A stretch of DNA of 55,466 nucleotides from an uncultured Solirubrobacteraceae bacterium (GTDB taxonomy: Bacteria; Actinomycetota; Thermoleophilia; Solirubrobacterales; Solirubrobacteraceae): the NCBI GenBank assembly GCA_902806175.1, contig CADCVQ010000119.1:1-55466 (forward strand), written 5' to 3'. Shown piece after piece: positions 1-55,466 of this stretch; position 1 is the stretch's first letter, and the number at the start of each line of letters is the position of its first letter. The notes beneath the pieces are model-generated. The model had not been told where the DNA came from. It searched no databases and saw only the letters and a program-made list of their open reading frames with translations. Position numbers and translations under genes: made by a program.

Positions 1-161
1 GGCGCGTTCGCCTGCAGGATCTCCGGGGTGCGCGCCTCCAGCGCGTCGGCCAGCGCGAGCAGCGCGGCGTCCTTGGTCCCGGAGGACGTGAGCGCGAGGC
101 GCCGGGCGGCGGCCTTCGCGGCGCGGCAGAGATCGGTGACGGACTGTGTTTCGACGGCCAT
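1..161 (-). CDS. proA: Gamma-glutamyl phosphate reductase, N-terminal part
   Basis: This is the start of ProA, the NADPH-dependent reductase that converts gamma-glutamyl phosphate to glutamate semialdehyde in proline synthesis. Only about the first 53 residues lie in the window and the rest runs off the left edge. The start at 161 (ATG, MAVETQSVTDL) is followed by helices typical of the family N-terminus, ending in the conserved stretch EILQANA, where ProA/aldehyde dehydrogenases carry a similar motif. It sits 26 nt downstream of the proB remnant on the same strand, the usual proB-proA order. Identity rests on this short stretch plus context. Confidence 0.75.
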   Translation of the reverse strand, partial: MAVETQSVTDLCRAAKAAARRLALTSSGTKDAALLALADALEARTPEILQANA

Positions 162-187
162 GGCGGTCGCCTGATCGTACCGGCCGC

Positions 188-763
188 TCAAGCCAGGACG
201 AAGTAGTCCCGGTGGACGGCCTCCTCCGTCGCCCGCGGGAGCACCTCGCGCACCGCGACCGACTGCATCCCCATGACCCGCCGCAACTCCTCGGCGGAGT
301 AGTTCGTGACGCCCTTGCCGACCTCGCCGCCCTCGCGCGAGCGCACCGCCACGGCGTCCCCGGCGTCGAACGCGCCCTCCACCCCCACGATGCCGACCGG
401 GAGCAGTGACGTCCCGCCCTCGCGCAGCGCGCGCTCGGCGCCCGCGTCCACCACGAGCGAGCCCCGCGTGGGCTTGGCGTACTTGAGCCACAGCTTGAAG
501 CTCGAGAAGCGCACGGCCCGCGGCGCGAACCGCGTCCCGGCCGGCTCGTCGCGCCAGACGCGGCCGAGCAGCCCGGTCGTGAATCCGGACCCGATCACCG
601 TCGGGATGCCGGCCGCGGTCGCCATCTCGGCGGCGACGACCTTCGAGCGCATGCCGCCCGAGCCCAGCGGCGAGGTCGCGTGCCCGATCCGCAGGTCCTG
701 CACGCCGCGCGCGCGACGACGCCGATCCGCGCGGGCGGGCTGCTCGCCGCCGGGCTCGGGCAC
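188..763 (-). pseudogene. proB: Glutamate 5-kinase, lacking its N-terminal two thirds
   Basis: The C-terminal half of ProB is clear: the motif SPLGSGGMRSK (ATP-side loop of the amino-acid-kinase fold) near residue 30, followed by a full C-terminal PUA domain ending AVHRDYFVLA. ProB is normally about 370 residues; homology here begins only near position 700, corresponding to about residue 205 of the E. coli enzyme. The preceding 20 or so residues are low-complexity and unrelated, and a different gene ends at 816, so the N-terminal glutamate- and ATP-binding part is absent rather than frameshifted. The protein cannot be an active kinase. Either proB is a pseudogene here and a second copy exists elsewhere, or the locus was rearranged or misassembled. 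Confidence 0.8.
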
Positions 764-815
764 AGGCGGATCGCCGGCGCACTCGTGCTCACGGGCGCCG
801 CCTGGAGCGGCCTCG

Positions 816-1253
816 CTACGGCTGCAGCAGTCCTGCCGCGCGCTTGTAGTCCGCCAGCTCGCAGCCGTTCGTGCGCGTGAAGCGGCGGTCGACCTTGTCG
901 CCGTCGATCGTGCCGGTCACGACAGCGGTTTCCGGCCCGCCGTAGACCTGCGTGCACGCGCGGCCCTTGTCGGGCTCCGACGTCAGCAGGTCGGATATCC
1001 CGCGCGCCTGCGCGCACAGCTCGGCGCCGGACGCGCGGCCCGCGAGCGCGCCCGCCGCGCGGCGATCCGCGCCGCGGCAGGTCAGCGTGCCGCTCGTCTT
1101 GCGCCCCGAACCGTCGTCGTAGAGCACCGTCAGCTCGATCGCGTCGCCGGCCGACGCGGAGCTCTGTCGCGCGGTCGGCTCGTCCGCGTCGCCGCAGCCC
1201 GGTAGCGCCACGAGGATCACCACGGCCATCGCCCCGACGGCGCCTCGCTGCAC
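816..1253 (-). CDS. Subtilisin-inhibitor-like lipoprotein
   Basis: A 145-residue secreted protein. The N-terminus has a short hydrophobic signal ending in the lipobox LPGC, so it is probably lipid-anchored outside the membrane. The mature part has the cysteine pattern and core signature of the Streptomyces subtilisin inhibitor (SSI) fold: LTCRG near the middle, then ACTQVYGGP, a VTGTIDGDKV strand and the RRFTRTNGCEL tail. In SSI proteins these regions form the fold that carries the reactive loop; I cannot tell whether inhibition is retained. GTG start at 1253 with GAGGAGAG upstream. The stop of the cupin gene lies 1 nt before it, so the two are an operon. Confidence 0.8.
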   Translation of the reverse strand: MQRGAVGAMAVVILVALPGCGDADEPTARQSSASAGDAIELTVLYDDGSGRKTSGTLTCRGADRRAAGALAGRASGAELCAQARGISDLLTSEPDKGRACTQVYGGPETAVVTGTIDGDKVDRRFTRTNGCELADYKRAAGLLQP

Positions 1254-1254
1254 G

Positions 1255-1659
1255 TCAGCCGCTCTCCTCGGACGGCAGGAGATGGCCGTCGTTCTCGACG
1301 TAGCCGTCCTTGCCGCCGACCGCGACGTAGACCAGGTCGTCGTCGCCGACGTTGCGGATCCGGCGCACGGTCTCGGGATCGATGCGGGCGATCCCGCCGG
1401 GGCCGAGGCGATGCACCGACCCGTCGCCGAACTCGAGCTCGGCCTGCCCCTGGTGGATGAAGTACGTCTCCTCCTGGGTGTAGTGGTAATGGCGCCGGCC
1501 TGCGAACTGCGGCGGCATCACGATCGCGTTGATGCCAAGCGCCTTGACGTCGAGCGCCCGGCGGATCTTGCGAAACCCGCCGCCATGGCCGAGCGCGTCG
1601 ATGTTGCCGACGGCGTAGCCCTCGCCGGTCACGACCTCGTGTGCTGCTTGCTCGGCCAT
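1255..1659 (-). CDS. Cupin-domain protein
   Basis: A 134-residue single-domain cupin. The first cupin motif is visible as GRRHYHYTQEETYFIHQG (histidines and glutamate that usually bind a metal), and the second as the RLGPGGIARIDPETVRRIRN region, in which the usual metal-binding histidine is not obvious. Proteins of this type bind or convert small molecules or act as isomerases; the substrate cannot be inferred. ATG at 1659 is preceded by a strong GGAGGAG ribosome site 7-9 nt upstream. The SSI-like lipoprotein gene follows immediately, suggesting co-transcription. Confidence 0.75.
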   Translation of the reverse strand: MAEQAAHEVVTGEGYAVGNIDALGHGGGFRKIRRALDVKALGINAIVMPPQFAGRRHYHYTQEETYFIHQGQAELEFGDGSVHRLGPGGIARIDPETVRRIRNVGDDDLVYVAVGGKDGYVENDGHLLPSEESG

Positions 1660-1713
1660 CGCACTCTCCTCCTCCGAATTGGGTCAGGCACCGCCTCGAT
1701 GCCCGCAGACGAA

Positions 1714-1744
1714 CGAAAGGCCCGCTCAGCGAGCGGGCCTTTCG
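1714..1744 (-). terminator. Perfect 14-bp hairpin terminator
   Basis: Arms 1714-1727 and 1731-1744 are perfectly complementary around a 3-nt loop, with AAA/TTT near the base of the stem. It starts 1 nt past the stop codon of the 19-residue microprotein on the minus strand and separates that gene from the cupin operon. There is no long T tract, as is common in GC-rich actinobacteria. Confidence 0.75.
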
Positions 1745-1745
1745 G

Positions 1746-1805
1746 TTACAGCAGGATGATCACGAGGATGATGATGATCAGCAGGGTGCCAAGGCCGATG
1801 TACAT
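1746..1805 (-). CDS. 19-residue hydrophobic membrane microprotein
   Basis: A complete tiny gene: ATG at 1805, 19 codons (MYIGLGTLLIIIILVIILL) and TAA. The product is essentially one transmembrane helix with no charged residue. Three independent signals support it: an ideal AAGGAG ribosome site 6 nt upstream of the ATG, a perfect 14-bp terminator hairpin starting just after the stop, and a rare AT-rich coding stretch in an otherwise very GC-rich region. Short one-helix membrane proteins of this kind are known in actinobacteria, but I cannot name a family or a function. It is too short for ordinary gene callers. Confidence 0.65.
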   Translation of the reverse strand: MYIGLGTLLIIIILVIILL

Positions 1806-1899
1806 GTCGCTCCTTATCGGGGGTGCGAGTTATCTACCCGGGCGTCCTGAACGGCACGCAGCGCTGGACGGATGGCCAGAAAACTGGAGCTAGTTGACG

Positions 1900-2253
1900 C
1901 TAGTGATCGGCGACGTGGCCGCCCTCGGGCACGAGCGGGCGGTCCTCGTCGGCCCAGCGCCGCAGCCCTCCGGCCATCGAGTAGGCGTCGATCCCGACGC
2001 CGCGGAACGCCTGCGCCGCCATCGCCGAGCGCGAGCCGAGCCGGCACTGGAAGATCACCGGCCGGTCGGTGTCGATCTTGCCCGCGTTGGACGCCAGGTG
2101 CTCGAGCTCGATGTGCAGGGCGCCGTCGATCCGGCCGGCCTCCCACTCGTAGGGCTCGCGCACGTCGATCAGCTGCGCCTTGTCCTCGGCAAGTGCCGCC
2201 TGCGCCTGCTCGGGCGTGATCTCGATGTTGGAGGAATCGAAGATGGAAGACAT
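1900..2253 (-). CDS. Rhodanese-domain sulfurtransferase
   Basis: A 117-residue single-domain rhodanese. The hallmarks are LIDVREPYEWEAGRI near residue 27, and the active-site loop FQCRLGSRS with the catalytic cysteine, followed by the closing MAGGLRRW motif. Such stand-alone rhodaneses carry persulfide sulfur for cofactor synthesis or detoxification; the acceptor is unknown. The ATG at 2253 has no ribosome site but a TACGCT -10 box (2261-2266, minus strand) 7 nt upstream, indicating a leaderless transcript. This start discards the longer in-frame extension, which has no homology. Confidence 0.88.
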   Translation of the reverse strand: MSSIFDSSNIEITPEQAQAALAEDKAQLIDVREPYEWEAGRIDGALHIELEHLASNAGKIDTDRPVIFQCRLGSRSAMAAQAFRGVGIDAYSMAGGLRRWADEDRPLVPEGGHVADH

Positions 2254-2279
2254 GAGCGCGAGCGTAGCGCTCGGCCTGC

Positions 2280-4424
2280 TCAGTGCAGTCCGGGGGGCGC
2301 CGTCCTGAGGTCGGGCAGCGGACGCGGTCGCATCCGCTGCCAGAGTCCCGCCGCAAGCAGCAGCAGCAGTCCGAGTGCGATGAACGAGCCGACGCGGTAC
2401 AGCGACTCGAGCGCGGCGAGGTCGTACAGAAACACCTTGCCGATCGTCGTGCCGAGCAGCGCCAGCGAGCCCAGTCGCAGCGTGCGCTCGTCGCGCACGA
2501 GGCCCACGACCAGCCCGACGAGGCCGGTGGTCGCCCACAGGCCGCTGAGCAGCAGCTGGCCGAGGTCGTCGCCGGCGACCGTGACGACGGCCGTCGACGC
2601 GAGGTACAGCAGTGCCAGCGCCCCGGTCGCGGCGAGCGCCGTGCGCCCACGCGCGAACAGCTGCGCGCCGCGCAGCGCGACGAACGTGGCGGCGCCGAAC
2701 GCCAGCGCGGCGGCCGCGATCGACGGCAGACCGTCGACGAGCGCCGTCGGCGGCGCCTCGTACGCCAGCGCGTGCCCCAGGCCGAGCGCCAGGAACGCGC
2801 CGGCGCCGCAGGCGGCGACGTCGTCGCGCACGCGCGCGGCGATCGTGCCGAGCGCGAGTGCCTGCGCGGCGAACGCCGCGGCGAGCAGCGCGCCGTCGAG
2901 CGTGACCATCAGCAGGTAGGCGACACCGGCCATCGCGACGCCGTCAAGCGCGGCGCGCCACTGCGGCCGGATGTCGTCGGCGAAGCGGCCCGCGACGAAC
3001 GCGGCGGCGGCGGTCGCGGCGATCGCGAGGTGTCCGCTCAACGCGATCGGGTCGCCCGCCGCGAGCGCGTCCGGCGGCGCCTGGGTGAGCGCCTGCGTCG
3101 CGCTCAGCAGCAGGTGGCCGCCGAGGCCGAGGCCGACGAGCAGCTCGTCGTGCTCGCCCTTGCGGCGCGCGATGATGCCGCGCGCCAGCAGCGCGAAGCC
3201 GGCTGTCGCAAGCGCCCATGCCGCCGCGAGGACCGCGCCCTCGAGGATCGTCGCCACCGCGACGTCGGCGAGCACGACGCCGAGCGTGAGCGACAGCAGG
3301 CGCAGTTCGCGGGCGATCCGCGTCGAGCGCGTGGCGAGGCCGACGGCGATGTGCGCTGCCGCGAGCGCGACAAGCCAGACCTGCGACAGGACCGCGCCAT
3401 CCAGCGCCCACCAGCCGGCGAGCGCGAGCACGAGCGCGTTGAAGCTCAGCAGCAGCGCCGAGGAGATCCGCAGCCTGGCGGCCGGCACGCGCAGTTCGAA
3501 GCCGACGGCCGCGCCGACGTTGAGCGCCCCGAACGCGGTCAGCACGAGCAGCGCCGCGGCGTGCGACGGCGAGCTGCTTGCCAGCCACCAGGACCACTGC
3601 GCCGACGCGACCGCGAAGACCGCGAACGACAGCCAGTTCCAGCGCTGCCAGACGACGACCGCGACGCCCGACAGGCCGGCGAGCCAGAGCAGGGCGAGGG
3701 TCGAGCCCTCCGCCGGCGCACCGGCGAGCACCGGTGCCAGCAGCGCACCGACGATCCCGAGCGCGCCCATCCCGCGCGACTGCCAGCGCACGGCGACGGC
3801 GGCGGCAAGCGCACCGGCGCCGAGCGCAAGTGCATGCGCGACCGCCGCCGGCAGCACGCCGTAGACGGGGCCCCCGACCGCGACGGTGACGAAGAGCCCG
3901 GAGACTCCGGCTGCGACGGCGGCGAGCGCGGCGTCCGAGCGGCTGCGGCGCTCCTGCAGCCAGACGCCGCCGGCGATCAGCGCCAGCGAGAAGGACCCGG
4001 CCAGCAGCGTGCGCGCGCCCTCGCCGATCCAGCCGTTGGAGACGGCGATCGCCAGCAGCAGCGCGATCCCGACGAGGACGGCGAGACCGCCGGCCCACGC
4101 CAGCACGCGGCCGCCGAGCAGGTCCTCGAGGCTCGGCGCGCGACCCGCGGATGTCGCGGGGGCGGCCGCGGTCGCGGCCGGGGCGGCGGGACCGTGAACC
4201 GGGGGCGCAGTCGACGACCGACCTTCAGGCGTGGGCGGGGCCGGCGGGTAAGGGAGCGCAACCGGGGCGGCCGGCGCCGACGGGCTCGGCGCCGGCCACG
4301 CGGCGGCGGCAGTGGCCGGCAGCGTCCGTGCCTCGACGACCTCCAGGCGCGTCGCGAGCGCCTGTGTCGTGCGCTCCAGCGCCTCCAGCCGTGCTCTGTC
4401 GATCCCACTCATCATCGCGCTCAC
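2280..4424 (-). CDS. DUF2339 multi-pass membrane protein
   Basis: A protein of about 714 residues. It has a short N-terminal coiled segment (ARLEALERTTQALATRLEVV), a proline/alanine-rich linker, and then some 20 closely packed hydrophobic helices rich in Ala, Leu and Val, the pattern of the DUF2339 predicted membrane proteins. The function of that family is not established. I place the start at GTG 4424 because the longer TTG start at 4442 lies inside a regulator operator; ATG codons at 4415 and 4412 are alternatives. A promoter (TTGACC at 4478-4483, TACCTT at 4454-4459, 18-nt spacer, minus strand) is flanked by both operators, so the divergent TetR regulator very likely represses it. Confidence 0.8.
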   Translation of the reverse strand: MSAMMSGIDRARLEALERTTQALATRLEVVEARTLPATAAAAWPAPSPSAPAAPVALPYPPAPPTPEGRSSTAPPVHGPAAPAATAAAPATSAGRAPSLEDLLGGRVLAWAGGLAVLVGIALLLAIAVSNGWIGEGARTLLAGSFSLALIAGGVWLQERRSRSDAALAAVAAGVSGLFVTVAVGGPVYGVLPAAVAHALALGAGALAAAVAVRWQSRGMGALGIVGALLAPVLAGAPAEGSTLALLWLAGLSGVAVVVWQRWNWLSFAVFAVASAQWSWWLASSSPSHAAALLVLTAFGALNVGAAVGFELRVPAARLRISSALLLSFNALVLALAGWWALDGAVLSQVWLVALAAAHIAVGLATRSTRIARELRLLSLTLGVVLADVAVATILEGAVLAAAWALATAGFALLARGIIARRKGEHDELLVGLGLGGHLLLSATQALTQAPPDALAAGDPIALSGHLAIAATAAAAFVAGRFADDIRPQWRAALDGVAMAGVAYLLMVTLDGALLAAAFAAQALALGTIAARVRDDVAACGAGAFLALGLGHALAYEAPPTALVDGLPSIAAAALAFGAATFVALRGAQLFARGRTALAATGALALLYLASTAVVTVAGDDLGQLLLSGLWATTGLVGLVVGLVRDERTLRLGSLALLGTTIGKVFLYDLAALESLYRVGSFIALGLLLLLAAGLWQRMRPRPLPDLRTAPPGLH

Positions 4425-4430
4425 CCCGTG

Positions 4431-4497
4431 CTTGTCAACCAAAGGTCAACAACAAGGTAGCAGGCTTGTCGACCAGCGGTCAAGAGTGCGCTAGAAT
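4431..4497. promoter_or_regulatory. Divergent promoter with twin TetR operators
   Basis: Two copies of one imperfect dyad lie 34 nt apart: CTTGTCAACCAAAGGTCAAC at 4431-4450 and CTTGTCGACCAGCGGTCAAG at 4465-4484, matching at 16 of 20 positions (core TTGTCRACC-N3-GGTCAA). The second overlaps the -35 (TTGACC) of the leftward promoter, the first lies just past its -10 (TACCTT). Rightward, a TAGAAT -10 box at 4492-4497 sits 6 nt before the GTG of the TetR gene, so that transcript is probably leaderless. The arrangement predicts autorepression plus repression of the DUF2339 gene. Confidence 0.72.
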
Positions 4498-4503
4498 CGC
4501 CAC

Positions 4504-5154
4504 GTGGCCGCTCCCGCCTACAGACGGATGCAGAACGACGAGCGCCGCGCGCTGCTGCTCGAGCGCGCGACCGAGCTCTTCGGCGAGCACGGCTACGACG
4601 CGCTCTCGATGGCGCAGATCGCGCGCGAGGCGAAGATCTCGAAGGCGCTGCTCTACCACTACTTTCCAAGCAAGCAGAAGCTCTTCGAGGCGGCGCTCAT
4701 GGCCGGCGCGATGGAGCTGCGCGAGCGCGTGCAGCCCGATTCGACGCTGCCGCCGGCCGAGCAGGTGTCGACGACGCTCGACGCCTTCCTCGGCTGGGTC
4801 CAGGAGCGCCCCAAGGCGTACGCGAAGATGCTCGAGAGCGCGGGCGCGCGCGAGGTGCGCGACACGATGGGCCAGGTTCGGATCGACACCGCCGGCCTGA
4901 TCCTCGCCGGGCTCGGGCCCGACGGCGAGCGGCCGGCGACGCGCGCGGCGGTCTTCGGCTGGCTCGCGTTCCTCGACGCCGCGATCCTCGACTGGATCGA
5001 GCACGGCGACATGACCCGCCAGGAGCTGCACGGGATGCTGCTCGGGACGTTCGCCGGCGCGCTGATGGCGTCGGGCGCCGGCGGTGCGCTGATGGTGCCT
5101 GCGACGGCCAAGACCCGCGGCTCGGCGGACGATCTTCATCGCACAACCCCTTAG
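4504..5154 (+). CDS. TetR/AcrR-family transcriptional repressor
   Basis: A 216-residue regulator. The N-terminal helix-turn-helix is canonical: LLERATELFGEHGYDALSM, then IAREAKISKALLYHYFPSKQ, the recognition helix and following tyrosine. The C-terminal half is a ligand-binding helical domain of the usual length, with an unrelated sequence that does not reveal the effector. The GTG start at 4504 is 6 nt from a TAGAAT -10 box. Two matching operators occupy the intergenic region shared with the divergent DUF2339 gene. The downstream PAP2-family gene begins 9 nt later, with its own possible -10 box, so it may be partly co-regulated. Confidence 0.92.
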   Translation: MAAPAYRRMQNDERRALLLERATELFGEHGYDALSMAQIAREAKISKALLYHYFPSKQKLFEAALMAGAMELRERVQPDSTLPPAEQVSTTLDAFLGWVQERPKAYAKMLESAGAREVRDTMGQVRIDTAGLILAGLGPDGERPATRAAVFGWLAFLDAAILDWIEHGDMTRQELHGMLLGTFAGALMASGAGGALMVPATAKTRGSADDLHRTTP

Positions 5155-5163
5155 GCTACGGCG

Positions 5164-6309
5164 GTGGCGGACCACGAAGCGGGCGGGCTGGAACTCACGC
5201 AACTGCGCTCCGCGGTGGACAACGCGCCGCCGGTCGCGGCTGCCCTGACGGCGCCGCCGCGCCCCTGGCCGCGCTCCGTGGCCTGGCGCGACATGCTCGC
5301 GGGGCCGGCGGTCGCGATGGTCACCCTGCTGGCGGCGTTCGTGGCGACCGACGCGGTCGGCGTGCCGCTGCGAGACCCCGACAACGTCGCCGCGCTGTAC
5401 CTGGCCCTCGTCGGCTTCGGGACGGTGGTACTGGTCGGGCTTGACGTCGTGGTGCGCGCCGCGCGTGGCTCGGGGACCTTTCCTCCTTCGCGAACGGCGT
5501 TGCGGCGGGTCCGCCGCGAGCGCTGGACGCTGCGCGCGGGCGTCGCCGCCGGCAGCGCGCTGGTCGGCTTCTACGCGACGTACCTCGCCTATCGCAACCT
5601 CAAGAGCGTGGTTCCGCTGCTCAGGCCCGGCGACCTGTTCGACCAGCAGCTGGCCAGCCTCGACCGCGATCTGTTCGGCCTCGGCGCCCACGATCCGGCC
5701 GCAATCCTGCACACCCTGCTGGGCACGGGCCTGCCGACGCACGTCCTGTCGGGCGCCTACGTCGCCTTCATCGTCTTCCTGCCGCTGACGATCGGCCTCG
5801 CGCTCGTCTTCTGCCGCGACCTGCAGGCGGGGCTCTTCTATACGACGGCGCAGTCGATCAACTGGATCCTGGGCATCGCGAGCTACCTTCTGCTGCCTTC
5901 GCTGGGGCCGATCTACTTCGAGCCCGGCGACTTCGCCGCGCTGCCGTTCTCCGAGGTGACCCATCTGCAGAACGTGCTGCTCGAGCAACGCGTCGAGTTC
6001 CTGCGCGATCCCACGAGCGGGACGCCGCAGAGCATCGCGGCCTTCGCCTCGCTGCACATCTCGATGAGCTTCACGGCGGCGCTCGCGGCCCATCTGCTGG
6101 GGCTCGGCAACCGCCTGAAGATCGCGTTGTGGATCTGGTTCGCCGTGACGACCATCGGCACGATCTACCTAGGGTGGCACTACGTCCTCGACGACGTGGG
6201 CGGCGTGTTGCTCGGCGCGCTGGCGCTCGTACTGGCCCGCGCGCTGACCGGCATCGACCTGCGCACGGTGCGCCGGGGTCGGCGCGGTGCTGCTAAATTG
6301 GGCCGCTGA
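5164..6309 (+). CDS. PAP2-superfamily membrane phosphatase/transferase
   Basis: A 381-residue polytopic membrane protein related to PAP2/inositol-phosphoryl-transferase enzymes, which act on lipid phosphates at the membrane. The active-site histidine motifs are visible near the C-terminus: SLHISMSF (second PAP2 motif) and GWHYVLDDVGG (third motif with the catalytic His and the Asp that activates it). Several hydrophobic helices precede them. The conserved Lys/Arg first motif (KxxxxxxRP) is not evident, as in the aureobasidin-sensitive IPC-synthase-like branch (inference). GTG start at 5164, 6 nt after a TAGGCT box (5152-5157), so possibly leaderless. The substrate is unknown. Confidence 0.8.
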   Translation: MADHEAGGLELTQLRSAVDNAPPVAAALTAPPRPWPRSVAWRDMLAGPAVAMVTLLAAFVATDAVGVPLRDPDNVAALYLALVGFGTVVLVGLDVVVRAARGSGTFPPSRTALRRVRRERWTLRAGVAAGSALVGFYATYLAYRNLKSVVPLLRPGDLFDQQLASLDRDLFGLGAHDPAAILHTLLGTGLPTHVLSGAYVAFIVFLPLTIGLALVFCRDLQAGLFYTTAQSINWILGIASYLLLPSLGPIYFEPGDFAALPFSEVTHLQNVLLEQRVEFLRDPTSGTPQSIAAFASLHISMSFTAALAAHLLGLGNRLKIALWIWFAVTTIGTIYLGWHYVLDDVGGVLLGALALVLARALTGIDLRTVRRGRRGAAKLGR

Positions 6310-6384
6310 CCGGCCTGCGAGGCCCGAGCGCGGGGACGAGCTACGGAGACTTGGGGCTGCCTTCCACACACGAAAAGGGCCAGC

Positions 6385-6603
6385 GTGGCGCGCAAGCGAC
6401 CGACAGCCTCCGACGTACCGCAGCACGCCGCAGTGCCCGGCACGGTCCTCGCATCGGCGGCGCCCGCTCACATCTCCGATCAGGAACTCGCCGCGATCGC
6501 GTTCCGTGCTGCTGCGATCGGCGTTCCGGCATGGCGGGTCGCCACCGCCCTCGGCATGTCATCCCCGCCGGCGGCGGCCTTCGACGAGCGCGCCCGGCGG
6601 TGA
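6385..6603 (+). CDS. Small helix-turn-helix-like protein (hypothetical)
   Basis: A 72-residue open frame. The segment ISDQELAAIAFRAAAIGVPA followed by WRVATALGMS reads like a helix-turn-helix, so a DNA-binding role is possible but not demonstrated. Support for a gene: a weak AAAGGG ribosome site upstream of the GTG, an extended -10 (TGC TAAATT, 6291-6299) overlapping the end of the preceding gene, and two hairpins directly after the stop. I do not recognise a family. Confidence 0.45.
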   Translation: MARKRPTASDVPQHAAVPGTVLASAAPAHISDQELAAIAFRAAAIGVPAWRVATALGMSSPPAAAFDERARR

Positions 6604-6619
6604 GCGGCGGCACGCGGGC

Positions 6620-6655
6620 GATCACGGCGTGATCTAGCAGGCCGCGACCGCGGCC
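6620..6655 (+). terminator. Tandem hairpins after the small HTH gene
   Basis: Two perfect short hairpins follow the stop at 6603: arms 6620-6625/6629-6634 (GATCAC, 3-nt loop) and 6640-6646/6649-6655 (GGCCGCG, 2-nt loop). They are a plausible terminator without a U tract, separating this gene from the following lipoprotein gene. Confidence 0.45.
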
Positions 6656-6711
6656 ACGCGTTGGCACGCAGGCACTGCGACGACGGACGACCACCTGCGA
6701 TCCTGCGAGGC

Positions 6712-7311
6712 GTGCACGTCGGCGCGTCCTTCATCGTCGTTCTCTGCGTCCTCGGTCTCGCTGCCTGCGGCGGCGGCGACTCCGGCGACGCGCCGCCGCG
6801 CGCAACGACGACGCCGCGCGAGCAGGACCGGCCGCCCGAGCCGACCGTGCCGGGTGGCTCGCTCGCGATCCCGCAGCAGGTCCCGCTGAAGGCGACGCGC
6901 GCGGGCGATTCGAAGGCGATCAAGGTCATCCGCCTGTGGACCGAGGCGCTGCGGCGCAGCCACGTCGATCGCGCCTCGGCGCTGTGGGCGATCCCGTCGA
7001 AGGTGCAGAACGGCACGCCGGTGCTGACGCTCGCGAGCGCGGCGGACGTGCGGCTGTTCAACGACTCGCTGTCCTGCGGGTCGCGGCTCGTATCGGCGCT
7101 CGGCGCCCCCAACGGCTTCACGGTCGCCGTCTTCAAGCTGACCAATCGCCCCGGCGCGGACTGCGGCACCGGGACCGGAAGCAGGGCGCGCACCGCGATC
7201 CTCGTGCGCGGCGGCAAGATCGCCGAGTGGTACCGGCTGCCCGACGACCCCGATGCCCCGCCGCCGGGAATGCCGGACGGGCCCCGCGAGCCGGGCGGAC
7301 CAATCATCTAG
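6712..7311 (+). CDS. Lipoprotein of unknown function
   Basis: About 199 residues from GTG 6712, chosen because the signal peptide (FIVVLCVLGLAACGGG, lipobox LAAC) then starts near the N-terminus and a GCGAGG ribosome site lies just upstream; an earlier start at 6661 is possible. After a Pro/Thr-rich linker comes a compact domain (AIKVIRLWTEALRRSHVDRA ... ILVRGGKIAEWYRLP) resembling small NTF2-like or SnoaL-like folds with a substrate pocket, but I would not assign a function. A degenerate copy of its C-terminus lies at 8183-8295, showing that a paralogue once existed next door. Confidence 0.75.
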   Translation: MHVGASFIVVLCVLGLAACGGGDSGDAPPRATTTPREQDRPPEPTVPGGSLAIPQQVPLKATRAGDSKAIKVIRLWTEALRRSHVDRASALWAIPSKVQNGTPVLTLASAADVRLFNDSLSCGSRLVSALGAPNGFTVAVFKLTNRPGADCGTGTGSRARTAILVRGGKIAEWYRLPDDPDAPPPGMPDGPREPGGPII

Positions 7312-7529
7312 TTACCGCCGCAACCGCCGGCTCACTGCGCGCTGCACCCGACGGTCTGGTGTGACGGCTCGCGCACCCTTTCGTGGACACAGAACCTCGT
7401 ACGTCCGCGAGTCAAAGGCGCCGTGTGCGGGGTGCGCGGGAAGGTGAAGGGGCCAGCGTCACCAAGCTCGACGAGCCAGAGTGGCAGTGTGCCCAGGCTA
7501 TGCGCTGAGGCGCGCGGGGGGCACGTTGG

Positions 7530-8111
7530 ATGGAATCGGGTAGCGGGCTCTCTATGTACCGGCTGCGCGCGGTGAGCGAGCGGATGTGTCGGCGGGCGGG
7601 CGCGAGCGTTCTGCTGCTCGCGTGTGTGTCCATGGCCGCCTGCGGCAGCGATGAATCCGCTGACTCGCCAAGCTCGGCCCGGACCGTCGCAGCCAGCGCG
7701 ACGGTGCCCGATGAGCCTGCGCGGTCGATCGCGGATGCTCGTCGCGCAGCCGATGGGGAAGATTACGCCGCCGCCGTGGAGATCTCCAAGTGGTTGCCTG
7801 CCGGCGAGGCCAGGTCGGTCCGCCGCCGCATCGCCAATCGACTTGCGGCGCGGGCCCTCGAGGCGCTCGATGCCGGCGACCGCGGGCGTGCGCGCGGGTT
7901 CGTGATCGAGGGCAAGGATTATCCGAGCACGGAGCAGGCGCGGGTAGCGCGTGCGACGTACAAGGCGGCGAAGGCGCAGGCCGCCGAGGAACGACGACGA
8001 AACGCTGAGCAGCGACGCGTCGACGAAGCCATGCGACAGGCCGGGAGCATGCGTCCACCGCCGCCGATGCGGATGATGCCGCCGTCATCGATGGGCATGA
8101 CGCCGCCCTAG
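7530..8111 (+). CDS. Lipoprotein with charged helical C-terminus
   Basis: A 193-residue protein. The signal region RAGASVLLLACVSMAACGSD ends in lipobox MAAC, so it is probably membrane-anchored outside the cell. The middle has helical, tetratricopeptide-like character (ADARRAADGEDYAAAVEISK), followed by a charged coiled segment (AAEERRRNAEQRRVDEAMRQ) and a Pro/Met-rich tail. No family is recognised. ATG 7554 or 7584 are alternative starts closer to the signal peptide. A 13-bp hairpin follows the stop. Confidence 0.7.
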   Translation: MESGSGLSMYRLRAVSERMCRRAGASVLLLACVSMAACGSDESADSPSSARTVAASATVPDEPARSIADARRAADGEDYAAAVEISKWLPAGEARSVRRRIANRLAARALEALDAGDRGRARGFVIEGKDYPSTEQARVARATYKAAKAQAAEERRRNAEQRRVDEAMRQAGSMRPPPPMRMMPPSSMGMTPP

Positions 8112-8114
8112 TGT

Positions 8115-8156
8115 CGTGATGCAGAAGCGCAGCTGCACACGAACTTCCGCATCACG
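8115..8156 (+). terminator. 13-bp hairpin terminator
   Basis: Arms 8115-8127 and 8144-8156 pair at 12 of 13 positions around a 16-nt loop, starting 4 nt after the lipoprotein stop codon. There is no U tract. Confidence 0.55.
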
Positions 8157-8182
8157 CCATAGCCGGATGCGGGGCGCGCGGG

Positions 8183-8295
8183 TTGCGCGTCTTGAAGCTC
8201 ACCAGTCGCCCCGGGTGTCGATTGCTGCCCGCCGATCGGGACGTCCCGGAGCCGGCCGCCGCCGCGCCTCCGAGCCGGGCGCGCCGATCGTGTAG
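8183..8295 (+). pseudogene. Remnant of a second copy of the 6712-7311 lipoprotein
   Basis: The DNA encodes VLKLTSRPG, matching VFKLTNRPG of the intact lipoprotein, then LPADRD against LPDDPD, and after a frame change EPGAPIV-stop against EPGGPII-stop. About 30 codons between the first two blocks are missing and the reading frame shifts before the end. This is therefore a decayed tandem paralogue of which only the 3' end remains. The match is by eye and short, but the shared order of blocks and the shared stop position make chance unlikely. Confidence 0.6.
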
Positions 8296-8316
8296 GTCGC
8301 CTGCCCGGCGCGCGGA

Positions 8317-8535
8317 TCAGACGTATGGATCGCGCTCGACGACGCGATCGCGCGTCACGACCGTGTCGCGGCGGGCACGGCTGAGGACCAGCACCGAGAG
8401 GAGCAGGCCGATGATCCCGACGACCATCAGGATCACGCCGACGGTGGCGATCTCGATGCCCGAGACCGATGTCGTTACAGCGAACGCCAGGATCGCTCCG
8501 ACGGCGATGAGAAATATTGAAGTGCCTATGCCCAT
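8317..8535 (-). CDS. DUF6458-family small membrane protein
   Basis: A 72-residue protein with two transmembrane helices, beginning MGIGTSIFLIAVGAILAFAV and containing VGVILMVVGIIGLLLSVLVL, followed by an Arg-rich cytoplasmic tail (RARRDTVVTRDRVVERD). This arrangement matches the DUF6458 family of actinobacteria, for which no function is established. It is divergent from the acyl-CoA dehydrogenase gene, with 65 nt between the starts. Confidence 0.8.
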   Translation of the reverse strand: MGIGTSIFLIAVGAILAFAVTTSVSGIEIATVGVILMVVGIIGLLLSVLVLSRARRDTVVTRDRVVERDPYV

Positions 8536-8587
8536 GGTCGGATGGATTCCCGTTCGGGCAGCTTCGTAAGCTCGGCCTGCCCGCTTG

Positions 8588-8593
8588 TACCAT
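8588..8593 (+). promoter_or_regulatory. -10 box of the leaderless acyl-CoA dehydrogenase transcript
   Basis: TACCAT lies 7 nt upstream of the GTG at 8601 and no ribosome binding site is present, which decides the start codon in favour of 8601 over the upstream in-frame ATG at 8517. Confidence 0.55.
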
Positions 8594-8600
8594 CAACGGT

Positions 8601-9755
8601 GTGACCACGGCGACCACCGACGCGTACGCGATCCCGCCGGAGCTCGCCGACCTGCGCGACATGATCCGCCGCCTCGCGCAGGAGCGGATCGCGCCGCGCG
8701 CGGGGGAGATCGACCGCACGGCGCAGTATCCGCATGACATCCGCGCGCTGCTCGCCGAGCACGACATCCTCGGGCTGCCCTTCGACGAGCAGTACGGCGG
8801 CACCGGCACCGGCACGCTCATGCTGCAGATGGCGGTCGAGGAGATCGCCAAGGCGTGCGCGTCCTCGGCGCTGATCCTCATGGTGCAGGAGCTCGGCACG
8901 CTGCCGATCCAGCTCTTCGGCACCGACGAGCAGAAGGAGCGCTTCCTGCCGCGCTGCGCGAGCGGCGAGTGGAGCCCGGCGTTCGCGCTCTCCGAGCCCG
9001 ACGCCGGCTCGGATCCCGCCTCGATGCGTACGAGCGCCGTACGCAGCGACGACGCCGAGGAGTGGGTCATCAACGGCCAGAAGAACTGGATCACGAACGC
9101 GGGCGTCGCCGACTTCTACATCGTGTTCGCCAAGACCGACCGCGACAACAACCGCAGCTCGGCGTTCATCGTCGAGGCCGACCGCGCGGGCTTCGATCCC
9201 GGCAAGCTCGAGCACAAGCTCGGCATCAAGGGCTCGCCGACCGGCAACCCGTCGTTCACCGACGTGCGCGTGCCGGCGGTCAACCTGCTCGGCGTCGAGG
9301 GCAAGGGGCTCTCCGTGGCGCTCGCGACGCTCGAGCGCACGCGTCTCGGCGCGGCTGCGCAGGCGGTCGGCATCGCGCAGGGCGCGACCGACTGTGCCGC
9401 GGCCTACGCGCGCGAGCGGATCGCCTTCGGCCAGCCGATCAACGCGCTGCAGGGCATCCAGTTCAAGCTCGCCGACATGGAGACGCGCACGGCCGCCGCG
9501 CGCGAGCTGCTCTACAAGGCCTGCGCGAAGGCCGATCGCAACGAGGCCGACCTCGGCAAGTACTCGTCGATGGCCAAGCTGTTCGCGTCGGACACCGCGA
9601 TGGCCGTGACCGTCGAGGCGATCCAGGTGCTCGGCGGCTACGGATACGTCAACGAGTATCCCGTCGAGCGGATGATGCGCGACGCGAAGATCACGCAGAT
9701 CTACGAAGGCACCAACGAGATCCAGCGGGTGGTCATCGCCCGCACGATGCGGTAG
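8601..9755 (+). CDS. Acyl-CoA dehydrogenase
   Basis: A 384-residue FAD enzyme that introduces the alpha-beta double bond in acyl-CoA (fatty acid or branched-chain amino acid breakdown). Visible family signatures: ALSEPDAGSD and the following WVINGQKNWITNAG (FAD-binding beta domain), RIAFGQPINALQGIQFKLAD, and the C-terminal IQVLGGYGYVNEYPVERMMR then QIYEGTNEIQR, in which the glutamate of YEGTNE is the catalytic base in many members. Length is typical. The chain-length preference cannot be read from sequence. The metallopeptidase gene follows after 13 nt. Confidence 0.93.
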   Translation: MTTATTDAYAIPPELADLRDMIRRLAQERIAPRAGEIDRTAQYPHDIRALLAEHDILGLPFDEQYGGTGTGTLMLQMAVEEIAKACASSALILMVQELGTLPIQLFGTDEQKERFLPRCASGEWSPAFALSEPDAGSDPASMRTSAVRSDDAEEWVINGQKNWITNAGVADFYIVFAKTDRDNNRSSAFIVEADRAGFDPGKLEHKLGIKGSPTGNPSFTDVRVPAVNLLGVEGKGLSVALATLERTRLGAAAQAVGIAQGATDCAAAYARERIAFGQPINALQGIQFKLADMETRTAAARELLYKACAKADRNEADLGKYSSMAKLFASDTAMAVTVEAIQVLGGYGYVNEYPVERMMRDAKITQIYEGTNEIQRVVIARTMR

Positions 9756-9768
9756 CGGGCGCCAGACG

Positions 9769-10401
9769 ATGCGCAAGCCCACGCCGCGCCGGGTCCTGCT
9801 TGCCGCGGTCATCGCGCTCGCTCTCGGCCTTGGCGCCGTCGGCATCCTCGGCGGCTTCAGCCTCTCGACGCCGGTGCGTCTCATGCAGGGCGGCGTGCTC
9901 GTCGTGCTGGCGATCCTCGTCGTCGGCGCGCTGATGATGTCGCTGGGCCTGCGCATGGCGGGCTGGAACGAGCCGGAGTCCGAGGCCGAGTTCGAGCGGC
10001 TCGTGCAGCAGTCCGAGCGGCTGGCGCGCGACGGCGTCGCCCCCGAGCCCGACGAGCTGCACTTCATGGACCTCGACCCCTACGACGACGACGACTTCGC
10101 CGAGCTCGTGCGCGAGGCGATGGACGAGCTGCCCGACATCCTCCAGCGGGCGCTGGAGCGCAACGTCGCGGTCGTCATCTCCGACGGCGGGCGCAAGATG
10201 CGCGCCTACGGCCTGTACCACGGCGACGGCGTCGCGCGCGATGACGTCCCCGACCGGATCGTCATCTACCGTGACACGCTGCGGCGCGACTTCGGCCATG
10301 ACGCCGACCTCCTGCGCGACGAGGTCACGCGCACGGTCCGCCACGAGCTCGCGCATCACCTCGGCGCCGACGAGCTCGGCGTGCGCGACCTCGGTCTGTA
10401 G
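9769..10401 (+). CDS. Zincin-type metallopeptidase-family membrane protein
   Basis: A 210-residue protein with two N-terminal transmembrane helices (VLLAAVIALALGLGAVGIL and VLVVLAILVVGALMMSLGL) and a cytosolic-size C-terminal domain. That domain carries the zinc protease signature HELAHHLGADELGVRDLG (HExxH plus a downstream Asp), matching the small PF06262-type metallopeptidase-like family, in which proteolytic activity is generally unproven. An acidic segment (DLDPYDDDDFAELVREAMDE) precedes it. It lies between the acyl-CoA dehydrogenase and DAHP synthase genes with short gaps, so all three may be co-transcribed. Confidence 0.85.
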   Translation: MRKPTPRRVLLAAVIALALGLGAVGILGGFSLSTPVRLMQGGVLVVLAILVVGALMMSLGLRMAGWNEPESEAEFERLVQQSERLARDGVAPEPDELHFMDLDPYDDDDFAELVREAMDELPDILQRALERNVAVVISDGGRKMRAYGLYHGDGVARDDVPDRIVIYRDTLRRDFGHDADLLRDEVTRTVRHELAHHLGADELGVRDLGL

Positions 10402-10423
10402 CGACGGCGAGGCGGCACGCTCG

Positions 10424-11446
10424 ATGATGATCGTCATGCAGCCGGGCGCCGACGCGGCCGAGGTCGAGGCCGTGCGCGCGCGCCTGGCGCAGACCGGCGT
10501 GCACGTCGTCGTGATGCCGGGCGAGCTGACGACGGCGATCGGCGCGATCGGCGACCCCGAAGGCGTCGCCGAGCTGGGGCTGGAGGGCATGGCCGGCGTC
10601 GACCGCGTCGTGCCGATCTCGCGCCCGTACAAGCTCGCCTCCTCGGAGCTCAGCCACCACGAGCCGTCGCGGTTTGAGATCGCCGGCCGCACGATCGGCG
10701 GCGGCGAGACGTTCTGCCTGATCGCCGGTCCCTGCACGGTCGAGTCGCGCGAGCAGACGATGGCGGTGGCGAGCGCCGTCGTCGCCGGCGGCGCGTCGAT
10801 GCTGCGCGGCGGCGCCTTCAAGCCGCGCACGTCGCCGTTCGCGTTCAAGGGGATGGGGCAGCCGGCACTCGAGATCCTCGCCGAGGCGCGCGAGCAGACC
10901 GGTCTGCCGATCGTCACCGAGCTGCTCGACGCCGAGCACGCGGCCGCGGTCGCGTCGGTCGCCGACGTCGTGCAGATCGGCGCGCGCAACATGCAGAACT
11001 ACGCGCTGCTGGAGGTCGCGGGGCGGCTCGGCAAGCCCGTGCTGCTCAAGCGCGGGCTGTCCTCGTCGCTCGACGAGCTGCTGATGGCGGCCGACTACGT
11101 GCTCAAGGAGGGCACGGAGGAGGTGATCCTCTGCGAGCGCGGCATCCGCACGTTCGAGACCGCGACGCGCTTCACGCTTGACCTCGGCGCGGTGCCGTGG
11201 CTGAAGATGCACACGCACCTGCCGGTCGTCGTCGACCCCAGCCACGCCGCCGGCGACCGCCGGCTCGTGCAGCCGATGTCGCGCGCCGCAGCCGCGATCG
11301 GCGCCGACGGGATCATCGTCGAGGTCCACCAGGACCCCGAGCACGCGCGCTGCGACGGGCCGCAGTCGCTGCACGCCGCGGACTTCGCCGACTTTGCGTC
11401 CGACGTGACCGCGCACGCGCGCCTCGGCGGTAAGTCACTGGCCTGA
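10424..11446 (+). CDS. aroF: 3-deoxy-7-phosphoheptulonate synthase (type I-beta)
   Basis: A 340-residue DAHP synthase, the first enzyme of the shikimate pathway, joining phosphoenolpyruvate and erythrose 4-phosphate. It has the N-terminal ferredoxin-like regulatory domain ([20 protein letters not shown] ... [13 protein letters not shown]) found in Thermotoga-type enzymes, where tyrosine or phenylalanine feedback acts. The catalytic barrel shows [70 protein letters not shown] and [12 protein letters not shown], all characteristic. The ATG at 10424 was chosen because the regulatory domain starts there. Confidence 0.95.
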
Positions 11447-11468
11447 AGACTTACCCGACAAGCAGTGC

Positions 11469-11597
11469 TAGGCTCGAGGCGTCTTCGAGATCGGTTCGGT
11501 CTCGAGGGCGTGCACATGCGGTGAGACGGCAGCCGGCAAGCCCTGGGGGAAGGGTCGCGGCGGACCATCGCGCAGTTCAAGCGATGGGAGGTGTGCG
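11469..11597 (+). promoter_or_regulatory. Structured 5' leader of the zinc-ribbon gene
   Basis: A TAGGCT -10 box lies at about 11469-11474, giving a leader of roughly 115 nt. It can fold into several hairpins: one at about 11490-11515 (TCGAGA/TCTCGA arms) and one with arms 11565-11571 and 11581-11587 (CCATCGC/GCGATGG) whose 3' arm abuts and overlaps the GGGAGGT ribosome site at 11586-11592. The layout suits translational control, but I do not recognise a known riboswitch class. Confidence 0.4.
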
Positions 11598-11804
11598 ATG
11601 TCGTACCTGCAGTGCAGCCGTTGCGGACTCCAGATGAGAGTCCAGGCGCTGTTTGTGCCCGTGGAGAACTGCCCGCGCTGCTTGGGGCGCAGCGCGACCG
11701 TGTCGCCGCTCGTGCAGAGCGCCGACTGGACCAGCCCCGCCGCGCGCTGGGGAGCGAGTCGCAGGGCCATAGACCGCGCGGACGCGCAGCGCCCGCGTCG
11801 CTGA
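11598..11804 (+). CDS. Small zinc-ribbon protein
   Basis: A 68-residue protein. The N-terminal half holds a four-cysteine zinc ribbon, CSRCG at residues 6-10 and CPRC at about 25-28. The C-terminal half is basic ([18 protein letters not shown]) and could contact nucleic acid. Similar small Cys4 proteins are common in actinobacteria without a known role. ATG at 11598 has a clear GGGAGGT ribosome site. It has an unusually long, folded leader, so its expression is likely regulated after transcription starts. Confidence 0.7.
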
Positions 11805-11836
11805 GCGAGCTTGCGCCGGCGGTGGCGCCGGCGCTC

Positions 11837-13357
11837 CTACGCGAGCGGCTTGCGCTCGAGCCGATGCACCGCGGGTCCCTGCAGCACGTCTCCCGCGGGC
11901 GAGAAGCGTGAGCCGTGGCAGGGGCAGTCCCAGCTGCGCTCCGCGGTGTTCCAGTTGACGCGGCAGCCCAGGTGCGTGCACGTTGGTGACACCGCGCTGA
12001 GCTCGCCGAGATCGTCGCGGTACCCCGCGACGATCTCGCCGCCGACGCGGACGATGTCGCCCTCGCCGGGCCGCAGATCCTCGATCGGGCGGCTGCCGCG
12101 CTTCGTCACGCGGTCGCCGACGAAGCGCAGCCCGACCTGGACGTTCTCCTTCACCAGCTCGCCCGCCGAGGCACGCAGGTTCAGGCGGTTGGGATCGAAC
12201 AGGGCGGCCGAGGCGTTCTCGCGCTCGAGCAGCAGGTCGCCGAGCAGGTGCGCAGCGGCTGTCCCGCCCGTCATGCCCCACTTCGCAAACCCCGTCGCCA
12301 TCAGGACGCGGTCTGAGCGCGGTGTCAGCTTGCCGACGTAGGGCAGGCCGTCGACCGTCGAGTTGTCCTGCGCAGACCAGCTGTAGTCGACCGACCGCAC
12401 GTCCCAGTGCTCGCGCGCGAACTCCTCGAGGCGTCGGTAGCGCTGCTGCGTGTCGCCGCCGGTGCCCGTCTTGTGGCCCTCGCCGCCGACGAGCAGCAGC
12501 TCCTCGCCGTCGACCGGCACGGCGCGTACCGAGCGCGTGGGGGAGTCGGCGCTGATGAACATGCCCTCCGGCGGTGCGCCCGCGATCCGGCAGACGATTG
12601 CGTAGGAACGCTGCGGGTGCACGCGCGCGAAGGCCAGCGAGCGGTCCAGGAACGGGTAGTGCGTCGCGACGACGATCCGGCCGGCCCTCACGCGGCCGCC
12701 CGGCGTCCTGACCACGCTGTCGGCGGAATCGACCTGAACGGCGCGCGTGTGCTCGAAGATCTGGCAGCCATCGTCCTCGGCGAGGCCGTCGACGAGCGCG
12801 AGCAGGTACTTGCGCACGTGAAACTCGGCCTGGTCGTCGAAGCGCACGGCCGACTCGATGCCGTAGGGAAGCGGCGTCGTCTGGACAAGCCAGGCGGGCA
12901 GGCCCGCTTCGCCGGCGGCCTGCGCCTCGTCCTCGGCCTGCGAGCGCTGCGACGGCGACGTGACGTAGGCGTAGGACGATTGCCGGCGAAAGTCGCAGTC
13001 GATCGCATCGCGCTGCACGCGCTCGGCGATCCACTCCAACGCGCTCTCGTTGACCTGGCCGTAGGTGCGCGCGGCGTCGCGCCCGAAGCGCTTGCGCAGC
13101 TGGCTGTAGATCATTCCGTGCTGCGAGGAGACCTTCGCCGTCGTATGGCCGGTCACGCCGCGCGCCAGTTGGCCGGCCTCCAGCAGGGCGACGCTGGCGC
13201 CGGCCTCGCGCAGCAGCAGAGCGGTGGTGATGCCGACGATGCCGCCGCCGATGACGGCGAAGTCCGCGCGGACATCGCCCTCCAGCCGCGGGAACTGCCG
13301 CTGGATGGGGCCCGTCTGGATCCAGACCGATCCGCTCGCGGCGACCGGGGTGCTCAC
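11837..13357 (-). CDS. FAD-dependent oxidoreductase with C-terminal Rieske domain
   Basis: A 506-residue two-domain enzyme. Residues about 25-385 are a DAO-type FAD oxidoreductase: [20 protein letters not shown] (dinucleotide fold), then [15 protein letters not shown] and late DGLPYVGKL with [12 protein letters not shown]. Residues about 410-506 are a Rieske 2Fe-2S domain with CTHLGC and CPCHGSRF (Cys-His, Cys-His ligands). This fusion matches the YhfW-like family of unknown substrate. GTG start at 13357 overlaps the stop of the SRPBCC gene (GTGA), so translation is coupled. The longer upstream frame is only read-through of that gene. Confidence 0.9.
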
Positions 13358-13791
13358 GCGGGCCCCCGCAGCGCGAGCTCCTCGAGGCGCATGAGCGACT
13401 CGGCGTTGCGCGCCTTCGTGAAGAGGTGCACGAGCGGGTTGAGGTTCAGGATCGCCGTCGGCCCGTCGGGCTGCTCGGTGATCCGCACGAGCGTGCCGCC
13501 GTCCCTCGGCGTCATCTCGAGCGTCACCCGCGCGGTGCCCAGCGGCCGTCCCTTCGCGCGGATCTGCAGCAGGCGCGGCGCCTGCGCCTCCAGCGACTCG
13601 GTGTGATCGCGCACGGTGAACGGTCCGGCTGCGATCGTGTGGTGAAACCGCGATCCGGGCGCCGGCCAGTCCGGATCGGCGTCGCGGATCATCTTCGAGC
13701 CGACGACCCAGAACCCGTACGTCGCCGGGTCGGCGAGCGCTTCCCACACCGCCGCCGGCGCGACGGGCATGAATCTCTCGTTCGTCGCCAC
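13354..13791 (-). CDS. SRPBCC-family (START/Bet v1-like) protein
   Basis: A 145-residue protein of the SRPBCC ligand-binding fold. The N-terminal MPVAPAAVWEALADPATYGFW, the central PDWPAPGSRFHHTI and the C-terminal long helix (LVHLFTKARNAESLMRLEEL) are typical of polyketide-cyclase-like members, which bind hydrophobic small molecules. The GTG start at 13791 is followed by a normal domain. It overlaps the following FAD/Rieske gene by 4 nt, which suggests that the two proteins act on the same compound or pathway (inference). Confidence 0.85.
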   Translation of the reverse strand: MATNERFMPVAPAAVWEALADPATYGFWVVGSKMIRDADPDWPAPGSRFHHTIAAGPFTVRDHTESLEAQAPRLLQIRAKGRPLGTARVTLEMTPRDGGTLVRITEQPDGPTAILNLNPLVHLFTKARNAESLMRLEELALRGPA

Positions 13792-13831
13792 CCGGTCCGG
13801 CTACCCGCATCGCGTCGCGGTAACGCCGCCG

Positions 13832-14761
13832 CTAGCGCGGTCGCGAGCGGGCGAGCCGCAGCGCCGCGTAGAGGCTCGGCCGGCCCTTCTGGCCACCGCC
13901 GATGCTCCCGTCGCCCGACGGCTCCCACAGCGCGTTCGGCGCCGATTCGGTCGTGGCGCGGTCAAGCCAGTAGCGCGCGATCCGCGTCACGCCGCGGTCC
14001 AGCAGCGGGCGCGCGGCGCCGCCCGCGAGCTGCAGGAGCAGCGTGGCGGCGCCGATGCACACCGACGCCCGGGGGCGGATCGCGCATGCGACGGCCGCCC
14101 GCGCCACGGACTCGGTCGTGTAGGACACGAGCGGCGGGGTCAGCGGGGGCCTCAGGCCCTCGGGCTGCGTGACGTTGCGCAGAAACGGCGTGTCGACGGC
14201 GCCCGGCCGGATCATCGAGACGGTGACGGAGGAGTCAGTCGCGCGCAGCTCCGTCGCCAGCACTCGCACGAAACCGGTCAGCGCGTGCTTGGCCGCGACG
14301 TACGGCGACAGCAAGGGAAGGGGGATCGCGTCGGCTGCCGATCCGATGACCACGAGCCGGCCGCCCGATCGCTCGAGGTGTGGCAGGACCGCGCGGATCG
14401 TGTCGACCGCCCCGCCGAAGGACACCGCCATACAGCGATCGAAGTCGTCGGCCGGCATCTCGCGAAACGTGCCGAACGCGGCCGCCGCCGCGGACACGAC
14501 GACGAGATCAAGGCCGCCGAGGCGCTGCGCCGCCTGCTCCACGGCCTCCGCGAGCGCCGCGCGGTCGGCGACATCGGCCGGCACCGTGACCGCGGCTGCT
14601 CCCTCGCCCTCCACGCGGCGGGCGACCGCGGCCAGGCCGGGCTCGCTGCGGGCCAGCAACGCGACGTCCGCGCCCTCGCGCGCCAGCAGCTGTGCCGTCG
14701 CCGCGCCGATGCCGCTGCTCGCGCCGGTCACGAGCGCGCGCCTGCCCGAAAGTCGCCGCAC
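13832..14761 (-). CDS. Short-chain dehydrogenase/reductase
   Basis: A 309-residue SDR. The cofactor site is TGASSGIGAATAQLLAREGA near residue 12, followed by the Asp region ADVADRAALAEAV. Catalytic serine and the YxxxK motif appear as VIGSAADAIPLPLLSPYVAAKHAL (Tyr and Lys present). The C-terminal part is longer than in classical SDRs of 250 residues and matches the roughly 300-residue subgroup with a helical extension. The substrate cannot be inferred. It is 40 nt upstream of the SRPBCC gene on the same strand. Confidence 0.9.
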   Translation of the reverse strand: MRRLSGRRALVTGASSGIGAATAQLLAREGADVALLARSEPGLAAVARRVEGEGAAAVTVPADVADRAALAEAVEQAAQRLGGLDLVVVSAAAAAFGTFREMPADDFDRCMAVSFGGAVDTIRAVLPHLERSGGRLVVIGSAADAIPLPLLSPYVAAKHALTGFVRVLATELRATDSSVTVSMIRPGAVDTPFLRNVTQPEGLRPPLTPPLVSYTTESVARAAVACAIRPRASVCIGAATLLLQLAGGAARPLLDRGVTRIARYWLDRATTESAPNALWEPSGDGSIGGGQKGRPSLYAALRLARSRPR

Positions 14762-15028
14762 GAAGCGCGGCTACCCCGTGCTCGGCAGAAGCACCGCGAG
14801 GCCGGCGCGCGGGCGTCATGCGGCTTGAGCTGCAGGCGGGCGCGCGGCTCCACGCGCGCGCTGGCACCGCGCACCAGAAGCGCCAATCCGTCACGGTCGT
14901 CGGCCGGCGGACCAGCCACCGGCGTGCGCGGCAGTGACGCGAGGCGCCGGCCCGCGACGTCGCCGCCGAATGGAAGGCCGCTGGTCGTCATCAGCGGCAG
15001 CACGCCGCGCAGCGAGCGGTCGGCGCCG
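14762..15028. other. Intergenic stretch, no gene seen
   Basis: Open frames exist on both strands, but none shows a recognisable domain, ribosome site or promoter, and those overlapping the SDR start are out of frame with it. It probably contains decayed sequence joined to the phoD remnant that follows. Confidence 0.4.
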
Positions 15029-15217
15029 TCAAGTGCGAACCCGCACGTGAAGTTCTTCGACGGCACGCACCGAGGCTACGTGCGCTGCACGGTGACACCC
15101 GAACGCTGGACCTCGGACTACCGCGTCGTAACGGCGGCCACCGACACCAGCGAGCCCGCGACAACCCTCACCAGTTGGGCGGTAGAAGCCGGGCGACCGG
15201 GAGCAGTCCCCGCGTAG
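15029..15217 (+). pseudogene. 3' remnant of a PhoD-like phosphatase gene
   Basis: The frame ending at TAG 15217 reads NPHVKFFDGTHRGYVRCTV, then TPERWTSDYRVV and finally AVEAGRPGAVPA. This is the C-terminal signature of PhoD-type alkaline phosphatases (NPHVKFFD, RGYVRCT, GRPGA). The catalytic metallophosphatase domain that should precede it, about 400 residues, is absent: the sequence upstream shows none of its motifs and soon reaches a gene on the other strand. It is an orphan gene end, left by a deletion or rearrangement. Confidence 0.65.
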
Positions 15218-15530
15218 ATGAGATCTAGCCCGCGGCCGTTGCCAAAAAGAACCCACGCGCAGACAGCCGCATTCTCCAATGCGGTGGCTTGTCGGTGTCG
15301 GCGAGACCCGTGCTGCGGTGCCTGTGGGCGCGCTTGAGGCGGCCGCGTTGGACCCGCTACGTCGGAACTTGCGCGGGTTTGGTGATGCCCGTCGACCTGT
15401 CGGGCAGGCTGCGGGGTGCACGACGCCCTGGACGCCGTGCGGATCACGCGCGCCTTCTCTCGACGCGCCCGAGCGGTTCATCCGCGCGGCGCTGGAGGGT
15501 GTGCCGTGACCGCCGCGGCGGCGCACGCGC
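15218..15530. other. Intergenic stretch with a partial repeat copy
   Basis: No gene is supported. A short hairpin (GCCGCATT/AATGCGGT, about 15270-15289) is present. Positions 15362-15397, read on the minus strand, resemble one arm of the large inverted repeat at 32167-32338 (shared GGGCATC, AAACC, CGCR-CAA, TTCCG and ACG blocks), so this may be a degraded member of the same repeat family. Confidence 0.35.
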
Positions 15531-16859
15531 TCAGGCGAGCGTGCCGCGGCGCTTGGTCTTGTAGCGGTTGACGACGTTCTCGCAGCCGCGCAGCGTCGGG
15601 CGCTTGTTACCGGTGAAGACCGTGTCGTAGCCCGGCCCGCAATCGATGAAGCCGCGGCCGTTGGTCAGCGCGTGGACGATGTCGTTGCCGGCGCCGCCGA
15701 AGACGCGGGTGCTGCCCTTGCCGCGGATGCGGATCTCGTCGGCGCCGGCCTCGCCGCGGATGACGTTGCGAAAGGCGCCGCCCTGCAGGTAGTCGTCGCC
15801 GGCGCCGCCGTAGATCCGGTTGTAGCCGCGGCCACCGTAGATCGTATCGTTGCCGAAGCCGCCGAACAGCGTGTCGACGGCGCGGTGGCCGCCCTCGGGC
15901 AGGTGGCGGTCGCCCCAGACGACGTCGTCGCCCCCGGCGCCGTCGAGGCGGTCCGAGCCGCGGCCGCCGAGCAGGTTGTCGTTGCGCACGCCGCCGGTCC
16001 GCCGGCCGCCGCGGTCGGCGATGATCGCCTTGACGCCCTTGCTGGGATCGATCACGGGCTCGGCCTCGACGACGCGCTCGCAGTTGCGGATGCGGCCCTC
16101 GCGCAGGTCCTGCGCATTGGAGACGCCGCCGCGCATGTCGTAGGGGTTGATGACGATCGCGTCGTCGCCGGAACCGCAGTCGACGACGCCGCTGCCCGTT
16201 CCGTTGTTGACGTAGACGGTGTCGTCCCCGTCGCCGGCGGTGATGACGTCCGAGCCCGAGTCGGAATAGACGACGTCGGCACCGTTGCCGCTGTCGATCC
16301 TGTCGGCGCCGCCGCCGCCGTGGATCAGGTCGTCGCCGTCGCCGCTTGAGATCTCGTCCGGTGCGGCCTCACCGGCCAGGATGTCGTTGCCGGGGCCGCC
16401 GTCGAGGACGTCGGCGCCGTAGCCCGCGAAGAGCTGGTCGCCGCCGTTTCCGCCGTAGAGGAAGTCGCCGCCGGAGGCGCCCTTGAGGTGGTCGTCACCG
16501 TCGTTGCCGAAGACGTGGTCCGGGCCGGTTCCGCCGTCGAGGCGGTCGGGACCGGGGCCGCCGATCAGCCGGTCGGGACCCTCCATGCCGAGCAGCGCGC
16601 CACCGGACGCGCGCGTCACCGTCAGACGGTCGCCGCCCGGCAGCCCGATCAGCGACGGCAGCGGGGCGGACGGAATCTGGACGATCAGCGGCGCGTTGGG
16701 CAGCCCGGGGACCGAGACGATGTTGGAGATCGGCGGCAGGCCCGAGACGAGCGGGCTGGTGGGGAGCTCCAGGGCCGCCTGGGCGGGTGTCGCAACGGTG
16801 AGCGCGAGGGCGGATGCGAGCCCTGCGCGGCGGAGAAGTCGTGGGAGAGCCGGTGCCAT
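15531..16859 (-). CDS. Secreted RTX (calcium-binding nonapeptide repeat) protein
   Basis: A 442-residue secreted protein. The signal peptide is [18 protein letters not shown]. From about residue 90 there are many glycine/aspartate nonapeptides of the form GGxGxDxhx, such as [15 protein letters not shown] and [11 protein letters not shown], in two blocks separated by a non-repeat insert around residues 215-265 ([20 protein letters not shown]). Such repeats bind calcium and fold as a parallel beta-roll outside the cell. No enzymatic domain is present, so a structural or surface role is likely. ATG 16859 is chosen because the signal peptide starts there. Confidence 0.88.
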
Positions 16860-16998
16860 GTTGAGGTCATCGGCGTATGGGACGGATGTCGAGCGCGCCG
16901 GCGACCGGGGCGGACCGATGATCGACGTGCCGCCGTGCCAGGTTCTCAGTCGGCCGCGCGCGTTCATCTGGCAGAATGGATGGCAGGAAGGCTCCGGC

Positions 16999-17049
16999 GA
17001 GTGCGACGCCGGTGTGAAAGACACCCCCGTGGAGTGCGACCGCCGGGGG
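16999..17049 (+). promoter_or_regulatory. Direct repeats and hairpin before the thiolase gene
   Basis: GAGTGCGACGCCGG (from about 16999) and GAGTGCGACCGCCGG (from about 17032) are near-identical direct repeats 33 nt apart. A 6-bp hairpin (CCCCCG 17024-17029, CGGGGG 17044-17049) overlaps the second. They lie between the likely promoter and the AGAGGAG ribosome site of the thiolase gene, and could be a regulator site. The function is unproven. Confidence 0.35.
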
Positions 17050-17078
17050 CACAACCGACCAAGCCAGAGGAGCATCAC

Positions 17079-18245
17079 ATGCCTGAAGCAGTGATCGTGG
17101 ACGCCGTCCGCACCCCGATCGGCCGCGCGTTCAAGGGCTCACTCGTGGGCGTTCGCGCCGACGAGCTCGCCGCCACTCCGCTGCGCGCCCTCATCGAGCG
17201 CAACCCCGGCGTCGACTTCGCCCAGACCAACGACGTGATGATGGGCGCCGCGTCCGCCGTCGGCGAGCAGGCCTACAACATCGGCCGCAACGCGTCGCTG
17301 ATCGCCGGCATCGACCACCACGTCCCCGCCTGCACCGTCAACCGCTTCTGCGCCTCTTCGCTGCAGACGCTGCGCATGGCCTTCCACGCGATCCGCTCCG
17401 GCGAGGGCGACCAGTACATCGCGGCGGGCGTCGAGGCCGTCTCGCGCGCCGGACTGGGCGCGGGCATCCCCGACGAGGCCAAGCACCCGCAGCTGGATGG
17501 CTCCGCCGGCTCGGCCTACGACGTCTACATCCCGATGGGCCTGACGGCCGAGAAGGTCGCCGTGCGCTGCAAGGTCTCGCGCGAGGCGCAGGACGAGTGG
17601 GCGCTGGTCTCACAGACGCGCGCCGTCGGCGCGCAGGAGTCCGGCCACTTCGACAAGGAGATCGTCGCGATCGCGCTGCCCGACGGCGGAGGAGAGCTGA
17701 CCAAGGACGACGGCCCGCGGCCGAACACGACGCTCGAGAAGCTCGCCGCGCTCAACCCCGTCTTCGACCCCGAGAACGGGACCGTCACCGCCGGCAACGC
17801 CTGCCCGCTCAACGACGGCGCCGCGGCAGTGCTCGTCATGTCCGCCGAGAAGGCCGAGTCGCTGGGCGTCAAGCCGCGCGCGCGGATCGTCGCCTCGACC
17901 GTCGCGGCCGTGCGTCCGGAGGTCATGGGCCTCGGCCCGATCCCGGCGATCCAAGCGCTGCTCGAGCAGACCGGCATGTCGATCGACGACATCGACATCG
18001 TCGAGATCAACGAGGCGTTCGCCGCGCAGATCGTGCCCTGCCGCGAGGAGCTCGGGATCGACGAGGACAAGCTCAACCCGTTCGGCGGGGCGATCGCGCT
18101 CGGTCACCCGTTCGGGATGACCGGCGCGCGGATCATGACGACGCTGCTCAACGGCCTCGACGCGGTCGACGGCCGCTACGGGATCGAGTCGATGTGCGTC
18201 GCCGGCGGCATGGGCCAAGCGATGCTCGTCGAGCGCTTGGCCTAG
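17079..18245 (+). CDS. Acetyl-CoA acyltransferase (thiolase)
   Basis: A 388-residue thiolase, catalysing the reversible thiolytic cleavage or condensation of 3-ketoacyl-CoA in fatty acid oxidation. All key elements are visible: [14 protein letters not shown] at the N-terminus, the nucleophilic cysteine in [11 protein letters not shown] (about residue 91), the conserved EINEAFAAQ, the [16 protein letters not shown] histidine loop, and the second cysteine in CVAGGMGQA. The ATG at 17079 has an AGAGGAG ribosome site. The stop codon shares the CTAG tetranucleotide with the convergent deacetylase gene. Confidence 0.95.
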
Positions 18246-19072
18246 CTGGTCGTCGCTGCCCGGCTGCGCAGCTCGCGCAGCCGGCGTAGCAGCCCGTCGC
18301 CGCTCGTGCCGCCGCTGACCTGCACGCGCGCGAGCTCGTACGGGGCGTCCGGCCGGGCGAAGCCGCGCCGGACCGTCGTCGCCGCCAGGTACCCCGCCCG
18401 CCTGACCGCGGCGACGACGCGCGCGTCGTAACGACCCGCCGGATAGGCGAAGAAGTTCGCGCTCACACCCAAGCGCCGCCGCAGTTCGGCGCGGGCGCCC
18501 GCGGTCTCCTCGGCGAGCTCGGCATCGGCGAGCCGCGTCAGGTCGGGATGCGTGCGCGAGTGTCCGTCGATCTGCCAGCCGGCGTCGACGAGGCGCCGGA
18601 CGGCGTCCTCGCCGCCGAGGTCGTCGATCCAGTCCAGCGCGAGGTTCAGCACGCCCGGCCAGCGCTCGCGGCGCAGCAGCGGCAGCGCGATCCGCACCTG
18701 GCTTTCGTAGCCGTCGTCGAAGGAGAGCACGACCGGCCTGCGGGGCAGCTTCGCGCGGCCCTGCCAGGCATCCCACACGCGCTGCAGCGTGACGGCGCTG
18801 TAGCCGGCGCGGCGCAGCGCCCGGATGTGCGCGGAGAACGCGCGCGGCGCGACGAACAGCGACGGCAGGCGCGCGCCGGCGGGCGCCGTGCGGATCGCGT
18901 GGTACATGAGGATCGGGACCGGCTCGCGGCCCGGGCGAGCGACGACAGGGCTCGCGGCGCTCGCGCCGGCGCCGTCGTGCTCATCCGCAGGCGCGACGGC
19001 GAGCAGAGCCAGCAGCACCGCAGCGACGAAGCCCGCGAGCGGCAGCAGGCGCAGCGCGGGCTTGCCATCCAT
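18242..19072 (-). CDS. Polysaccharide deacetylase-family protein
   Basis: A 276-residue exported enzyme of the NodB-type carbohydrate esterase 4 family, which removes acetyl groups from cell-wall or secreted polysaccharides. An N-terminal signal/anchor (PLAGFVAAVLLALLAVAPAD) is followed by VPILMYHAIR, the first metal motif SFDDGYES, the second motif HSRTHPDL and the ANFFAYPAGRYD arginine/aspartate region, all in normal order. The ATG at 19072 lies 6 nt after a TAGCGT -10 box (19079-19084, minus strand), so the message is probably leaderless. It ends against the thiolase gene with a 4-nt overlap. Confidence 0.92.
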   Translation of the reverse strand: MDGKPALRLLPLAGFVAAVLLALLAVAPADEHDGAGASAASPVVARPGREPVPILMYHAIRTAPAGARLPSLFVAPRAFSAHIRALRRAGYSAVTLQRVWDAWQGRAKLPRRPVVLSFDDGYESQVRIALPLLRRERWPGVLNLALDWIDDLGGEDAVRRLVDAGWQIDGHSRTHPDLTRLADAELAEETAGARAELRRRLGVSANFFAYPAGRYDARVVAAVRRAGYLAATTVRRGFARPDAPYELARVQVSGGTSGDGLLRRLRELRSRAATTS

Positions 19073-19119
19073 GCCGCCACGCTAGCGAGGGGCGCCCGAC
19101 GGCGCGCCCCTTCGCGACG

Positions 19120-19650
19120 TCACCGCCCTCGCCGAACGCCCGTGAGCTTCAGCTTGTAGGCGAGCGTCGTCGTCACGGCGTCGGGGCTCGAGCCCGCCAC
19201 CGTGCCGGTGCCGCGGACCTTGCGGTACGCGGCGGTGCCGCCCGTGACCTTCAGCGTGCCCTGGTAGGTGACACCGGTGATCTGGTAGGCCGCCGACAGG
19301 CTCGTCACGAAGCTGATGGTGAACGTGCCGTTGATCGTCCCGCGGTCGAAGAACAGCTTGAACGGCCCGCTGAAGCTGCCGGTCGTCAGCGACGTGCGCG
19401 TCGTCACCGACGAGTCCTGCTGCACGCCGGTCCCGAAGGGCCTGGAGCACGTCGCCGTGCCGAAGTTCGCGGCCGTCGGCGCGGGCTGTCTGATCGTTGC
19501 GAACAACGTCAGTGCGCACGAGATGTCGGTCGTCTTCTTCGCCTTCTTCTTCGCCGCCGCCGGGGTGACCGGTGTGGCCACCCCGGCTGTCGCGACGATG
19601 CTTGACAGGCCCGCGATCAACGCCCTGCGCGTAGGAGTACTCAGGCGCAC
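19120..19650 (-). CDS. Secreted beta-rich protein (dirigent/AOC-barrel-like)
   Basis: A 176-residue exported protein. The signal sequence starts TPTRRALIAGLSSIVATAGV and ends at PAAA, with twin arginines that could direct Tat export. The mature part consists of alternating strands rich in Thr, Gly and Ser; the segment VTYQGTLKVTGGTAAYRKVR then GTGTV resembles the repeated signature of dirigent/allene-oxide-cyclase-type barrels. I infer a small secreted barrel, perhaps binding hydrophobic ligands, with no firm function. GTG at 19650 was chosen for signal-peptide position; longer frames have no support. Confidence 0.65.
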   Translation of the reverse strand: MRLSTPTRRALIAGLSSIVATAGVATPVTPAAAKKKAKKTTDISCALTLFATIRQPAPTAANFGTATCSRPFGTGVQQDSSVTTRTSLTTGSFSGPFKLFFDRGTINGTFTISFVTSLSAAYQITGVTYQGTLKVTGGTAAYRKVRGTGTVAGSSPDAVTTTLAYKLKLTGVRRGR

Positions 19651-19760
19651 GTCCCCACATCCTTCCCCTCGACTTGAACCGCCGCCCCGATCCTGTCGCG
19701 ACGCCGTGTGGCAGTCAAGGTGCCGTGTCGACGGCGAGCAGGCGCGCGCCCGCCGGCGCT

Positions 19761-20432
19761 TCAGGCCTCGTCTCCCACGCGGTCGACCTTGCGATGGAAG
19801 CGCTCGCCGGTCTTGCCGCCGAGGACCGCCGCGCCGAGCGTCACGACGATCGACGCGACCAGCGCGATCACGCCACCGGACGTCAGCGTTCCGCTGTCGA
19901 CCGGCAGGCGGGGGAGGTTCAGCGCGTCGAGCACGTTGTACTTCGAGCCGCCGATCGCGGCCAGCACGGCGACGATGACTGCGGCGATGATGCCCCACAG
20001 CCAGACGCCGACACCCTGGCGGGCGCCGTCGAAGCGCGCCATCCGCCCAGCGGCGTAGCCGCCGAAGAAGTACGCGATCGCGAGCACGAGCAGCAGCGCG
20101 ATGCCGCTTGCCAGACCGATCGTCTCGGCCTCCGCGCCGCTGACGTCGTTGCCGACCTCGTTGAGCGCGAGCGCCGCTCCGGCGGCGCCGAGGATGCCCG
20201 CGAGGATCGCCGTCAACCCGGCGGCCGCAAGCCAGCCGACGAGCGTCGACAGCCAAGAGATGCCGCCGAACTCCTCGTGCTGGCGCTCGCGTCTCGTCGC
20301 CCTCGCCGTCGTGCGACGGCGGTCGATGCGCTCGTCGAGCTCGCGCTCGTCGCGCACGCTGTCACCGTCGTCGCGCTGACGAAGGCTTGTGGCGCCGGCG
20401 GAATCGCCGACGCCACGATGCCCACGGGCCAT
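19761..20432 (-). CDS. Four-helix membrane protein, coupled to PRC/DUF2382 gene
   Basis: A 223-residue protein. The first 75 residues are charged and probably cytosolic (DDGDSVRDERELDERIDRRR). Four hydrophobic helices follow (for example WLAAAGLTAILAGILGAAG and GLASGIALLLVLAIAYFFGG, the latter ending in GGYAAGRMARFDGARQGVGV, seen in TIGR04086-like membrane proteins), and a basic tail ends in FHRKVDRVGDEA. The ATG at 20432 begins 2 nt after the stop of the DUF2382 gene, so translation is coupled. The role is unknown; the context suggests an envelope or stress response. Confidence 0.72.
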   Translation of the reverse strand: MARGHRGVGDSAGATSLRQRDDGDSVRDERELDERIDRRRTTARATRRERQHEEFGGISWLSTLVGWLAAAGLTAILAGILGAAGAALALNEVGNDVSGAEAETIGLASGIALLLVLAIAYFFGGYAAGRMARFDGARQGVGVWLWGIIAAVIVAVLAAIGGSKYNVLDALNLPRLPVDSGTLTSGGVIALVASIVVTLGAAVLGGKTGERFHRKVDRVGDEA

Positions 20433-20434
20433 GG

Positions 20435-21178
20435 CTAACGCCCGCCCTCGGTGTCGATCTGCTCCTTGCGGACCTCCTCGGAGACCTCGCGCTCCTCGGC
20501 GATCGTCTCCTTGTCGAGGCGCACGCGCTCCTTGGGGACGACGCGCTTCTCCACGACCGGCTCCTCGGCGTAGAGCGTGACCTCGTGCTCCTCCTCGGAG
20601 ATCGCGGGGCCGTCCATCGCGTCGCCGACGTTGGCGTCGGTGATCGGCTCGCGCTCGATGCGAACCTCCTCGCGCTGCACCGGCACGCTCGTCTGGACCT
20701 GCTCGGTCGTGACGAACTTGCGCAGCCGCGCGCGGCCGGTCTCGACCTGCGCCTTGCCGACGCGCAGCTCCTCCTCCGAACGCGTCATCGCCTGGTCGGT
20801 GTTCGGGCCCGGCGTGTCGTGACCGACCGTGCCGGTCTCGTAGTCGCGGTCGTAGTCGAAGTCGCCGAACTCCAGCGAGTAGTGCTCGTAGAGGCGGCGC
20901 TCCTCCTCGGGCGACAGCTCGCCGTCGGCGTCGACGTTCGGCGCGTCCTTGACCAGGCTCTTGTCGTAGGGCACGCGCAGGCCGTCCTCGCTGCGGCTGG
21001 CCTCGCGCATCGGCACGAAGCTGACGTTGTTGCCGAACATGCCGGTCTTGACGGCGATCCACTCGGGGGCGCCCGAGGCGCGGTCCATGTAGATGTCGGC
21101 GATCTCGCCGATCTTGCCGCCGTCGTTGTCATACAGCGTCTGGCCGTGCATGGTCTGGATGTCCTGTGTCGTGTTCAT
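20435..21178 (-). CDS. PRC-barrel and DUF2382 domain protein (copy 1)
   Basis: A 247-residue soluble protein. Residues about 8-80 are a PRC barrel (GQTLYDNDGGKIGEIADIYM ... GAPEWIAVKTGMFG), a small RNA- or protein-binding fold. Residues about 130-240 are DUF2382, highly charged (VPVQREEVRIEREPI, EEEHEVTLYAEEPVVEKRVV, VRKEQIDTE). DUF2382 proteins are linked to stress tolerance in some bacteria but have no firm biochemical function. ATG 21178 has a strong AAGGAGGAAG ribosome site. The 22104-23006 gene is a paralogue, indicating local duplication. Confidence 0.88.
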   Translation of the reverse strand: MNTTQDIQTMHGQTLYDNDGGKIGEIADIYMDRASGAPEWIAVKTGMFGNNVSFVPMREASRSEDGLRVPYDKSLVKDAPNVDADGELSPEEERRLYEHYSLEFGDFDYDRDYETGTVGHDTPGPNTDQAMTRSEEELRVGKAQVETGRARLRKFVTTEQVQTSVPVQREEVRIEREPITDANVGDAMDGPAISEEEHEVTLYAEEPVVEKRVVPKERVRLDKETIAEEREVSEEVRKEQIDTEGGR

Positions 21179-21480
21179 CTGCTCTTCCTCCTTGATGTGG
21201 ATTGACTGGTGCATCGATGCGTCCGTACCGGCGGGTTTTCCGATCCGGTGGCACCGGATCCGCGTGCGGCCGGATATACGAGTGGCCCGTCCTGCGGGTC
21301 CGCCGAGGACGGACGACTCGCGGTCCGTCTCGTAACGGGCCGCCGAAAACCCGGGATGCCGGCGCCGGCTGGCAAGGACGCAGGACCGAAGGTGTGGCTC
21401 TGCCACATCGACTGTCCGAGGACGCCGCCAGGCGGTGATCGGCTCCCGGGATTTCGGGTGGACTGTTATGAGACGGGCCA
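21179..21480. promoter_or_regulatory. Intergenic region with palindromes
   Basis: No gene is supported. A perfect palindrome, GATCCGGTG-G-CACCGGATC (21242-21260), lies about 65 nt upstream of the PRC/DUF2382 start and may be an operator. CGGGTTTTC (about 21232-21240) is repeated in inverse as GAAAACCCG (about 21346-21354), and TACGAG/CTCGTA and GGCCCGT/ACGGGCC pairs lie between them, so the region can form alternative folds. Confidence 0.4.
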
Positions 21481-22104
21481 CTAGGAGCCGCGCGCGACGT
21501 TCGTGGCGTTCACGAACGCGCCCTGCTGCTCGACGACCTGTGCGTCGGCCTGCTCGAGGCGAAGCGTTCGGCCCGCGTCCTCGGGAGCCGGGCGCAGCTC
21601 GCCTTCGAGGTTCACACGGTCGCCGGCGGCCGGCCGGAAGTCGGCCGCCGTCTCGTTCTCGCCGACGTCGCCACCGAACTCGACGTACACGCGGTCCTGC
21701 TCGGAGGTGCCGACGAAGAAGCCCTCGTCCTCGACCACCGAGAGCACCTCGAGGTCGCGGCCGGTGACCTGCTCGCCGACGGCGCTGCCGAACGTCGCGG
21801 CGCTGGCGCCCAGCAGCGACTGCTTGCCGGCGCCGACCAGGCTGCCCTGGCCCGCGCCACCTGCCGCGGCTGCGCCGTTGCCGGCACCGCTCGTCGCGCC
21901 ACTCTGCCCGGCCGGGGTCGCGGCCGCCGGTGCGGCCTTCTTGTCGTCACCGCCGCTGAGCAGCGCGATCAGCACGCCGATCACGAGCAGCAGCAGGAGC
22001 GCGAGCAGCAGCCACTTCAGCCAGCCGCCCTTGCCCGTGCCCTTGGTCGCGCCGCGATCGCCGATGCTGCGCGCGCCGACCTGATCTGGCCGTGAGGTCG
22101 CCAT
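21481..22104 (-). CDS. Membrane-anchored protein, predicted beta-rich extracellular domain
   Basis: A 207-residue protein with a basic N-terminus, one transmembrane helix (GGWLKWLLLALLLLLVIGVLI region, about residues 27-50), a long Gly/Ala-rich linker and a C-terminal beta-rich domain (VLSVVEDEGFFVGTSEQDRV, then DRVNLEGELRPAPED) that looks like an OB-type fold. The function is unknown. Its ATG overlaps the TGA of the PRC/DUF2382 gene upstream (TGATG), so the pair is translationally coupled and probably works together. Confidence 0.75.
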   Translation of the reverse strand: MATSRPDQVGARSIGDRGATKGTGKGGWLKWLLLALLLLLVIGVLIALLSGGDDKKAAPAAATPAGQSGATSGAGNGAAAAGGAGQGSLVGAGKQSLLGASAATFGSAVGEQVTGRDLEVLSVVEDEGFFVGTSEQDRVYVEFGGDVGENETAADFRPAAGDRVNLEGELRPAPEDAGRTLRLEQADAQVVEQQGAFVNATNVARGS

Positions 22105-23006
22105 CAGCGCGTCCTCGACTCGTCGACGCCCTGGACCTCGATCTGCTCCTTGCGGATCTCGTCGGTCACCGTCTGCTCGTCGGTCACGACCTCCTTGCCC
22201 ATGCGCACCCGCTCCTTGGGCACGACGCGCTTCTCGACGACGGGCTCCTCCTCGTAGAGCACGACCTCGTGCTCCTCCTCGGAGATCGGCGGGCCGTCCA
22301 TCGCCTCGCCGACATCGGCGTCGGTGACCGGCTCGCGCTCGACGCGGACCTCCTCGCGCTGCACCGGCACCGTCGTCTGCACGTGCTCGGTGACGACGTA
22401 CTTGCGCAGCCGCGCGCGGCCGACCGGGGCGGCAGCCTTCCCGACGTGCAGCTCCTCCTCGGAGCGCGTCATCGCGTCGTCGGTCGTCGGGCCGCTCACG
22501 TCGTGGCCGACGGGCTCTCGCGGCGGCGGCGGTGCCTGCTGCACGGGCGCGGGGGGCGGCGGTGCCTGCTGCACGGGCGCGGGGGGCGGCGGCGCCGGCG
22601 GCGGTGCCTGCGCTACCGGCGCGACCTGCTCGACCGGCACCTCGATCGCGTCGTCCTCGTACTCGGGCAGGCCGCTGCCCGAGCGCGACCCGCCGTACAC
22701 GAGGCCGTAGTGGTCATAGAGCTGCTCTTCCTCGCTCTGGCTGAGCTCGCCCTCGGGCTTGGCCGTCGGCGCGGACTTGATCGTCGCCTTGTCGTACGGG
22801 ACGCGGACGCCCTGTCCATGACGTTCGGCCTCGGCCAGCGGCACGAAGCTCACGCCGCCGAACGCGCCGGTGCTGACCGCCAGCCACTCGGGCTCGTCGG
22901 TCTCGGCGTCGAGGTAGATGTCCTTGATCGTGCCGACCTTGTCGAGGTCGGCGCCGGTGAGATCCTGGCCGATCCAGTTCTCGACCTCTTGGATGCTGTG
23001 TCGCAT
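22104..23006 (-). CDS. PRC-barrel and DUF2382 domain protein (copy 2)
   Basis: A 300-residue paralogue of the 20435-21178 protein. It has the N-terminal PRC barrel (GQDLTGADLDKVGTIKDIYL ... EPEWLAVSTGAFG) and the charged DUF2382 domain (VPVQREEVRVEREPV, EEEHEVVLYEEEPVVEKRVV). Between them is a proline-rich linker containing PPPAPVQQA twice, encoded by a near-perfect 31-nt tandem DNA repeat around 22530-22595, which can change length by slippage. The ATG is at 23006. A hairpin at 23049-23076 precedes it. Confidence 0.88.
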   Translation of the reverse strand: MRHSIQEVENWIGQDLTGADLDKVGTIKDIYLDAETDEPEWLAVSTGAFGGVSFVPLAEAERHGQGVRVPYDKATIKSAPTAKPEGELSQSEEEQLYDHYGLVYGGSRSGSGLPEYEDDAIEVPVEQVAPVAQAPPPAPPPPAPVQQAPPPPAPVQQAPPPPREPVGHDVSGPTTDDAMTRSEEELHVGKAAAPVGRARLRKYVVTEHVQTTVPVQREEVRVEREPVTDADVGEAMDGPPISEEEHEVVLYEEEPVVEKRVVPKERVRMGKEVVTDEQTVTDEIRKEQIEVQGVDESRTR

Positions 23007-23048
23007 GCGGTGGGCTCCTGGCTTGGTAGGGGGCTTGGCTGCGGTCGA

Positions 23049-23076
23049 CCGGGCCAGACGTCGATGTCCGGCCCGG
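23049..23076. promoter_or_regulatory. Hairpin upstream of PRC/DUF2382 copy 2
   Basis: CCGGGCC (23049-23055) and GGCCCGG (23070-23076) pair, with an inner GAC/GTC and a 6-nt loop. It may be the base of a terminator for the upstream gene or an operator for the downstream one; the sequence alone does not decide. Confidence 0.4.
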
Positions 23077-23125
23077 CCTCCGCATCCCCGCGGGCTGGTG
23101 GGAGGAGGGACGAGCCCGCGTGCGT

Positions 23126-23142
23126 CGGCGCCGGTGGCGCCG
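23126..23142 (-). terminator. Hairpin after the TM-helix-repeat gene
   Basis: A perfect 7-bp stem (CGGCGCC 23126-23132, GGCGCCG 23136-23142) with a 3-nt loop begins 7 nt beyond the stop codon at 23150 of the minus-strand gene, consistent with a terminator. Confidence 0.5.
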
Positions 23143-23149
23143 AGGTTCG

Positions 23150-23965
23150 CTAGTAGTTCGAGAACGCGCCGCCGGGCTGGCCCTGGACCTGCGTGCCCGA
23201 GCCGTTGCCCTGCACCTGCGACTTCGCGTTCTGGGCCTGCTCCTGCGCGCGCTCCTTGCCGGCCTGCATGTCGGCCTTCATCTGGCCCTTGTTGCGCTGG
23301 CCGGACTCATAGGCGCCCTGCAGCATCTGCGAGGCGACCTCGCGGCCACCGAGGCCGAAGGCCAGCGCGCCAGCGAGCGCGAGCATCCCCAGCAGCGCGG
23401 CGTAGGTGATCGTCACGATCTCCTCGGCGATCTTGAGCTGGTTGAGCACCATGAACAGGCCGATGGCGAGGATCAGGCCCGGCACGACGGCCGTCACCAC
23501 CTTGCCCGTCGGCGTGTCGCCCATGAGCTTCTGGACGACGCCCGCGACTGCGCCCGCAAGCGCTGCGGCGACGACGAAGATCAGGATCGCGACGATGATG
23601 TTCGGCAGGAACGCCTGCACCTGAGCGATGAACGTCGTCAGCGCCGCGATCTTCAGCGCGCCGATCGCGGCCGAGAGCGCAAACAGGAAGATGAACCAGT
23701 ACGCCGTCGCGCCGATCAGGTGCGATGGCTTGGCGCCGGGGCTGATGCGCTCGACGTATGAACCAGCCGGCGACTCATGAAGCTTCTTGTCGACGCCGAC
23801 CTTGTCGAGCGCCTTGTTGACGACGGTGCGCACCGCCTTGGCGATGATCCAGCCGATCAGCAGGATCACGAGGAAGCCGAGGATGTTCGGGATGAACCCG
23901 AAGAACGAGTCCAGTGCCTGCTGGACGCTGTCGCCGATCTTCACGGCGGCGATGGGAAACGACAT
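23150..23965 (-). CDS. TM-helix-repeat membrane protein (mechanosensitive-channel-like)
   Basis: A 271-residue membrane protein. Its repeated unit, a hydrophobic helix followed by a basic amphipathic part, appears twice: FIPNILGFLVILLIGWIIAK-AVRTVVNKALDKVG and FLPNIIVAILIFVVAAALAG. This matches the conserved TM-helix repeat (PF05552) of CmpX-type relatives of small-conductance mechanosensitive channels. The C-terminus is a long Gln-rich tail (QVQGNGSGTQVQGQPGGAF). A role in envelope tension or osmotic stress is family-based inference. ATG 23965 has GAGGAG upstream, at a somewhat long 10-nt spacing. Confidence 0.82.
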   Translation of the reverse strand: MSFPIAAVKIGDSVQQALDSFFGFIPNILGFLVILLIGWIIAKAVRTVVNKALDKVGVDKKLHESPAGSYVERISPGAKPSHLIGATAYWFIFLFALSAAIGALKIAALTTFIAQVQAFLPNIIVAILIFVVAAALAGAVAGVVQKLMGDTPTGKVVTAVVPGLILAIGLFMVLNQLKIAEEIVTITYAALLGMLALAGALAFGLGGREVASQMLQGAYESGQRNKGQMKADMQAGKERAQEQAQNAKSQVQGNGSGTQVQGQPGGAFSNY

Positions 23966-24213
23966 GCTTGCGCACTCCTCGGGGTTGAGAATCCGTGTTG
24001 CAACGCGGTTCCCACCGCCGGCAGCATCCGACACCTTCTGTCTAAGGTCTGTCCAGCTTATTCTCGGAATGCTCGGCAAGCGCGGCGCGCAGCCCCTCGC
24101 TTGCGACCTCGGGCGGTGGGTCGAGGTCGCGGTCGGTGAGCGGGCCGAAGCAACACCGCGCCGTCGTAGCCGCGCGGCGGCGGCGGACGGCGGGTATGGT
24201 CGCGACACGAGCC

Positions 24214-25704
24214 GTGGCCGGCACACCGATTGATCGTCGAGAGTTGCTCTTGCGGGGCGCCGCCGCCGCGGCGGCTGCCGCCGCCGCGCGGGTGGACGTG
24301 GGGGTGAGCCGCGCGCAGCTTCGGCCGGCAGCCGTGCGGCGCCTGGACGCCGCGGTGCGCGGGGCGGTCGCGGTGCCGGGGCGCGCGTCGTATGAGAATG
24401 CGCGGCGCGTCTACCAGCTGGCGGGGCCGCGGCCGCGGCCGCTGGCGGTCGTCACGGTGCGCGACAGCACCGACGTCGAGGCGCTCATGCGCTGGGCGGC
24501 GCGCGAGGACGTCGCGGTCGTCGCGCGGTCCGGCGGGCACTCCTACATCCGCCAGTCGGGCGGGTCGGGCGCCGTCGTGGCGGATCTCTCGCGGCTGCGC
24601 AACGTGCGGGTGGCGAGCGCGGCCGCCGAGGTCGAGGTCGGCGGCGGCGTGCAGTTGATCGACCTCAACCGCGCGCTGGCGGCGCGGGGCGCGCTCGTGC
24701 CGACCGGCTCGTGCCCGTCGGTCGGGGTCGGCGGGCTGACGCTCGGCGGCGGGATGGGATTGTCGGCGCGGCGACTCGGGTTGACGTGCGACCGCTTGGT
24801 CGCGGCGACGATCGTGACCGCCGACGGCCGCCGCCGGCGCGTCGGCGCGCGCTCCGACGAGGACCTGTTCTGGGCGCTGCGCGGCGGCGGCGGCAGCTTC
24901 GGCGTCGTGACGTCGCTGCGCTTTGCGGTGCATCGCGCGTCGCGCGCGGCGTGGGCGTCCATGTCGCTGCCGTGGGCGCACGCCGACGAGGCGCTCGCGC
25001 GCTGGCAGGAGCTTGCGCCGGCGGCGCCGCGCGCGCTGACGGCGATCCTCTCGCTGTCGGCGGGCGGGCCGCCGCAGGTCTCGGTGATCGCGCAGCACTT
25101 CGGTTCGGAGGCCGAGCTGCGGCGCCTGCTCGCACCGCTGGCGCGGATCGACGGCGCGTCGCTCAGCACCGGCGTCGACGGCCTGCTCGGCCTCGCGCGG
25201 CGCTGGGCAGGGTGCCTCGACGGCCCGCTCGCGGCGTGTCACACGCAGGGCACCGCCCGCGGCGGCACGCTGCAGCGCTCCTCGTTCGCCGCATCGTCGA
25301 TCTACCTCGTCAGGCGCCTCGACGAGGCCGGCCGCCGCGCGCTGCTCGCGCGCGTCGCGAGCCGTTCGGGGTCGGGCACCGTGATCCTCGACGCCTACGG
25401 CGGCGCGATCAACGCCGTCGCGGCCGACGCGACGGCCTTCGTGCACCGCGACGTGCTGGCGTCGGCGCAGGTGCTCAGCTACCACGCGCCCGGTGCCGGC
25501 GGCGAGGCGCGGACGTGGGTGCGCGGCACGCGCGCAGCGCTGGAGCGCCACGGGGCGCGCGGCGCGTACGCAAACTACGCCGACGCGCGGCTGGAGAACT
25601 TCGAGCGCGAGTACTGGGGCGCGAACCGCACGCGGCTGCGGGAGGTCAAGCGGCGGGTGGATCCCGATGGGCGGCTGGTGTTCCCGCAGGCGGTCGGCAC
25701 GTAG
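24214..25704 (+). CDS. Tat-exported FAD-binding oxidase (BBE family)
   Basis: A 496-residue flavoenzyme of the vanillyl-alcohol-oxidase/berberine-bridge type, which oxidises alcohols, sugars or alkaloid-like compounds with oxygen. The N-terminus [20 protein letters not shown] is a Tat-like signal. The FAD site shows ARSGGHSY, whose histidine normally carries FAD covalently, and GSCPSVGVGGLTLGGGMG, whose cysteine allows a second covalent bond. The C-terminal BBE domain ends YANYADARLENFEREYWGAN and the terminal FPQ. GTG 24214 is favoured because a TATGGT -10-like box overlaps the ATG at 24196; that ATG is the alternative. Confidence 0.87.
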   Translation: MAGTPIDRRELLLRGAAAAAAAAAARVDVGVSRAQLRPAAVRRLDAAVRGAVAVPGRASYENARRVYQLAGPRPRPLAVVTVRDSTDVEALMRWAAREDVAVVARSGGHSYIRQSGGSGAVVADLSRLRNVRVASAAAEVEVGGGVQLIDLNRALAARGALVPTGSCPSVGVGGLTLGGGMGLSARRLGLTCDRLVAATIVTADGRRRRVGARSDEDLFWALRGGGGSFGVVTSLRFAVHRASRAAWASMSLPWAHADEALARWQELAPAAPRALTAILSLSAGGPPQVSVIAQHFGSEAELRRLLAPLARIDGASLSTGVDGLLGLARRWAGCLDGPLAACHTQGTARGGTLQRSSFAASSIYLVRRLDEAGRRALLARVASRSGSGTVILDAYGGAINAVAADATAFVHRDVLASAQVLSYHAPGAGGEARTWVRGTRAALERHGARGAYANYADARLENFEREYWGANRTRLREVKRRVDPDGRLVFPQAVGT

Positions 25705-25760
25705 ATCGCTCAGCCGTCCGCAGCGCGGGCGATCCCACCGCCGGCTGCGATTCGGCGATC

Positions 25761-28700
25761 ATGGGCATCATGCGCGATCGCCTCGAGCCGTACCTCTGCG
25801 ACCTGCACCGCGCCTGGCTGGCAGACGATCCTGAGGAGCGCTTCAAGGAGCAGCCCGGGAGCCTTCTCTTTTTCGACATCTCGGGGTTCACGCCGCTCAC
25901 CGAGCGCCTCGCGAAGCGCGGCAAGGCCGGCGTCGAGCAGCTCATCTCGACGCTCAACGGCGTCGTCGCGCCGCTGGTCAGCACCGCCGGCGCGCTCGGC
26001 GGCGACACGCTGAAGTTCGGCGGCGACGCGCTGCTGCTGCTCTTTCGCGGCGAGCAGCACGAACGGCGCGCTTGCGCTGCAGCGTTCGACATGCAGGCCG
26101 CGATGAAGCCGTTTCGCAGGATGAAGACCGACGCCGGGATCGTGTCCCTGCGCGCGTCGGCAGCTGTTGCGTCAGGGCCCGTCCACCTCTTCCTCGTCGG
26201 CGACCGCTTCCGGGAGCTGGTGGTGGCAGGACCCACCACGAGCGAGGTGATGGGCCTCGAAAGCACCGCGAACGCCGGCGAGGTGCTGCTCGGCCGGGCC
26301 ACGTGCGCCGCGCTCGACAGCACCTGCCACGCCGCCGGCCACGACCGCGCGGTCATGCGGCTCGCCACGCGGCCGGATGTCACGCAAGCGCCGCCGGCGC
26401 CCGCGCCGTCGGTCGACCCCGCACAGGGCCTGCCCGCCGCGCTGCACGATCACCTCGGTCCCGAAGCGGAGAGCGAGCACCGCCAGGTGACCGTCGGCTT
26501 CGCCCAATTCCGGGGGCTCGATGAGCTGATGGCGCGCGCGGGCCCGGCCGCCGCCGCGGACGAGCTGGACGCGCTCGTCACCCGCGCGCAGAAGTCCTTC
26601 GACGACCACGGCGTCACGTTCCTGGCCACCGACGCCGATCGCGCCGCGGGCAAGCTGTTCGTGGTCACCGGCGCGCCGACCGCCTCGACAGACGACGAGG
26701 ACCGCATGCTGTACGCGCTGCGCGAGATCGTCGCTCACGAGGGCGAGCTGCGCATGCGCGCCGGCGTCAACCGCGGCCGCGCGTTCGCCGTCCACCTGGG
26801 CGCTGCGCACCGGCGCACGTATACGACGATGGGCGACACGACGAACCTCGCCGCCCGCGTCATGGGCAAGGCTCCCGACGGGCAGGTGCTCGCGACGCGC
26901 GCGGTGCTCGACCACGCGCGCGCGCCGTTCGCGCTCGTTGCCGTCGCGCCGTTCGCGGTGAAGGGCAAGCGCATGGCGATCGATGCCGAACTCGTCGGCG
27001 AGCCGCGAGCGATCGTCGCGCGCGCGGCCGCCGACAGCCCGCTCGCCGGGCGCGAGCCGGAGCTGCGCATCCTACGCGACGCCCTCGCGGCCGCGCGGGC
27101 AGAACGAGGCCAGATCGTCGAGCTCGTCGCCGAGCCCGGGATGGGAAAGTCGCGGCTGCTCGCCGAGGTGATCTCCGAGCTCGCCGGCGCCGAGCTGCCA
27201 CAGGTCGTCATCGAGGGCGGCGCGTACGGCACGTCGACGCCGTACTTCGCGCTGCGCTCCCCGCTGCGGCGGCTGATCGCGCGCGACGGTGCGTCCGACG
27301 ACGAGCTCGCGGCCGCGCTCAGGCGCCACGTCCGCCAGCACATGCCCGACAGCGAGCCGCTGCTGCCGCTCGTCGCGATCCCGTTCGCCATCGAGCTGCC
27401 GGCGACGGCGCAGTCCGCGCGGCTTGCGAGCGACGCCGCTCGCGAGCAACTGCACTTCCTCCTGGAGCGGCTGATCGGCGCGCTGCTGCCGGCGCGCGGG
27501 ACGCTGCTGTTGATCGAGGATGCGCACTGGCTCGACGACGCTTCGAGCGAACTTCTGCGGACGGTCCTGCGGCGTGCCGATGAGCGCGGCTGGGCGGTGT
27601 TCGTCACGCGCCGACCGGTCGCGGGCGGCCTCGAGGACCTGCCGCCCACGCGCATGCGGCTCGAGCTCGCGCCGCTCGCGCCCGAGGCGGCGCGGTCGCT
27701 CGTCGTCGCAGGGGCGCAGGGAGCGCTGGCGCCGCACGTCACTGCCGCGCTCGTCGAGCGCTCGCAGGGCAACCCGCTGTTCCTGCGCGAGCTGATCGCC
27801 GCCGCGCGCGGTGGCGCCGAGCTCGACGCGCTGCCCGCGACCGTCGAGGCGCTGCTGACGGCGCGGATCGACACCCTCACGCCCGCCGACCGCCGCCTGC
27901 TGCGCCGCGCCGCGGTGCTCGGGCAGCGCTTTCCGATGTCCTGGCTGCGCGGGATGCTCGACATGCCGGAGCGCGAGCTGCACGACGCGCTCTCGCGGCT
28001 GGGCGACTTCCTCGAAGTCGAGCCGGGGCGCGTGCGCTTTCAGCACGCGCTGCAGCGCGAGGCCGCCTACGAGGCCCTGCCGTTCGAGCGCCGCCGCGCC
28101 CTGCACGCGCGCGCCGGCGACTTGATCGAGCGCGAGCTCGGCGTCGGCGCCGACGACTCGGCCGACATCCTCGCGCTGCACTTCCTGCGCGCCCAGGAGT
28201 ACGTGCGCGCCTGGAGTTACGGCCTCGCCGCGGCTGAGCACGCGCGCGAGCGCTACGCGCACGCCGACGCGGCGCAGCTGTATCGCCGGGCGCTGGAGGC
28301 GGCCCGTGCGCTGAAGCTGCCGGCGCGCGCGCTGAGCGAGGTCTACGAGGTGCTCGGCGAAGAACATGCCTGCTCCGGCGAGCTCGCCCGCGCCGAGGAG
28401 GCCTTCACGCGCGCGCGGCGACTCGCCGCGGGCGACCCGCTGCGCGAGAGCCACCTCATGCAGCGCCACGCGCGCGCCGCGATGGACGGTGGGCAGGTGT
28501 TGCGCGCGGCGCGCTGGCTGCTGCGCGGGATGCGCACGCTGGGCGGCAACCACTCGACGCTCGCCGCGGCGTGCCGCGCGACGATGGTGTCCGAGCTGGC
28601 GGGTGTTCGCGCGCGCCAGGGACGCATGGACGAGGCGATCGCGCTCGCGCGCGAGGCGATCGCGGCCGCCGAGGCGACGGGCGCCGATGCGGCGCTCGCG

Positions 28701-29582
28701 CATGCGTGCTACATCCTCGATTGGGCGCTCGTCGAGTCCGGCCGCGCCGCCGAGGCGGTGCACTCCGAGCGCGCGGTCGAGATCTACCGGCGCCTGGGCG
28801 ACCTCGACCGGGAGGCGGCCGTGCTCAACAACCTCGGCATGTTTGCCTACTACGCGGGTCGATGGGAGGACGCGGTCGCCCTCTACCGTGCCGGCGCGGA
28901 CGCGAGCACGCAGGCCGGCAACATCGGCAGCGCCGCGTTCGGTGACTGCAACATCGCCGAGGTGCTCTCCGACCAGGGGCGGCGCGAGGAGGCGCGGCCG
29001 CGCCTGGAGCGCGCGCTCGAGATCTGGCGCGCAACCGGCTACGAGTGGGGCGTCGCGTTCGCCACGGCGCTGCTCGGGCGGCTGATGGCGCGCGCCGGCG
29101 ACGGGGACACCGCGCAGCGGTTGCTGGCCGATGCGCTCGAGCGCTTTCGGGTGCTGCGCGTCAGCCCCGACGCGCTGTGGGTCGAGGCGCTGATCGGCGA
29201 GGCCCACGTGCTCGGCCGGCGCCCGCTCGAGGCGACGGCCGACGTCGAGCGGCTCGTCAGCGTTGCCGGCCGCGGTCGTCTCGGTCCGCTGCTGCACCGC
29301 GTCCGCGGCATCGCCAGAGCGCAGCTGGGCGCGCTGGAGCACGCACGCGCGGCACTCGAGGAGTCCGTCGCGGCCGCGCGCGATCGCGGCGACGAGTTCG
29401 ATCTGTTCCTGAGCCTCGACGCGCTGCAGCAGCTCGCTGTCCACGAGGGCGCGGTCGACCCGACGCTGGGTCGCGAGCGCGACGCGATCGCCGAGCGCCT
29501 CGACATCATGGCGCCGCCGCCGGTCCCGATCGCTGCGCCGGTCGCTGCTTGCGACGCCCCCGCTTCGGCGACCGGGAGCTGA
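25761..29582 (+). CDS. Tandem class III adenylyl cyclase with NTPase and TPR regions
   Basis: A 1273-residue protein. Residues about 33-200 are a cyclase domain with both metal-binding aspartates (FFDISGFT D39; KFGGDALLLLF D89) but without the transition-state Asn/Arg. Residues about 243-400 are a second cyclase domain lacking the first aspartate but holding YTTMGDTTNLAARV (N362, R366; T355 at the adenine-recognition position, the class IIIb signature). The two would make one composite active site, as in mammalian soluble adenylyl cyclase. A P-loop NTPase follows (Walker A AEPGMGKSR 457-465, Walker B LLLIEDAHW) and then about 450 residues of TPR-like helices. It probably makes cAMP on a signal sensed by the C-terminal part. 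The ATG is at 25761. Confidence 0.88.
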   Translation: MGIMRDRLEPYLCDLHRAWLADDPEERFKEQPGSLLFFDISGFTPLTERLAKRGKAGVEQLISTLNGVVAPLVSTAGALGGDTLKFGGDALLLLFRGEQHERRACAAAFDMQAAMKPFRRMKTDAGIVSLRASAAVASGPVHLFLVGDRFRELVVAGPTTSEVMGLESTANAGEVLLGRATCAALDSTCHAAGHDRAVMRLATRPDVTQAPPAPAPSVDPAQGLPAALHDHLGPEAESEHRQVTVGFAQFRGLDELMARAGPAAAADELDALVTRAQKSFDDHGVTFLATDADRAAGKLFVVTGAPTASTDDEDRMLYALREIVAHEGELRMRAGVNRGRAFAVHLGAAHRRTYTTMGDTTNLAARVMGKAPDGQVLATRAVLDHARAPFALVAVAPFAVKGKRMAIDAELVGEPRAIVARAAADSPLAGREPELRILRDALAAARAERGQIVELVAEPGMGKSRLLAEVISELAGAELPQVVIEGGAYGTSTPYFALRSPLRRLIARDGASDDELAAALRRHVRQHMPDSEPLLPLVAIPFAIELPATAQSARLASDAAREQLHFLLERLIGALLPARGTLLLIEDAHWLDDASSELLRTVLRRADERGWAVFVTRRPVAGGLEDLPPTRMRLELAPLAPEAARSLVVAGAQGALAPHVTAALVERSQGNPLFLRELIAAARGGAELDALPATVEALLTARIDTLTPADRRLLRRAAVLGQRFPMSWLRGMLDMPERELHDALSRLGDFLEVEPGRVRFQHALQREAAYEALPFERRRALHARAGDLIERELGVGADDSADILALHFLRAQEYVRAWSYGLAAAEHARERYAHADAAQLYRRALEAARALKLPARALSEVYEVLGEEHACSGELARAEEAFTRARRLAAGDPLRESHLMQRHARAAMDGGQVLRAARWLLRGMRTLGGNHSTLAAACRATMVSELAGVRARQGRMDEAIALAREAIAAAEATGADAALAHACYILDWALVESGRAAEAVHSERAVEIYRRLGDLDREAAVLNNLGMFAYYAGRWEDAVALYRAGADASTQAGNIGSAAFGDCNIAEVLSDQGRREEARPRLERALEIWRATGYEWGVAFATALLGRLMARAGDGDTAQRLLADALERFRVLRVSPDALWVEALIGEAHVLGRRPLEATADVERLVSVAGRGRLGPLLHRVRGIARAQLGALEHARAALEESVAAARDRGDEFDLFLSLDALQQLAVHEGAVDPTLGRERDAIAERLDIMAPPPVPIAAPVAACDAPASATGS

Positions 29583-29597
29583 TCGCCTGGCTGTGTC

Positions 29598-30992
29598 TCA
29601 GTGTCGTGCGGCCGGATCGCGCGGATCGGCCCGCAGCAGGTAGACGACGATGCCGTTGCCCTGCGCGTCGGTGCCGGCGGAGACCTGGCACGGCGGGTCC
29701 GCCATCGCGACATTCGACCCCTGGCACTGGGGCAGAATGCCGACGTAGTCCTCGAGGCCGTCGCCGTCGACGTCGGGGATCGGCTGCGCCTTGCCGCCGT
29801 TGGCCGAGGCCAGCCCCACGCTGAACTGGTAGGGCGCCACGAGGCACGTGCGCAGCGAGCTCGCCGAGCGGCGCCTGGCATCGAGCAGCGGCTTGGCGAT
29901 CGTCGACGTCACCGTCTTCAGGCGGTTGGGGCCGAGGATGACCTCGTGATCGGGAGAGACCGGTGCATAGGTCGAACAGCTCGGGCTCGGTCCGCTGTTG
30001 TACGACACCGCGAGCATGCCGCTGTCGTTCACCACGCCGTCCGGATTCGGTGGCGCGTCGACCTTGAACGTGTTCGTGTACGGCGTCTTGGAGACCGTGC
30101 CGCTGGTCGCAGCGGTCGCCGTGCAGAACTCGTTGTTCAGGCAGGGCACGAGCACGTCGTGGGCCTTGAACGAATCAGACGTCGCCGATGTGGCGTGCGG
30201 GCTGGTTGCGACCAGCGCGTATGTCCCGGGCTTCGTCACCGACAGGGTGCCGAACGACGCGACGCCGTTGAAGCTCGTCACGGTCTTCGTGCCGACCAGC
30301 ATCGCGCCCGAAGGCGCGGTGCCCAAGCCCACCGTCACGTCGATGGCCGCGGTGGTCGCAACGCCCGCCCCGTCGAGGACGGTCACGGCGACAGGCGGCC
30401 CGGCCGGATTGCCGGCGATGCCGGTGATCGTGCTGCCGACCTGAACGTCCTTCGGCTGGGTCGTGAAGCTGAGCCTGCAGCCGCCGGTCGTGGTCGTCGT
30501 CGTGCTGCTCTGGGAGGGATCGAGCGTCAGGTCGTTGCCGGGCTGGCCGTTGAAGTCGTTTGCCTGCTTGACGATGCTCGTCCACTCACCGCCACTGGCC
30601 GTGCAGGGTGTGGTGACGGTCATGCTGACCGTCACCGAGCCGCCGGGCGGTATCGACAGCCCGCGCAGCTTGACGACGTTGCTTTGCACCGTCGCGCCGG
30701 CGCCGCTCGGTGCGGGCGCGAAGGAGAAGCCCGTGATCTGCGCGCTTGTGACGGTGAAGCCCGTGGGCGCCATCAGGTTGGCGGAGCCGAGCTGCTGCTG
30801 GCTCGTGAGGTTCTTGTACGTCGCGCTGATCGTAGCCTGCGAGCCGCTCGGCACCGCCGCTGGCGTCATCTTGAGCGAGTAGGGCTTGCTCAGGGGCGCC
30901 TTCGCAGCCGTCGCCGCCGTGGGCGCAACAAGTCCGCAGACGATGGCGAGTGCCGCCAGACAGCCTGCGAAGGGAAGCCCTCGTGCCTTCAT
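29598..30992 (-). CDS. Secreted protein with Ig-like beta domains
   Basis: A 464-residue exported protein. The signal peptide is AGCLAALAIVCGLVAPTAAT-like (cleavage after ATA). Two beta-sandwich-like regions follow, with features of Ig-type repeats (KMTPAAVPSGSQATISATYK; STITGIAGNPAGPPVAVTVL and DGAG), a Thr-rich linker, and a C-terminal part with IPDVDGDGLEDYVGI, a calcium-binding FG-GAP/dockerin-like loop. The role is unknown, probably surface-exposed. ATG 30992 has an AGGAG site. The promoter region between it and the DUF3307 gene holds a Crp-like dyad. Confidence 0.75.
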   Translation of the reverse strand: MKARGLPFAGCLAALAIVCGLVAPTAATAAKAPLSKPYSLKMTPAAVPSGSQATISATYKNLTSQQQLGSANLMAPTGFTVTSAQITGFSFAPAPSGAGATVQSNVVKLRGLSIPPGGSVTVSMTVTTPCTASGGEWTSIVKQANDFNGQPGNDLTLDPSQSSTTTTTTGGCRLSFTTQPKDVQVGSTITGIAGNPAGPPVAVTVLDGAGVATTAAIDVTVGLGTAPSGAMLVGTKTVTSFNGVASFGTLSVTKPGTYALVATSPHATSATSDSFKAHDVLVPCLNNEFCTATAATSGTVSKTPYTNTFKVDAPPNPDGVVNDSGMLAVSYNSGPSPSCSTYAPVSPDHEVILGPNRLKTVTSTIAKPLLDARRRSASSLRTCLVAPYQFSVGLASANGGKAQPIPDVDGDGLEDYVGILPQCQGSNVAMADPPCQVSAGTDAQGNGIVVYLLRADPRDPAARH

Positions 30993-31100
30993 CGGTGTGC
31001 TCCTGAGTCAGCCGTCGGTGATGTCCGACAGGCTGCGCGGGCTTCGCAGATGTGCAGCCTCGGGTGGCGAGCCTAGACCGAGCGGTCTCGCGAACGCAAG

Positions 31101-31116
31101 TGTGAGATTGCGCACA
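31101..31116. promoter_or_regulatory. Candidate Crp-family binding site
   Basis: TGTGAGATTGCGCACA fits the Crp/GlxR pattern TGTGA-N6-TCACA with one mismatch (G for T). It lies about 110 nt upstream of the secreted protein start at 30992 (minus strand) and upstream of DUF3307 and the CNB gene. Cyclase and CNB genes are close by, which makes the match notable, but a single 16-bp site is weak evidence. Confidence 0.4.
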
Positions 31117-31283
31117 CTGGCGGCGTGACGGTTCACGGTCCTGTTGAGCCCATCGGCGCACTGCTGGGACGCCGGCGACAACGCGTCGAGCTGCGCGCGC
31201 TGCAAGAGTTGCCGAATGCACGCGGGGGTCTTCCAGCGCTTGGCGGCCGATCACGGCGACATGTGGCCCGCCGGCCCCGGCTG

Positions 31284-31676
31284 ATGCCGTGGGTCGAGCT
31301 GTTCGTGCTGTTCGCGGTCTCTCACCTGGTCGGTGACTATGTCCTGCAGACCGACTGGCAGGCGACGCACAAGCGCCGAGGCCTGGGCGCGGACGCGGTC
31401 GCTCGGCGTGCCCTGCTCTCGCACGTGACGACGTACACGCTGGCGTTCGTCCCGGCGCTGCTCTGGATCGCCGACGACCTCGGAGCGGGTGCGCTGTGGG
31501 TGGCCGCCCTCGTGGCCGTGCCCCACGTCCTCCAGGACGACGGCCGTCTCGTCGAGTGGTGGATGGCACACGTCAAGCACGCGCAGATGGCCGCCCAGCC
31601 CGTGGCGGCGCTCGCCCTCGACCAGACCCTCCACATCGTCGCGCTGCTCGCGCTGGCGCTCGTCGCCGGCCGGTGA
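31284..31676 (+). CDS. DUF3307-family membrane protein
   Basis: A 130-residue protein with three or four hydrophobic helices. The N-terminal VELFVLFAVSHLVGDYVLQTDWQ is diagnostic of DUF3307 (HLxGDYxLQxDW), and a later HVLQDDGRLVEWW is also conserved. The family has no established function. The ATG at 31284 is chosen because the conserved domain starts there; the open frame upstream to 31125 is Arg-rich and unsupported. No good ribosome site is visible. The CNB gene follows 47 nt downstream with its own promoter. Confidence 0.8.
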   Translation: MPWVELFVLFAVSHLVGDYVLQTDWQATHKRRGLGADAVARRALLSHVTTYTLAFVPALLWIADDLGAGALWVAALVAVPHVLQDDGRLVEWWMAHVKHAQMAAQPVAALALDQTLHIVALLALALVAGR

Positions 31677-31684
31677 TCCCGCGC

Positions 31685-31714
31685 TTGACCGCGGCCCCGG
31701 CCCGCGGCTAGCCT
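31685..31714 (+). promoter_or_regulatory. Promoter of the cyclic-nucleotide-binding gene
   Basis: TTGACC (31685-31690) and TAGCCT (31709-31714), spaced by 18 nt, form a good sigma-70-type promoter. The GTG at 31724 lies 9 nt past the -10 box, so the transcript is likely leaderless. Confidence 0.65.
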
Positions 31715-31723
31715 GGCCCGAGC

Positions 31724-32128
31724 GTGGACGAGGCCGAACTTCAGCAGCTACCGCTCTTCGCCGGCCTGAGCAAGCGCGAGCGCAAGCGCCTCGCGCCGCT
31801 GATCGACGAGGTCGACGTCGAGGCCGGTCGCACGCTGGCATCCGAGGGCGAGCTGGCCTACGAGCTCTTCGTCATCGAGGACGGCACCGCCGAGATCAGC
31901 CAGGCTGGCGTGCCGATCGGGGTGCTGGGACCCGGCGACTTCTTCGGTGAGATCGCCTTGCTGGACGAAGCTCGCCGCCGCACGTCGACCGTCGTCGCCA
32001 CATCGTCGATGCGCCTGGCGGTCCTGCAGGGCCACGACGTCCGCGTCATCGAGCGCGAGCTGCCCGCGGTCGCAGGCCGGATCCGCGCCGCGATCGAAGA
32101 ACGTCTGGCGGGCGACCAGCAGCGCTGA
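31724..32128 (+). CDS. Stand-alone cyclic-nucleotide-binding domain protein
   Basis: A 134-residue protein made of a single cNMP-binding domain: LPLFAGLSKRERKRLAPLID at the start, the beta-barrel (ELFVIEDGTAEIS), and a phosphate-binding cassette GDFFGEIALLDEARRRTSTV, where the Arg and Thr contact cyclic nucleotide in Crp-type proteins. There is no DNA-binding helix-turn-helix after it, unlike Crp, so it must act through a partner or as a buffer. A possible cAMP source, the tandem cyclase, is 2.1 kb away. GTG start at 31724, leaderless. Confidence 0.88.
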   Translation: MDEAELQQLPLFAGLSKRERKRLAPLIDEVDVEAGRTLASEGELAYELFVIEDGTAEISQAGVPIGVLGPGDFFGEIALLDEARRRTSTVVATSSMRLAVLQGHDVRVIERELPAVAGRIRAAIEERLAGDQQR

Positions 32129-32166
32129 CCGCGCGACGAACTCTCGACGAGCGGACGAGCAGTCCA

Positions 32167-32338
32167 GCTAGTGGGCGCGTCCGGAAGTTGTGCGAGGTTT
32201 TGCGGGATGCCCGGCCGTGATCTGACGGTCGACGGTGTCCCGCCTTCGTGCTGGTGGCACGGGGGCGGGCGCCGGCGGACGTCAGGCGCGGATCGGGCGC
32301 CCGGAAAACCCGCAGAACTTGCGGACGCGTCCACTAGC
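32167..32338. repeat. 172-bp near-palindromic inverted repeat
   Basis: The whole segment can fold into one long hairpin. It begins GCTAGTGG (32167-32174) and ends with the complementary CCACTAGC (32331-32338). The outer arms, about 60 nt each, match at roughly 80% (for example CGCGTCCG, AAGTT, TGCG and GGTTTT). The centre (about 32228-32280) contains a further pair of partly complementary GC-rich arms. It lies between convergent genes and includes the stop codon of the kinase-like gene. It may be a MITE/REP-type element or an unusually large bidirectional terminator. A partial related copy may exist near 15362-15397. Confidence 0.75.
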
Positions 32339-33005
32339 GCGCGGACGCCTCGGGGGTCGGCGCCGATGCCGGATCCGTCGACGCTGCCCGCACGATGATG
32401 TCGAGCGCCTGGTCTGCCGACAGCCGGTCGCCGTTGAGCACGATGTCGTAGTGCGTCGGCAGTTCGGGCGCAACCTGGTAGAAGCGCTTGATGTAGTCCG
32501 CCCGATTCGCGTCGCCGCGAGCGACACGCTTTTGCGCTTCCTTCTCGCTGACGTCGTGCGCCATGCGGACGCGCGCTTGGCGGGTCTGCGGTCCTGCCGT
32601 GATCAGGATGCGCAGCGTGTCCGAGCGGGTCGCCAGCGCGTGCGATGCGGCGTGGGACACGATCACCGCGTCGCCGCTGCTCGCGATCTCCTCGATGACG
32701 CTTCGGATGAGGCCACGCAGGCTCTCGACCGGGGGCCCCGGTTCCACGACCGCCGGCACGGTGTAGCCGTGCGAGCCGCCACCGGCCGTTGCCCTCCCCA
32801 GCAGCTCGTGGATGACGCGATCGACCACGGATCTGCGCTGCTCCACATCGGCCATGACGTGGGCCTGAACTCCCGCCTCGTCGGCGGCTTGCGCGACGAT
32901 CTGCTCGTTCACGAGCCGGAACCCGAGCTCGCTGGCGACGCGCGGGCCGATCTCCTCGCCCATTGCGCCGTCCGCGGCCGAGATGCAGACGATCTTGTAC
33001 GGCAC
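32334..33005 (-). CDS. Cytidylate-kinase-like family protein
   Basis: A 223-residue protein of the cytidylate-kinase-like family (PF13189 type). It begins KIVCISAADGAMGEEIGPRV, then ELGFRLVNEQIVAQAADEAG, the characteristic order, and later DAVIVSHAASHALA and RVRMAHDVSEKEAQKRVARG (lid-like arginines). The usual GxGK phosphate loop is altered (DGAMGEE), so nucleotide binding is uncertain. GTG start at 33005, 7 nt after a TAGCGT box (33013-33018, minus strand), is leaderless. Its last codons and stop lie inside the end of the 172-bp inverted repeat, so the repeat may have altered the C-terminus. Confidence 0.85.
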   Translation of the reverse strand: MPYKIVCISAADGAMGEEIGPRVASELGFRLVNEQIVAQAADEAGVQAHVMADVEQRRSVVDRVIHELLGRATAGGGSHGYTVPAVVEPGPPVESLRGLIRSVIEEIASSGDAVIVSHAASHALATRSDTLRILITAGPQTRQARVRMAHDVSEKEAQKRVARGDANRADYIKRFYQVAPELPTHYDIVLNGDRLSADQALDIIVRAASTDPASAPTPEASAR

Positions 33006-33129
33006 GTCGAGGACGCTACGCCCTTCTGCGATGCCCAGTCAAGTTCAATCAGATCCCGGCGCGGTCCCCATCACGCCGTGTCGCGCTGCTCGTCTTCGTC
33101 GACGCCGCACGACAACGGCGCGCGGCTGT

Positions 33130-33372
33130 TCACGGCGATGATCGGGTGAGGTCCCAGCGCTCGATGCGGACGTCGGGCGCCATTCCCGCCGACTCGTAGA
33201 GGCCGGTGGCGGGCGCATTCGTGGCGGCCAACGGCGTGTCGCAGCAGCGTGCCGACGCCGCATCCCTCGTGCTCGGGGTGCACCGCAACCCGCGCCGAGC
33301 CCGCGCCGACGTCGGCCCAGCCGATCAGCGCGCCGTCGTCGTCCTCGACGACGAAGACGTCGCGCTCGACTA
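33130..33372 (-). pseudogene. GNAT acetyltransferase remnant
   Basis: From 33372 leftward one frame reads DVFVVEDDDGALIGWADVG, then ARVAVHPEHEGCGVGTLL, the acetyl-CoA-binding motif A of GNAT enzymes. A different frame continues NAPATGLYESAGMAPDVRIE and RWDLT, the motif B end, stopping at 33130. The two are joined with roughly 15-20 codons missing and a frame change, and the N-terminal half is absent because the neighbouring SDR gene begins its end there. It is a dead gene fragment. Confidence 0.7.
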
Positions 33373-34137
33373 GCGCGGCGCCATCCGCAGCGCGCCGTCG
33401 AGGCGGATCACCTCGCCGTTGAGCATCCGGTTCTCGGCGATGTGGCAGGCCAGCGCCGCGAACTCGGCCGGCTCCCCGAGCCGCGGCGGAAAGGGGCTCG
33501 AGGCCGCCAGCTGCGTGCGCGCCGCGGCCGGCAGGCCCGCCAGCAGCGGCGTGTCGAAGAGGCCGGGGGCGATCGCGCAGACGCGGATCCCGGAGGCGGC
33601 GAGGTCGCGTGCCGCGGGCAGCGTCAGCGCGACGACGCCGCCCTTCGACGCCGCGTAGGCGACCTGCCCGATCTGGCCCTCGTAGGCGGCGATCGAGGCG
33701 GTGTTGACGATGACGCCGCGCTCGCCGTCGTCGCCGGGCTCGTTGCCGAGCATCGCCGCGCTCGCCAGGCGCAGCGCGTGAAACGTGCCGACGAGGTTGA
33801 CCGCGATGACCTGCTCGAACGTCTCGGGACGATGCGGCCCCTTGCCGCGCGCGATCCGCTCGGCGTGGGCGATCCCCGCGCAGTGCAGCGAGATGCGCAG
33901 GCCGCCCGGCGCCTGCGCCGCAAGCGTCACCGCCAGCTCGAGCTGCTCGGGCTGCGTGACGTCGGCGGCCGCAAAGCGCGCGCCATCCCCGAGTTGCGCC
34001 GCCAGGACGGCACCGCGCTCGGCGTCGAGATCGGCGACCACGACGTGCGCGCCACGCTCGTGCAGGGCACGCGCGGCGGCCGCGCCAAGGCCCGACGCGC
34101 CGCCGACGACGAGCGCGCCTGCTCCCTGGATCCGCAT
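33370..34137 (-). CDS. SDR-family 3-hydroxyacyl-CoA dehydrogenase-like protein
   Basis: A 255-residue SDR resembling the HSD17B10/type-2 3-hydroxyacyl-CoA dehydrogenases that oxidise 3-hydroxyacyl-CoA with NAD. The nucleotide site is [20 protein letters not shown] with [10 protein letters not shown] (Asp selecting NAD). The active site is [20 protein letters not shown] followed by SKGG (Ser, Tyr, Lys), and the C-terminal [10 protein letters not shown] is characteristic of the group. ATG 34137 lies 7 nt from a TAGGCT box (34145-34150, minus strand). A 6-1-6 palindrome adjacent to the -10 may be its operator. Confidence 0.9.
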
Positions 34138-34144
34138 CGGCTCG

Positions 34145-34219
34145 AGCCTAGTGGGCCGCCCACAAACCGGCGAACGCCGCGGTTGCCGCGCGCCCGCACG
34201 CGTGCGTTGGCCGTAGCCT
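34145..34219. promoter_or_regulatory. Divergent leaderless promoters with palindrome
   Basis: Leftward: TAGGCT (34145-34150, minus strand) 7 nt before the SDR ATG. Rightward: TAGCCT (34214-34219) 7 nt before the patatin GTG at 34227. Between them GTGGGC-C-GCCCAC (34151-34163) is a perfect palindrome next to the leftward -10, a good repressor-site candidate. Confidence 0.6.
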
Positions 34220-34226
34220 TGGCGCG

Positions 34227-35069
34227 GTGCCCATGCCCGCGCCGCGCACCGCGTTCGTCCTCGGCGGCGGCGGCATGCTCGGTGCGGCTGAGGTCGGGAT
34301 GCTGGGCGCGCTGCTCGAGGCGGGCATCCGGCCCGACCTCGTGGTCGGCAATTCGGTGGGCGCGATCAACGGCGCGATGCTCGCGGTCGATCCGACGGCC
34401 GAGCAGGTGCAGGAGCTGCGCGCGCTCTGGCGCGGGATCGCGGCGCAGGACACGTTCAGCGGCTCGCTGCTGGGCCGGGTGGCGCGGCTGGCGCGCAGCC
34501 GCACGCACATCCACTCGCCCGAGCCGCTGCGGCGCCAGCTCTGCGAGCGGCTGCCGGCGAGCTTCGAAGAGCTCGAGGTCCCTTTTCAGTGCGTCGCGGC
34601 GAGCATCGAGCGCGCGTCCGCGCGCTGGTTTCACGCGGGCGCGCTCGTCCCGGCGATCCTCGCCTCGTGCGCCGTGCCGGGCCTGCTGCCCGCGGTCCGG
34701 ATCGACGGCGAGCACCACCTCGACGGCGGCCTCGTCCACAGCATCCCGCTCGGGCGCGCGATCGAGCTGGGCGCGCGCTGCATCTACGTGCTGCAGGTCG
34801 GCCGCATCGAGGCGCCGCTGCGGCCGCCGCACTGGCCCTGGGAGGTCGCGCTCGTGGCCTTCGAGATCAGCCGCCGCCACCGCTTCGTCGAGGACATGGC
34901 GCGCGTCCCCGAGGGCGTCACGGTGCACGTGCTGCCGACCGGCCGCGACGCGCCGCTGAACTACAACGACCCGTCTCAGCTGCGCTACCGCGACACGACC
35001 GACGTGGCCGCGGCGATCGAGCGCGCCTACCGAGCGTCGACCGAGTACCTCGGCCGGCCGGAGGCCTGA
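34227..35069 (+). CDS. Patatin-like phospholipase
   Basis: A 280-residue serine lipase of the patatin/RssA type. The oxyanion loop is [17 protein letters not shown], the nucleophile elbow GNSVGAING (Ser in GxSxG), and the catalytic aspartate is in [12 protein letters not shown] (DGG motif). It would hydrolyse membrane phospholipids or related esters. The start is GTG 34227, 7 nt after a -10 box. The acyltransferase gene starts 3 nt after its stop and the methyltransferase gene overlaps that, so the three genes are an operon for lipid remodelling (inference). Confidence 0.92.
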
Positions 35070-35072
35070 GCG

Positions 35073-36095
35073 TTGCCGGTCCCCCGCCTGCTGCGCCGCC
35101 TGCTCTTCGCACCGGCCGTCCTGCTCGTGGCGCTGCTCGTCTTCGCCGCGATGCCGGTGCTGCTGCTCGCCGCGGCGATCGCGTCGCCGTTTCTGCCCGG
35201 ACGGATGCGCGCCCTGCGGATCCTCGGCTTCGCGGTCGTCTACCTGGCACTGGAGGTCCTGATGCTCCTCGCGCTCGGCGCGCTCTGGCTCGCGGCGGGA
35301 TTCGGCCGGCAGCTGGACGCCCCGCGCATGCAGCGCGCGCACTACCGCCTGGCCGGATGGTTTCTGCGTGTGCTGATGAGCACCGCGCGGCGAGCCTTCA
35401 ACCTGCTCATCGAGGTGCACGGCTCGGCGCCACCGCCGCTGCCGCGCGTCCCGCTGATCGTGCTGGCCCGCCACGCCGGCCCGGGCGACTCGCTGCTGCT
35501 GCTGCACCAGCTGCTCAACGCCGAACGCCGCCGGCCGCGGATCGTGCTCAAGGACGTGCTGCAGTGGGACCCGCTCGTCGACATCGTGCTCAACCGCCTG
35601 CCGGCGCACTTCGTCTCGGCGTCGAGCCCGCGCGCCGACGCCATCGGGTCGATCGCCAGGCTGGCGTCGGGGATGGGCAGCGACGACGCGCTCGTGATCT
35701 TCCCCGAGGGCGGGAACTTCACCGAGAACCGCCGCCGCCGGTCGATCGCAAAGCTCGAGGAGCTCGGCCGACACGAGGAGGCCCGCCGCGCGCGCGAGCT
35801 GCGCCATCTGCTCGCACCGCACTCCGGCGGCGTGGTGGCGGCGCTGACCGGCTGCCCGACCGCCGACGTCGTCCTCGTCGCCCACACGGGGCTCGAAGAC
35901 CTGAGCACCGTCGTCGACCTGTGGCGCGGGCTTCCGCTCGACGACGACATCGACATCCGGATGTGGCACGTGCCCGCCGCCGACGTGCCGACCGACGACG
36001 CCGGACGGATCGACTGGCTGGGCAAGTGGTGGCGGCGGATGGACGACTGGATCGGCACCGAACGCAATCCGACGGAGGAGCACCATGGATCTTGA
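35073..36095 (+). CDS. Membrane-bound PlsC-like acyltransferase
   Basis: A 340-residue protein. Two or three N-terminal transmembrane helices (LLFAPAVLLVALLVFAAMPV; YLALEVLMLLALGALWLA) precede a glycerolipid acyltransferase domain. Its motif I reads LARHAGPGDSLLL (HxxxxD variant with His and Asp), and motif III FPEGGNFTENRRRR (substrate phosphate binding). It would transfer acyl chains to lysophospholipid-type acceptors at the membrane. The TTG start at 35073 lies 3 nt after the patatin stop; the next ORF overlaps it by 11 nt. Confidence 0.85.
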   Translation: MPVPRLLRRLLFAPAVLLVALLVFAAMPVLLLAAAIASPFLPGRMRALRILGFAVVYLALEVLMLLALGALWLAAGFGRQLDAPRMQRAHYRLAGWFLRVLMSTARRAFNLLIEVHGSAPPPLPRVPLIVLARHAGPGDSLLLLHQLLNAERRRPRIVLKDVLQWDPLVDIVLNRLPAHFVSASSPRADAIGSIARLASGMGSDDALVIFPEGGNFTENRRRRSIAKLEELGRHEEARRARELRHLLAPHSGGVVAALTGCPTADVVLVAHTGLEDLSTVVDLWRGLPLDDDIDIRMWHVPAADVPTDDAGRIDWLGKWWRRMDDWIGTERNPTEEHHGS

Positions 36096-36828
36096 GGTCG
36101 AGCTGCAGGCCGCCGCGGACGACGACCAGACGCAGGAGTCGCTCGTCCTGACGCACCCCGACGGGCGAACGGAGCGGTTTCGCCTGCACGAGTACTCCCG
36201 CGTCTACGCCGTCCCCGGCCTGTATGAGGAGGTCGTCCAGCGCCGGCTGCAGTGCGCGTCACCGCGCCGGCTCGCCGACCTGCTGGTGACGTGCGCCGCC
36301 GACGCGGGGGTCGAGTCCGCCGAGCTTTCAGTCTTCGACCTGGGCGCGGGCAACGGCGTGGTGGGGGAAGAGCTTCGCGCGCGCGGTGTCGCGACGCTCC
36401 TGGCCTCAGACAACGTCGCCGCTGCGCGCGACGCGGCGCTGCGCGACCGGCCCGGGCTCTACGCCGAGTACCTCGTCGGTGACACCGACGATCTACCGCA
36501 GGTCGCCGATCTCATCGGCGCCCACCGGCTCAACGGCCTCGTCGCCGCCGGCGCGCTCGGCCTCGGCCACATCTCGGCAGGCAGCTTTCATCGGCTGTGG
36601 AGCGCCTTCGCCGGCGAGGCGTGGTTTGCCGTCAGCGTTCACGAGGAGCTGGCCGAGCCGGGCGCAAGCGACTTCGGCGACTACCTCGCCGAGTTCGCGC
36701 AGCGCGGCGACTGGGGCGACATCGTGGTGCGCGAGCGGTTTCGCCATCGCCTGACGATGGCCGGCGCGCCGATCCACTACCTCGCGATCGTCGCGCGCAA
36801 GGGACCGGCGGCGGCGCCCGAACGCTGA
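36085..36828 (+). CDS. SAM-dependent methyltransferase-like protein
   Basis: A 247-residue protein. The SAM-binding motif is LSVFDLGAGNGVVGEELRAR near residue 82, followed by LLASDNVAAARDAALRDRPG (acidic end of strand 2) and the Asp-rich VGDTDDLPQVAD. The rest matches class I methyltransferase topology, though the usual catalytic motif region is unlike characterised members. The start overlaps the acyltransferase end by 11 nt and has a GGAGG site inside it, so translation is coupled. The acceptor is unknown; a lipid is plausible from the operon. Confidence 0.8.
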   Translation: MDLEVELQAAADDDQTQESLVLTHPDGRTERFRLHEYSRVYAVPGLYEEVVQRRLQCASPRRLADLLVTCAADAGVESAELSVFDLGAGNGVVGEELRARGVATLLASDNVAAARDAALRDRPGLYAEYLVGDTDDLPQVADLIGAHRLNGLVAAGALGLGHISAGSFHRLWSAFAGEAWFAVSVHEELAEPGASDFGDYLAEFAQRGDWGDIVVRERFRHRLTMAGAPIHYLAIVARKGPAAAPER

Positions 36829-36853
36829 TCAGCCGGCACGGCATCGGGCCGGT

Positions 36854-37501
36854 TCACCGGCAGCCGGCTGTGTCGGGCAGCTCGATCTCGCCGTGGACGA
36901 GTGCGAGGATGACGGCATGAAGGCGGCCGCGCGCGCCGAGCTTGCGCGTGGCGTTGCGGACGTGCGTCTGGACGGTCTCCGGCGACAGAAACAGATCCAG
37001 TGCGACCTGCTCTGTCGTGTGGCCCTGTGACAGCATCCCGAGGACCTGCGCTTCGCGCTTGGAGATCCTGGCTGCGCCGTCGCCGGCGGACCGGTCGCGC
37101 ATCCTCGCCACGAGCCGATCGACGTAGGTGCGTCCCTCGGCGCTCGCGCGAATGGCCTCGGCGAGATGCTCGATCGGCGACGACTTCAGGACCAGGGTAC
37201 GCGCGCCGCTGGCGACCGCCTCGTCGATCAGCGCGGCGTCGAGCGAGCCGGTGTACAGGACAAACGCGGTCGCCGAGCCCTCCTGCGACAGGGCCTTGGC
37301 GAGGTCGGTGCCGCTGCCGTCGCCGAGGTCGATGTCGACGAGCGCCACGGTCGGCTTGCGGTCCCGGATCATGCGCGTTGCCTGCCGCACGCTGCCGGCC
37401 GAGCCGAGCATCCGAAATCCATGACGAGGCAACAGCAGCTCGAGACCCTGGCGGACCGGCGGATGGTCCTCCACCACGACGATCTCGATCTGCGCGCTCA
37501 C
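36854..37501 (-). CDS. NarL/FixJ-family response regulator
   Basis: A 215-residue regulator. The receiver has VVVEDHPPVRQGLELLL (acidic pair), VALVDIDLGDGSG (phosphorylated Asp), LYTGS (Thr) and VLKSS (Lys). The LuxR-type HTH is ISKREAQVLGMLSQGHTTEQ then VALDLFLSPETVQTHVRNAT. It is the last gene of a four-gene signalling operon reading leftward from 42196, 11 nt after the HD-GYP gene, so it is the likely transcriptional output. GTG start at 37501. Confidence 0.9.
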   Translation of the reverse strand: MSAQIEIVVVEDHPPVRQGLELLLPRHGFRMLGSAGSVRQATRMIRDRKPTVALVDIDLGDGSGTDLAKALSQEGSATAFVLYTGSLDAALIDEAVASGARTLVLKSSPIEHLAEAIRASAEGRTYVDRLVARMRDRSAGDGAARISKREAQVLGMLSQGHTTEQVALDLFLSPETVQTHVRNATRKLGARGRLHAVILALVHGEIELPDTAGCR

Positions 37502-37512
37502 AGCTGGGCGTC

Positions 37513-38973
37513 CTAGTTGGACATCAGCGACTGGACGGAGCGGATCTCGTCCATCGACGAGAAGAAGGCGTCGAGCACCTCCGGATCGAAATGCTTGCCG
37601 CGCTCGCGCGTCATCCAGGCGACGGTCGTCTCCAGCGACCAGGCCGGGCGGTAGACGCGATCTGATGTCAATGCGTCGAAGACGTCGGCCACCGCGACGA
37701 TCCTGCCCTCCAGCGGGATCGCCGTGCCAGACAGCCCGCACGGATAGCCCGTGCCGTCGAACTTCTCGTGATGGGTCTTCGCGATCAGCGCCGCGAGCTC
37801 CAGCAACCCGCTGGAGCAGTCGCGCAGCATCTCGTGACCGACAGCGGCATGGGTCTCGATCGCGAGGCGCTCGTCGGCGGTGAGCGGACCCGCCTTGAGC
37901 AGGATGGTGTCGGGAATCGCGATCTTGCCGACGTCGTGCAGCACGCTGGCGAGCTCGAGCGACTCGGCATGCAGGCCGAACTTCTGGCCGATCGCCGCGC
38001 AGTAGTGCCCGACGCGCTTGAGGTGCCGGCCGATGCCGGGATCGCGATACTCGGCCGACTGCGCCCAGCGGTGGATCGCCTCGGCCTGCAGCACGCGGCC
38101 CTGGGCAGCCGCCGCTTCGAGGCGCTGCAGCGCCTCGGTCAGCGCGCTCGTGCGCTGCGCCAAGACGTCTTCCAGATGCAGGCGCGCCGTACGCTCGCGT
38201 GCCTCGACGTCGCGTCGTCGCAGCGCGTTCATCACGCCGATCAAGACGGCGGAGCGGCGGACGGGCTTGCTGAGGTACCCGTAGGCGCCGAAGTCCATCG
38301 CGACCTGCGCGATTCCGGGGTCCTCCAGCGCGCTGATCAGCAATGTCGCCGTTTCGGGGTGCTCGCACAGCGCGAAGCGGATGAGGTCCAGGCCCGTCTC
38401 GCCGGGCATGCTCACATCGCTGAGCAGCAGGGGGATCGTCTCGTGCTCGAGCGCGTAACGGGCCTCGCGCGCGCTGCCGACGGCGCGCGCGTCGTAGCCC
38501 GCCTGGCAGAGCATGCTGACGAGCAACTCGCGCACCGCCGCGTCGTCGTCGACGACGAGGATGCGCCCGGAGGCAAGCTCGGCAGGCGCAGCACGATCGT
38601 TGGCGTGCTGCAGCGCGAGGCCCTGCGATGCGGGCGCAGCCGTGCTCTCCAGCTTCGCGTACTCCCCCTCCAGCTCGCTGCGCAGCGCTTTGATGGCCTC
38701 CGCCAGCCGGACGCCATCGGCGCTTGGCAGGGGGTGGTCGGGCGCGAGGCTGCGCTCGAGCTCGAGCGCAAGCTCCGAGCCGCGCAGCAGCCCGAACGTC
38801 CCGAGCGAGCCGGCTAGCTTGTGCGCGTCGCGCTCGGCGCGGACCCGCAGCGCATGGTCGAGCGTGCCCACCGCGATCGCGGCGACGGCCGCCTCGACCG
38901 TCCTGACGCGCTGCTGGAAGTCGTCCTTGTGGGAACGGAAGATCCGTTCCAGGCCACTGGCCAGCTCGTTCAT
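37513..38973 (-). CDS. Hpt-receiver-HD-GYP c-di-GMP phosphodiesterase
   Basis: A 486-residue three-domain protein. Residues about 1-105 are an Hpt phosphotransfer domain (DAHKLAGSLGTFGL, phospho-His H51). Residues 137-255 are a receiver (ILVVDDD, Asp186 in LLSDVSMPGETG, Lys in YLSKP). Residues about 295-460 are HD-GYP: H346-D347 in VLHDVGKIAIPD, and HHEKFDGTGYPCGL at 401-414 with the intact GYP motif, so hydrolysis of c-di-GMP is expected. The combination means it can relay phosphate to, or be switched by, the upstream hybrid kinase. The ATG at 38973 overlaps the stop of the receiver gene (ATGA). Confidence 0.92.
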   Translation of the reverse strand: MNELASGLERIFRSHKDDFQQRVRTVEAAVAAIAVGTLDHALRVRAERDAHKLAGSLGTFGLLRGSELALELERSLAPDHPLPSADGVRLAEAIKALRSELEGEYAKLESTAAPASQGLALQHANDRAAPAELASGRILVVDDDAAVRELLVSMLCQAGYDARAVGSAREARYALEHETIPLLLSDVSMPGETGLDLIRFALCEHPETATLLISALEDPGIAQVAMDFGAYGYLSKPVRRSAVLIGVMNALRRRDVEARERTARLHLEDVLAQRTSALTEALQRLEAAAAQGRVLQAEAIHRWAQSAEYRDPGIGRHLKRVGHYCAAIGQKFGLHAESLELASVLHDVGKIAIPDTILLKAGPLTADERLAIETHAAVGHEMLRDCSSGLLELAALIAKTHHEKFDGTGYPCGLSGTAIPLEGRIVAVADVFDALTSDRVYRPAWSLETTVAWMTRERGKHFDPEVLDAFFSSMDEIRSVQSLMSN

Positions 38974-39359
38974 GGGGTCGTCTCCTCGCGACCGAGGATC
39001 GTCGCGATCTGCTCGGTGAGCGTCATTGGGTCGAAGGGCTTGGTCAGGGTGCCCGCCACACCGAGCTGGGCAAAGCGGCGGCGATCGGCGCCCTGTGCCT
39101 TGGCCGTCAGGAGGATCACCGGGATGTCGCTGGTCTGCGGGTCCTCCTGCAGGCGCGCGAACGTCGCGGGTCCGTCGAGGTCGGGCATCATGACGTCGAG
39201 CAGGATCGCGTCGGGGCGCTCGGCGCGCGCCATCGCGATCGCGCTGCTGCCGTCGCCGGCAGCCGAGACGCGCCAGCCGCCGACGGCCTGCAGGCTGAGC
39301 GCCGCCACCTCGCGGATGTCCTCCTCGTCATCGACGAGCAGGATGTGCTTTGGCCTCAT
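38970..39359 (-). CDS. Single-domain response regulator (receiver only)
   Basis: A 129-residue receiver with HILLVDDEEDI (acidic pocket), AILLDVMMPDLDGP (phosphorylated Asp), ILLTAKAQGAD (Thr) and LTKPFDPMTL (Lys). There is no output domain, so it is probably a phosphate shuttle or CheY-like effector between the hybrid kinase and the Hpt protein. The ATG at 39359 overlaps the kinase stop (ATGA), and its own stop overlaps the next start in the same way. The three genes are therefore tightly coupled. Confidence 0.92.
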   Translation of the reverse strand: MRPKHILLVDDEEDIREVAALSLQAVGGWRVSAAGDGSSAIAMARAERPDAILLDVMMPDLDGPATFARLQEDPQTSDIPVILLTAKAQGADRRRFAQLGVAGTLTKPFDPMTLTEQIATILGREETTP

Positions 39360-42196
39360 GATCGGGCTTCGCGTGGCGGCGTCGTGGTGCGGGGGCGGGC
39401 GAGCAGCGTCATGACCCGCCAATGGAGCTCTGCGGGCGTCATCTGGCCCTTCGTGAGCATCTGGGTGACGGCGCCGACAGCGCAGCGGTCGTGCTCGGCG
39501 GCCTGGACGTCACACGCGTCGTAGGCGACGATCGGCAGTGCGCCCAGCTGGCCATGGAGGCGAAGCCAGGCCTTGATCTCGACGCCGTCCACGTCCGGTA
39601 GATCGTTGTCCGCGACGATCAGGTCGGGGCGCATCTGCTCGTAGAGCTCGAGGGTCTGAGGCCCGTCGGTGCTCACGACGCTCATGACGCCGTGGCGCGC
39701 GAACAGCGCGCGCAGGATCTCGGCGACGGCGGGGTCTCGCTCCACGACCAGCACCCGGAAGGCGTCGTCGCGCGGCCCGATCGCCCGTTCCAGGCTGGCG
39801 AACAGGTTCGCCGTCGCGGCGGGCTTCTCGATCCAGTCGACGATCGCCCCGCGGCCGATCTCCTCGTCGGCGCGCGGTAGCACGCTCAGCACGACGATCG
39901 GGATCTTCTGGGTCGCGGCGTGCTCGCCGAGCGCCACGATCGTCTGCACGCCGCTCATGCCCGGCAGCACCAGATCGAGCAGGATCACGTCGGGCTGCTC
40001 GGCGATCGCGCGGTCGACGGCCTCCTCGCCGGTCCGCGCGAGGATCACGTGGTAGCCGCGCTCGACGAGCGCGGTTCCCGTGACCTCCAGGATCGCCTCG
40101 TTGTCGTCGCAGATCATGACCGACCCGAGCTTTCCCCCGGGGCGCGGCCGGTACTCGTCGCCGGCATCGGGCGTGGTCGGCACGACGAACGAGAACGTGC
40201 TGCCCTCGCCCGGCGTGCTGCGCGCCCAGATCCGGCCGCCGTGGTGCTCGACGATCGAGCGGCAGATCGCCAGGCCCAACCCGGTGCCACCCCTCTGCCG
40301 GGAATCCGACGAGTCGACCTGCTGGAAGCGCCCGAAGATCGTTTCGAGCTTGTCGGGCGGAATGCCGCGTCCGCTGTCGCTGATCGAGAACAGGACGTCG
40401 TCGCTGCGGCGCTCGGAGATGATCTGGACGGTTGCGCCGGGGGGCGAGAACTTGACCGCATTGCTGATGAGGTTGGTCAGCGTCTGCATGATGCGGTCGG
40501 CGTCGGCCTCGAACGCCGCGGGCGCGGCGTCGACGGCCAGCGTCACGCCGGCACCGGTCGCCGTCGGCAACATGGCCTCCGTGGCGCGGGCGATCAGGTC
40601 CGCCGCGTCGCACGTGGCATCGCGCAGGTGTTCGACGTCGGAGTCCAGGCGCTCGAGGTCGAGGATGTCGTTGATCAGCCGCACGAGGCGGTCGGTGTTC
40701 TGCACGGCGATCTGGATCATGCGCTGGGCCGCGTCGGGCAGTGGTCCCAGGACGCCGCTCTCGAGCAGGCCCAGGGAGCCGCGGATCGAGGTCAGCGGGG
40801 TGCGCAGCTCATGGCTGACGACGGAGGTGAACTCCTCCTTGGCCCGTTCCACCTGCCGGCGCTCGCTGATGTCGCGGAACACCACGACGGCGCCGCGGAT
40901 GCGGGCGCCCTCGATGATCGGCGTGCTCGTGTACTCCACGCCGAAGCACGTGCCGTCCTCGCGCCAGTAGACGTCCTGGTCGCTGTGGTGGATCGTTCCG
41001 TCCTGCAGCGACGCGTGCATCGGGCATTCCTGCGTCGGATAGGGCGCGCCGTCGGGCTTGGTGTGATGCAGCGTCTCGTGCAGGTCGCGTCCGGCGAGCT
41101 GCCCGGGCTCGTAGCCGGTCATGCGCGCCGCGGCGGGGTTGGCGAACGTGATCGTGCCCCGCGCGTCGGTCCCGACGACCCCCTCTCCGGCGGCGTCGAG
41201 GATCAGCGCATGGCGCATCGACAGCTCCCTGCCGTTGGCGAGCGTGCGCATGTCGGCGAACGTCATCGTCGTGCGCACGAACGCCGCCACGAGCGTCATC
41301 CCCGCCAAGACCTCGGCGACGTCGTTGAGGCCGCGCCAGTGGTCATAGGCGAGCAGGGCCAGACCGACGATGGCGAAGCTGATCGTCACGACGAGCATCG
41401 GCCAGGTCTGGTCTCGGGAGCTCTTCACGATCGACGGCTTGTGCCAGCCCGCGAAGGTGAGCAGCAGCATCAGCGCGGGCCAGCCGGCGTCGAGCAGGGT
41501 TCCGAACGCATAGTCACCGGCGGCGGCCTGGTAGAGGTAGGCGGTGTCGAGGACGACCTGCAGCAGCCAGATGACGCCGATCAGGGTCCACAGGCGGCCG
41601 GGACGCCCACCGCTGATCGCGAAGACCCCGATCAGCAGGGCGAGAATCAGCGCGTCCATGAGCGGATAGGCGAGGTTCGTCGTCACCGCCGCGAGGCTTG
41701 CGCCGGTGCTGGCGAGGATCGGCTGCACGAGCAACGCCGCAGCGATCGCGGCGATCGCCAGGCCGCCGACGACGGCGTCGATCCACAGGCTCTTGCGAAA
41801 CCGCGCGAGGCCGGCCTTCATCAGCGCCAGCACGGCTGCGATCGACAAGCCGTAGTACGTCAGCCAGAGCGCGTCGCTCGCGGACGGATACGGGGCCGCG
41901 CGCTGGTCTTGATAGACGACGAAGTACACGATCTCGGCGCCCGCCCAGCAGAGCATCCCCGCCCCGAACAAGGTCCACGGCAGGCGCTGCTGTGCGATCA
42001 GCCGCGCGCGAGCCAGACACAGCAGGCCGGGCACGATGAACAGCGCCACGAAGAGCCACTCGTAGCCGTCGCTGCTCGGGTCTCCCGGACCGCCGGCGAC
42101 GGCCGTCACGAAGACGGCCAGGCCGACCACGCCGGCGACCCACAGCAGTCGCACGCTCCACCTCACCACGGGGGAGAAGGACGCAAGTGAGAACAT
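39356..42196 (-). CDS. Hybrid histidine kinase with membrane sensor, PAS and two receivers
   Basis: About 946 residues. The first 310 residues hold eight or nine transmembrane helices, a MASE-like integral sensor. A PAS domain follows (LDAAGEGVVGTDARGTITFA, ending VVFRDISERRQVE). Then come HisKA (VSHELRTPLTSIRGS) and HATPase (NLISNAVKFSPPG, DSGRGI, GTGLGLAI) domains. Two receivers end the protein: SVMICDDNEAI with LLDLVLPGMSG, and RVLVVERDPAV with VADNDLPDVDG. ATG 42196 is chosen because the membrane domain starts there; the frame stays open to 42298. It heads the four-gene operon and should feed phosphate to the receiver, the Hpt-HD-GYP protein and perhaps the NarL-type regulator. Confidence 0.88.
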   Translation of the reverse strand: MFSLASFSPVVRWSVRLLWVAGVVGLAVFVTAVAGGPGDPSSDGYEWLFVALFIVPGLLCLARARLIAQQRLPWTLFGAGMLCWAGAEIVYFVVYQDQRAAPYPSASDALWLTYYGLSIAAVLALMKAGLARFRKSLWIDAVVGGLAIAAIAAALLVQPILASTGASLAAVTTNLAYPLMDALILALLIGVFAISGGRPGRLWTLIGVIWLLQVVLDTAYLYQAAAGDYAFGTLLDAGWPALMLLLTFAGWHKPSIVKSSRDQTWPMLVVTISFAIVGLALLAYDHWRGLNDVAEVLAGMTLVAAFVRTTMTFADMRTLANGRELSMRHALILDAAGEGVVGTDARGTITFANPAAARMTGYEPGQLAGRDLHETLHHTKPDGAPYPTQECPMHASLQDGTIHHSDQDVYWREDGTCFGVEYTSTPIIEGARIRGAVVVFRDISERRQVERAKEEFTSVVSHELRTPLTSIRGSLGLLESGVLGPLPDAAQRMIQIAVQNTDRLVRLINDILDLERLDSDVEHLRDATCDAADLIARATEAMLPTATGAGVTLAVDAAPAAFEADADRIMQTLTNLISNAVKFSPPGATVQIISERRSDDVLFSISDSGRGIPPDKLETIFGRFQQVDSSDSRQRGGTGLGLAICRSIVEHHGGRIWARSTPGEGSTFSFVVPTTPDAGDEYRPRPGGKLGSVMICDDNEAILEVTGTALVERGYHVILARTGEEAVDRAIAEQPDVILLDLVLPGMSGVQTIVALGEHAATQKIPIVVLSVLPRADEEIGRGAIVDWIEKPAATANLFASLERAIGPRDDAFRVLVVERDPAVAEILRALFARHGVMSVVSTDGPQTLELYEQMRPDLIVADNDLPDVDGVEIKAWLRLHGQLGALPIVAYDACDVQAAEHDRCAVGAVTQMLTKGQMTPAELHWRVMTLLARPRTTTPPREARS

Positions 42197-42327
42197 GTGC
42201 GCGTCGTCCCCGGCGGTCGACGCACCGTATTGCTGAGTACCCTCGTCCCTGTCGCGAACCACACAGGGAGTGTCGACAGGACCTGGCGCCGTGACCATCC
42301 GTCAAACGCCCGATCTGTCAGCGGGCG

Positions 42328-43443
42328 CTAATCGATGAGTCCGAGGCGCAGCGCCGTCGCGACCGCCGACGGCTTATCCGAAACCCCGAGCTTGCGGTAG
42401 ATGTTCTCCATGTGCGTCCTGACCGTGGCCGCGCTGACGGTGAGCAGCTCGGCGGTCTGCGGGGCCGACAGCCCGTGTGCGGCGAGCTGGATCATCTCGA
42501 TCTCGCGCGGGGTCAGCAGCGGCGCGGCCAGCTCGCCGCGCCGGCGTGCGAGGAACTGGCCGAGCTCATGCGAGATCCCGTACAGCGAACGCAGGAGGCG
42601 CTCGCCGACCCTGATCTCATGATCGGCCGTCAGCTCGACGATCGCCAGAACCTCGTCGCGCACGAGCGCGGGGATCGCGACGGCTCCGGCGAGCCCGTCG
42701 TGGCGCGGTGCGCCGTCAGGTGGCTCGGCGTCGTGCGTCGCGCCGGCGAGCGTCCAGCTCAGGGGCTTGCGCGTGATCCAGGCGCGCCCCGCCAGCCCGC
42801 TCTCGCGCCGCACCTCGATCGGCGCCGCCGCCTCGGGCCGTGCGTCGACGCCGCTCTCCTGCCAGAACACGCGCGGGACGAGCACGCCGGCGCAGGGCAG
42901 CCAGAACACGCCCCGGACGCAATCGAGCGCGCCGGCCAGACGGGCCATGAGGCGGTGTGCGCCCGCCTCGAGGTCCTCCCACATGACCAGCGCCTCCCCG
43001 ACCGCGACGTGCGCGGCGATCTCGCGTTCGGCACGCCTGCCGTCGGTGAGGTCGTGAAGGACGCCGATGACGCGCTGTGGCCGGCCGCCGCGTCGCTCGG
43101 TGACCGAAAGCGTCACTCGTAGATGGCGCAGATCTCCGTTGGGCCGCGTGATCCGGTACTCCGCCGCGCGCGGCTCGCCGCCGTCCATCACCTCAGCAAT
43201 GGTCTTGGCGAGGTATGCGCGATCGTCCGGGTGCGTCCGGGCGAGGACATACTCGGTCGACGGCTCGATCTCTGCGGGCGCGAGGCCGAAGATGCGATAG
43301 AGGTTGTCCGACCACAGCAGCTGGCGCTCGGAGATGACGTACTCCCAGCTGCCGGTCTGGCCAATCTGCTCCGCTGAGGCCAGCAGGCTCTGCAGTCGCC
43401 TGCCCTCGGCCGGCGTGACGAACGCGTCTGTTGATCGCTCGAT
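42328..43443 (-). CDS. PAS-GAF-LuxR transcriptional regulator with atypical start
   Basis: A cytosolic sensor-regulator of about 371 residues. A PAS fold occupies residues about 15-130 (SWEYVISERQLLWSDNLYRI, THPDDRAYLAKTI, then VTERRGGRPQRVIGVLHDLT). A GAF domain follows at about 140-295. The C-terminal LuxR HTH is LLTPREIEMIQLAAHGLSAP then LLTVSAATVRTHMENIYRKL. The first canonical start codon (GTG 43191) would cut the PAS domain in half. The frame stays open to a TAG at 43453-43455, and the only sensible start is ATC at 43443, 6 nt after a TAGGAT -10 box. It is leaderless with a rare start codon, or there is a sequence error. Confidence 0.8.
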   Translation of the reverse strand: MERSTDAFVTPAEGRRLQSLLASAEQIGQTGSWEYVISERQLLWSDNLYRIFGLAPAEIEPSTEYVLARTHPDDRAYLAKTIAEVMDGGEPRAAEYRITRPNGDLRHLRVTLSVTERRGGRPQRVIGVLHDLTDGRRAEREIAAHVAVGEALVMWEDLEAGAHRLMARLAGALDCVRGVFWLPCAGVLVPRVFWQESGVDARPEAAAPIEVRRESGLAGRAWITRKPLSWTLAGATHDAEPPDGAPRHDGLAGAVAIPALVRDEVLAIVELTADHEIRVGERLLRSLYGISHELGQFLARRRGELAAPLLTPREIEMIQLAAHGLSAPQTAELLTVSAATVRTHMENIYRKLGVSDKPSAVATALRLGLID

Positions 43444-43618
43444 GTCGGAATCCTAGCGCCAGCGTGGCAGCTTCATACAAACTTGGATCCGGCGGTCAAT
43501 ACCCGGATCCGGGTAGACAGCACTGACGGTGTGAGGCCGATGGGCTGTCGGAAACGGGCGAGCGCTCGCGACGGCCGACGTTCAGCACCCGCTGCGCTCG
43601 CGCGCCGATGAACCACTA
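43444..43618. other. Promoter region between LuxR gene and riboswitch
   Basis: It holds the divergent promoters of the PAS-GAF-LuxR gene (TAGGAT at 43450-43455, minus strand) and of the riboswitch transcript. A perfect 14-bp palindrome, ACCCGGATCCGGGT (43501-43514), could be an operator. No gene is seen. Confidence 0.45.
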
Positions 43619-43712
43619 ACCCTGAGCAGCACTCCGAAACAAGGCACTCCCGCCGTGAGGCGGGTTCGCAAAGCCACGGAACTCCGCCGGAGTCGGCCGG
43701 GCCGCCGAGGGA
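43619..43712 (+). promoter_or_regulatory. c-di-GMP-I (GEMM) riboswitch
   Basis: The RNA matches the GEMM-I pattern. CCCGCC (43649-43654) pairs with GGCGGG (43659-43664) around a GTGA tetraloop of the GNRA type, then comes the signature CGCAAAGCC (43667-43675), with GGC (43643-43645) closing on its GCC. A second hairpin (ACTCC 43681-43685, GGAGT 43689-43693) is followed by the GGCCGGGCCGCCG element, which corresponds to the conserved AGCCGGGUUGCCG. CCCT/AGGG can close the base. It starts about 165 nt before the WxL-like gene, with GGTGGAGG as ribosome site further down, so it should control that operon by c-di-GMP binding. Confidence 0.84.
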
Positions 43713-43785
43713 AGTCACGCGAGGCATGAGGCCTGGCGGGCGACCTCGAAGGAGCGCCTGTTCGCAGATGGTGGAGGTAGTTCCC

Positions 43786-44352
43786 ATGTCTCATCTCAAT
43801 TCGCGGGTCGCACGGATCGTCGCCGGACTCGCCGTTGCGTGCACCTGCGCGGTTGCCCCGATGGCGGCGCAGGCCGCTGACACCAACGCGACCGGCACCC
43901 TGACGGCCGGCTCGCTGAGCAACACCGCTCCGGCGATCACGGCGTTCAGCGCGACGCTGACCGGCGTCAGCCAGACCATCACCACGAACGTCGGCACGTG
44001 GAGCGTCAACGACGCGACCGGCAGCAACGCCGGCTACAGCATCACGGTCGCTGCGACCGCTCCGACCGTCGGAGGCTCGGCGCCCGCCGCCGGCACAGGC
44101 GGCTCGCTGACGATGGGGGCGACGACGGCGACCGCCGCCGCCGGCAACCCCGCCGCGACCGCGCCGGTCTCGAGCGCGCAGCTGCTGAGCACGTCGGCCG
44201 TCACGATCGACAACGCCGCGGCGGGCACGGGCCAGGGCCAGTGGAACTTCGCGGCGGACGCGAACAACCTCTCGGTCGTCATCCCCGGCAACGCCAGCGC
44301 CGACGCCTACAGCAGCACGCTGACGTACACGACCGCTGCTCCGGTCGTCTGA
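43786..44352 (+). CDS. WxL-like secreted surface protein
   Basis: A 188-residue exported protein with signal peptide IVAGLAVACTCAVAPMAAQA. The mature part is all-beta and Thr/Ser/Ala-rich, laid out like WxL domains: a first strand pair with GTWSVNDATGSNAGYSITVA, a central SSAQLLSTSAVTI, and a C-terminal AYSSTLTYTT. The strict Trp-x-Leu motifs are altered (WSV, WNF, and YTT for the terminal one), so I call it WxL-like. WxL proteins attach to cell wall glycans and pair with DUF916 proteins, the type encoded next. The ATG at 43786 has a GGAGG site. Expression is predicted to be under the c-di-GMP riboswitch. Confidence 0.78.
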   Translation: MSHLNSRVARIVAGLAVACTCAVAPMAAQAADTNATGTLTAGSLSNTAPAITAFSATLTGVSQTITTNVGTWSVNDATGSNAGYSITVAATAPTVGGSAPAAGTGGSLTMGATTATAAAGNPAATAPVSSAQLLSTSAVTIDNAAAGTGQGQWNFAADANNLSVVIPGNASADAYSSTLTYTTAAPVV

Positions 44353-44382
44353 CACGCCATGACCCCGCGTGCCGGAGTGACG

Positions 44383-44778
44383 ATGACAACACCGCATCCT
44401 CATGCCGGGGCAGTCGTTCTCCTCGCCCTGCTGGCGCTCGCCGCATTCGCGGCGGCGCCGGCAGCAGCCGCAGAGCCCCCAGCTCCCAGGTCCGCGACGT
44501 TTGCGCTCTCCGCGATCACCGACTCGGGCAGCCTTCGGCTGCGCGGCGTCCCCGGCCGCACGCTGCGGCGCTCGGTGCTCGTGCGCAACGCCTCGGGCCG
44601 GCGCATCACCGTGCGCCTGCAGCCCGCCGACATCCGCAACGCCGCCAACGGCAACGCGGATTACGTCACCACCCGCCTCTCCGGCGCCGGTCGCTGGGTA
44701 ACGCTCGCCGACACCGCGGTGCGCCTCGAGCCGAAGGCCTCGCGCAGGGTCGCCTTCTCCGTACGCGTCCGGCCATGA
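44383..44778 (+). CDS. DUF916-like protein, N-terminal half
   Basis: About 131 residues. The signal peptide is AVVLLALLALAAFAAAPAAA. It is followed by the start of an Ig-like DUF916 (WxL-interacting) domain: LRGVPGRTLRRSVLVRNASG, then ITVRLQPADIRNAANGNADY, WVTLADTAVRLEPKASRRVA. The domain stops abruptly in the middle of a strand at FSVRVRP. The missing strands lie in the next frame, so the gene is either split by a one-base loss just before 44775 or read as two coupled proteins. ATG 44383 has GGAG 6 nt upstream and starts the signal peptide; ATG 44359 is an alternative. Confidence 0.72.
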   Translation: MTTPHPHAGAVVLLALLALAAFAAAPAAAAEPPAPRSATFALSAITDSGSLRLRGVPGRTLRRSVLVRNASGRRITVRLQPADIRNAANGNADYVTTRLSGAGRWVTLADTAVRLEPKASRRVAFSVRVRP

Positions 44779-45500
44779 CGAGCGGCGCTTCGCACTACGC
44801 CGGCATCGTCGCCTTCGACGCCGCCGACGTCACGGCCGCCGCCCGCGACAAGAAGCGCAGGGGCACGTCCTTCACGATCTCTCGCATCACCCGCCAGGCG
44901 CTGCCGATCACGGTCCGCCTGCCCGGGCCGCTCACGCGCAAGCTGACGCTGCGCTCGGTCAAGCTCGTCGTCACGCCCGCCGGCGCGGGCCTCGTGCTCG
45001 GCCTGCGCCCGGGCGGGACGGTCCTCACCCAGGGCGCGAAGGTCAAGCTGCGCGTCTCGCGCGCCCAGCGCACGATCCTCAGGGACGCCAGCGCCCTCGG
45101 CCAGCTGTTTCCCGGCTCCAAGCTCGACTTCCGCATCCCCTGGAGCGGCCGGCCGACAGCGGGCGAGTACCGCGTTCGCGGCGTCATCCGCCCCGCGGGA
45201 GCCGCGCCCGTCTGGATCGACCGGATCGTGACGTTCACGCCGGCGAAGGTCAAGGCGCTCAAGAGCGAGACGCCTCCCGTCGCTGCAGACACAGCCGCGA
45301 CGGCCGGTCTGCCGTCCTGGGTCTGGCTGGCACTGACCGGCGCAGGCGCGCTCCTGCTGGCGCTGGCACTCGCCTTCTGGAGGTTCGCGCGGCGGGTCGG
45401 CCGGTCCTCCGGGGCGCCTTCGGCGCCGCCGCCGCTGGTGCGCCGCGACTCCGTGCCCGACGCTCGCGAACACGATCGACACGACCGAACCGCGGCGTGA
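44775..45500 (+). CDS. DUF916-like protein, C-terminal half with membrane anchor
   Basis: About 241 residues, overlapping the preceding frame by ATGA. It resumes the DUF916 domain exactly where it broke (ASHYAGIVAFD, as in the GDHYAGI strand of the family), continues with a second beta domain (LPITVRLPGPLTRKLTLRSV, FPGSKLDFRIPWSG, GEYRVRGVIRP), and ends with one transmembrane helix (WVWLALTGAGALLLALALAF) and a basic cytoplasmic tail. This is the usual DUF916 layout: secreted beta domains with a C-terminal anchor. A single inserted C near 44770 would join the two frames into one protein of about 370 residues. Confidence 0.75.
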   Translation: MTSGASHYAGIVAFDAADVTAAARDKKRRGTSFTISRITRQALPITVRLPGPLTRKLTLRSVKLVVTPAGAGLVLGLRPGGTVLTQGAKVKLRVSRAQRTILRDASALGQLFPGSKLDFRIPWSGRPTAGEYRVRGVIRPAGAAPVWIDRIVTFTPAKVKALKSETPPVAADTAATAGLPSWVWLALTGAGALLLALALAFWRFARRVGRSSGAPSAPPPLVRRDSVPDAREHDRHDRTAA

Positions 45501-45533
45501 CTCGCGGCCCCCGCGCTTCGCCGGCTGATCGCG

Positions 45534-45947
45534 TCAGGCGACCGTCAGGGCATCCACGGCCAGCGCCGCTCGCCGCAGCACGTCGGCGAGCGCCGTGCCC
45601 TGCTGCGGCGCCAGGCGCTCCAGGACCACGTCGCCTGCCAGCCGCAGGTCGTGTGCGAGCCGGTCGATCGGGAAGTTGCGGCCGCGGAGCACCCGGGCGA
45701 GCCAGCGTGCCTGCTCGTCGAGGTCGGTCACGCCGAGGACGTCGCCGACCGCCCACGACAGCAGCCACTGGTTGTCGTGGCGACACCAGTCCCGGCCCGC
45801 CTCCCCGTATCGCTCCTGCTCGTCTGGGTAGTGGGCGTGGTAGCGGTCGCAGACGCCGCGCGCGAGGACGACGAGGTCCAGCCGCTGCCCGCCGAGCTCG
45901 GCGACCGCGGGCGGCGGCGCCCCGCTGGGCGGGCGCGGGATGCTCAC
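45534..45947 (-). CDS. Hypothetical protein, helical, HxxQWLLSW motif
   Basis: A 137-residue protein of unknown function, mostly helical, rich in Arg, Asp and Trp. Distinctive stretches are GGQRLDLVVLARGVCDRYHA, YGEAGRDWCRHDNQWLLSWA and the final helices (LARVLRGRNFPIDRLAHDLR). It is soluble and has no signal peptide. The GTG at 45947 overlaps the ABM gene's stop (GTGA), and the ABM gene overlaps the GGDEF region in the same way, so it ends a four-gene operon. Confidence 0.65.
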   Translation of the reverse strand: MSIPRPPSGAPPPAVAELGGQRLDLVVLARGVCDRYHAHYPDEQERYGEAGRDWCRHDNQWLLSWAVGDVLGVTDLDEQARWLARVLRGRNFPIDRLAHDLRLAGDVVLERLAPQQGTALADVLRRAALAVDALTVA

Positions 45948-46261
45948 TCGGCCACGACCTCGTAGGTGTGCAGGTGCTCCAGGCGCCGCAGGGAGATGTC
46001 CTTCTTCAGTTCGGGATCGATCCGCTCGTGCGAGACCCTGTGCTCGGCGCTCTTCATGTACGCCTTGAACGCGTCGCGATCGCGCCACCTGCTGACCATG
46101 AGGATGTCGCCGGGGTCGCGATCGGATTGCCACACCTGCAGGTCGATGAAGCCATCCGCCTCGTCGGCCAGGTGGGCGCGGCTGCGAAACGCGCTCACGA
46201 GCTCCGGCGCCCGGTCAGGCGCAATCTCGAGGCGGGACATCGAGACGTACATTCCGGTCAC
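45944..46261 (-). CDS. Antibiotic biosynthesis monooxygenase (ABM) domain protein
   Basis: A 105-residue ABM-type protein: MSRLEIAPDRAPELVSAFRS, then VWQSDRDPGDILMVSRWRDR and FKAYMKSAEHRVSH, the pattern W-x-D-x2-F-x2-Y-x2-S-x2-H of the dimeric ABM/IsdG-like fold. Members are cofactor-free oxygenases or heme degraders. The GTG start at 46261 overlaps the stop of the B12/GGDEF gene. Why such an enzyme sits with c-di-GMP genes is unclear. Confidence 0.85.
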   Translation of the reverse strand: MTGMYVSMSRLEIAPDRAPELVSAFRSRAHLADEADGFIDLQVWQSDRDPGDILMVSRWRDRDAFKAYMKSAEHRVSHERIDPELKKDISLRRLEHLHTYEVVAE

Positions 46262-47096
46262 GGCCTCGCTGGTGTTTGGAGGGGGTCGACATGTCCGTCG
46301 GCGTCAAAGACGCAGTCTCGTCCGGCCGCCTTGGCGGCGTAGAGCGCCACGTCGGCTGCGAGCACGATGGCTCGGATCTCCGACGATAGCGTCGCCATGC
46401 CGATCGTCACGGTCACCGGCAGGTCGCCGTCGTCGGCGATCACGCCCCTGATCCGCAGGGCGGCCCGGCGTGCCTGCTCGCGGCCGGCCCGCGGCAGCAG
46501 CACCGCGAACTCGTCGCCTCCGATGCGCGCGGCGAAGTCGTGGCTGCGCGTCGCGCCGGTGATGGCTGCACCGATGAGCCGCAGCAGACGGTCGCCGGCG
46601 GCATGGCCGTGGGTGTCGTTGACCGCCTTGAACGCGTCGACGTCGATCATCAGCAGCGCCCCGGCGACGCTGCTGTCGGCGCAGACTTGTGCATGCATGC
46701 GGTCGTCGAAGGCGCGCCGGAGGACGTCGGCGATCATGCGCAGCCCGAGCACGTGCTGCGGCCTTCCGCGGCGGCGAGCAGGATGCGCTCGCGCGACCGC
46801 GCCCGCGCGACGGTCAGCTTGTCGAAGAGCTTGACCAGCACGGCCTGGCTGACGGCGGTCGCGAGGTGCTCGTCGGCGACCGTGATCGCGTTGGCCTCCC
46901 ACAGCTCGCCGATCCGCGTCATCGCCGGCTCGATGATCAGCGACTGGATCGCCGAGGGCGTCAGGCCGGCCTCCAGTGCCTCGTCGACGACATGCTCCGC
47001 GGCGGAGGTGTCGGCGACGCGCAGCGCGTCGCCGTAGCGGCGCGTCAACGCCGGCGCTTGGACGTCGGCCTCGCGCCGTTCGCGGCTCGCGGGCAC
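46258..47096 (-). pseudogene. B12-binding/GGDEF fusion, frameshifted
   Basis: From GTG 47096 the frame encodes a B12-binding cap domain (YGDALRVADTSAAEHVVDEA, then IEPAMTRIGELWEANAITVA and DEHLATAVSQ), which positions cobalamin or light-sensing B12 in regulators. The following B12-binding domain starts ILLAAAEG but shifts frame near 46761 by one lost base; the next frame continues QHVLGLRMIADVL and, without the rest of that domain, runs into a GGDEF domain beginning RRAFDDRM (normally preceded by DxLTGLPN). The GGDEF part is complete from there: DVDAFKAVNDTHGHAAGDRL, ARIGGDEFAVLLP, YAAKAAGRD. It might still be translated alone from ATG 46737. Confidence 0.7.
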
Positions 47097-47097
47097 C

Positions 47098-47699
47098 TCA
47101 GATCCCGCTGCTTGCGCGCTGCGGCGCAGCCGGCAGTGCGACACCCGCGACGGGCACGGCCGCACCGACGTACGGCCCCTGAGCCTGGCCCACGCCCGCG
47201 TCCTCGAGGATCCGTTGCGTCTGCGCGTCGCGGACACCGTCGGCCGCGGTCGCGACGCCAAGCCCGTCGGCGAGATGCACGAAGGCGCGCACGAACTGCT
47301 CGTCAGACGGAGCGGACTGCAGGTTCGCGATCCGCGAGCGACGTCACGTGGACGTCGACGGCGACCGCCTGTCCGCTCCGTGCGACTGCGACGGCGTGCC
47401 CGATCAGCAGATCGTGAAGCTTGGGTCGTGAGCCCGAAGCGCTCGGCGACCGGATCGAAGCCCGCGCACCCGATGAGCTGTCCGTTGCCGCTGGGCAGGC
47501 GGAGCGTCAGCTCGTGCTTTGGCGGCGCTTCGCCGGCGAGGTCGACGATCGGCTCGGCGTAGACGACGAAGCGGTCCTCGTCGAGGGCAGCTCGCAGCAT
47601 CTGCAGCAGGCTGTGCTGAAGTGGTTCTGCCGCGTGGTCTGGCTGCAGTCCCTCGATGGCTTCGTCTGCGAAGTCATCGTCCGAGGTTCGGTCGGCCAC
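47098..47699 (-). pseudogene. Decayed EAL-domain c-di-GMP phosphodiesterase
   Basis: GTG 47699, with AGGAG upstream, begins an EAL domain: LDEDRFVVYAEPIVDLAGEA, then KHELTLRL (EAL motif altered to ELT) and GFDPVAERFGLTT. The match continues in a second frame (GHAVAVARSGQAVAVDVHVT-SLADRE), then jumps to a third with the C-terminal motif VHLADGLGVATAADGVRDAQ and GQAQGPYVGAAVP (normally AEGVE and QGYxF). About 60-80 residues with the metal and catalytic residues (DDFGTGYS, KxD) are missing. It cannot hydrolyse c-di-GMP. The B12/GGDEF gene starts right after its final stop. Confidence 0.72.
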
Positions 47700-47729
47700 T
47701 GTAAGTCTCCTGGCTGGCGACAGGTTCAG

Positions 47730-47960
47730 GTGAGCTTAGCCGGGACCGTGACGTTCTCCATAAGACGCCCTGACGGAACCGAGCGCGGCCGGGTCGCGCT
47801 GCGCGACGACGACCTCGGTGACGTGCGCTGGACGATATCCGCAACCGAGCCGAACACCCTGACAGTCATTCCGGCCCGTGGGTACCCGGTCCTTACGCTC
47901 ACGCAGACGCGAGCGCTCACAGGGCCGCAGTCGAAACCTGCTGACATCCACGGCGCATAG
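47730..47960 (+). CDS. Small hypothetical protein
   Basis: A 76-residue open frame from GTG 47730. The sequence alternates hydrophobic and polar residues like a beta structure (VTFSIRRPDGTERGRVALRD; WTISATEPNTLTVIPARGYP). No family is recognised and no clear ribosome site is present. Its codon use is less GC-biased than its neighbours. It diverges from the EAL gene. It could also be non-coding. Confidence 0.35.
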   Translation: MSLAGTVTFSIRRPDGTERGRVALRDDDLGDVRWTISATEPNTLTVIPARGYPVLTLTQTRALTGPQSKPADIHGA

Positions 47961-48117
47961 GCGCGATCGGCAGGAGTACCCTTTTCGACGCTGTAGGAGC
48001 AGTCGCAGAAACGTGAGGCTCTGGGGTAGCCCGCCGAGGCCCCTGACGCACACGGTCTTGCCATAAGGCACGACACGGATCGTGTGAAAGCGGCCCGATC
48101 CGCTCGCACAGCAAGCC
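47961..48117. other. Intergenic stretch, no gene seen
   Basis: No domain, convincing promoter or hairpin was recognised. Base composition is slightly less GC-rich than the surroundings. Confidence 0.4.
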
Positions 48118-49016
48118 TCAATCGGGCGTTGGCCTCGCGACAAGGAGCTTTCGGCTCGACGTGATCGTGGCCCCGTGCCAGCGACCGTCGGCAAAGGGAG
48201 GCGTCCGTTCGACGAACGTACGCAGGGCACGAAGGTCGGTCTTCGTTGCGACGATCTCCAAGTCCCTCAGCGTCCGCTCGAGCTGGCCGGCGATGAACTG
48301 GTGAGTCGCGGCATCCGGAGGCGCTTGGAGGGTGCCGACCAACGTCCGATCGACGACGAGATGCAGCCCCGCGGCGGCGAGCATCGAGGGATACGCCTTG
48401 GCGTTCATGGCGCCCGGCATGCGGTCTCGCACGCTCTCGAACCACTCAGCTCGGCCGCCTCGAGACGATTCCAGATGCCCGGATGCCCAAGGTCGTCTGC
48501 GAACCGGATGAACGTCGGATCCGCTCGTTCGAGCACGCACAGCAGCCCGCGCGGATCGAGGAGCGACCTGATGCGCCGAAGCGTGGCGACCTCGTCGCCC
48601 GCATGATGGACGGCCATGGCTGCCCACGCCAGATCGCAGCGACCCAGGCTCGCGAGGTCTTCGTCGAGGTCGAGCTGGCGAGTCTCGACCCGGCCCGCGT
48701 GCCCGAGCCGCGTTGCACGAGCTTCGGCGCGTTCGAGCATCGCGCGTGAGCCGTCGACCGCGAGGACAGACGCGGACCCAAACGCCTGCGCGAGCAGGGC
48801 CGTACCTACACCGGGACCACAGCCGAGATCGATGACGCGGCGAACCTGTGCCCCAGCGTCGCCGAGCAGGCCGGCGCACACGGCGATCGCCTCTTCGACC
48901 AAGCCGGCCAGGCCGCCAGCTTCAACACCATGACCCCGCACAGCATGACCGGCTACGGCGGCCCTGCCGAGCTCCTGACCATCCTCGATCACCACGGCGA
49001 ACGCGCCCACCTTCAC
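48118..49016 (-). pseudogene. SAM-dependent methyltransferase, frameshifted
   Basis: From 49016 the frame gives a class I methyltransferase: RRVIDLGCGPGVGTALLAQA (SAM motif I), SVLAVDGSRAMLERAE, ETRQLDLDEDLASLGRCDLA and LDPRGLLCVLERADP. Near 48450 it runs out of frame after NRLEAAELSG; the next frame resumes WFESVRDRMPGAMNAKAYPS, then GLHLVVDRTLVGTLQAP and ends KLLVARPTPD at 48118. One missing G in the run would restore GAG CTG GAG TGG. The N-terminus before AGLVEEAIAVCAG does not match the family well and may also be altered. Confidence 0.75.
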
Positions 49017-49246
49017 GCCTGACCGCGACCGGCCGGTCTGTCCGGCGACCTGTGACTCGCCGTGGCGCCTTCAAACCGATCCCATTGTGACGCAGGCTGC
49101 ACTCGCCGCCCGGCGGCTATCACGTGCGATGGGAGTCGGGCGCGGTCGGCGTGAGGAGCGGCTACGCGCTGTCGGCCGTTATACGTGACGGGCGTCGCGG
49201 ACGCCCGCGCGACGCCCGCAGCCGGCCAGTCAATAGCGTGCCGCCG
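49017..49246. other. Intergenic stretch with a leaderless promoter at its end
   Basis: No gene is supported. A TAGCGT -10 box at 49234-49239 lies 7 nt before the ATG of the RraB-like gene, whose transcript is therefore probably leaderless. Confidence 0.45.
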
Positions 49247-49621
49247 ATGGCGGAGTGGTACGAACAGCTTCTCGAGCTTCAGCTGCGCGCGAACAGGGAC
49301 ATCTGGGCCGATCTGCAGGAGCACCTCGGCGCGGACACGCAACTGCGGCTGGGCTTCATCTACCTCGCGCCCGGGGAGCCCGAAGCGCGTGAGCTCGTCG
49401 CCTTCCTGCGCGCGGAGACCGACTACGACGTCGACGCGCACGCGCGCGAGGAGGACGATCCGCAGGCGGAGCAGTCCTGGTTCGTCATGGGGACGACGCA
49501 GCCCACGCCGGTCACGCTCGAGCTGCTCGACGACTGGGCGGAGTGGATGATCGCGGCCGGTGCCGTCCACGGCCCGTGCGCGTTTGACGGATGGTCGGCG
49601 CAGCTCGTCGGCGACGCATAG
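49247..49621 (+). CDS. RraB-family protein (ribonuclease E inhibitor-like)
   Basis: A 124-residue protein of the RraB/DUF695-like fold: LRLGFIYLAPGEPEARELVA, FLRAETDYDVDAH, SWFVMGTTQPTPVTLELLDD and the conserved end AEWMIAAGAVHGPCAFDGWS. In enterobacteria RraB binds RNase E and limits RNA decay; the role in actinobacteria is family-based inference. ATG 49247 lies 7 nt after TAGCGT, and the domain starts there, which rules out the longer frame upstream. It is convergent with egtD. Confidence 0.85.
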   Translation: MAEWYEQLLELQLRANRDIWADLQEHLGADTQLRLGFIYLAPGEPEARELVAFLRAETDYDVDAHAREEDDPQAEQSWFVMGTTQPTPVTLELLDDWAEWMIAAGAVHGPCAFDGWSAQLVGDA

Positions 49622-49636
49622 CCGCGGGCCGGTTGC

Positions 49637-50623
49637 TCAGGCCACGCGCGCCAGCGACACCGCGAACAGCTCCTCGGCGTCGGTGAACGTCTCGACGAGC
49701 TCCAGGCCGGCCGCGGCGAGGTCCGCGCGCAGGCGCTTGGGGGTGAACTTCGCGCTGATCTCGGTGCGCATCTCCTCGCGGTTGGCGAAGTCGAGGTCGA
49801 GGTCGAGCGCTTCGACGCGCACGTGCTGCGGCGCGGTCGCGCGCACGCGCATCTCGATCCACTGGCGCCTGCGGTCGTAGAACGCGACGTGCTCGAAGGC
49901 GTCGACGTCGAAGGTCGCCCCCAGCTCGCGGTTGAGCACGTGCAGGACGTTGAGGTTGAACTGCGCGGTGATTCCCGCGCTGTCGTTGTAGGCCGCTTCG
50001 ATGCGGTTGGGATCCTTGACGAGGTCCGTGCCGAGCAGCAGGAAGCCGCCGGAGCGCAGCGTCGTGCGCAGCGAGCGCAGAAAGCGCCGGCGGCTGCCGG
50101 GCGGGAAGTTGCCGATCGTGCCGCCGAGAAACGGCACGAGGCGCGGCCCGGCGGGCGCCGGCAGGTGGCCGAGGTGGCGCTCGAAGTCACCGACGACGCC
50201 GTACACCGCAAGCCCGGGGTACTCGTCGGTGAAGAGCTCGGCGACCGCGTGCACCGTCGTCGCGCTGACGTCGACGGGCACGTAGCGCGCGAGCGTCCCG
50301 GCGCGCGCCATCGCATCCAGCAGCACGCGCGTCTTCGTCGCAGACCCCGAGCCCAGTTCGACGAGCTCGACCGCACCTGTGCGCGCGGCGATCTCGTCGG
50401 CGTGCGTCGCGAGGATCAGCCGCTCGGTGCGCGTCTGGTAGTACTCGGGCAGCTCGCAGATCGCGTCGAAGAGCTCTGAGCCGCGGGCGTCGTAGAGGTG
50501 CTTGGGCGGTAGCTCCTTGAGCGGGCGGGTCAGCCCGTCGAGGACGTCGTCGGCGAGCGTGCGCTCGTCGTCGGGCCCCAGGTAGGAGTGGACCTCGACC
50601 GTGCCGTCGAGGATCGGCTTCAT
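49637..50623 (-). CDS. egtD: L-histidine N-alpha-methyltransferase
   Basis: A 328-residue enzyme that trimethylates histidine to hercynine, the first step of ergothioneine synthesis. Family marks: LARPLKELPPKHLYDARGSE-like region (TRPLKELPPKHLYDARGSEL), FDAICELPEYYQTRTERLIL, the SAM motif VELGSGSATKT, FLGGTIGNFPP and LLLGTDLVKDPN, with YNDSAGITAQFNLNVL binding histidine. Length and order are typical. The ATG at 50623 overlaps the egtB stop (TGATG), so it is coupled to egtB. Confidence 0.95.
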   Translation of the reverse strand: MKPILDGTVEVHSYLGPDDERTLADDVLDGLTRPLKELPPKHLYDARGSELFDAICELPEYYQTRTERLILATHADEIAARTGAVELVELGSGSATKTRVLLDAMARAGTLARYVPVDVSATTVHAVAELFTDEYPGLAVYGVVGDFERHLGHLPAPAGPRLVPFLGGTIGNFPPGSRRRFLRSLRTTLRSGGFLLLGTDLVKDPNRIEAAYNDSAGITAQFNLNVLHVLNRELGATFDVDAFEHVAFYDRRRQWIEMRVRATAPQHVRVEALDLDLDFANREEMRTEISAKFTPKRLRADLAAAGLELVETFTDAEELFAVSLARVA

Positions 50624-51738
50624 CACACCACGTCCTTTGCCAGTCGTACGCCGGCAAAGATCTGCCGCCGTTGGGGGAGATCCCAGTTTCTGAAGGTGAT
50701 CGAGCGCAGCCGCGGCTCGGTGGCCCACGACGACCCGCGCAGGACGCGGTAGCGGTCGCCGAAGAACACCTCGGAGTACTCGCGGTAGGGGTGCGCGGTG
50801 AAGCCGGGGTAGCCACCGAAGTGGCTGGAGGTCCACTCGAAGGCCTCTCCGATCTGTGCGACCGGCTCCTGGGTCCAGGTCGCCGCCTTCTCCCACTCCG
50901 CTTCTGTGGGAAGGCGCGCGCCGTGCGCTCGAGCGAAGGCGTCGGCCTCGAACCAGGAGACGTGCATCACGGGTCGGTCGTGGTCATCGCGCGGCCGCCC
51001 GTGCGCCGTCCAGCCCTCGGGGTGCGTGATGTCGTACTCCTCCTTCCACGCCCAGCCCTCGTCAGACCACCACTCGCGACGCTCGTAGCCACCGCCTTCG
51101 CAGAAGCTCAACCAGGTGGCGTTCGTGACGGGCCGGCGGGCGATCTGGAAGCCGCCCACGTCGACGCGGTGGCGCGGGCGCTCGTTGTCGAACGCAAAGC
51201 CGGCGGCATCTGCGCCCAGGCTGAAGTCGCCCGCGGGGATGTCGATCCAGCCTTCGGGCAGGCCGGCGTCGCGCGGCGCCGACGTCGGATAGCCGCCGGG
51301 CAGGTTGGCGAGAAAGAGCGTCTGGCGCATCGTCTCGTTGTGCTGCGCCTCGTGGCGGATGACCATCTCAAAGAGCGTGCCGTCGCCGGGGCCGCGCGAC
51401 TCGAGCACCTCGAGCGTGCGCGCACGCACCGCGTCGAGGTAGTCAAAGACGTCCTGCCCGCGCAGGAACGGGATGTCGCCGCGCACCGCGCGTGGCGTCT
51501 CGAAAGCGTCGTAGAGGTCGGCGAGATCGCCGCGTAGCAGCGCGCCGCCACCGTGGCGATGGGCGATCCACAGGTCCTCGTAGGCGGCGATGTGGCCGAG
51601 ATCCCAGTCCAGCGGGCTCATCAGCGGGTGCTGGACGCGCTCCATCTCCGCGCGGGAGTACGGCGCCACGAGCGAGAGCGTGCGCGCGCGGGCGTGCTGC
51701 AGGGCACCGGCGAAGGCGTGGTGGGCCGCGACCGCCAT
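50623..51738 (-). CDS. egtB: Ergothioneine sulfoxide synthase
   Basis: A 371-residue non-heme iron enzyme that joins hercynine to a cysteine thiol donor with oxygen. The N-terminal DinB-like domain provides the iron ligands (H49 in DWDLGHIAAYE; H129 and H133 in RHEAQHNET), and the C-terminal FGE-sulfatase domain shows WIDIPAGDFSLG, RRPVTNATWLSFCEGGGY, VSWFEADAFARAHGARLPTE and LRGSSWATEPRLRSITFRNW. It is somewhat shorter than mycobacterial EgtB (about 430). The donor, gamma-glutamyl-cysteine or cysteine, cannot be told. ATG 51738 lies 9 nt after a TAGTCT box (51748-51753, minus strand), so it is leaderless. Confidence 0.94.
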   Translation of the reverse strand: MAVAAHHAFAGALQHARARTLSLVAPYSRAEMERVQHPLMSPLDWDLGHIAAYEDLWIAHRHGGGALLRGDLADLYDAFETPRAVRGDIPFLRGQDVFDYLDAVRARTLEVLESRGPGDGTLFEMVIRHEAQHNETMRQTLFLANLPGGYPTSAPRDAGLPEGWIDIPAGDFSLGADAAGFAFDNERPRHRVDVGGFQIARRPVTNATWLSFCEGGGYERREWWSDEGWAWKEEYDITHPEGWTAHGRPRDDHDRPVMHVSWFEADAFARAHGARLPTEAEWEKAATWTQEPVAQIGEAFEWTSSHFGGYPGFTAHPYREYSEVFFGDRYRVLRGSSWATEPRLRSITFRNWDLPQRRQIFAGVRLAKDVV

Positions 51739-51812
51739 CGAGCCGTCAGACTACCCAGGGCCTTCTTGCGAAATCATGAACTGCAGTCTTGGCGGGCGGA
51801 CGCTCTGGTGCG

Positions 51813-52865
51813 TCAGGCAGCCAGCGCGTCGAGCGCCGCGTCGACGTCCTGCTCGGTGTTGTAGAGATGCCAGGACGCGCGCATCCGGCCGCCGCGCAGC
51901 GCGGCGACGATGCCGGCACGCTCCAGGCGCTGCGCCGCTCCGGCGTCCGACACCGAGACGATCGCGGAGTTCGAGGGCCCCATGTCGAGGCCGGCCCTGA
52001 AGCGGTTGGCGAGGGCGACATCATGTGCGTATACGGCGTCGACGCCGATCTGGTTGAGCAGCTCGAGCGCCGGTTGTGCGCCGACCCACGAAAACCAGGC
52101 GGGGGAGGTGTCGAAGCGGCGCGCGTCGGTCGCCAGGCGCAGCGGCGGGCCGAAGTAGCTGCGGTGCACGTCTGCGCCCGCGTACCAGCCGGCGCTGTGC
52201 GGGACGACGGACTGCTGCAACTCGTCGCCGACGGCCATGAACGCCGTTCCGCGCGGCAGCGTCAGCCATTTGTAGCCGGCGCAGATCACGGCGTCGAAGC
52301 GGCCCGCGTCGATCGGCATCCAGCCGCAGGCCTGGGTCGCGTCGAGCACGGTCTGCGCGCCGTGATGGCGCGCCGCCGTCACGATCGCGTCGAGGTCGGC
52401 AACCTCGCCGCTGCTCATCTGCACGGCGCTGAAGGCGACGACCTCGGTGGTCGCGTCGATCGCGCCGGCCAGACGCGCCGCCGGCACCGTCGTGACCGTC
52501 ACGCGCCGCTGCTCCTGCTGGACGAGAAACGGAAACAACGTCGAGGTGAACTCCTCCTCGGGGACGATCACGCGCGCGCCGTCGGGCAGCGAGGCGGCGA
52601 TCAGCCCGACGAACTCCGACACCGTCGCGCCGATCGCCACGCGCGTCGCGGGCACGCCGACCATCTCGGCGAACGCCGCGCGCGTGGCCTCGCTGGCCTC
52701 GCCCCAGTGCTCCCAGCTCGTGCGCCCGCCGCGCCAGTCCGTCAGCGCGGCCTGCATCGCCTCGAAGCCGTCGCGCGGGGGCAGGCCGTAGCTTGCGGTG
52801 TTGAGGTACACGCCCTCGGGCGCCCACTGCTCGCGGGCCTCTGCGATCGTCGTCACGCCGCGCAT
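51813..52865 (-). CDS. egtE: EgtE-like PLP-dependent C-S lyase
   Basis: A 350-residue class V aminotransferase-fold enzyme that would cleave the sulfoxide intermediate to ergothioneine. Marks include VYLNTASYGLPPRDGFEAMQ, TVLDATQACGWMPIDAGRFD (PLP aspartate) and VICAGYKWLTLPRGTAF, whose lysine binds PLP. It lies upstream of egtB and egtD on the same strand with 74 nt between, so the three genes are a compact ergothioneine cluster (E-B-D). No egtA or egtC is in the window. ATG 52865 begins the domain. Confidence 0.9.
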   Translation of the reverse strand: MRGVTTIAEAREQWAPEGVYLNTASYGLPPRDGFEAMQAALTDWRGGRTSWEHWGEASEATRAAFAEMVGVPATRVAIGATVSEFVGLIAASLPDGARVIVPEEEFTSTLFPFLVQQEQRRVTVTTVPAARLAGAIDATTEVVAFSAVQMSSGEVADLDAIVTAARHHGAQTVLDATQACGWMPIDAGRFDAVICAGYKWLTLPRGTAFMAVGDELQQSVVPHSAGWYAGADVHRSYFGPPLRLATDARRFDTSPAWFSWVGAQPALELLNQIGVDAVYAHDVALANRFRAGLDMGPSNSAIVSVSDAGAAQRLERAGIVAALRGGRMRASWHLYNTEQDVDAALDALAA

Positions 52866-52905
52866 CGTCGCATCCGGCGCGGGAGGCGCCCGGCGCTGCG
52901 GGCCG

Positions 52906-53526
52906 TCAGATGATGCCCTGGCGCACCGCCCGCGCGATAGCCTGCGAGCGGCTGCGCGCGCCGAGCTTCACGACGACGTCGCCGAGGACCTTCTTCACGG
53001 TCCGCTCGCTGTAGTGCAGCTCCTCGCCGATCTCGCGCGTCGGCAGCCCGTCGGCGACGAGCGCCAGCACGCGCTGCTCGCGCGTCGTGAGCTCGGGACC
53101 GGCGGCGACTGCCGTCACCCGCTGATCGCCGCGGTACGTCGCGGGGACGGTCCTCGCCCCTGCGGTGATGGCGCGCAGGCTCAGCTCCAGGCGCTCGGGG
53201 GTCAGATCGTCGCGCACGAGCGCCGCGACGGCTCCCGCGTCGACGAGCGTCGCGAGGCGCTCGATGTGGTCCTTCGCGGCGAGCGCGACGATGCGCGTGT
53301 CGGTGAACTGCAGGACACTCGCGATGAAGCCGGTCGCGCCGTCGAGCGTCGCGTCGAGCACGACGACATCGGCCTCGCCGAGCCCCGGATGCGACCACGC
53401 CTGCGCGATGGCGCCGATCGCTTCCACCCGGCCGATCCCGTCGAACCCTTCCAGGCAGCTCACGAGTCCCCGGCGAAAGACGGCGTGCGCTTCGACCACC
53501 ATGACGTCTGTGACGCGCTCGGTCAT
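52906..53526 (-). CDS. LuxR-type regulator with degenerate receiver domain
   Basis: A 206-residue NarL/FixJ-type regulator. The receiver-like N-terminus has the phosphorylatable-site region VVVLDATLDGATG, but the acidic pocket DDH is replaced by VVEAHAVFRR, the Thr/Ser by ALAAKDH and the invariant Lys by ALVRDD. The fold may therefore respond to something other than phosphorylation. The HTH is normal: LTTREQRVLALVADGLPTRE, then HYSERTVKKVLGDVVVKLGA. It lies 40 nt downstream of the egtE start on the same strand, upstream in transcription, and could regulate ergothioneine genes (inference). Confidence 0.85.
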   Translation of the reverse strand: MTERVTDVMVVEAHAVFRRGLVSCLEGFDGIGRVEAIGAIAQAWSHPGLGEADVVVLDATLDGATGFIASVLQFTDTRIVALAAKDHIERLATLVDAGAVAALVRDDLTPERLELSLRAITAGARTVPATYRGDQRVTAVAAGPELTTREQRVLALVADGLPTREIGEELHYSERTVKKVLGDVVVKLGARSRSQAIARAVRQGII

Positions 53527-53679
53527 ATGAGTCCTACCTCCGATTCCCCGGTCACGCGCACCTTCGATCGGGCGCTGAGGCCTCCTGAGCGACCCTCTCG
53601 CAGCATCGGCGCGGTGTCAAGGAGCAAGGCGTCCAGCTGCGGGCGGCCGCTGAACGGCACGGCGGTCGCGGGCAGCGCC

Positions 53680-54294
53680 TCAGCCGTCGGCGCCGCCGGC
53701 GCGCGCTGCGGCGAAGCGCCGCATCAGCCCCGCCAGCGGGTTGTTGCGGTAGGGCCCCGGCGCCTCGAGCCCCGCGATCACCCGCGCGCGCTCGTCCGCG
53801 GGCTTGTCCTGCGACAGCTTGGCCTCCGCGTGCCACGACTCGGCGCGCAAGCGAAAGGCGATCACCTCGCCGGCCATCTCGCGCGCGGTCTCGCCCATCC
53901 GCCCCAGCGACCACGGCTGCGGCACCGCAGCCTCGAAGTGGTCCACGGTGCGCTCGAGCACGGGCATCGCATCGCCGAGCAGTTCGGGCGTTCCGCGGAC
54001 GTGCAGCGTGACGTGGTTCCACGTCGGGATCGCGTCGCTCTCATACCAGCTTGCCGACACGTAGCCGTGCGGCCCCTGGAAGATCAGCAGCAGCGGCCGG
54101 CCGAGTGACTCAGAAGCCGGGTCCGGGCGCGCGACGTGGCCGAGGATCTCGAGGCCGTCCGCATCCTCGTCGACGAGGCAGGGCATGTGCGTCGCGCGCA
54201 GGTCGCCGGTGACGATCGTGGCGAACGGGTGGGTGCGCGCGATCGAGCGCGCGACCTCCACGTCCTGGAGGTCGAAAGCCTCCTTGATGCGCAC
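53680..54294 (-). CDS. FMN-binding PaiB-family protein
   Basis: A 204-residue protein of the PaiB family, split-barrel FMN-binding proteins first described as negative regulators of sporulation and protease genes in Bacillus. Typical stretches: HPFATIVTGDLRATHMPCLV, LLIFQGPHGYVSASWYESDA, IPTWNHVTLHVRGTPELL and the C-terminal FRLRAESWHAEAKLSQDKPA then LMRRFAAAR. The length is normal. The gene begins 12 nt after the SDR gene, so the two may be co-transcribed. Confidence 0.9.
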   Translation of the reverse strand: MRIKEAFDLQDVEVARSIARTHPFATIVTGDLRATHMPCLVDEDADGLEILGHVARPDPASESLGRPLLLIFQGPHGYVSASWYESDAIPTWNHVTLHVRGTPELLGDAMPVLERTVDHFEAAVPQPWSLGRMGETAREMAGEVIAFRLRAESWHAEAKLSQDKPADERARVIAGLEAPGPYRNNPLAGLMRRFAAARAGGADG

Positions 54295-54306
54295 GCGCGG
54301 CGGTCC

Positions 54307-55188
54307 TCAGTGCAGCGGCAGGCCGCCGGTCGCCCCGATGACCTCGCCGGTGATGTAGCGCGAATCCTCGGTCGCCAGAAACACGTACAGCGGTGCGAGC
54401 TCGCCGGGCTGCCCCGGTCGGCCGAGCGGCGTCTCGCCGCCGAACTGCGCGAGCTTGTCCGGCGGGAAGCTCATCGCGACGAGCGGCGTCCAGATCGGTC
54501 CGGGAGCGACCGCGTTGACGCGGATGCCGCGTTCGGCGACCTCCTGCGCAAGCCCCTTGGTGAACGTGCTGATCGCGCCCTTCGTCGACGCGTAGTGCAG
54601 CAGCTGCGGGGTCGGCTGGGCGGCCTGGATCGACGTCGTGTTGATGATCGCGGCGCCCGGCGCCATCTTCGGCACCGCGGCCTGGCAGAGGTGGAACATC
54701 GCGAGGATGTTCGTGCGAAAGACGAATTCGAGCTCGTCGGGCGGGATCTCCAGGAAGGAGTCGTAGGCCATCTGGTAGGCGGCGTTGTTGACGAGCACGT
54801 CGAGGCGCCCGAGCTCGTCGTGCGCCTGCTGCACGAGCGCGTTGCAGTGCTCGCGATCGCCGATGTCGCCCGGGACCGTCAGGCAGCGCCGGCCCGCATC
54901 CTCGACGAGCCGCCGCGTCTGCTCGGCGTCCTGGTCCTCCTTCCAGTACGAGCACAGCACGTCGGCGCCCTCGCGCGCGTAGGCGAGCGCCACCGCGCGG
55001 CCGATGCCCGAGTCGGCACCGGTGATCAGGGCGACCCTGTCGGTCAGGCGGCCGTGCCCGACGTAGGTCTCCTCGCCGTGGTCGGCGAGCGGCTGCATGT
55101 CGGCTTCGCGACCCGGAGGCTGCTGCTCCTGCTCGGGAAACGGCGGCTCGGGCATGGCGCGGGTTGGATGCTGTTGCTGGTGGGCCAT
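54307..55188 (-). CDS. YhdF/YdaD-type short-chain dehydrogenase
   Basis: A 293-residue SDR of the stress-associated YdaD/YhdF type. The N-terminal tail is PEPPFPEQEQQPPGREADMQ, followed by RLTDRVALITGADSGIGRAV (NAD site), LVNNAAYQMAYDSFLEI, IINTTSIQAAQPTPQLLHYA then STKG (Ser, Tyr, Lys) and APGPIWTPLV. The ATG at 55188 includes the conserved QPPG tail; 55155 and an upstream start at 55254 are alternatives. It is 12 nt upstream of the PaiB gene. It probably reduces or oxidises a sugar or alcohol with NAD(P). Confidence 0.92.
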   Translation of the reverse strand: MAHQQQHPTRAMPEPPFPEQEQQPPGREADMQPLADHGEETYVGHGRLTDRVALITGADSGIGRAVALAYAREGADVLCSYWKEDQDAEQTRRLVEDAGRRCLTVPGDIGDREHCNALVQQAHDELGRLDVLVNNAAYQMAYDSFLEIPPDELEFVFRTNILAMFHLCQAAVPKMAPGAAIINTTSIQAAQPTPQLLHYASTKGAISTFTKGLAQEVAERGIRVNAVAPGPIWTPLVAMSFPPDKLAQFGGETPLGRPGQPGELAPLYVFLATEDSRYITGEVIGATGGLPLH

Positions 55189-55299
55189 GCGGCGCCGGGT
55201 ACCCGCCTGCGCGGGCGGCTCACGCCGGAGTTGCCTTGGCGCAATGGTGCTCACCGACCGATCGCTACACCTCTGTTGGACCGGTGAATCCGTCCGTCC

Positions 55300-55466
55300 T
55301 CAGTCGCTTGCGAGATCGGTCTCCGCGCCGGAGGTCCGCCGTACGCCCGACCGCCTGGACCGCCCGGCCTTGGCGATCGCGGCCGCTTCGGCGTCGTCCT
55401 TCGCATGGCCGCGGCCGGTCAGCCCGCCGGTCAGCGTGTCCTGCGCCCAGCGCTCGCTGAAGCCGG
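55300..55466 (-). CDS. C-terminal end of an unidentified gene
   Basis: The last 55 codons of a minus-strand gene that enters from the right edge. It ends with a TGA at 55300-55302 and reads GFSERWAQDTLTGGLTGRGH, AKDDAEAAAIAKAGRSRRSG, then VRRTSGAETDLASD. The tail is basic and alanine-rich, with no recognisable domain. The start lies outside the window. The 55189-55299 gap holds only the promoter area of the SDR gene. Confidence 0.5.
   Translation of the reverse strand, partial: GFSERWAQDTLTGGLTGRGHAKDDAEAAAIAKAGRSRRSGVRRTSGAETDLASD

Follow-up and report, generated by a model that had tools for sequence, protein, structure and literature searches.

In class III cyclases that act as homodimers, such as CyaC and CyaB, a single cyclase domain carries all the catalytic residues, and each dimer has two sites. 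In mammalian soluble adenylyl cyclase (sAC; ADCY10, PDB 4clf and others), two domains in tandem, C1 and C2, lie in a single soluble chain and build one composite site, with D47 and D99 in C1 and T405, N412 and R416 in C2. MalT-type STAND regulators (1hz4, 8bob; 6mfv) combine an NTPase with a TPR superhelix, and the output domain of MalT is a DNA-binding domain. Bacterial sACs with a P-loop NTPase are credited, in the available portions of two reviews, to Roelofs 2002 and Kobayashi 2004 (PMC6660944, PMC11006738). This layout has thus already been published in bacteria and is not new.

The gene described here lies in a window of 55,466 nucleotides, the whole stretch of DNA that was analysed (Table 1). 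With ADCY10 its product has in common the tandem C1-C2 arrangement, a predicted composite site, the five residues named above and the lysine K95, at an identity of about 24% that concerns the catalytic part only; it differs in having A289, S133 and M164 in place of K334, K144 and R176. The domain fold is shared with cyclases of the CyaC and CyaB type (Z about 22-23), but here the catalytic residues are spread over two domains. The association of an NTPase with a TPR superhelix is that of the MalT-type regulators, whereas the output domain is a cyclase pair. Finally, the C1-C2-NTPase layout and the split of the catalytic residues are also found in sACs of the Chloroflexota/Acidobacteriota type (e.g. 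L103, L088 and L107). Above the Pfam cut-offs, the protein contains two Guanylate_cyc stretches, AAA_16 and TPR_12. The frame is still open upstream of the predicted start, yet it overlaps there with a FAD/BBE gene (24136-25704).

Table 1. Features of the cyclase gene and of a nearby gene, in window coordinates
Feature	Position	Strand	Basis
Gene, C1-C2-STAND NTPase-TPR protein (P0001), 1273 aa	25761..29582	+	open frame, predicted start codon
C1 cyclase domain, residues 28-186, half of the site with the metal residues	25842..26318	+	PF00211 match
D39, sAC metal Asp D47	25875..25877	+	alignment to 4clf_A
K85, sAC bicarbonate Lys K95 (kept)	26013..26015	+	alignment
D89, sAC metal Asp D99	26025..26027	+	alignment to sAC
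S133, where sAC has PPi-receptor Lys K144 (lost)	26157..26159	+	alignment
M164, where sAC has bicarbonate switch Arg R176 (lost)	26250..26252	+	gap-free alignment
C2 cyclase domain, residues 237-413, half with the base and transition-state residues	26469..26999	+	PF00211 at 238-404
A289, where sAC has base-recognition Lys K334 (lost)	26625..26627	+	gap-free profile alignment
D291, two residues past lost Lys, invariant in the query's subfamily (69/69)	26631..26633	+	subfamily alignment
T355, sAC adenine-contact Thr T405	26823..26825	+	alignment to sAC
N362, sAC N412	26844..26846	+	alignment to sAC
R366, sAC R416	26856..26858	+	alignment to sAC
STAND-type NTPase domain, AAA_16, residues 428-608	27042..27584	+	Pfam E 1.3e-19
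Walker A AEPGMGKS, residues 457-464	27129..27152	+	sequence
TPR superhelix, residues 775-1247	28083..29501	+	TPR_12, predicted helices
Stand-alone 134-aa cyclic-nucleotide-binding protein, possible effector	31724..32128	+	PF00027 E 7e-15

A catalytic site divided between two domains

A sequence-only reading of this DNA had proposed that the first cyclase domain keeps only the metal aspartates and the second only the transition-state residues and a threonine. All five residues (D39, D89, T355, N362 and R366) are indeed where it placed them in the translated frame, and the alignment bears out the division: C1 has S161 and G165 where sAC has N412 and R416, and C2 has Q249 at the place of the first metal aspartate. 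We followed these positions in 107 distinct bacterial sequences, obtained from 112 after removal of five duplicates; rows with C1 and C2 in different frames (L031, L034, L035 and L104) and contig fragments (L152 and L153) were left out of the counts, and a second copy in a genome enters them only where it has a locus. No C1 has both the asparagine and the arginine (0/107), and a single sequence has an aspartate at the C2 metal position 298 (1/107). R416 is retained in all of them and N412 in 104. D47 and D99 are present in 107/107, a count that includes 80 loci from a scan seeded with patterns containing these residues, and in 33/33 of the sequences found without the seeded scan (the query, 26 loci and 6 loci). 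The near-invariance of D47, D99, N412 and R416 is to be set against a mean column identity of 49% in A1. At the level of aligned sequence, the division of catalytic residues between C1 and C2 is real and conserved.

Human sAC is the best solved match of the protein both by sequence and by predicted fold, so C1 and C2 are predicted to share one site. The C1 domain of ADCY10 is the best PDB match of the query (E 2.4e-16), and with a profile of 18 sequences ADCY10 is again the best solved match, with 187 bits and colinear over C1 and C2, versus 117 bits for the best single-domain cyclase. The best fold match of the AlphaFold2 model (pLDDT 92.6, pTM 0.91) is sAC as well (Z 41.8 over 393 residues, 2.5 A, residues 1-413 of the model on 9-463 of the chain), and the superposition on sAC structures spans both cyclase domains at once. 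The layout of mammalian sAC that had been claimed, with two class III domains in one chain, is therefore recovered colinear with C1 and C2 of ADCY10, and in the structure prediction that had been suggested as a check the two domains superpose as the sAC pair.

An NTPase and a TPR region had also been read in this protein, and a P-loop NTPase and a TPR region are found C-terminal of the cyclase pair by Pfam and by predicted fold. By sequence, this C-terminal part has no match in the PDB at E <= 0.001. The predicted fold of the NTPase aligns with chain 8bob_C of the MalT system (Z 21.6, 368 residues), and that of the TPR part with MalT domain III (1hz4, Z 29.3). The Walker A pattern is present in 99 of the 101 relatives with enough sequence, and its residues G460, G462 and K463 are invariant in A2. 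The model of the TOMM system kinase/cyclase fusion protein (TIGR03903) has in common with the query C2 and the NTPase region (best stretch 234-843), at 159 bits versus a curated cut-off of 705.75; Pfam detects no kinase domain, and we did not retain this assignment.

A putative STAND-gated cyclase and its genomic setting

We consider it likely that this protein is a soluble bacterial sAC-type class III nucleotide cyclase, a pseudo-heterodimer gated by its STAND module, with cAMP as the probable product; here we infer the activity, the product, the gating and the effector. C1 and C2 of one chain would fold as a pseudo-heterodimer with a single catalytic site at their interface, in which D39 and D89 of C1 would hold two metal ions, N362 and R366 of C2 would position the ribose and the alpha-phosphate, and T355 of C2 would contact the base. 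The mirror-image second site would be dead, because each domain is devoid of the other half of the residues. The MalT-like NTPase and the TPR superhelix would most likely sense a ligand or a partner and then gate catalysis, and the product, probably cAMP, would be read by cyclic-nucleotide-binding proteins in the same cell.

A gene for such a protein lies within the window, 2.1 kb downstream of the cyclase gene; no effector domain was detected on its product by Pfam. The genome of the query has 12 cyclic-nucleotide-binding matches, one of them inside the window. Such matches are denser in 10 genomes with the family than in 50 without it (2.98 versus 1.14 per Mb; Mann-Whitney p 3e-5, a value not corrected for kinship). 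A cyclic-nucleotide-binding ORF is found nearby in 7 of the 79 loci with flanks, while 1.1 are expected, an excess that weakens to p 0.016-0.046 at the highest carrier density of these domains; in one of the seven flanking ORFs the match spans just 62 residues, and several of the loci are Chloroflexota kin. Among 80 loci there is no conserved neighbour or operon, the largest non-cyclase neighbour cluster covering 8 of them.

Substrate pocket, bicarbonate and alternative readings

The use of ATP by this protein is uncertain, because two lysines that human sAC employs for its substrate are lost: K334, which contacts adenine and recognizes the base, and K144, listed as the PPi-receptor lysine in Table 1 of PMC12867704. 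The sequence-only reading had left the loss of both lysines unmentioned. The query belongs to a mainly actinobacterial subfamily of 69 distinct sequences, in which each lysine is absent throughout (0/69), position 403 is a threonine in 55/69 and all 69 members have an aspartate two columns past position 334; a description of this subfamily was not found in the open-licence PMC literature, and may still be published. If the subfamily has rebuilt its base pocket, the protein might be an active tandem cyclase preferring a nucleotide other than ATP, for instance GTP, with a product such as cGMP, a reading that we regard as unlikely though worth keeping in mind. It would fit with the glutamate found at position 334 in 16 of the 107 members, 13 of which have a serine at 405, since Glu with Cys or Ser at these base-recognition positions is given for guanylate cyclases in the accessible text of PMC7384201, and with a Dictyostelium sAC homologue that is a guanylyl cyclase, judging by a title cited in PMC6660944. 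However, the query has A289 and T355 rather than the Glu/Ser pair, T405 is retained in 46/69 of its subfamily, and the covariation between Glu334 and Ser405, 13/16 versus 9/91 by count, comes down to at most four independent pairs (one on starred branches, p 1) and was rejected. The loss of both substrate lysines also speaks for a catalytically dead pseudo-cyclase whose ATP binding would serve sensing or scaffolding. Such a role is suggested for another class III-like protein by the title of 6yii, a 'class III adenylyl cyclase-like ATP-binding protein' of P. aeruginosa; this entry appears in the fold search with Z 27.2, and our literature search found no paper on it. Yet this match is far below that of sAC, and the four catalytic residues are near-invariant against the divergence of the remaining sequence; we judge a dead enzyme improbable.

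An adenylyl cyclase activated by bicarbonate (and calcium) in the manner of mammalian sAC is what the earlier reading had pointed to. The lysine K95 is kept as K85, and bacterial adenylyl cyclases, such as that of Chloroflexus, are bicarbonate-activated according to Kobayashi et al., as reported in a section of PMC11006738. However, R176, which in sAC acts as a switch released from D99 by bicarbonate (PMC12250328, in the portion available), is missing from all 107 bacterial sequences examined, and a neutral residue at either K95 or R176 goes along, in animal sACs, with the loss of the bicarbonate response and a response to pH instead, as stated in the available text of PMC12867704. Because the arginine is M164 here and absent in 107/107, a bicarbonate response by the mammalian mechanism is unsupported; judging from the aligned residues, it is not expected in this protein, and a cyclase behaving like mammalian sAC is a very doubtful reading. 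That the protein is a Pycsar-type defence cyclase is very unlikely: the PADLOC models of PycC hit segments of both cyclase domains, with E 2.5e-7 at best, and a cyclic-nucleotide-binding gene lies nearby, but the PycC matches are weak and partial, as expected because these models are class III cyclases, and PADLOC matches were judged generic. Moreover, the neighbour is devoid of an effector domain by Pfam, and none of the neighbours is conserved among the 80 loci.

We therefore favor the sAC-type tandem cyclase with cAMP as its probable product. The same C1/C2 split and predicted fold are found here without the bicarbonate arginine, which makes the bacterial side usable for tracing bicarbonate control. 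At stake are the age of this control relative to the eukaryotic gene and a possible change of substrate across an entire subfamily. It is conceivable, though unlikely, that the mainly actinobacterial branch kept the D/D/N/R set, exchanged both substrate lysines of sAC for a new D291 pocket and makes a cyclic nucleotide other than cAMP, its Glu/Ser members being guanylyl cyclases. In that case, as none of the bacterial members examined carries R176, this arginine of mammalian sAC would have arisen late, in eukaryotes.

Descent of the C1/C2 pair

In the phylogeny with ADCY10 that had been proposed as a check, each of the two domains groups with its equivalent in the human protein. In a tree of 27 of the 106 bacterial members, the human protein and 20 of the 33 single-domain loci, the C1 rows of the 27 members and human C1 form a single branch (100/99) and the C2 rows and human C2 another one (99/94), both apart from the 20 single-domain cyclases; the branch of human C1 is long. 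A common origin of the C1/C2 pairs of the query and of human sAC is thus supported. The best tree favours the nesting of human sAC within the bacterial family, but we do not claim it, because AU tests do not reject a placement of human C1 (p 0.24) or C2 (p 0.145) outside the bacterial rows. A tree that unites all C1 and C2 rows to the exclusion of the single-domain cyclases is not rejected either (AU p 0.263). The evolutionary value attributed to this protein holds for the common descent of the pair, but the query is not the best candidate regarding the origin of ADCY10, because human sAC is nearer to members from Chloroflexota/Acidobacteriota. Sequences of that type have features of their own: a long side chain at position 334 (K, Q or R in 31/38), a lysine or arginine at 144 in 30/38 and E403 in 31/38.

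Active site divided between two domains predicted to pair

The query contains two Guanylate_cyc stretches (C1 and C2), an AAA_16 match at residues 428-608 and TPR repeats (Pfam). By sequence, its top solved match is human soluble adenylyl cyclase (sAC, ADCY10; E 2.4e-16), which scores 187 bits in a profile search versus 117 for the next kind. The predicted C1-C2 model (pLDDT 92.6, pTM 0.91) superposes across residues 1-413 on sAC crystals, with a best Z of 41.8 (2.5 A, 393 residues) and a range of 38.8 to 41.8 among sAC entries. The membrane cyclase AC9 follows with Z up to 37.9 and single domains reach about 23. By fold alone the margin between sAC and membrane cyclases is thus narrow; the sequence scores draw this distinction more clearly. 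The sequence-only reading depended on C1 and C2 forming one site, and by structure prediction the two domains can pair.

That reading had also named five catalytic residues, all of which lie at the positions it gave. Using PDB 4clf_A as the reference for residue equivalence, with native numbering confirmed on the alignment, D39 corresponds to D47 of human sAC, D89 to D99, T355 to T405, N362 to N412 and R366 to R416. On the alignment to human sAC, C1 has S161 and G165 in place of the Asn/Arg pair, and C2 has Q249 in place of the first metal Asp. Three other sAC residues are replaced: K334 by A289, K144 by S133 and R176 by M164. For functions of the catalytic residues we rely on Table 1 of PMC12867704 and passages of PMC12250328, which assign base recognition through water to K334, the role of PPi receptor to K144, and bicarbonate to R176.

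Relatives and descent of C1 and C2

Matches occur in 31/396 genomes of the phylum sample (E <= 1e-20) and 8/101 of the bacterial family sample (E <= 1e-15), the query's own genome counted in both, and the distribution is therefore patchy. A genome contig search returned 466 candidate stretches encoding a relative, and the best 80 of these come from Actinomycetota, Chloroflexota, Acidobacteriota, Delongbacteria and others. C1 and C2 share one frame in 105/109 loci, and a Walker A motif lies downstream of the cyclase domains in 99 of the 101 relatives with enough sequence. At four loci (L031, L034, L035, L104) the domains are in different reading frames, through frameshift, split gene or assembly error.

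A phylogeny with ADCY10 was built from 76 rows: both domains of 27 members, those of the human protein, and 20 cyclases with a single domain, taken from the bacterial family to which the window belongs. In it, C1 rows form one branch with human C1 (100/99) and C2 rows another with human C2 (99/94); the division of labour is thus inherited in common with human sAC. Human C2 adjoins an Anaerolineales member in the best tree (98/91), human C1 is a long branch, and AU tests did not reject a placement of human sAC outside the bacterial rows.

Bacterial sACs with a P-loop NTPase are already cited in a passage of PMC6660944 (Roelofs and Van Haastert 2002; Kobayashi et al. 2004), so the query's layout is known; bicarbonate activation of bacterial sACs in Chloroflexus is likewise cited, from Kobayashi et al. 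2004, in a passage of PMC11006738.

Conserved positions and the query's subfamily

Among 107 distinct bacterial sequences, D47 and D99 are each kept in 107, counts biased by the search for the best 80 loci, whose patterns contained these two residues; each is present in 33/33 sequences recovered without patterns. R416 is kept in 107, N412 in 104, K95 in 88, T405 in 75, K144 in 22 and K334 in 15, and R176 was found in 0/107. In a concatenated tree of 108 rows (quick method), the query falls in a 69-row set (support 100), and human sAC in a 25-row set (support 97) with Chloroflexota, Acidobacteriota and other rows. K334 and K144 are each found in 0/69 rows of the query's set, and the D291 position is Asp in 69/69; the remaining 38 rows have K/Q/R at 334 in 31 and K/R at 144 in 30. 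The query's subfamily therefore differs as a block. Two points are added here: the subfamily as a block has lost both K334 and K144 while fixing an Asp, and R176 is missing from every bacterial member examined.

Glu occupies position 334 in 16/107 members (including L039, L044, L047, L051, L018, L025, L061, L063, L069 and L075), and 13 of these also carry Ser at 405, a pair reported for guanylate cyclases in a passage of PMC7384201; on the concatenated tree the combination has few independent origins. L054, L070 and L078, in which Ala replaces N412 and positions 334 and 144 hold Glu and His, are possibly a further variant.

NTPase-TPR part and genomic context

The predicted model of residues 415-1273 (pLDDT 90.5) is matched by MalT domain III (Z 29.3), by chain 8bob_C of the maltose system in its NTPase part (Z 21.6), and by the STAND protein 6mfv. 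By analogy with STAND proteins, the query's output is probably gated by a ligand or partner.

No indication was found that the cyclase gene forms an operon with its neighbours in the window.

Coordinates of the cyclase gene and its neighbours
Feature	Position	Strand	Remark
PRC-barrel + DUF2382 protein	22104-23006	-	farther upstream of cyclase
FAD-binding/BBE oxidase	24136-25704	+	just upstream of cyclase
Cyclase gene, 1273 aa	25761-29582	+	
Stand-alone cyclic-nucleotide-binding protein, 134 aa	31724-32128	+	2.1 kb downstream of cyclase
cNMP-binding match	31811-32044		within the 134-aa protein

The query's genome has 12 cNMP-binding matches, one of them in the window. The density of such matches is 2.98 per Mb in ten family carriers versus 1.14 in 50 non-carriers, kinship being ignored, and a cNMP-binding ORF lies nearby in 7/79 flanked loci (one a partial match) versus 1.1 expected. 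Density and flank counts are at most suggestive of a cyclic nucleotide output.

What the first reader, a model, noticed from the sequence alone, without database searches (positions are those of the whole stretch)
46258..47699. Graveyard of c-di-GMP genes: dead EAL plus B12-cap/GGDEF fusion
An EAL domain survives as three pieces in three frames with its catalytic core deleted. Directly behind it, a B12-binding sensor is cut within its second domain and joined at MIADVL/RRAFDD to a GGDEF domain. Yet the overlapping downstream genes remain intact and coupled. Either the strain has recently lost a B12- or light-responsive c-di-GMP switch, or the leftover GGDEF has been captured as a free-standing cyclase. 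This may affect how the nearby riboswitch is fed.
Basis: partly seen in the sequence, partly recalled or inferred. Interest (0 to 1): 0.66.

Follow-up and report, generated by a model that had tools for sequence, protein, structure and literature searches.

The report
Half-dead B12/bilin light-sensor c-di-GMP operon
A Solirubrobacteraceae actinobacterium carries the broken remains of two c-di-GMP signalling genes, one of them a vitamin-B12 sensor fused to a c-di-GMP maker, while the two genes behind them stay intact; one of these encodes a protein predicted to fold like the pigment-binding proteins of cyanobacteria, so the wreck looks like a light-sensing operon that lost its output and kept its likely pigment half.

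Summary
A congeneric genome (G002) carries the intact locus: an EAL gene, then a gene for B12 cap + B12-binding Rossmann + GGDEF. Against it the window shows four lesions: an EAL frame break near 47421, a ~230-bp frame-shifting EAL deletion near 47331, a 1-nt loss near 46757, and an in-frame 501-bp deletion at 46721/46720 that removes the B12 Rossmann domain and the DxLT start of GGDEF. Sixteen kb of other genes in this contig show no frame break, so this is local decay; substitution rates are not raised, so it is recent. The block lies in a 15-kb segment absent from that site in four congeners, with a frameshifted riboswitch-operon gene and a broken, horizontally acquired methyltransferase. 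New here: the intact downstream pair is an IsdG/HmuQ-like ABM protein and a stand-alone protein whose confident model matches phycobiliproteins and the photocobilin globin domain (Z about 14). The pair recurs across the class, in 6 of 10 loci beside a B12 sensor, once fused to B12-GGDEF. Best reading: a split, photocobilin-like c-di-GMP operon whose signalling half is dead. A captured active cyclase is unlikely.

The parts
47098..47699 (-). EAL pseudogene in three frames: piece 1 ~47699-47421, piece 2 ~47421-47331, piece 3 ~47331-47098; ~230 bp of the core (G002 residues ~122-196: FELSE, DQFGTG, LKID) deleted
   Evidence: Pfam, tblastn with the intact G002 EAL protein, coding-frame scan
46734..47096 (-). 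B12 cap (four-helix B12-binding_2) ORF, GTG start, out of frame after ~46757; keeps W-x9-EH
   Evidence: PF02607 E 5e-13; motif scan
46757..46758 (-). approximate site of a 1-nt loss at the cap/Rossmann boundary (GGAAGGCCGCAGCACGTG)
   Evidence: alignment with G002; frame scan
46720..46721 (-). junction of an in-frame 501-bp deletion: B12 Rossmann domain, linker and start of GGDEF lost
   Evidence: alignment with G002 L019:6397-6897
46258..46737 (-). GGDEF remnant ORF (MIADVLRRAFDD...), keeps DxDxFK, RxxD I-site and GGDEF; lacks the DxLT/N-R part
   Evidence: PF00990 profile positions 12-160 only; PDB matches
45944..46252 (-). intact ABM-fold protein, IsdG/HmuQ/MhuD-like; catalytic Asn replaced by Ser in all eight relatives compared
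   Evidence: PF03992 E 5e-17; HmuQ model E 9e-11, below cut-off; PDB alignments; family comparison
45534..45947 (-). intact small helical protein predicted to be a stand-alone bilin-type globin (phycobiliprotein/photocobilin globin fold, motif WCxHDNQ), GTGA overlap with the ABM stop
   Evidence: alignment A1, AlphaFold2 pLDDT 92, fold search Z 14.2-13.6 to allophycocyanin, smURFP and SasPcob
43633..43709 (+). c-di-GMP-I riboswitch aptamer
   Evidence: Rfam RF01051, 47 bits; same element in G002
43786..44352 (+). WxL-domain surface protein gene behind the riboswitch, intact
   Evidence: PF13731 E 1e-6
44359..45500 (+). second riboswitch-operon gene, frameshifted near 44769; intact in G002
48092..48905 (-). 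methyltransferase segment 93% identical to a genome of another family (G043), frameshifted near 48445; intact 305-aa ORF in G043
34163..49247 (.). 15.1-kb variable block; in four congeners the flanking genes are adjacent (gap 35 to ~620 bp; 83 bp in G001)

Best explanation
The site is the recent wreck of a four-gene operon (EAL; B12 cap-Rossmann-GGDEF; ABM; bilin-type globin) that most likely worked as a split photocobilin-like light sensor controlling c-di-GMP. In the working form (G002), adenosylcobalamin bound between cap and Rossmann domain would be cleaved by light and change GGDEF activity; the EAL protein would oppose or modulate it; the ABM protein and the phycobiliprotein-like globin would supply or hold a linear tetrapyrrole next to the B12 module, as the fused globin does in photocobilins. 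In this genome the EAL gene and the sensor-cyclase gene are broken by four lesions, so no B12-controlled cyclase can be made, while the ABM and globin genes remain intact. Shown: the lesions, the intact relative, domain identities, the recurrent linkage, the globin-type fold of a confident model. Inferred: light sensing, bilin binding, what the ABM protein does, and why the last two genes survive (continued use, or too little time).
For: Intact congeneric locus with the same gene order. Two large deletions and two frame breaks in the window. About 16 kb of other genes of this contig with intact relatives align in one frame; the listed ABC-transporter domains of this genome are near full length (59 matches) and 17 of 18 other GGDEF domains are whole, so lesions are local. 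Not accelerated: B12 cap 5 window-specific vs 3 G002-specific changes, GGDEF 8 vs 17, so loss is recent. The G002 CBD's best PDB relatives are photocobilins, E 6e-19, then CarH 2e-8; W-x9-EH kept. Downstream protein: phycobiliprotein/photocobilin globin fold. ABM+globin pair found in 10 loci; B12 sensor adjacent in 6: G002, window, G042 (fused CBD-GGDEF-ABM), G053 (PAS-GGDEF-EAL-B12), G060 (MerR-B12), G014 (divergent B12). No canonical heme oxygenase in 8 of 8 carriers, positive controls rang. ABM dN/dS 0.14, globin 0.35.
Against: No reads, no second strain of the species. Three of the four single-base breaks in the region (44769, 46757, 48445) are compatible with shortening of a CCC run, which is also an error type. 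In the G002 family the second light motif reads QHH, not E/DxH. The ABM family has Ser where IsdG/MhuD have the catalytic Asn, so bilin synthesis is doubtful. Foldseek E-values for the globin model are weak (best 0.02), and helical folds give high Z by chance more often. Only 9 of 299 class genomes sampled carry the globin at E<=1e-12.
Confidence: 0.72

Rival explanations
1. Captured cyclase: the GGDEF remnant (46737-46258), started at the ATG that overlaps the stop of the B12-cap frame, is a free-standing active diguanylate cyclase or c-di-GMP-binding protein.
For: ORF open to its natural stop, ATGA coupling, GGDEF, DxDxFK and RxxD intact, slow protein evolution (8 window-specific vs 17 G002-specific changes).
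Against: The DxLT motif and the residue before RR (Asn in G042, Leu here) are gone; Pfam and most PDB matches start inside the domain; no dimerising sensor; no relative found with this form.
Confidence: 0.08
2. Assembly or base-calling errors in a draft genome made the frame breaks; the gene is really a shorter, in-frame B12cap-GGDEF protein or fully intact.
For: Draft assembly in 183 contigs; three breaks fit CCC to CC; the 501-bp deletion is in frame; a second B12 gene of the genome (C106) is also broken by one base at the same boundary.
Against: About 16 kb of neighbouring genes without a break, whole ABC and GGDEF domains genome-wide; 501-bp and ~230-bp losses are not base-call errors; expected chance of five local breaks about 7e-4 under a generous error rate.
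Confidence: 0.15
3. The remnant ORFs are kept as a leader: their translation keeps the ABM and globin genes coupled, although the remnant proteins are useless.
For: GGDEF stop five bases before the ABM ATG; GTGA overlap to the globin gene; both downstream genes intact and constrained.
Against: Open frames are common by chance in 70% G+C DNA; no expression data.
Confidence: 0.25
4. Programmed ribosomal frameshifting joins B12 cap and the following domain.
For: Two B12 genes of this genome change frame at the same cap/Rossmann boundary.
Against: They need opposite shifts (-1 and +1), no slippery sequence seen, G002 and G042 are in one frame, C106 has no ortholog to test conservation.
Confidence: 0.02

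Closest known systems
Photocobilins, e.g. AbDPcob (B12-binding + globin-like + diguanylate cyclase) and SasPcob, PMC10979010
   Same: B12 cap + Rossmann domain with W-x9-EH, diguanylate cyclase output, a phycobiliprotein-like globin; best PDB sequence relatives of the G002 CBD; globin model Z 13.6 to SasPcob
   Different: Globin is a separate gene; an ABM protein and an EAL gene lie in the operon; in the window the Rossmann domain is deleted and the cyclase truncated
Bilin biosynthesis-associated globins (BBAG-2) with B12-binding protein and heme oxygenase, PMC10151467
   Same: Stand-alone bilin-type globin next to a B12-binding protein and a candidate heme-degrading enzyme
   Different: The enzyme is an ABM/IsdG-like protein, not a canonical heme oxygenase (none found in 8 carriers); output is c-di-GMP
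CarH-type B12 photoreceptors
   Same: Cap and Rossmann B12 fold, W-x9-EH; a MerR-B12 version is adjacent to the ABM/globin pair in G060
   Different: No DNA-binding domain here; QHH instead of E/DxH in the lower-ligand motif
IsdG/MhuD/HmuQ heme-degrading ABM proteins
   Same: ABM fold family, Trp and His kept
   Different: Catalytic Asn is Ser in all eight; score below the HmuQ cut-off

Membership tests
Photocobilin (B12 + bilin photoreceptor) | B12 cap plus Rossmann B12-binding domain | tested here: not met
   Window keeps only the cap; both domains present in G002
Photocobilin (B12 + bilin photoreceptor) | W-x9-EH adenosyl-pocket motif | tested here: met
   WEANAITVADEH in window and G002
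Photocobilin (B12 + bilin photoreceptor) | E/DxH lower-ligand motif | tested here: not met
   QHH in G002 and G042; destroyed by the frame break in the window
Photocobilin (B12 + bilin photoreceptor) | Globin-like bilin domain fused in the same chain | tested here: not met
   Separate gene at 45947-45534; fold match to the photocobilin globin
Photocobilin (B12 + bilin photoreceptor) | Binds cobalamin and biliverdin, responds to light | not testable with these tools
   Needs purified protein
Active diguanylate cyclase | GGDEF loop and DxDxFK metal site | tested here: met
   RIGGDEF and MIDVDAFK present
Active diguanylate cyclase | N-terminal DxLT...N-R segment | tested here: not met
   Deleted; Pfam match starts at position 12, G002 match at 3
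EAL phosphodiesterase | Complete EAL barrel with catalytic acidic residues | tested here: not met
   ~75 residues of core missing; even G002 reads DQFGTG, not DDFGTG
IsdG/MhuD-type heme oxygenase | Asn-Trp-His catalytic residues | tested here: not met
   Ser replaces Asn in all 8 sequences; Trp and His conserved
Phycobiliprotein-like bilin globin (BBAG/photoglobin) | Phycobiliprotein-like globin fold | tested here: met
   AlphaFold2 pLDDT 92; Z 14.2 phycobilisome chain, 13.9 smURFP, 13.6 SasPcob; sequence profile search found no PDB relative
Phycobiliprotein-like bilin globin (BBAG/photoglobin) | Cys-x-R/Q-Asp chromophore motif | tested here: inconclusive
   CxHD in 7 of 8, GxHD in G014; position in the bilin pocket not superposed

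The most novel reading that the evidence does not exclude
In this class of actinobacteria a B12 light sensor, an ABM-family protein and a stand-alone phycobiliprotein-like globin form one signalling system (a split photocobilin), with the ABM protein making or handling the bilin in genomes without canonical heme oxygenase; the window shows a strain that has just lost the c-di-GMP output and retains the pigment half.
Probability: 0.35. Interest if true: 0.62.

Novelty: new variant of a known kind. Interest (0 to 1): 0.42.

Why it matters
The gene decay itself is ordinary. Its value is that the intact neighbours point to an apparently undescribed arrangement: B12 sensor + diguanylate cyclase + IsdG-like ABM protein + stand-alone bilin-type globin, once fused CBD-GGDEF-ABM in a single frame. 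If the globin binds a bilin, this gives a testable split relative of photocobilins in non-photosynthetic actinobacteria and a candidate new source of its chromophore. The papers I could search did not mention ABM/IsdG proteins with photoglobins, but the founding photoglobin paper was not available to read.

Tried and rejected
Programmed frameshifting at the cap/Rossmann boundary: considered because a second B12 gene (C106) breaks at the same place; rejected because the shifts are opposite and relatives are in frame. Mobile-element signature at the borders of the 15-kb block: no tRNA, no convincing repeats. Relatives by peptide patterns in GTDB contigs: only G002 is a close relative, the rest match GGDEF alone. 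Viral contigs: no relative of the globin protein. Sequence search of the globin against PDB, single and profile: nothing. Pfam and NCBIfam on the globin: nothing. A DNA alignment of the EAL part alone was unreliable, so the EAL pieces were placed by tblastn instead. The dN/dS value printed for the WxL gene used a wrong frame and is not used; the EALc value likewise (redone).

Full report
What was checked. The window is contig C119 of a draft genome of 4.12 Mb in 183 contigs, 97% complete. Its nearest relative with this locus, G002, matches GenBank record JAUXSD010000176.1, a Solirubrobacteraceae metagenome-assembled genome.

The lesions. Pfam finds B12-binding_2 and the first quarter of EAL in the ORF 47699-46734, the last fifth of EAL in another frame (47292-47101), and a GGDEF domain, from profile position 12 on, in a third (46902-46258). 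G002 has the intact version: an EAL protein (L019:5213-6010) followed by a 450-aa protein with B12 cap, B12-binding Rossmann domain and GGDEF (L019:6017-7369), then ABM and a small gene. Comparison with G002 gives a frame change in EAL near 47421 and a loss of about 75 codons of the EAL core, out of frame, near 47331. The B12-GGDEF gene has a 1-nt loss near 46757 and an in-frame loss of 501 bp between 46721 and 46720. The last removes the Rossmann domain, the linker and the DPVTDLGS start of GGDEF. The coding-frame scan places frame changes at the same points.

Error or decay. Thirteen conserved genes of the window that have relatives in four congeners (about 11.8 kb) and the two large neighbours at 37.5-42.3 kb (4.4 kb) align in one frame. 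Genome-wide, the listed ABC-transporter domains are near full length and 17 of the other 18 GGDEF domains are whole. Lesions cluster in 44.77-48.45 kb. This favours real decay; a locally poor assembly cannot be excluded without reads, and three of the breaks would fit a shortened CCC run.

Age. Using G042 as outgroup, the window carries 5 unique amino-acid changes in the B12 cap against 3 in G002, and 8 against 17 in GGDEF. The remnants are therefore not yet drifting, which means recent loss (or, less likely, continued constraint on the GGDEF remnant).

Where the block lies. In G001, G002, G005 and G006 the genes that flank 34163-49247 in the window are adjacent, with gaps of 35 to about 620 bp. 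G002 keeps its copy of the c-di-GMP block on another contig in a different order. The block in the window thus sits at a site that is empty in congeners. No tRNA or repeat was found at its borders. Within it, the second gene of the c-di-GMP-I riboswitch operon is frameshifted near 44769, and an 815-bp methyltransferase segment, 93% identical to a genome of another family in which the gene is intact, is frameshifted near 48445.

The intact neighbours. The gene directly behind the GGDEF remnant encodes an ABM-fold protein, nearest to HmuQ and MhuD/IsdG heme-degrading proteins, below the HmuQ cut-off. All eight relatives have Ser where the IsdG family has its catalytic Asn, and keep the Trp and His. 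The next gene, overlapping by GTGA, has no Pfam, NCBIfam or PDB sequence match. It carries an invariant W-x-x-HDN and in 7 of 8 a CxHD motif, which suggested a bilin-type globin, since phycobiliproteins use CxRD and photoglobins CxQD (PMC10151467). The fold was then predicted from the eight-sequence alignment (pLDDT 92, pTM 0.87). The best structural matches are phycobilisome/allophycocyanin chains (Z 14.2, 2.2 A over 118 residues), smURFP (13.9) and the photocobilin SasPcob (13.6, 2.8 A over 119); Foldseek gives phycobiliproteins and globins first, at weak E-values. The guess was made before the search and met by it.

Linkage. The ABM-globin pair occurs in ten loci. A B12 sensor stands beside it in six: window and G002 (B12-GGDEF), G042 (B12-GGDEF-ABM in one 660-aa frame), G053 (PAS-GGDEF-EAL-B12), G060 (MerR-B12, CarH-like) and G014 (B12 protein, divergent, with a PAS-GAF-SpoIIE gene). 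In G008 and G032 the neighbours are a methylmalonyl-CoA mutase-like ORF (by eye) and a MeaB gene, MeaB confirmed by Pfam in G032. The globin was found in 9 of 299 class genomes at E<=1e-12. None of eight carriers tested has a canonical heme oxygenase; the same search rang in three control genomes.

Mechanism. The CBD of G002 is closest in PDB to photocobilins (E 6e-19), ahead of CarH (E 2e-8), and keeps W-x9-EH; the second motif is QHH instead of E/DxH. Photocobilin-cyclase fusions that bind B12 and biliverdin and respond to light are established (PMC10979010). By analogy the working locus would be a split photocobilin: B12-GGDEF sensor-cyclase, EAL partner, bilin globin, and an ABM protein that makes or handles the tetrapyrrole. 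Light sensing, bilin binding and ABM chemistry are inference. In the window the output half cannot be made.

Verdict. As decay it is ordinary; the module it exposes is a plausible new variant of a known kind.

Noticed in passing
G000:C106:7776-8477 (L114:1462-2163): A second B12 cap + Rossmann gene of this genome is broken by one extra base at the same cap/Rossmann boundary (GCCGTTCGAAGG), in the opposite direction to the window's break. No ortholog to test it.
   Followed up: partly
L097:4500-6479 (G042): One 660-aa frame joins B12 cap, B12-binding, GGDEF and ABM domains, the strongest sign that the ABM protein works with the B12-cyclase.
   Followed up: yes
window 48092-48905: 815-bp methyltransferase segment 93% identical to a genome of another family (G043), against 68-76% for other shared genes: recent horizontal transfer, now frameshifted.
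   Followed up: partly
window 44359-45500: Second gene of the c-di-GMP-I riboswitch/WxL operon frameshifted near 44769, intact in G002.
   Followed up: yes
window 18284-33371 and 34163-49247: Two blocks of about 15 kb each flank a single conserved gene (33372-34162); in G001 the outer genes lie within 42 and 83 bp of it: an insertion hot spot. G002 has its own ~12-kb insert at one of the two places.
   Followed up: partly
G000:C155:7952-8143 (L138, L143): A second, truncated relative of the bilin-type globin in the same genome (profile 70-134 only).
   Followed up: no
L140:4615-5151 (G283), L141:4607-5125 (G035): Globin relatives without the ABM gene, directly downstream of an ~820-aa ORF not identified.
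   Followed up: no
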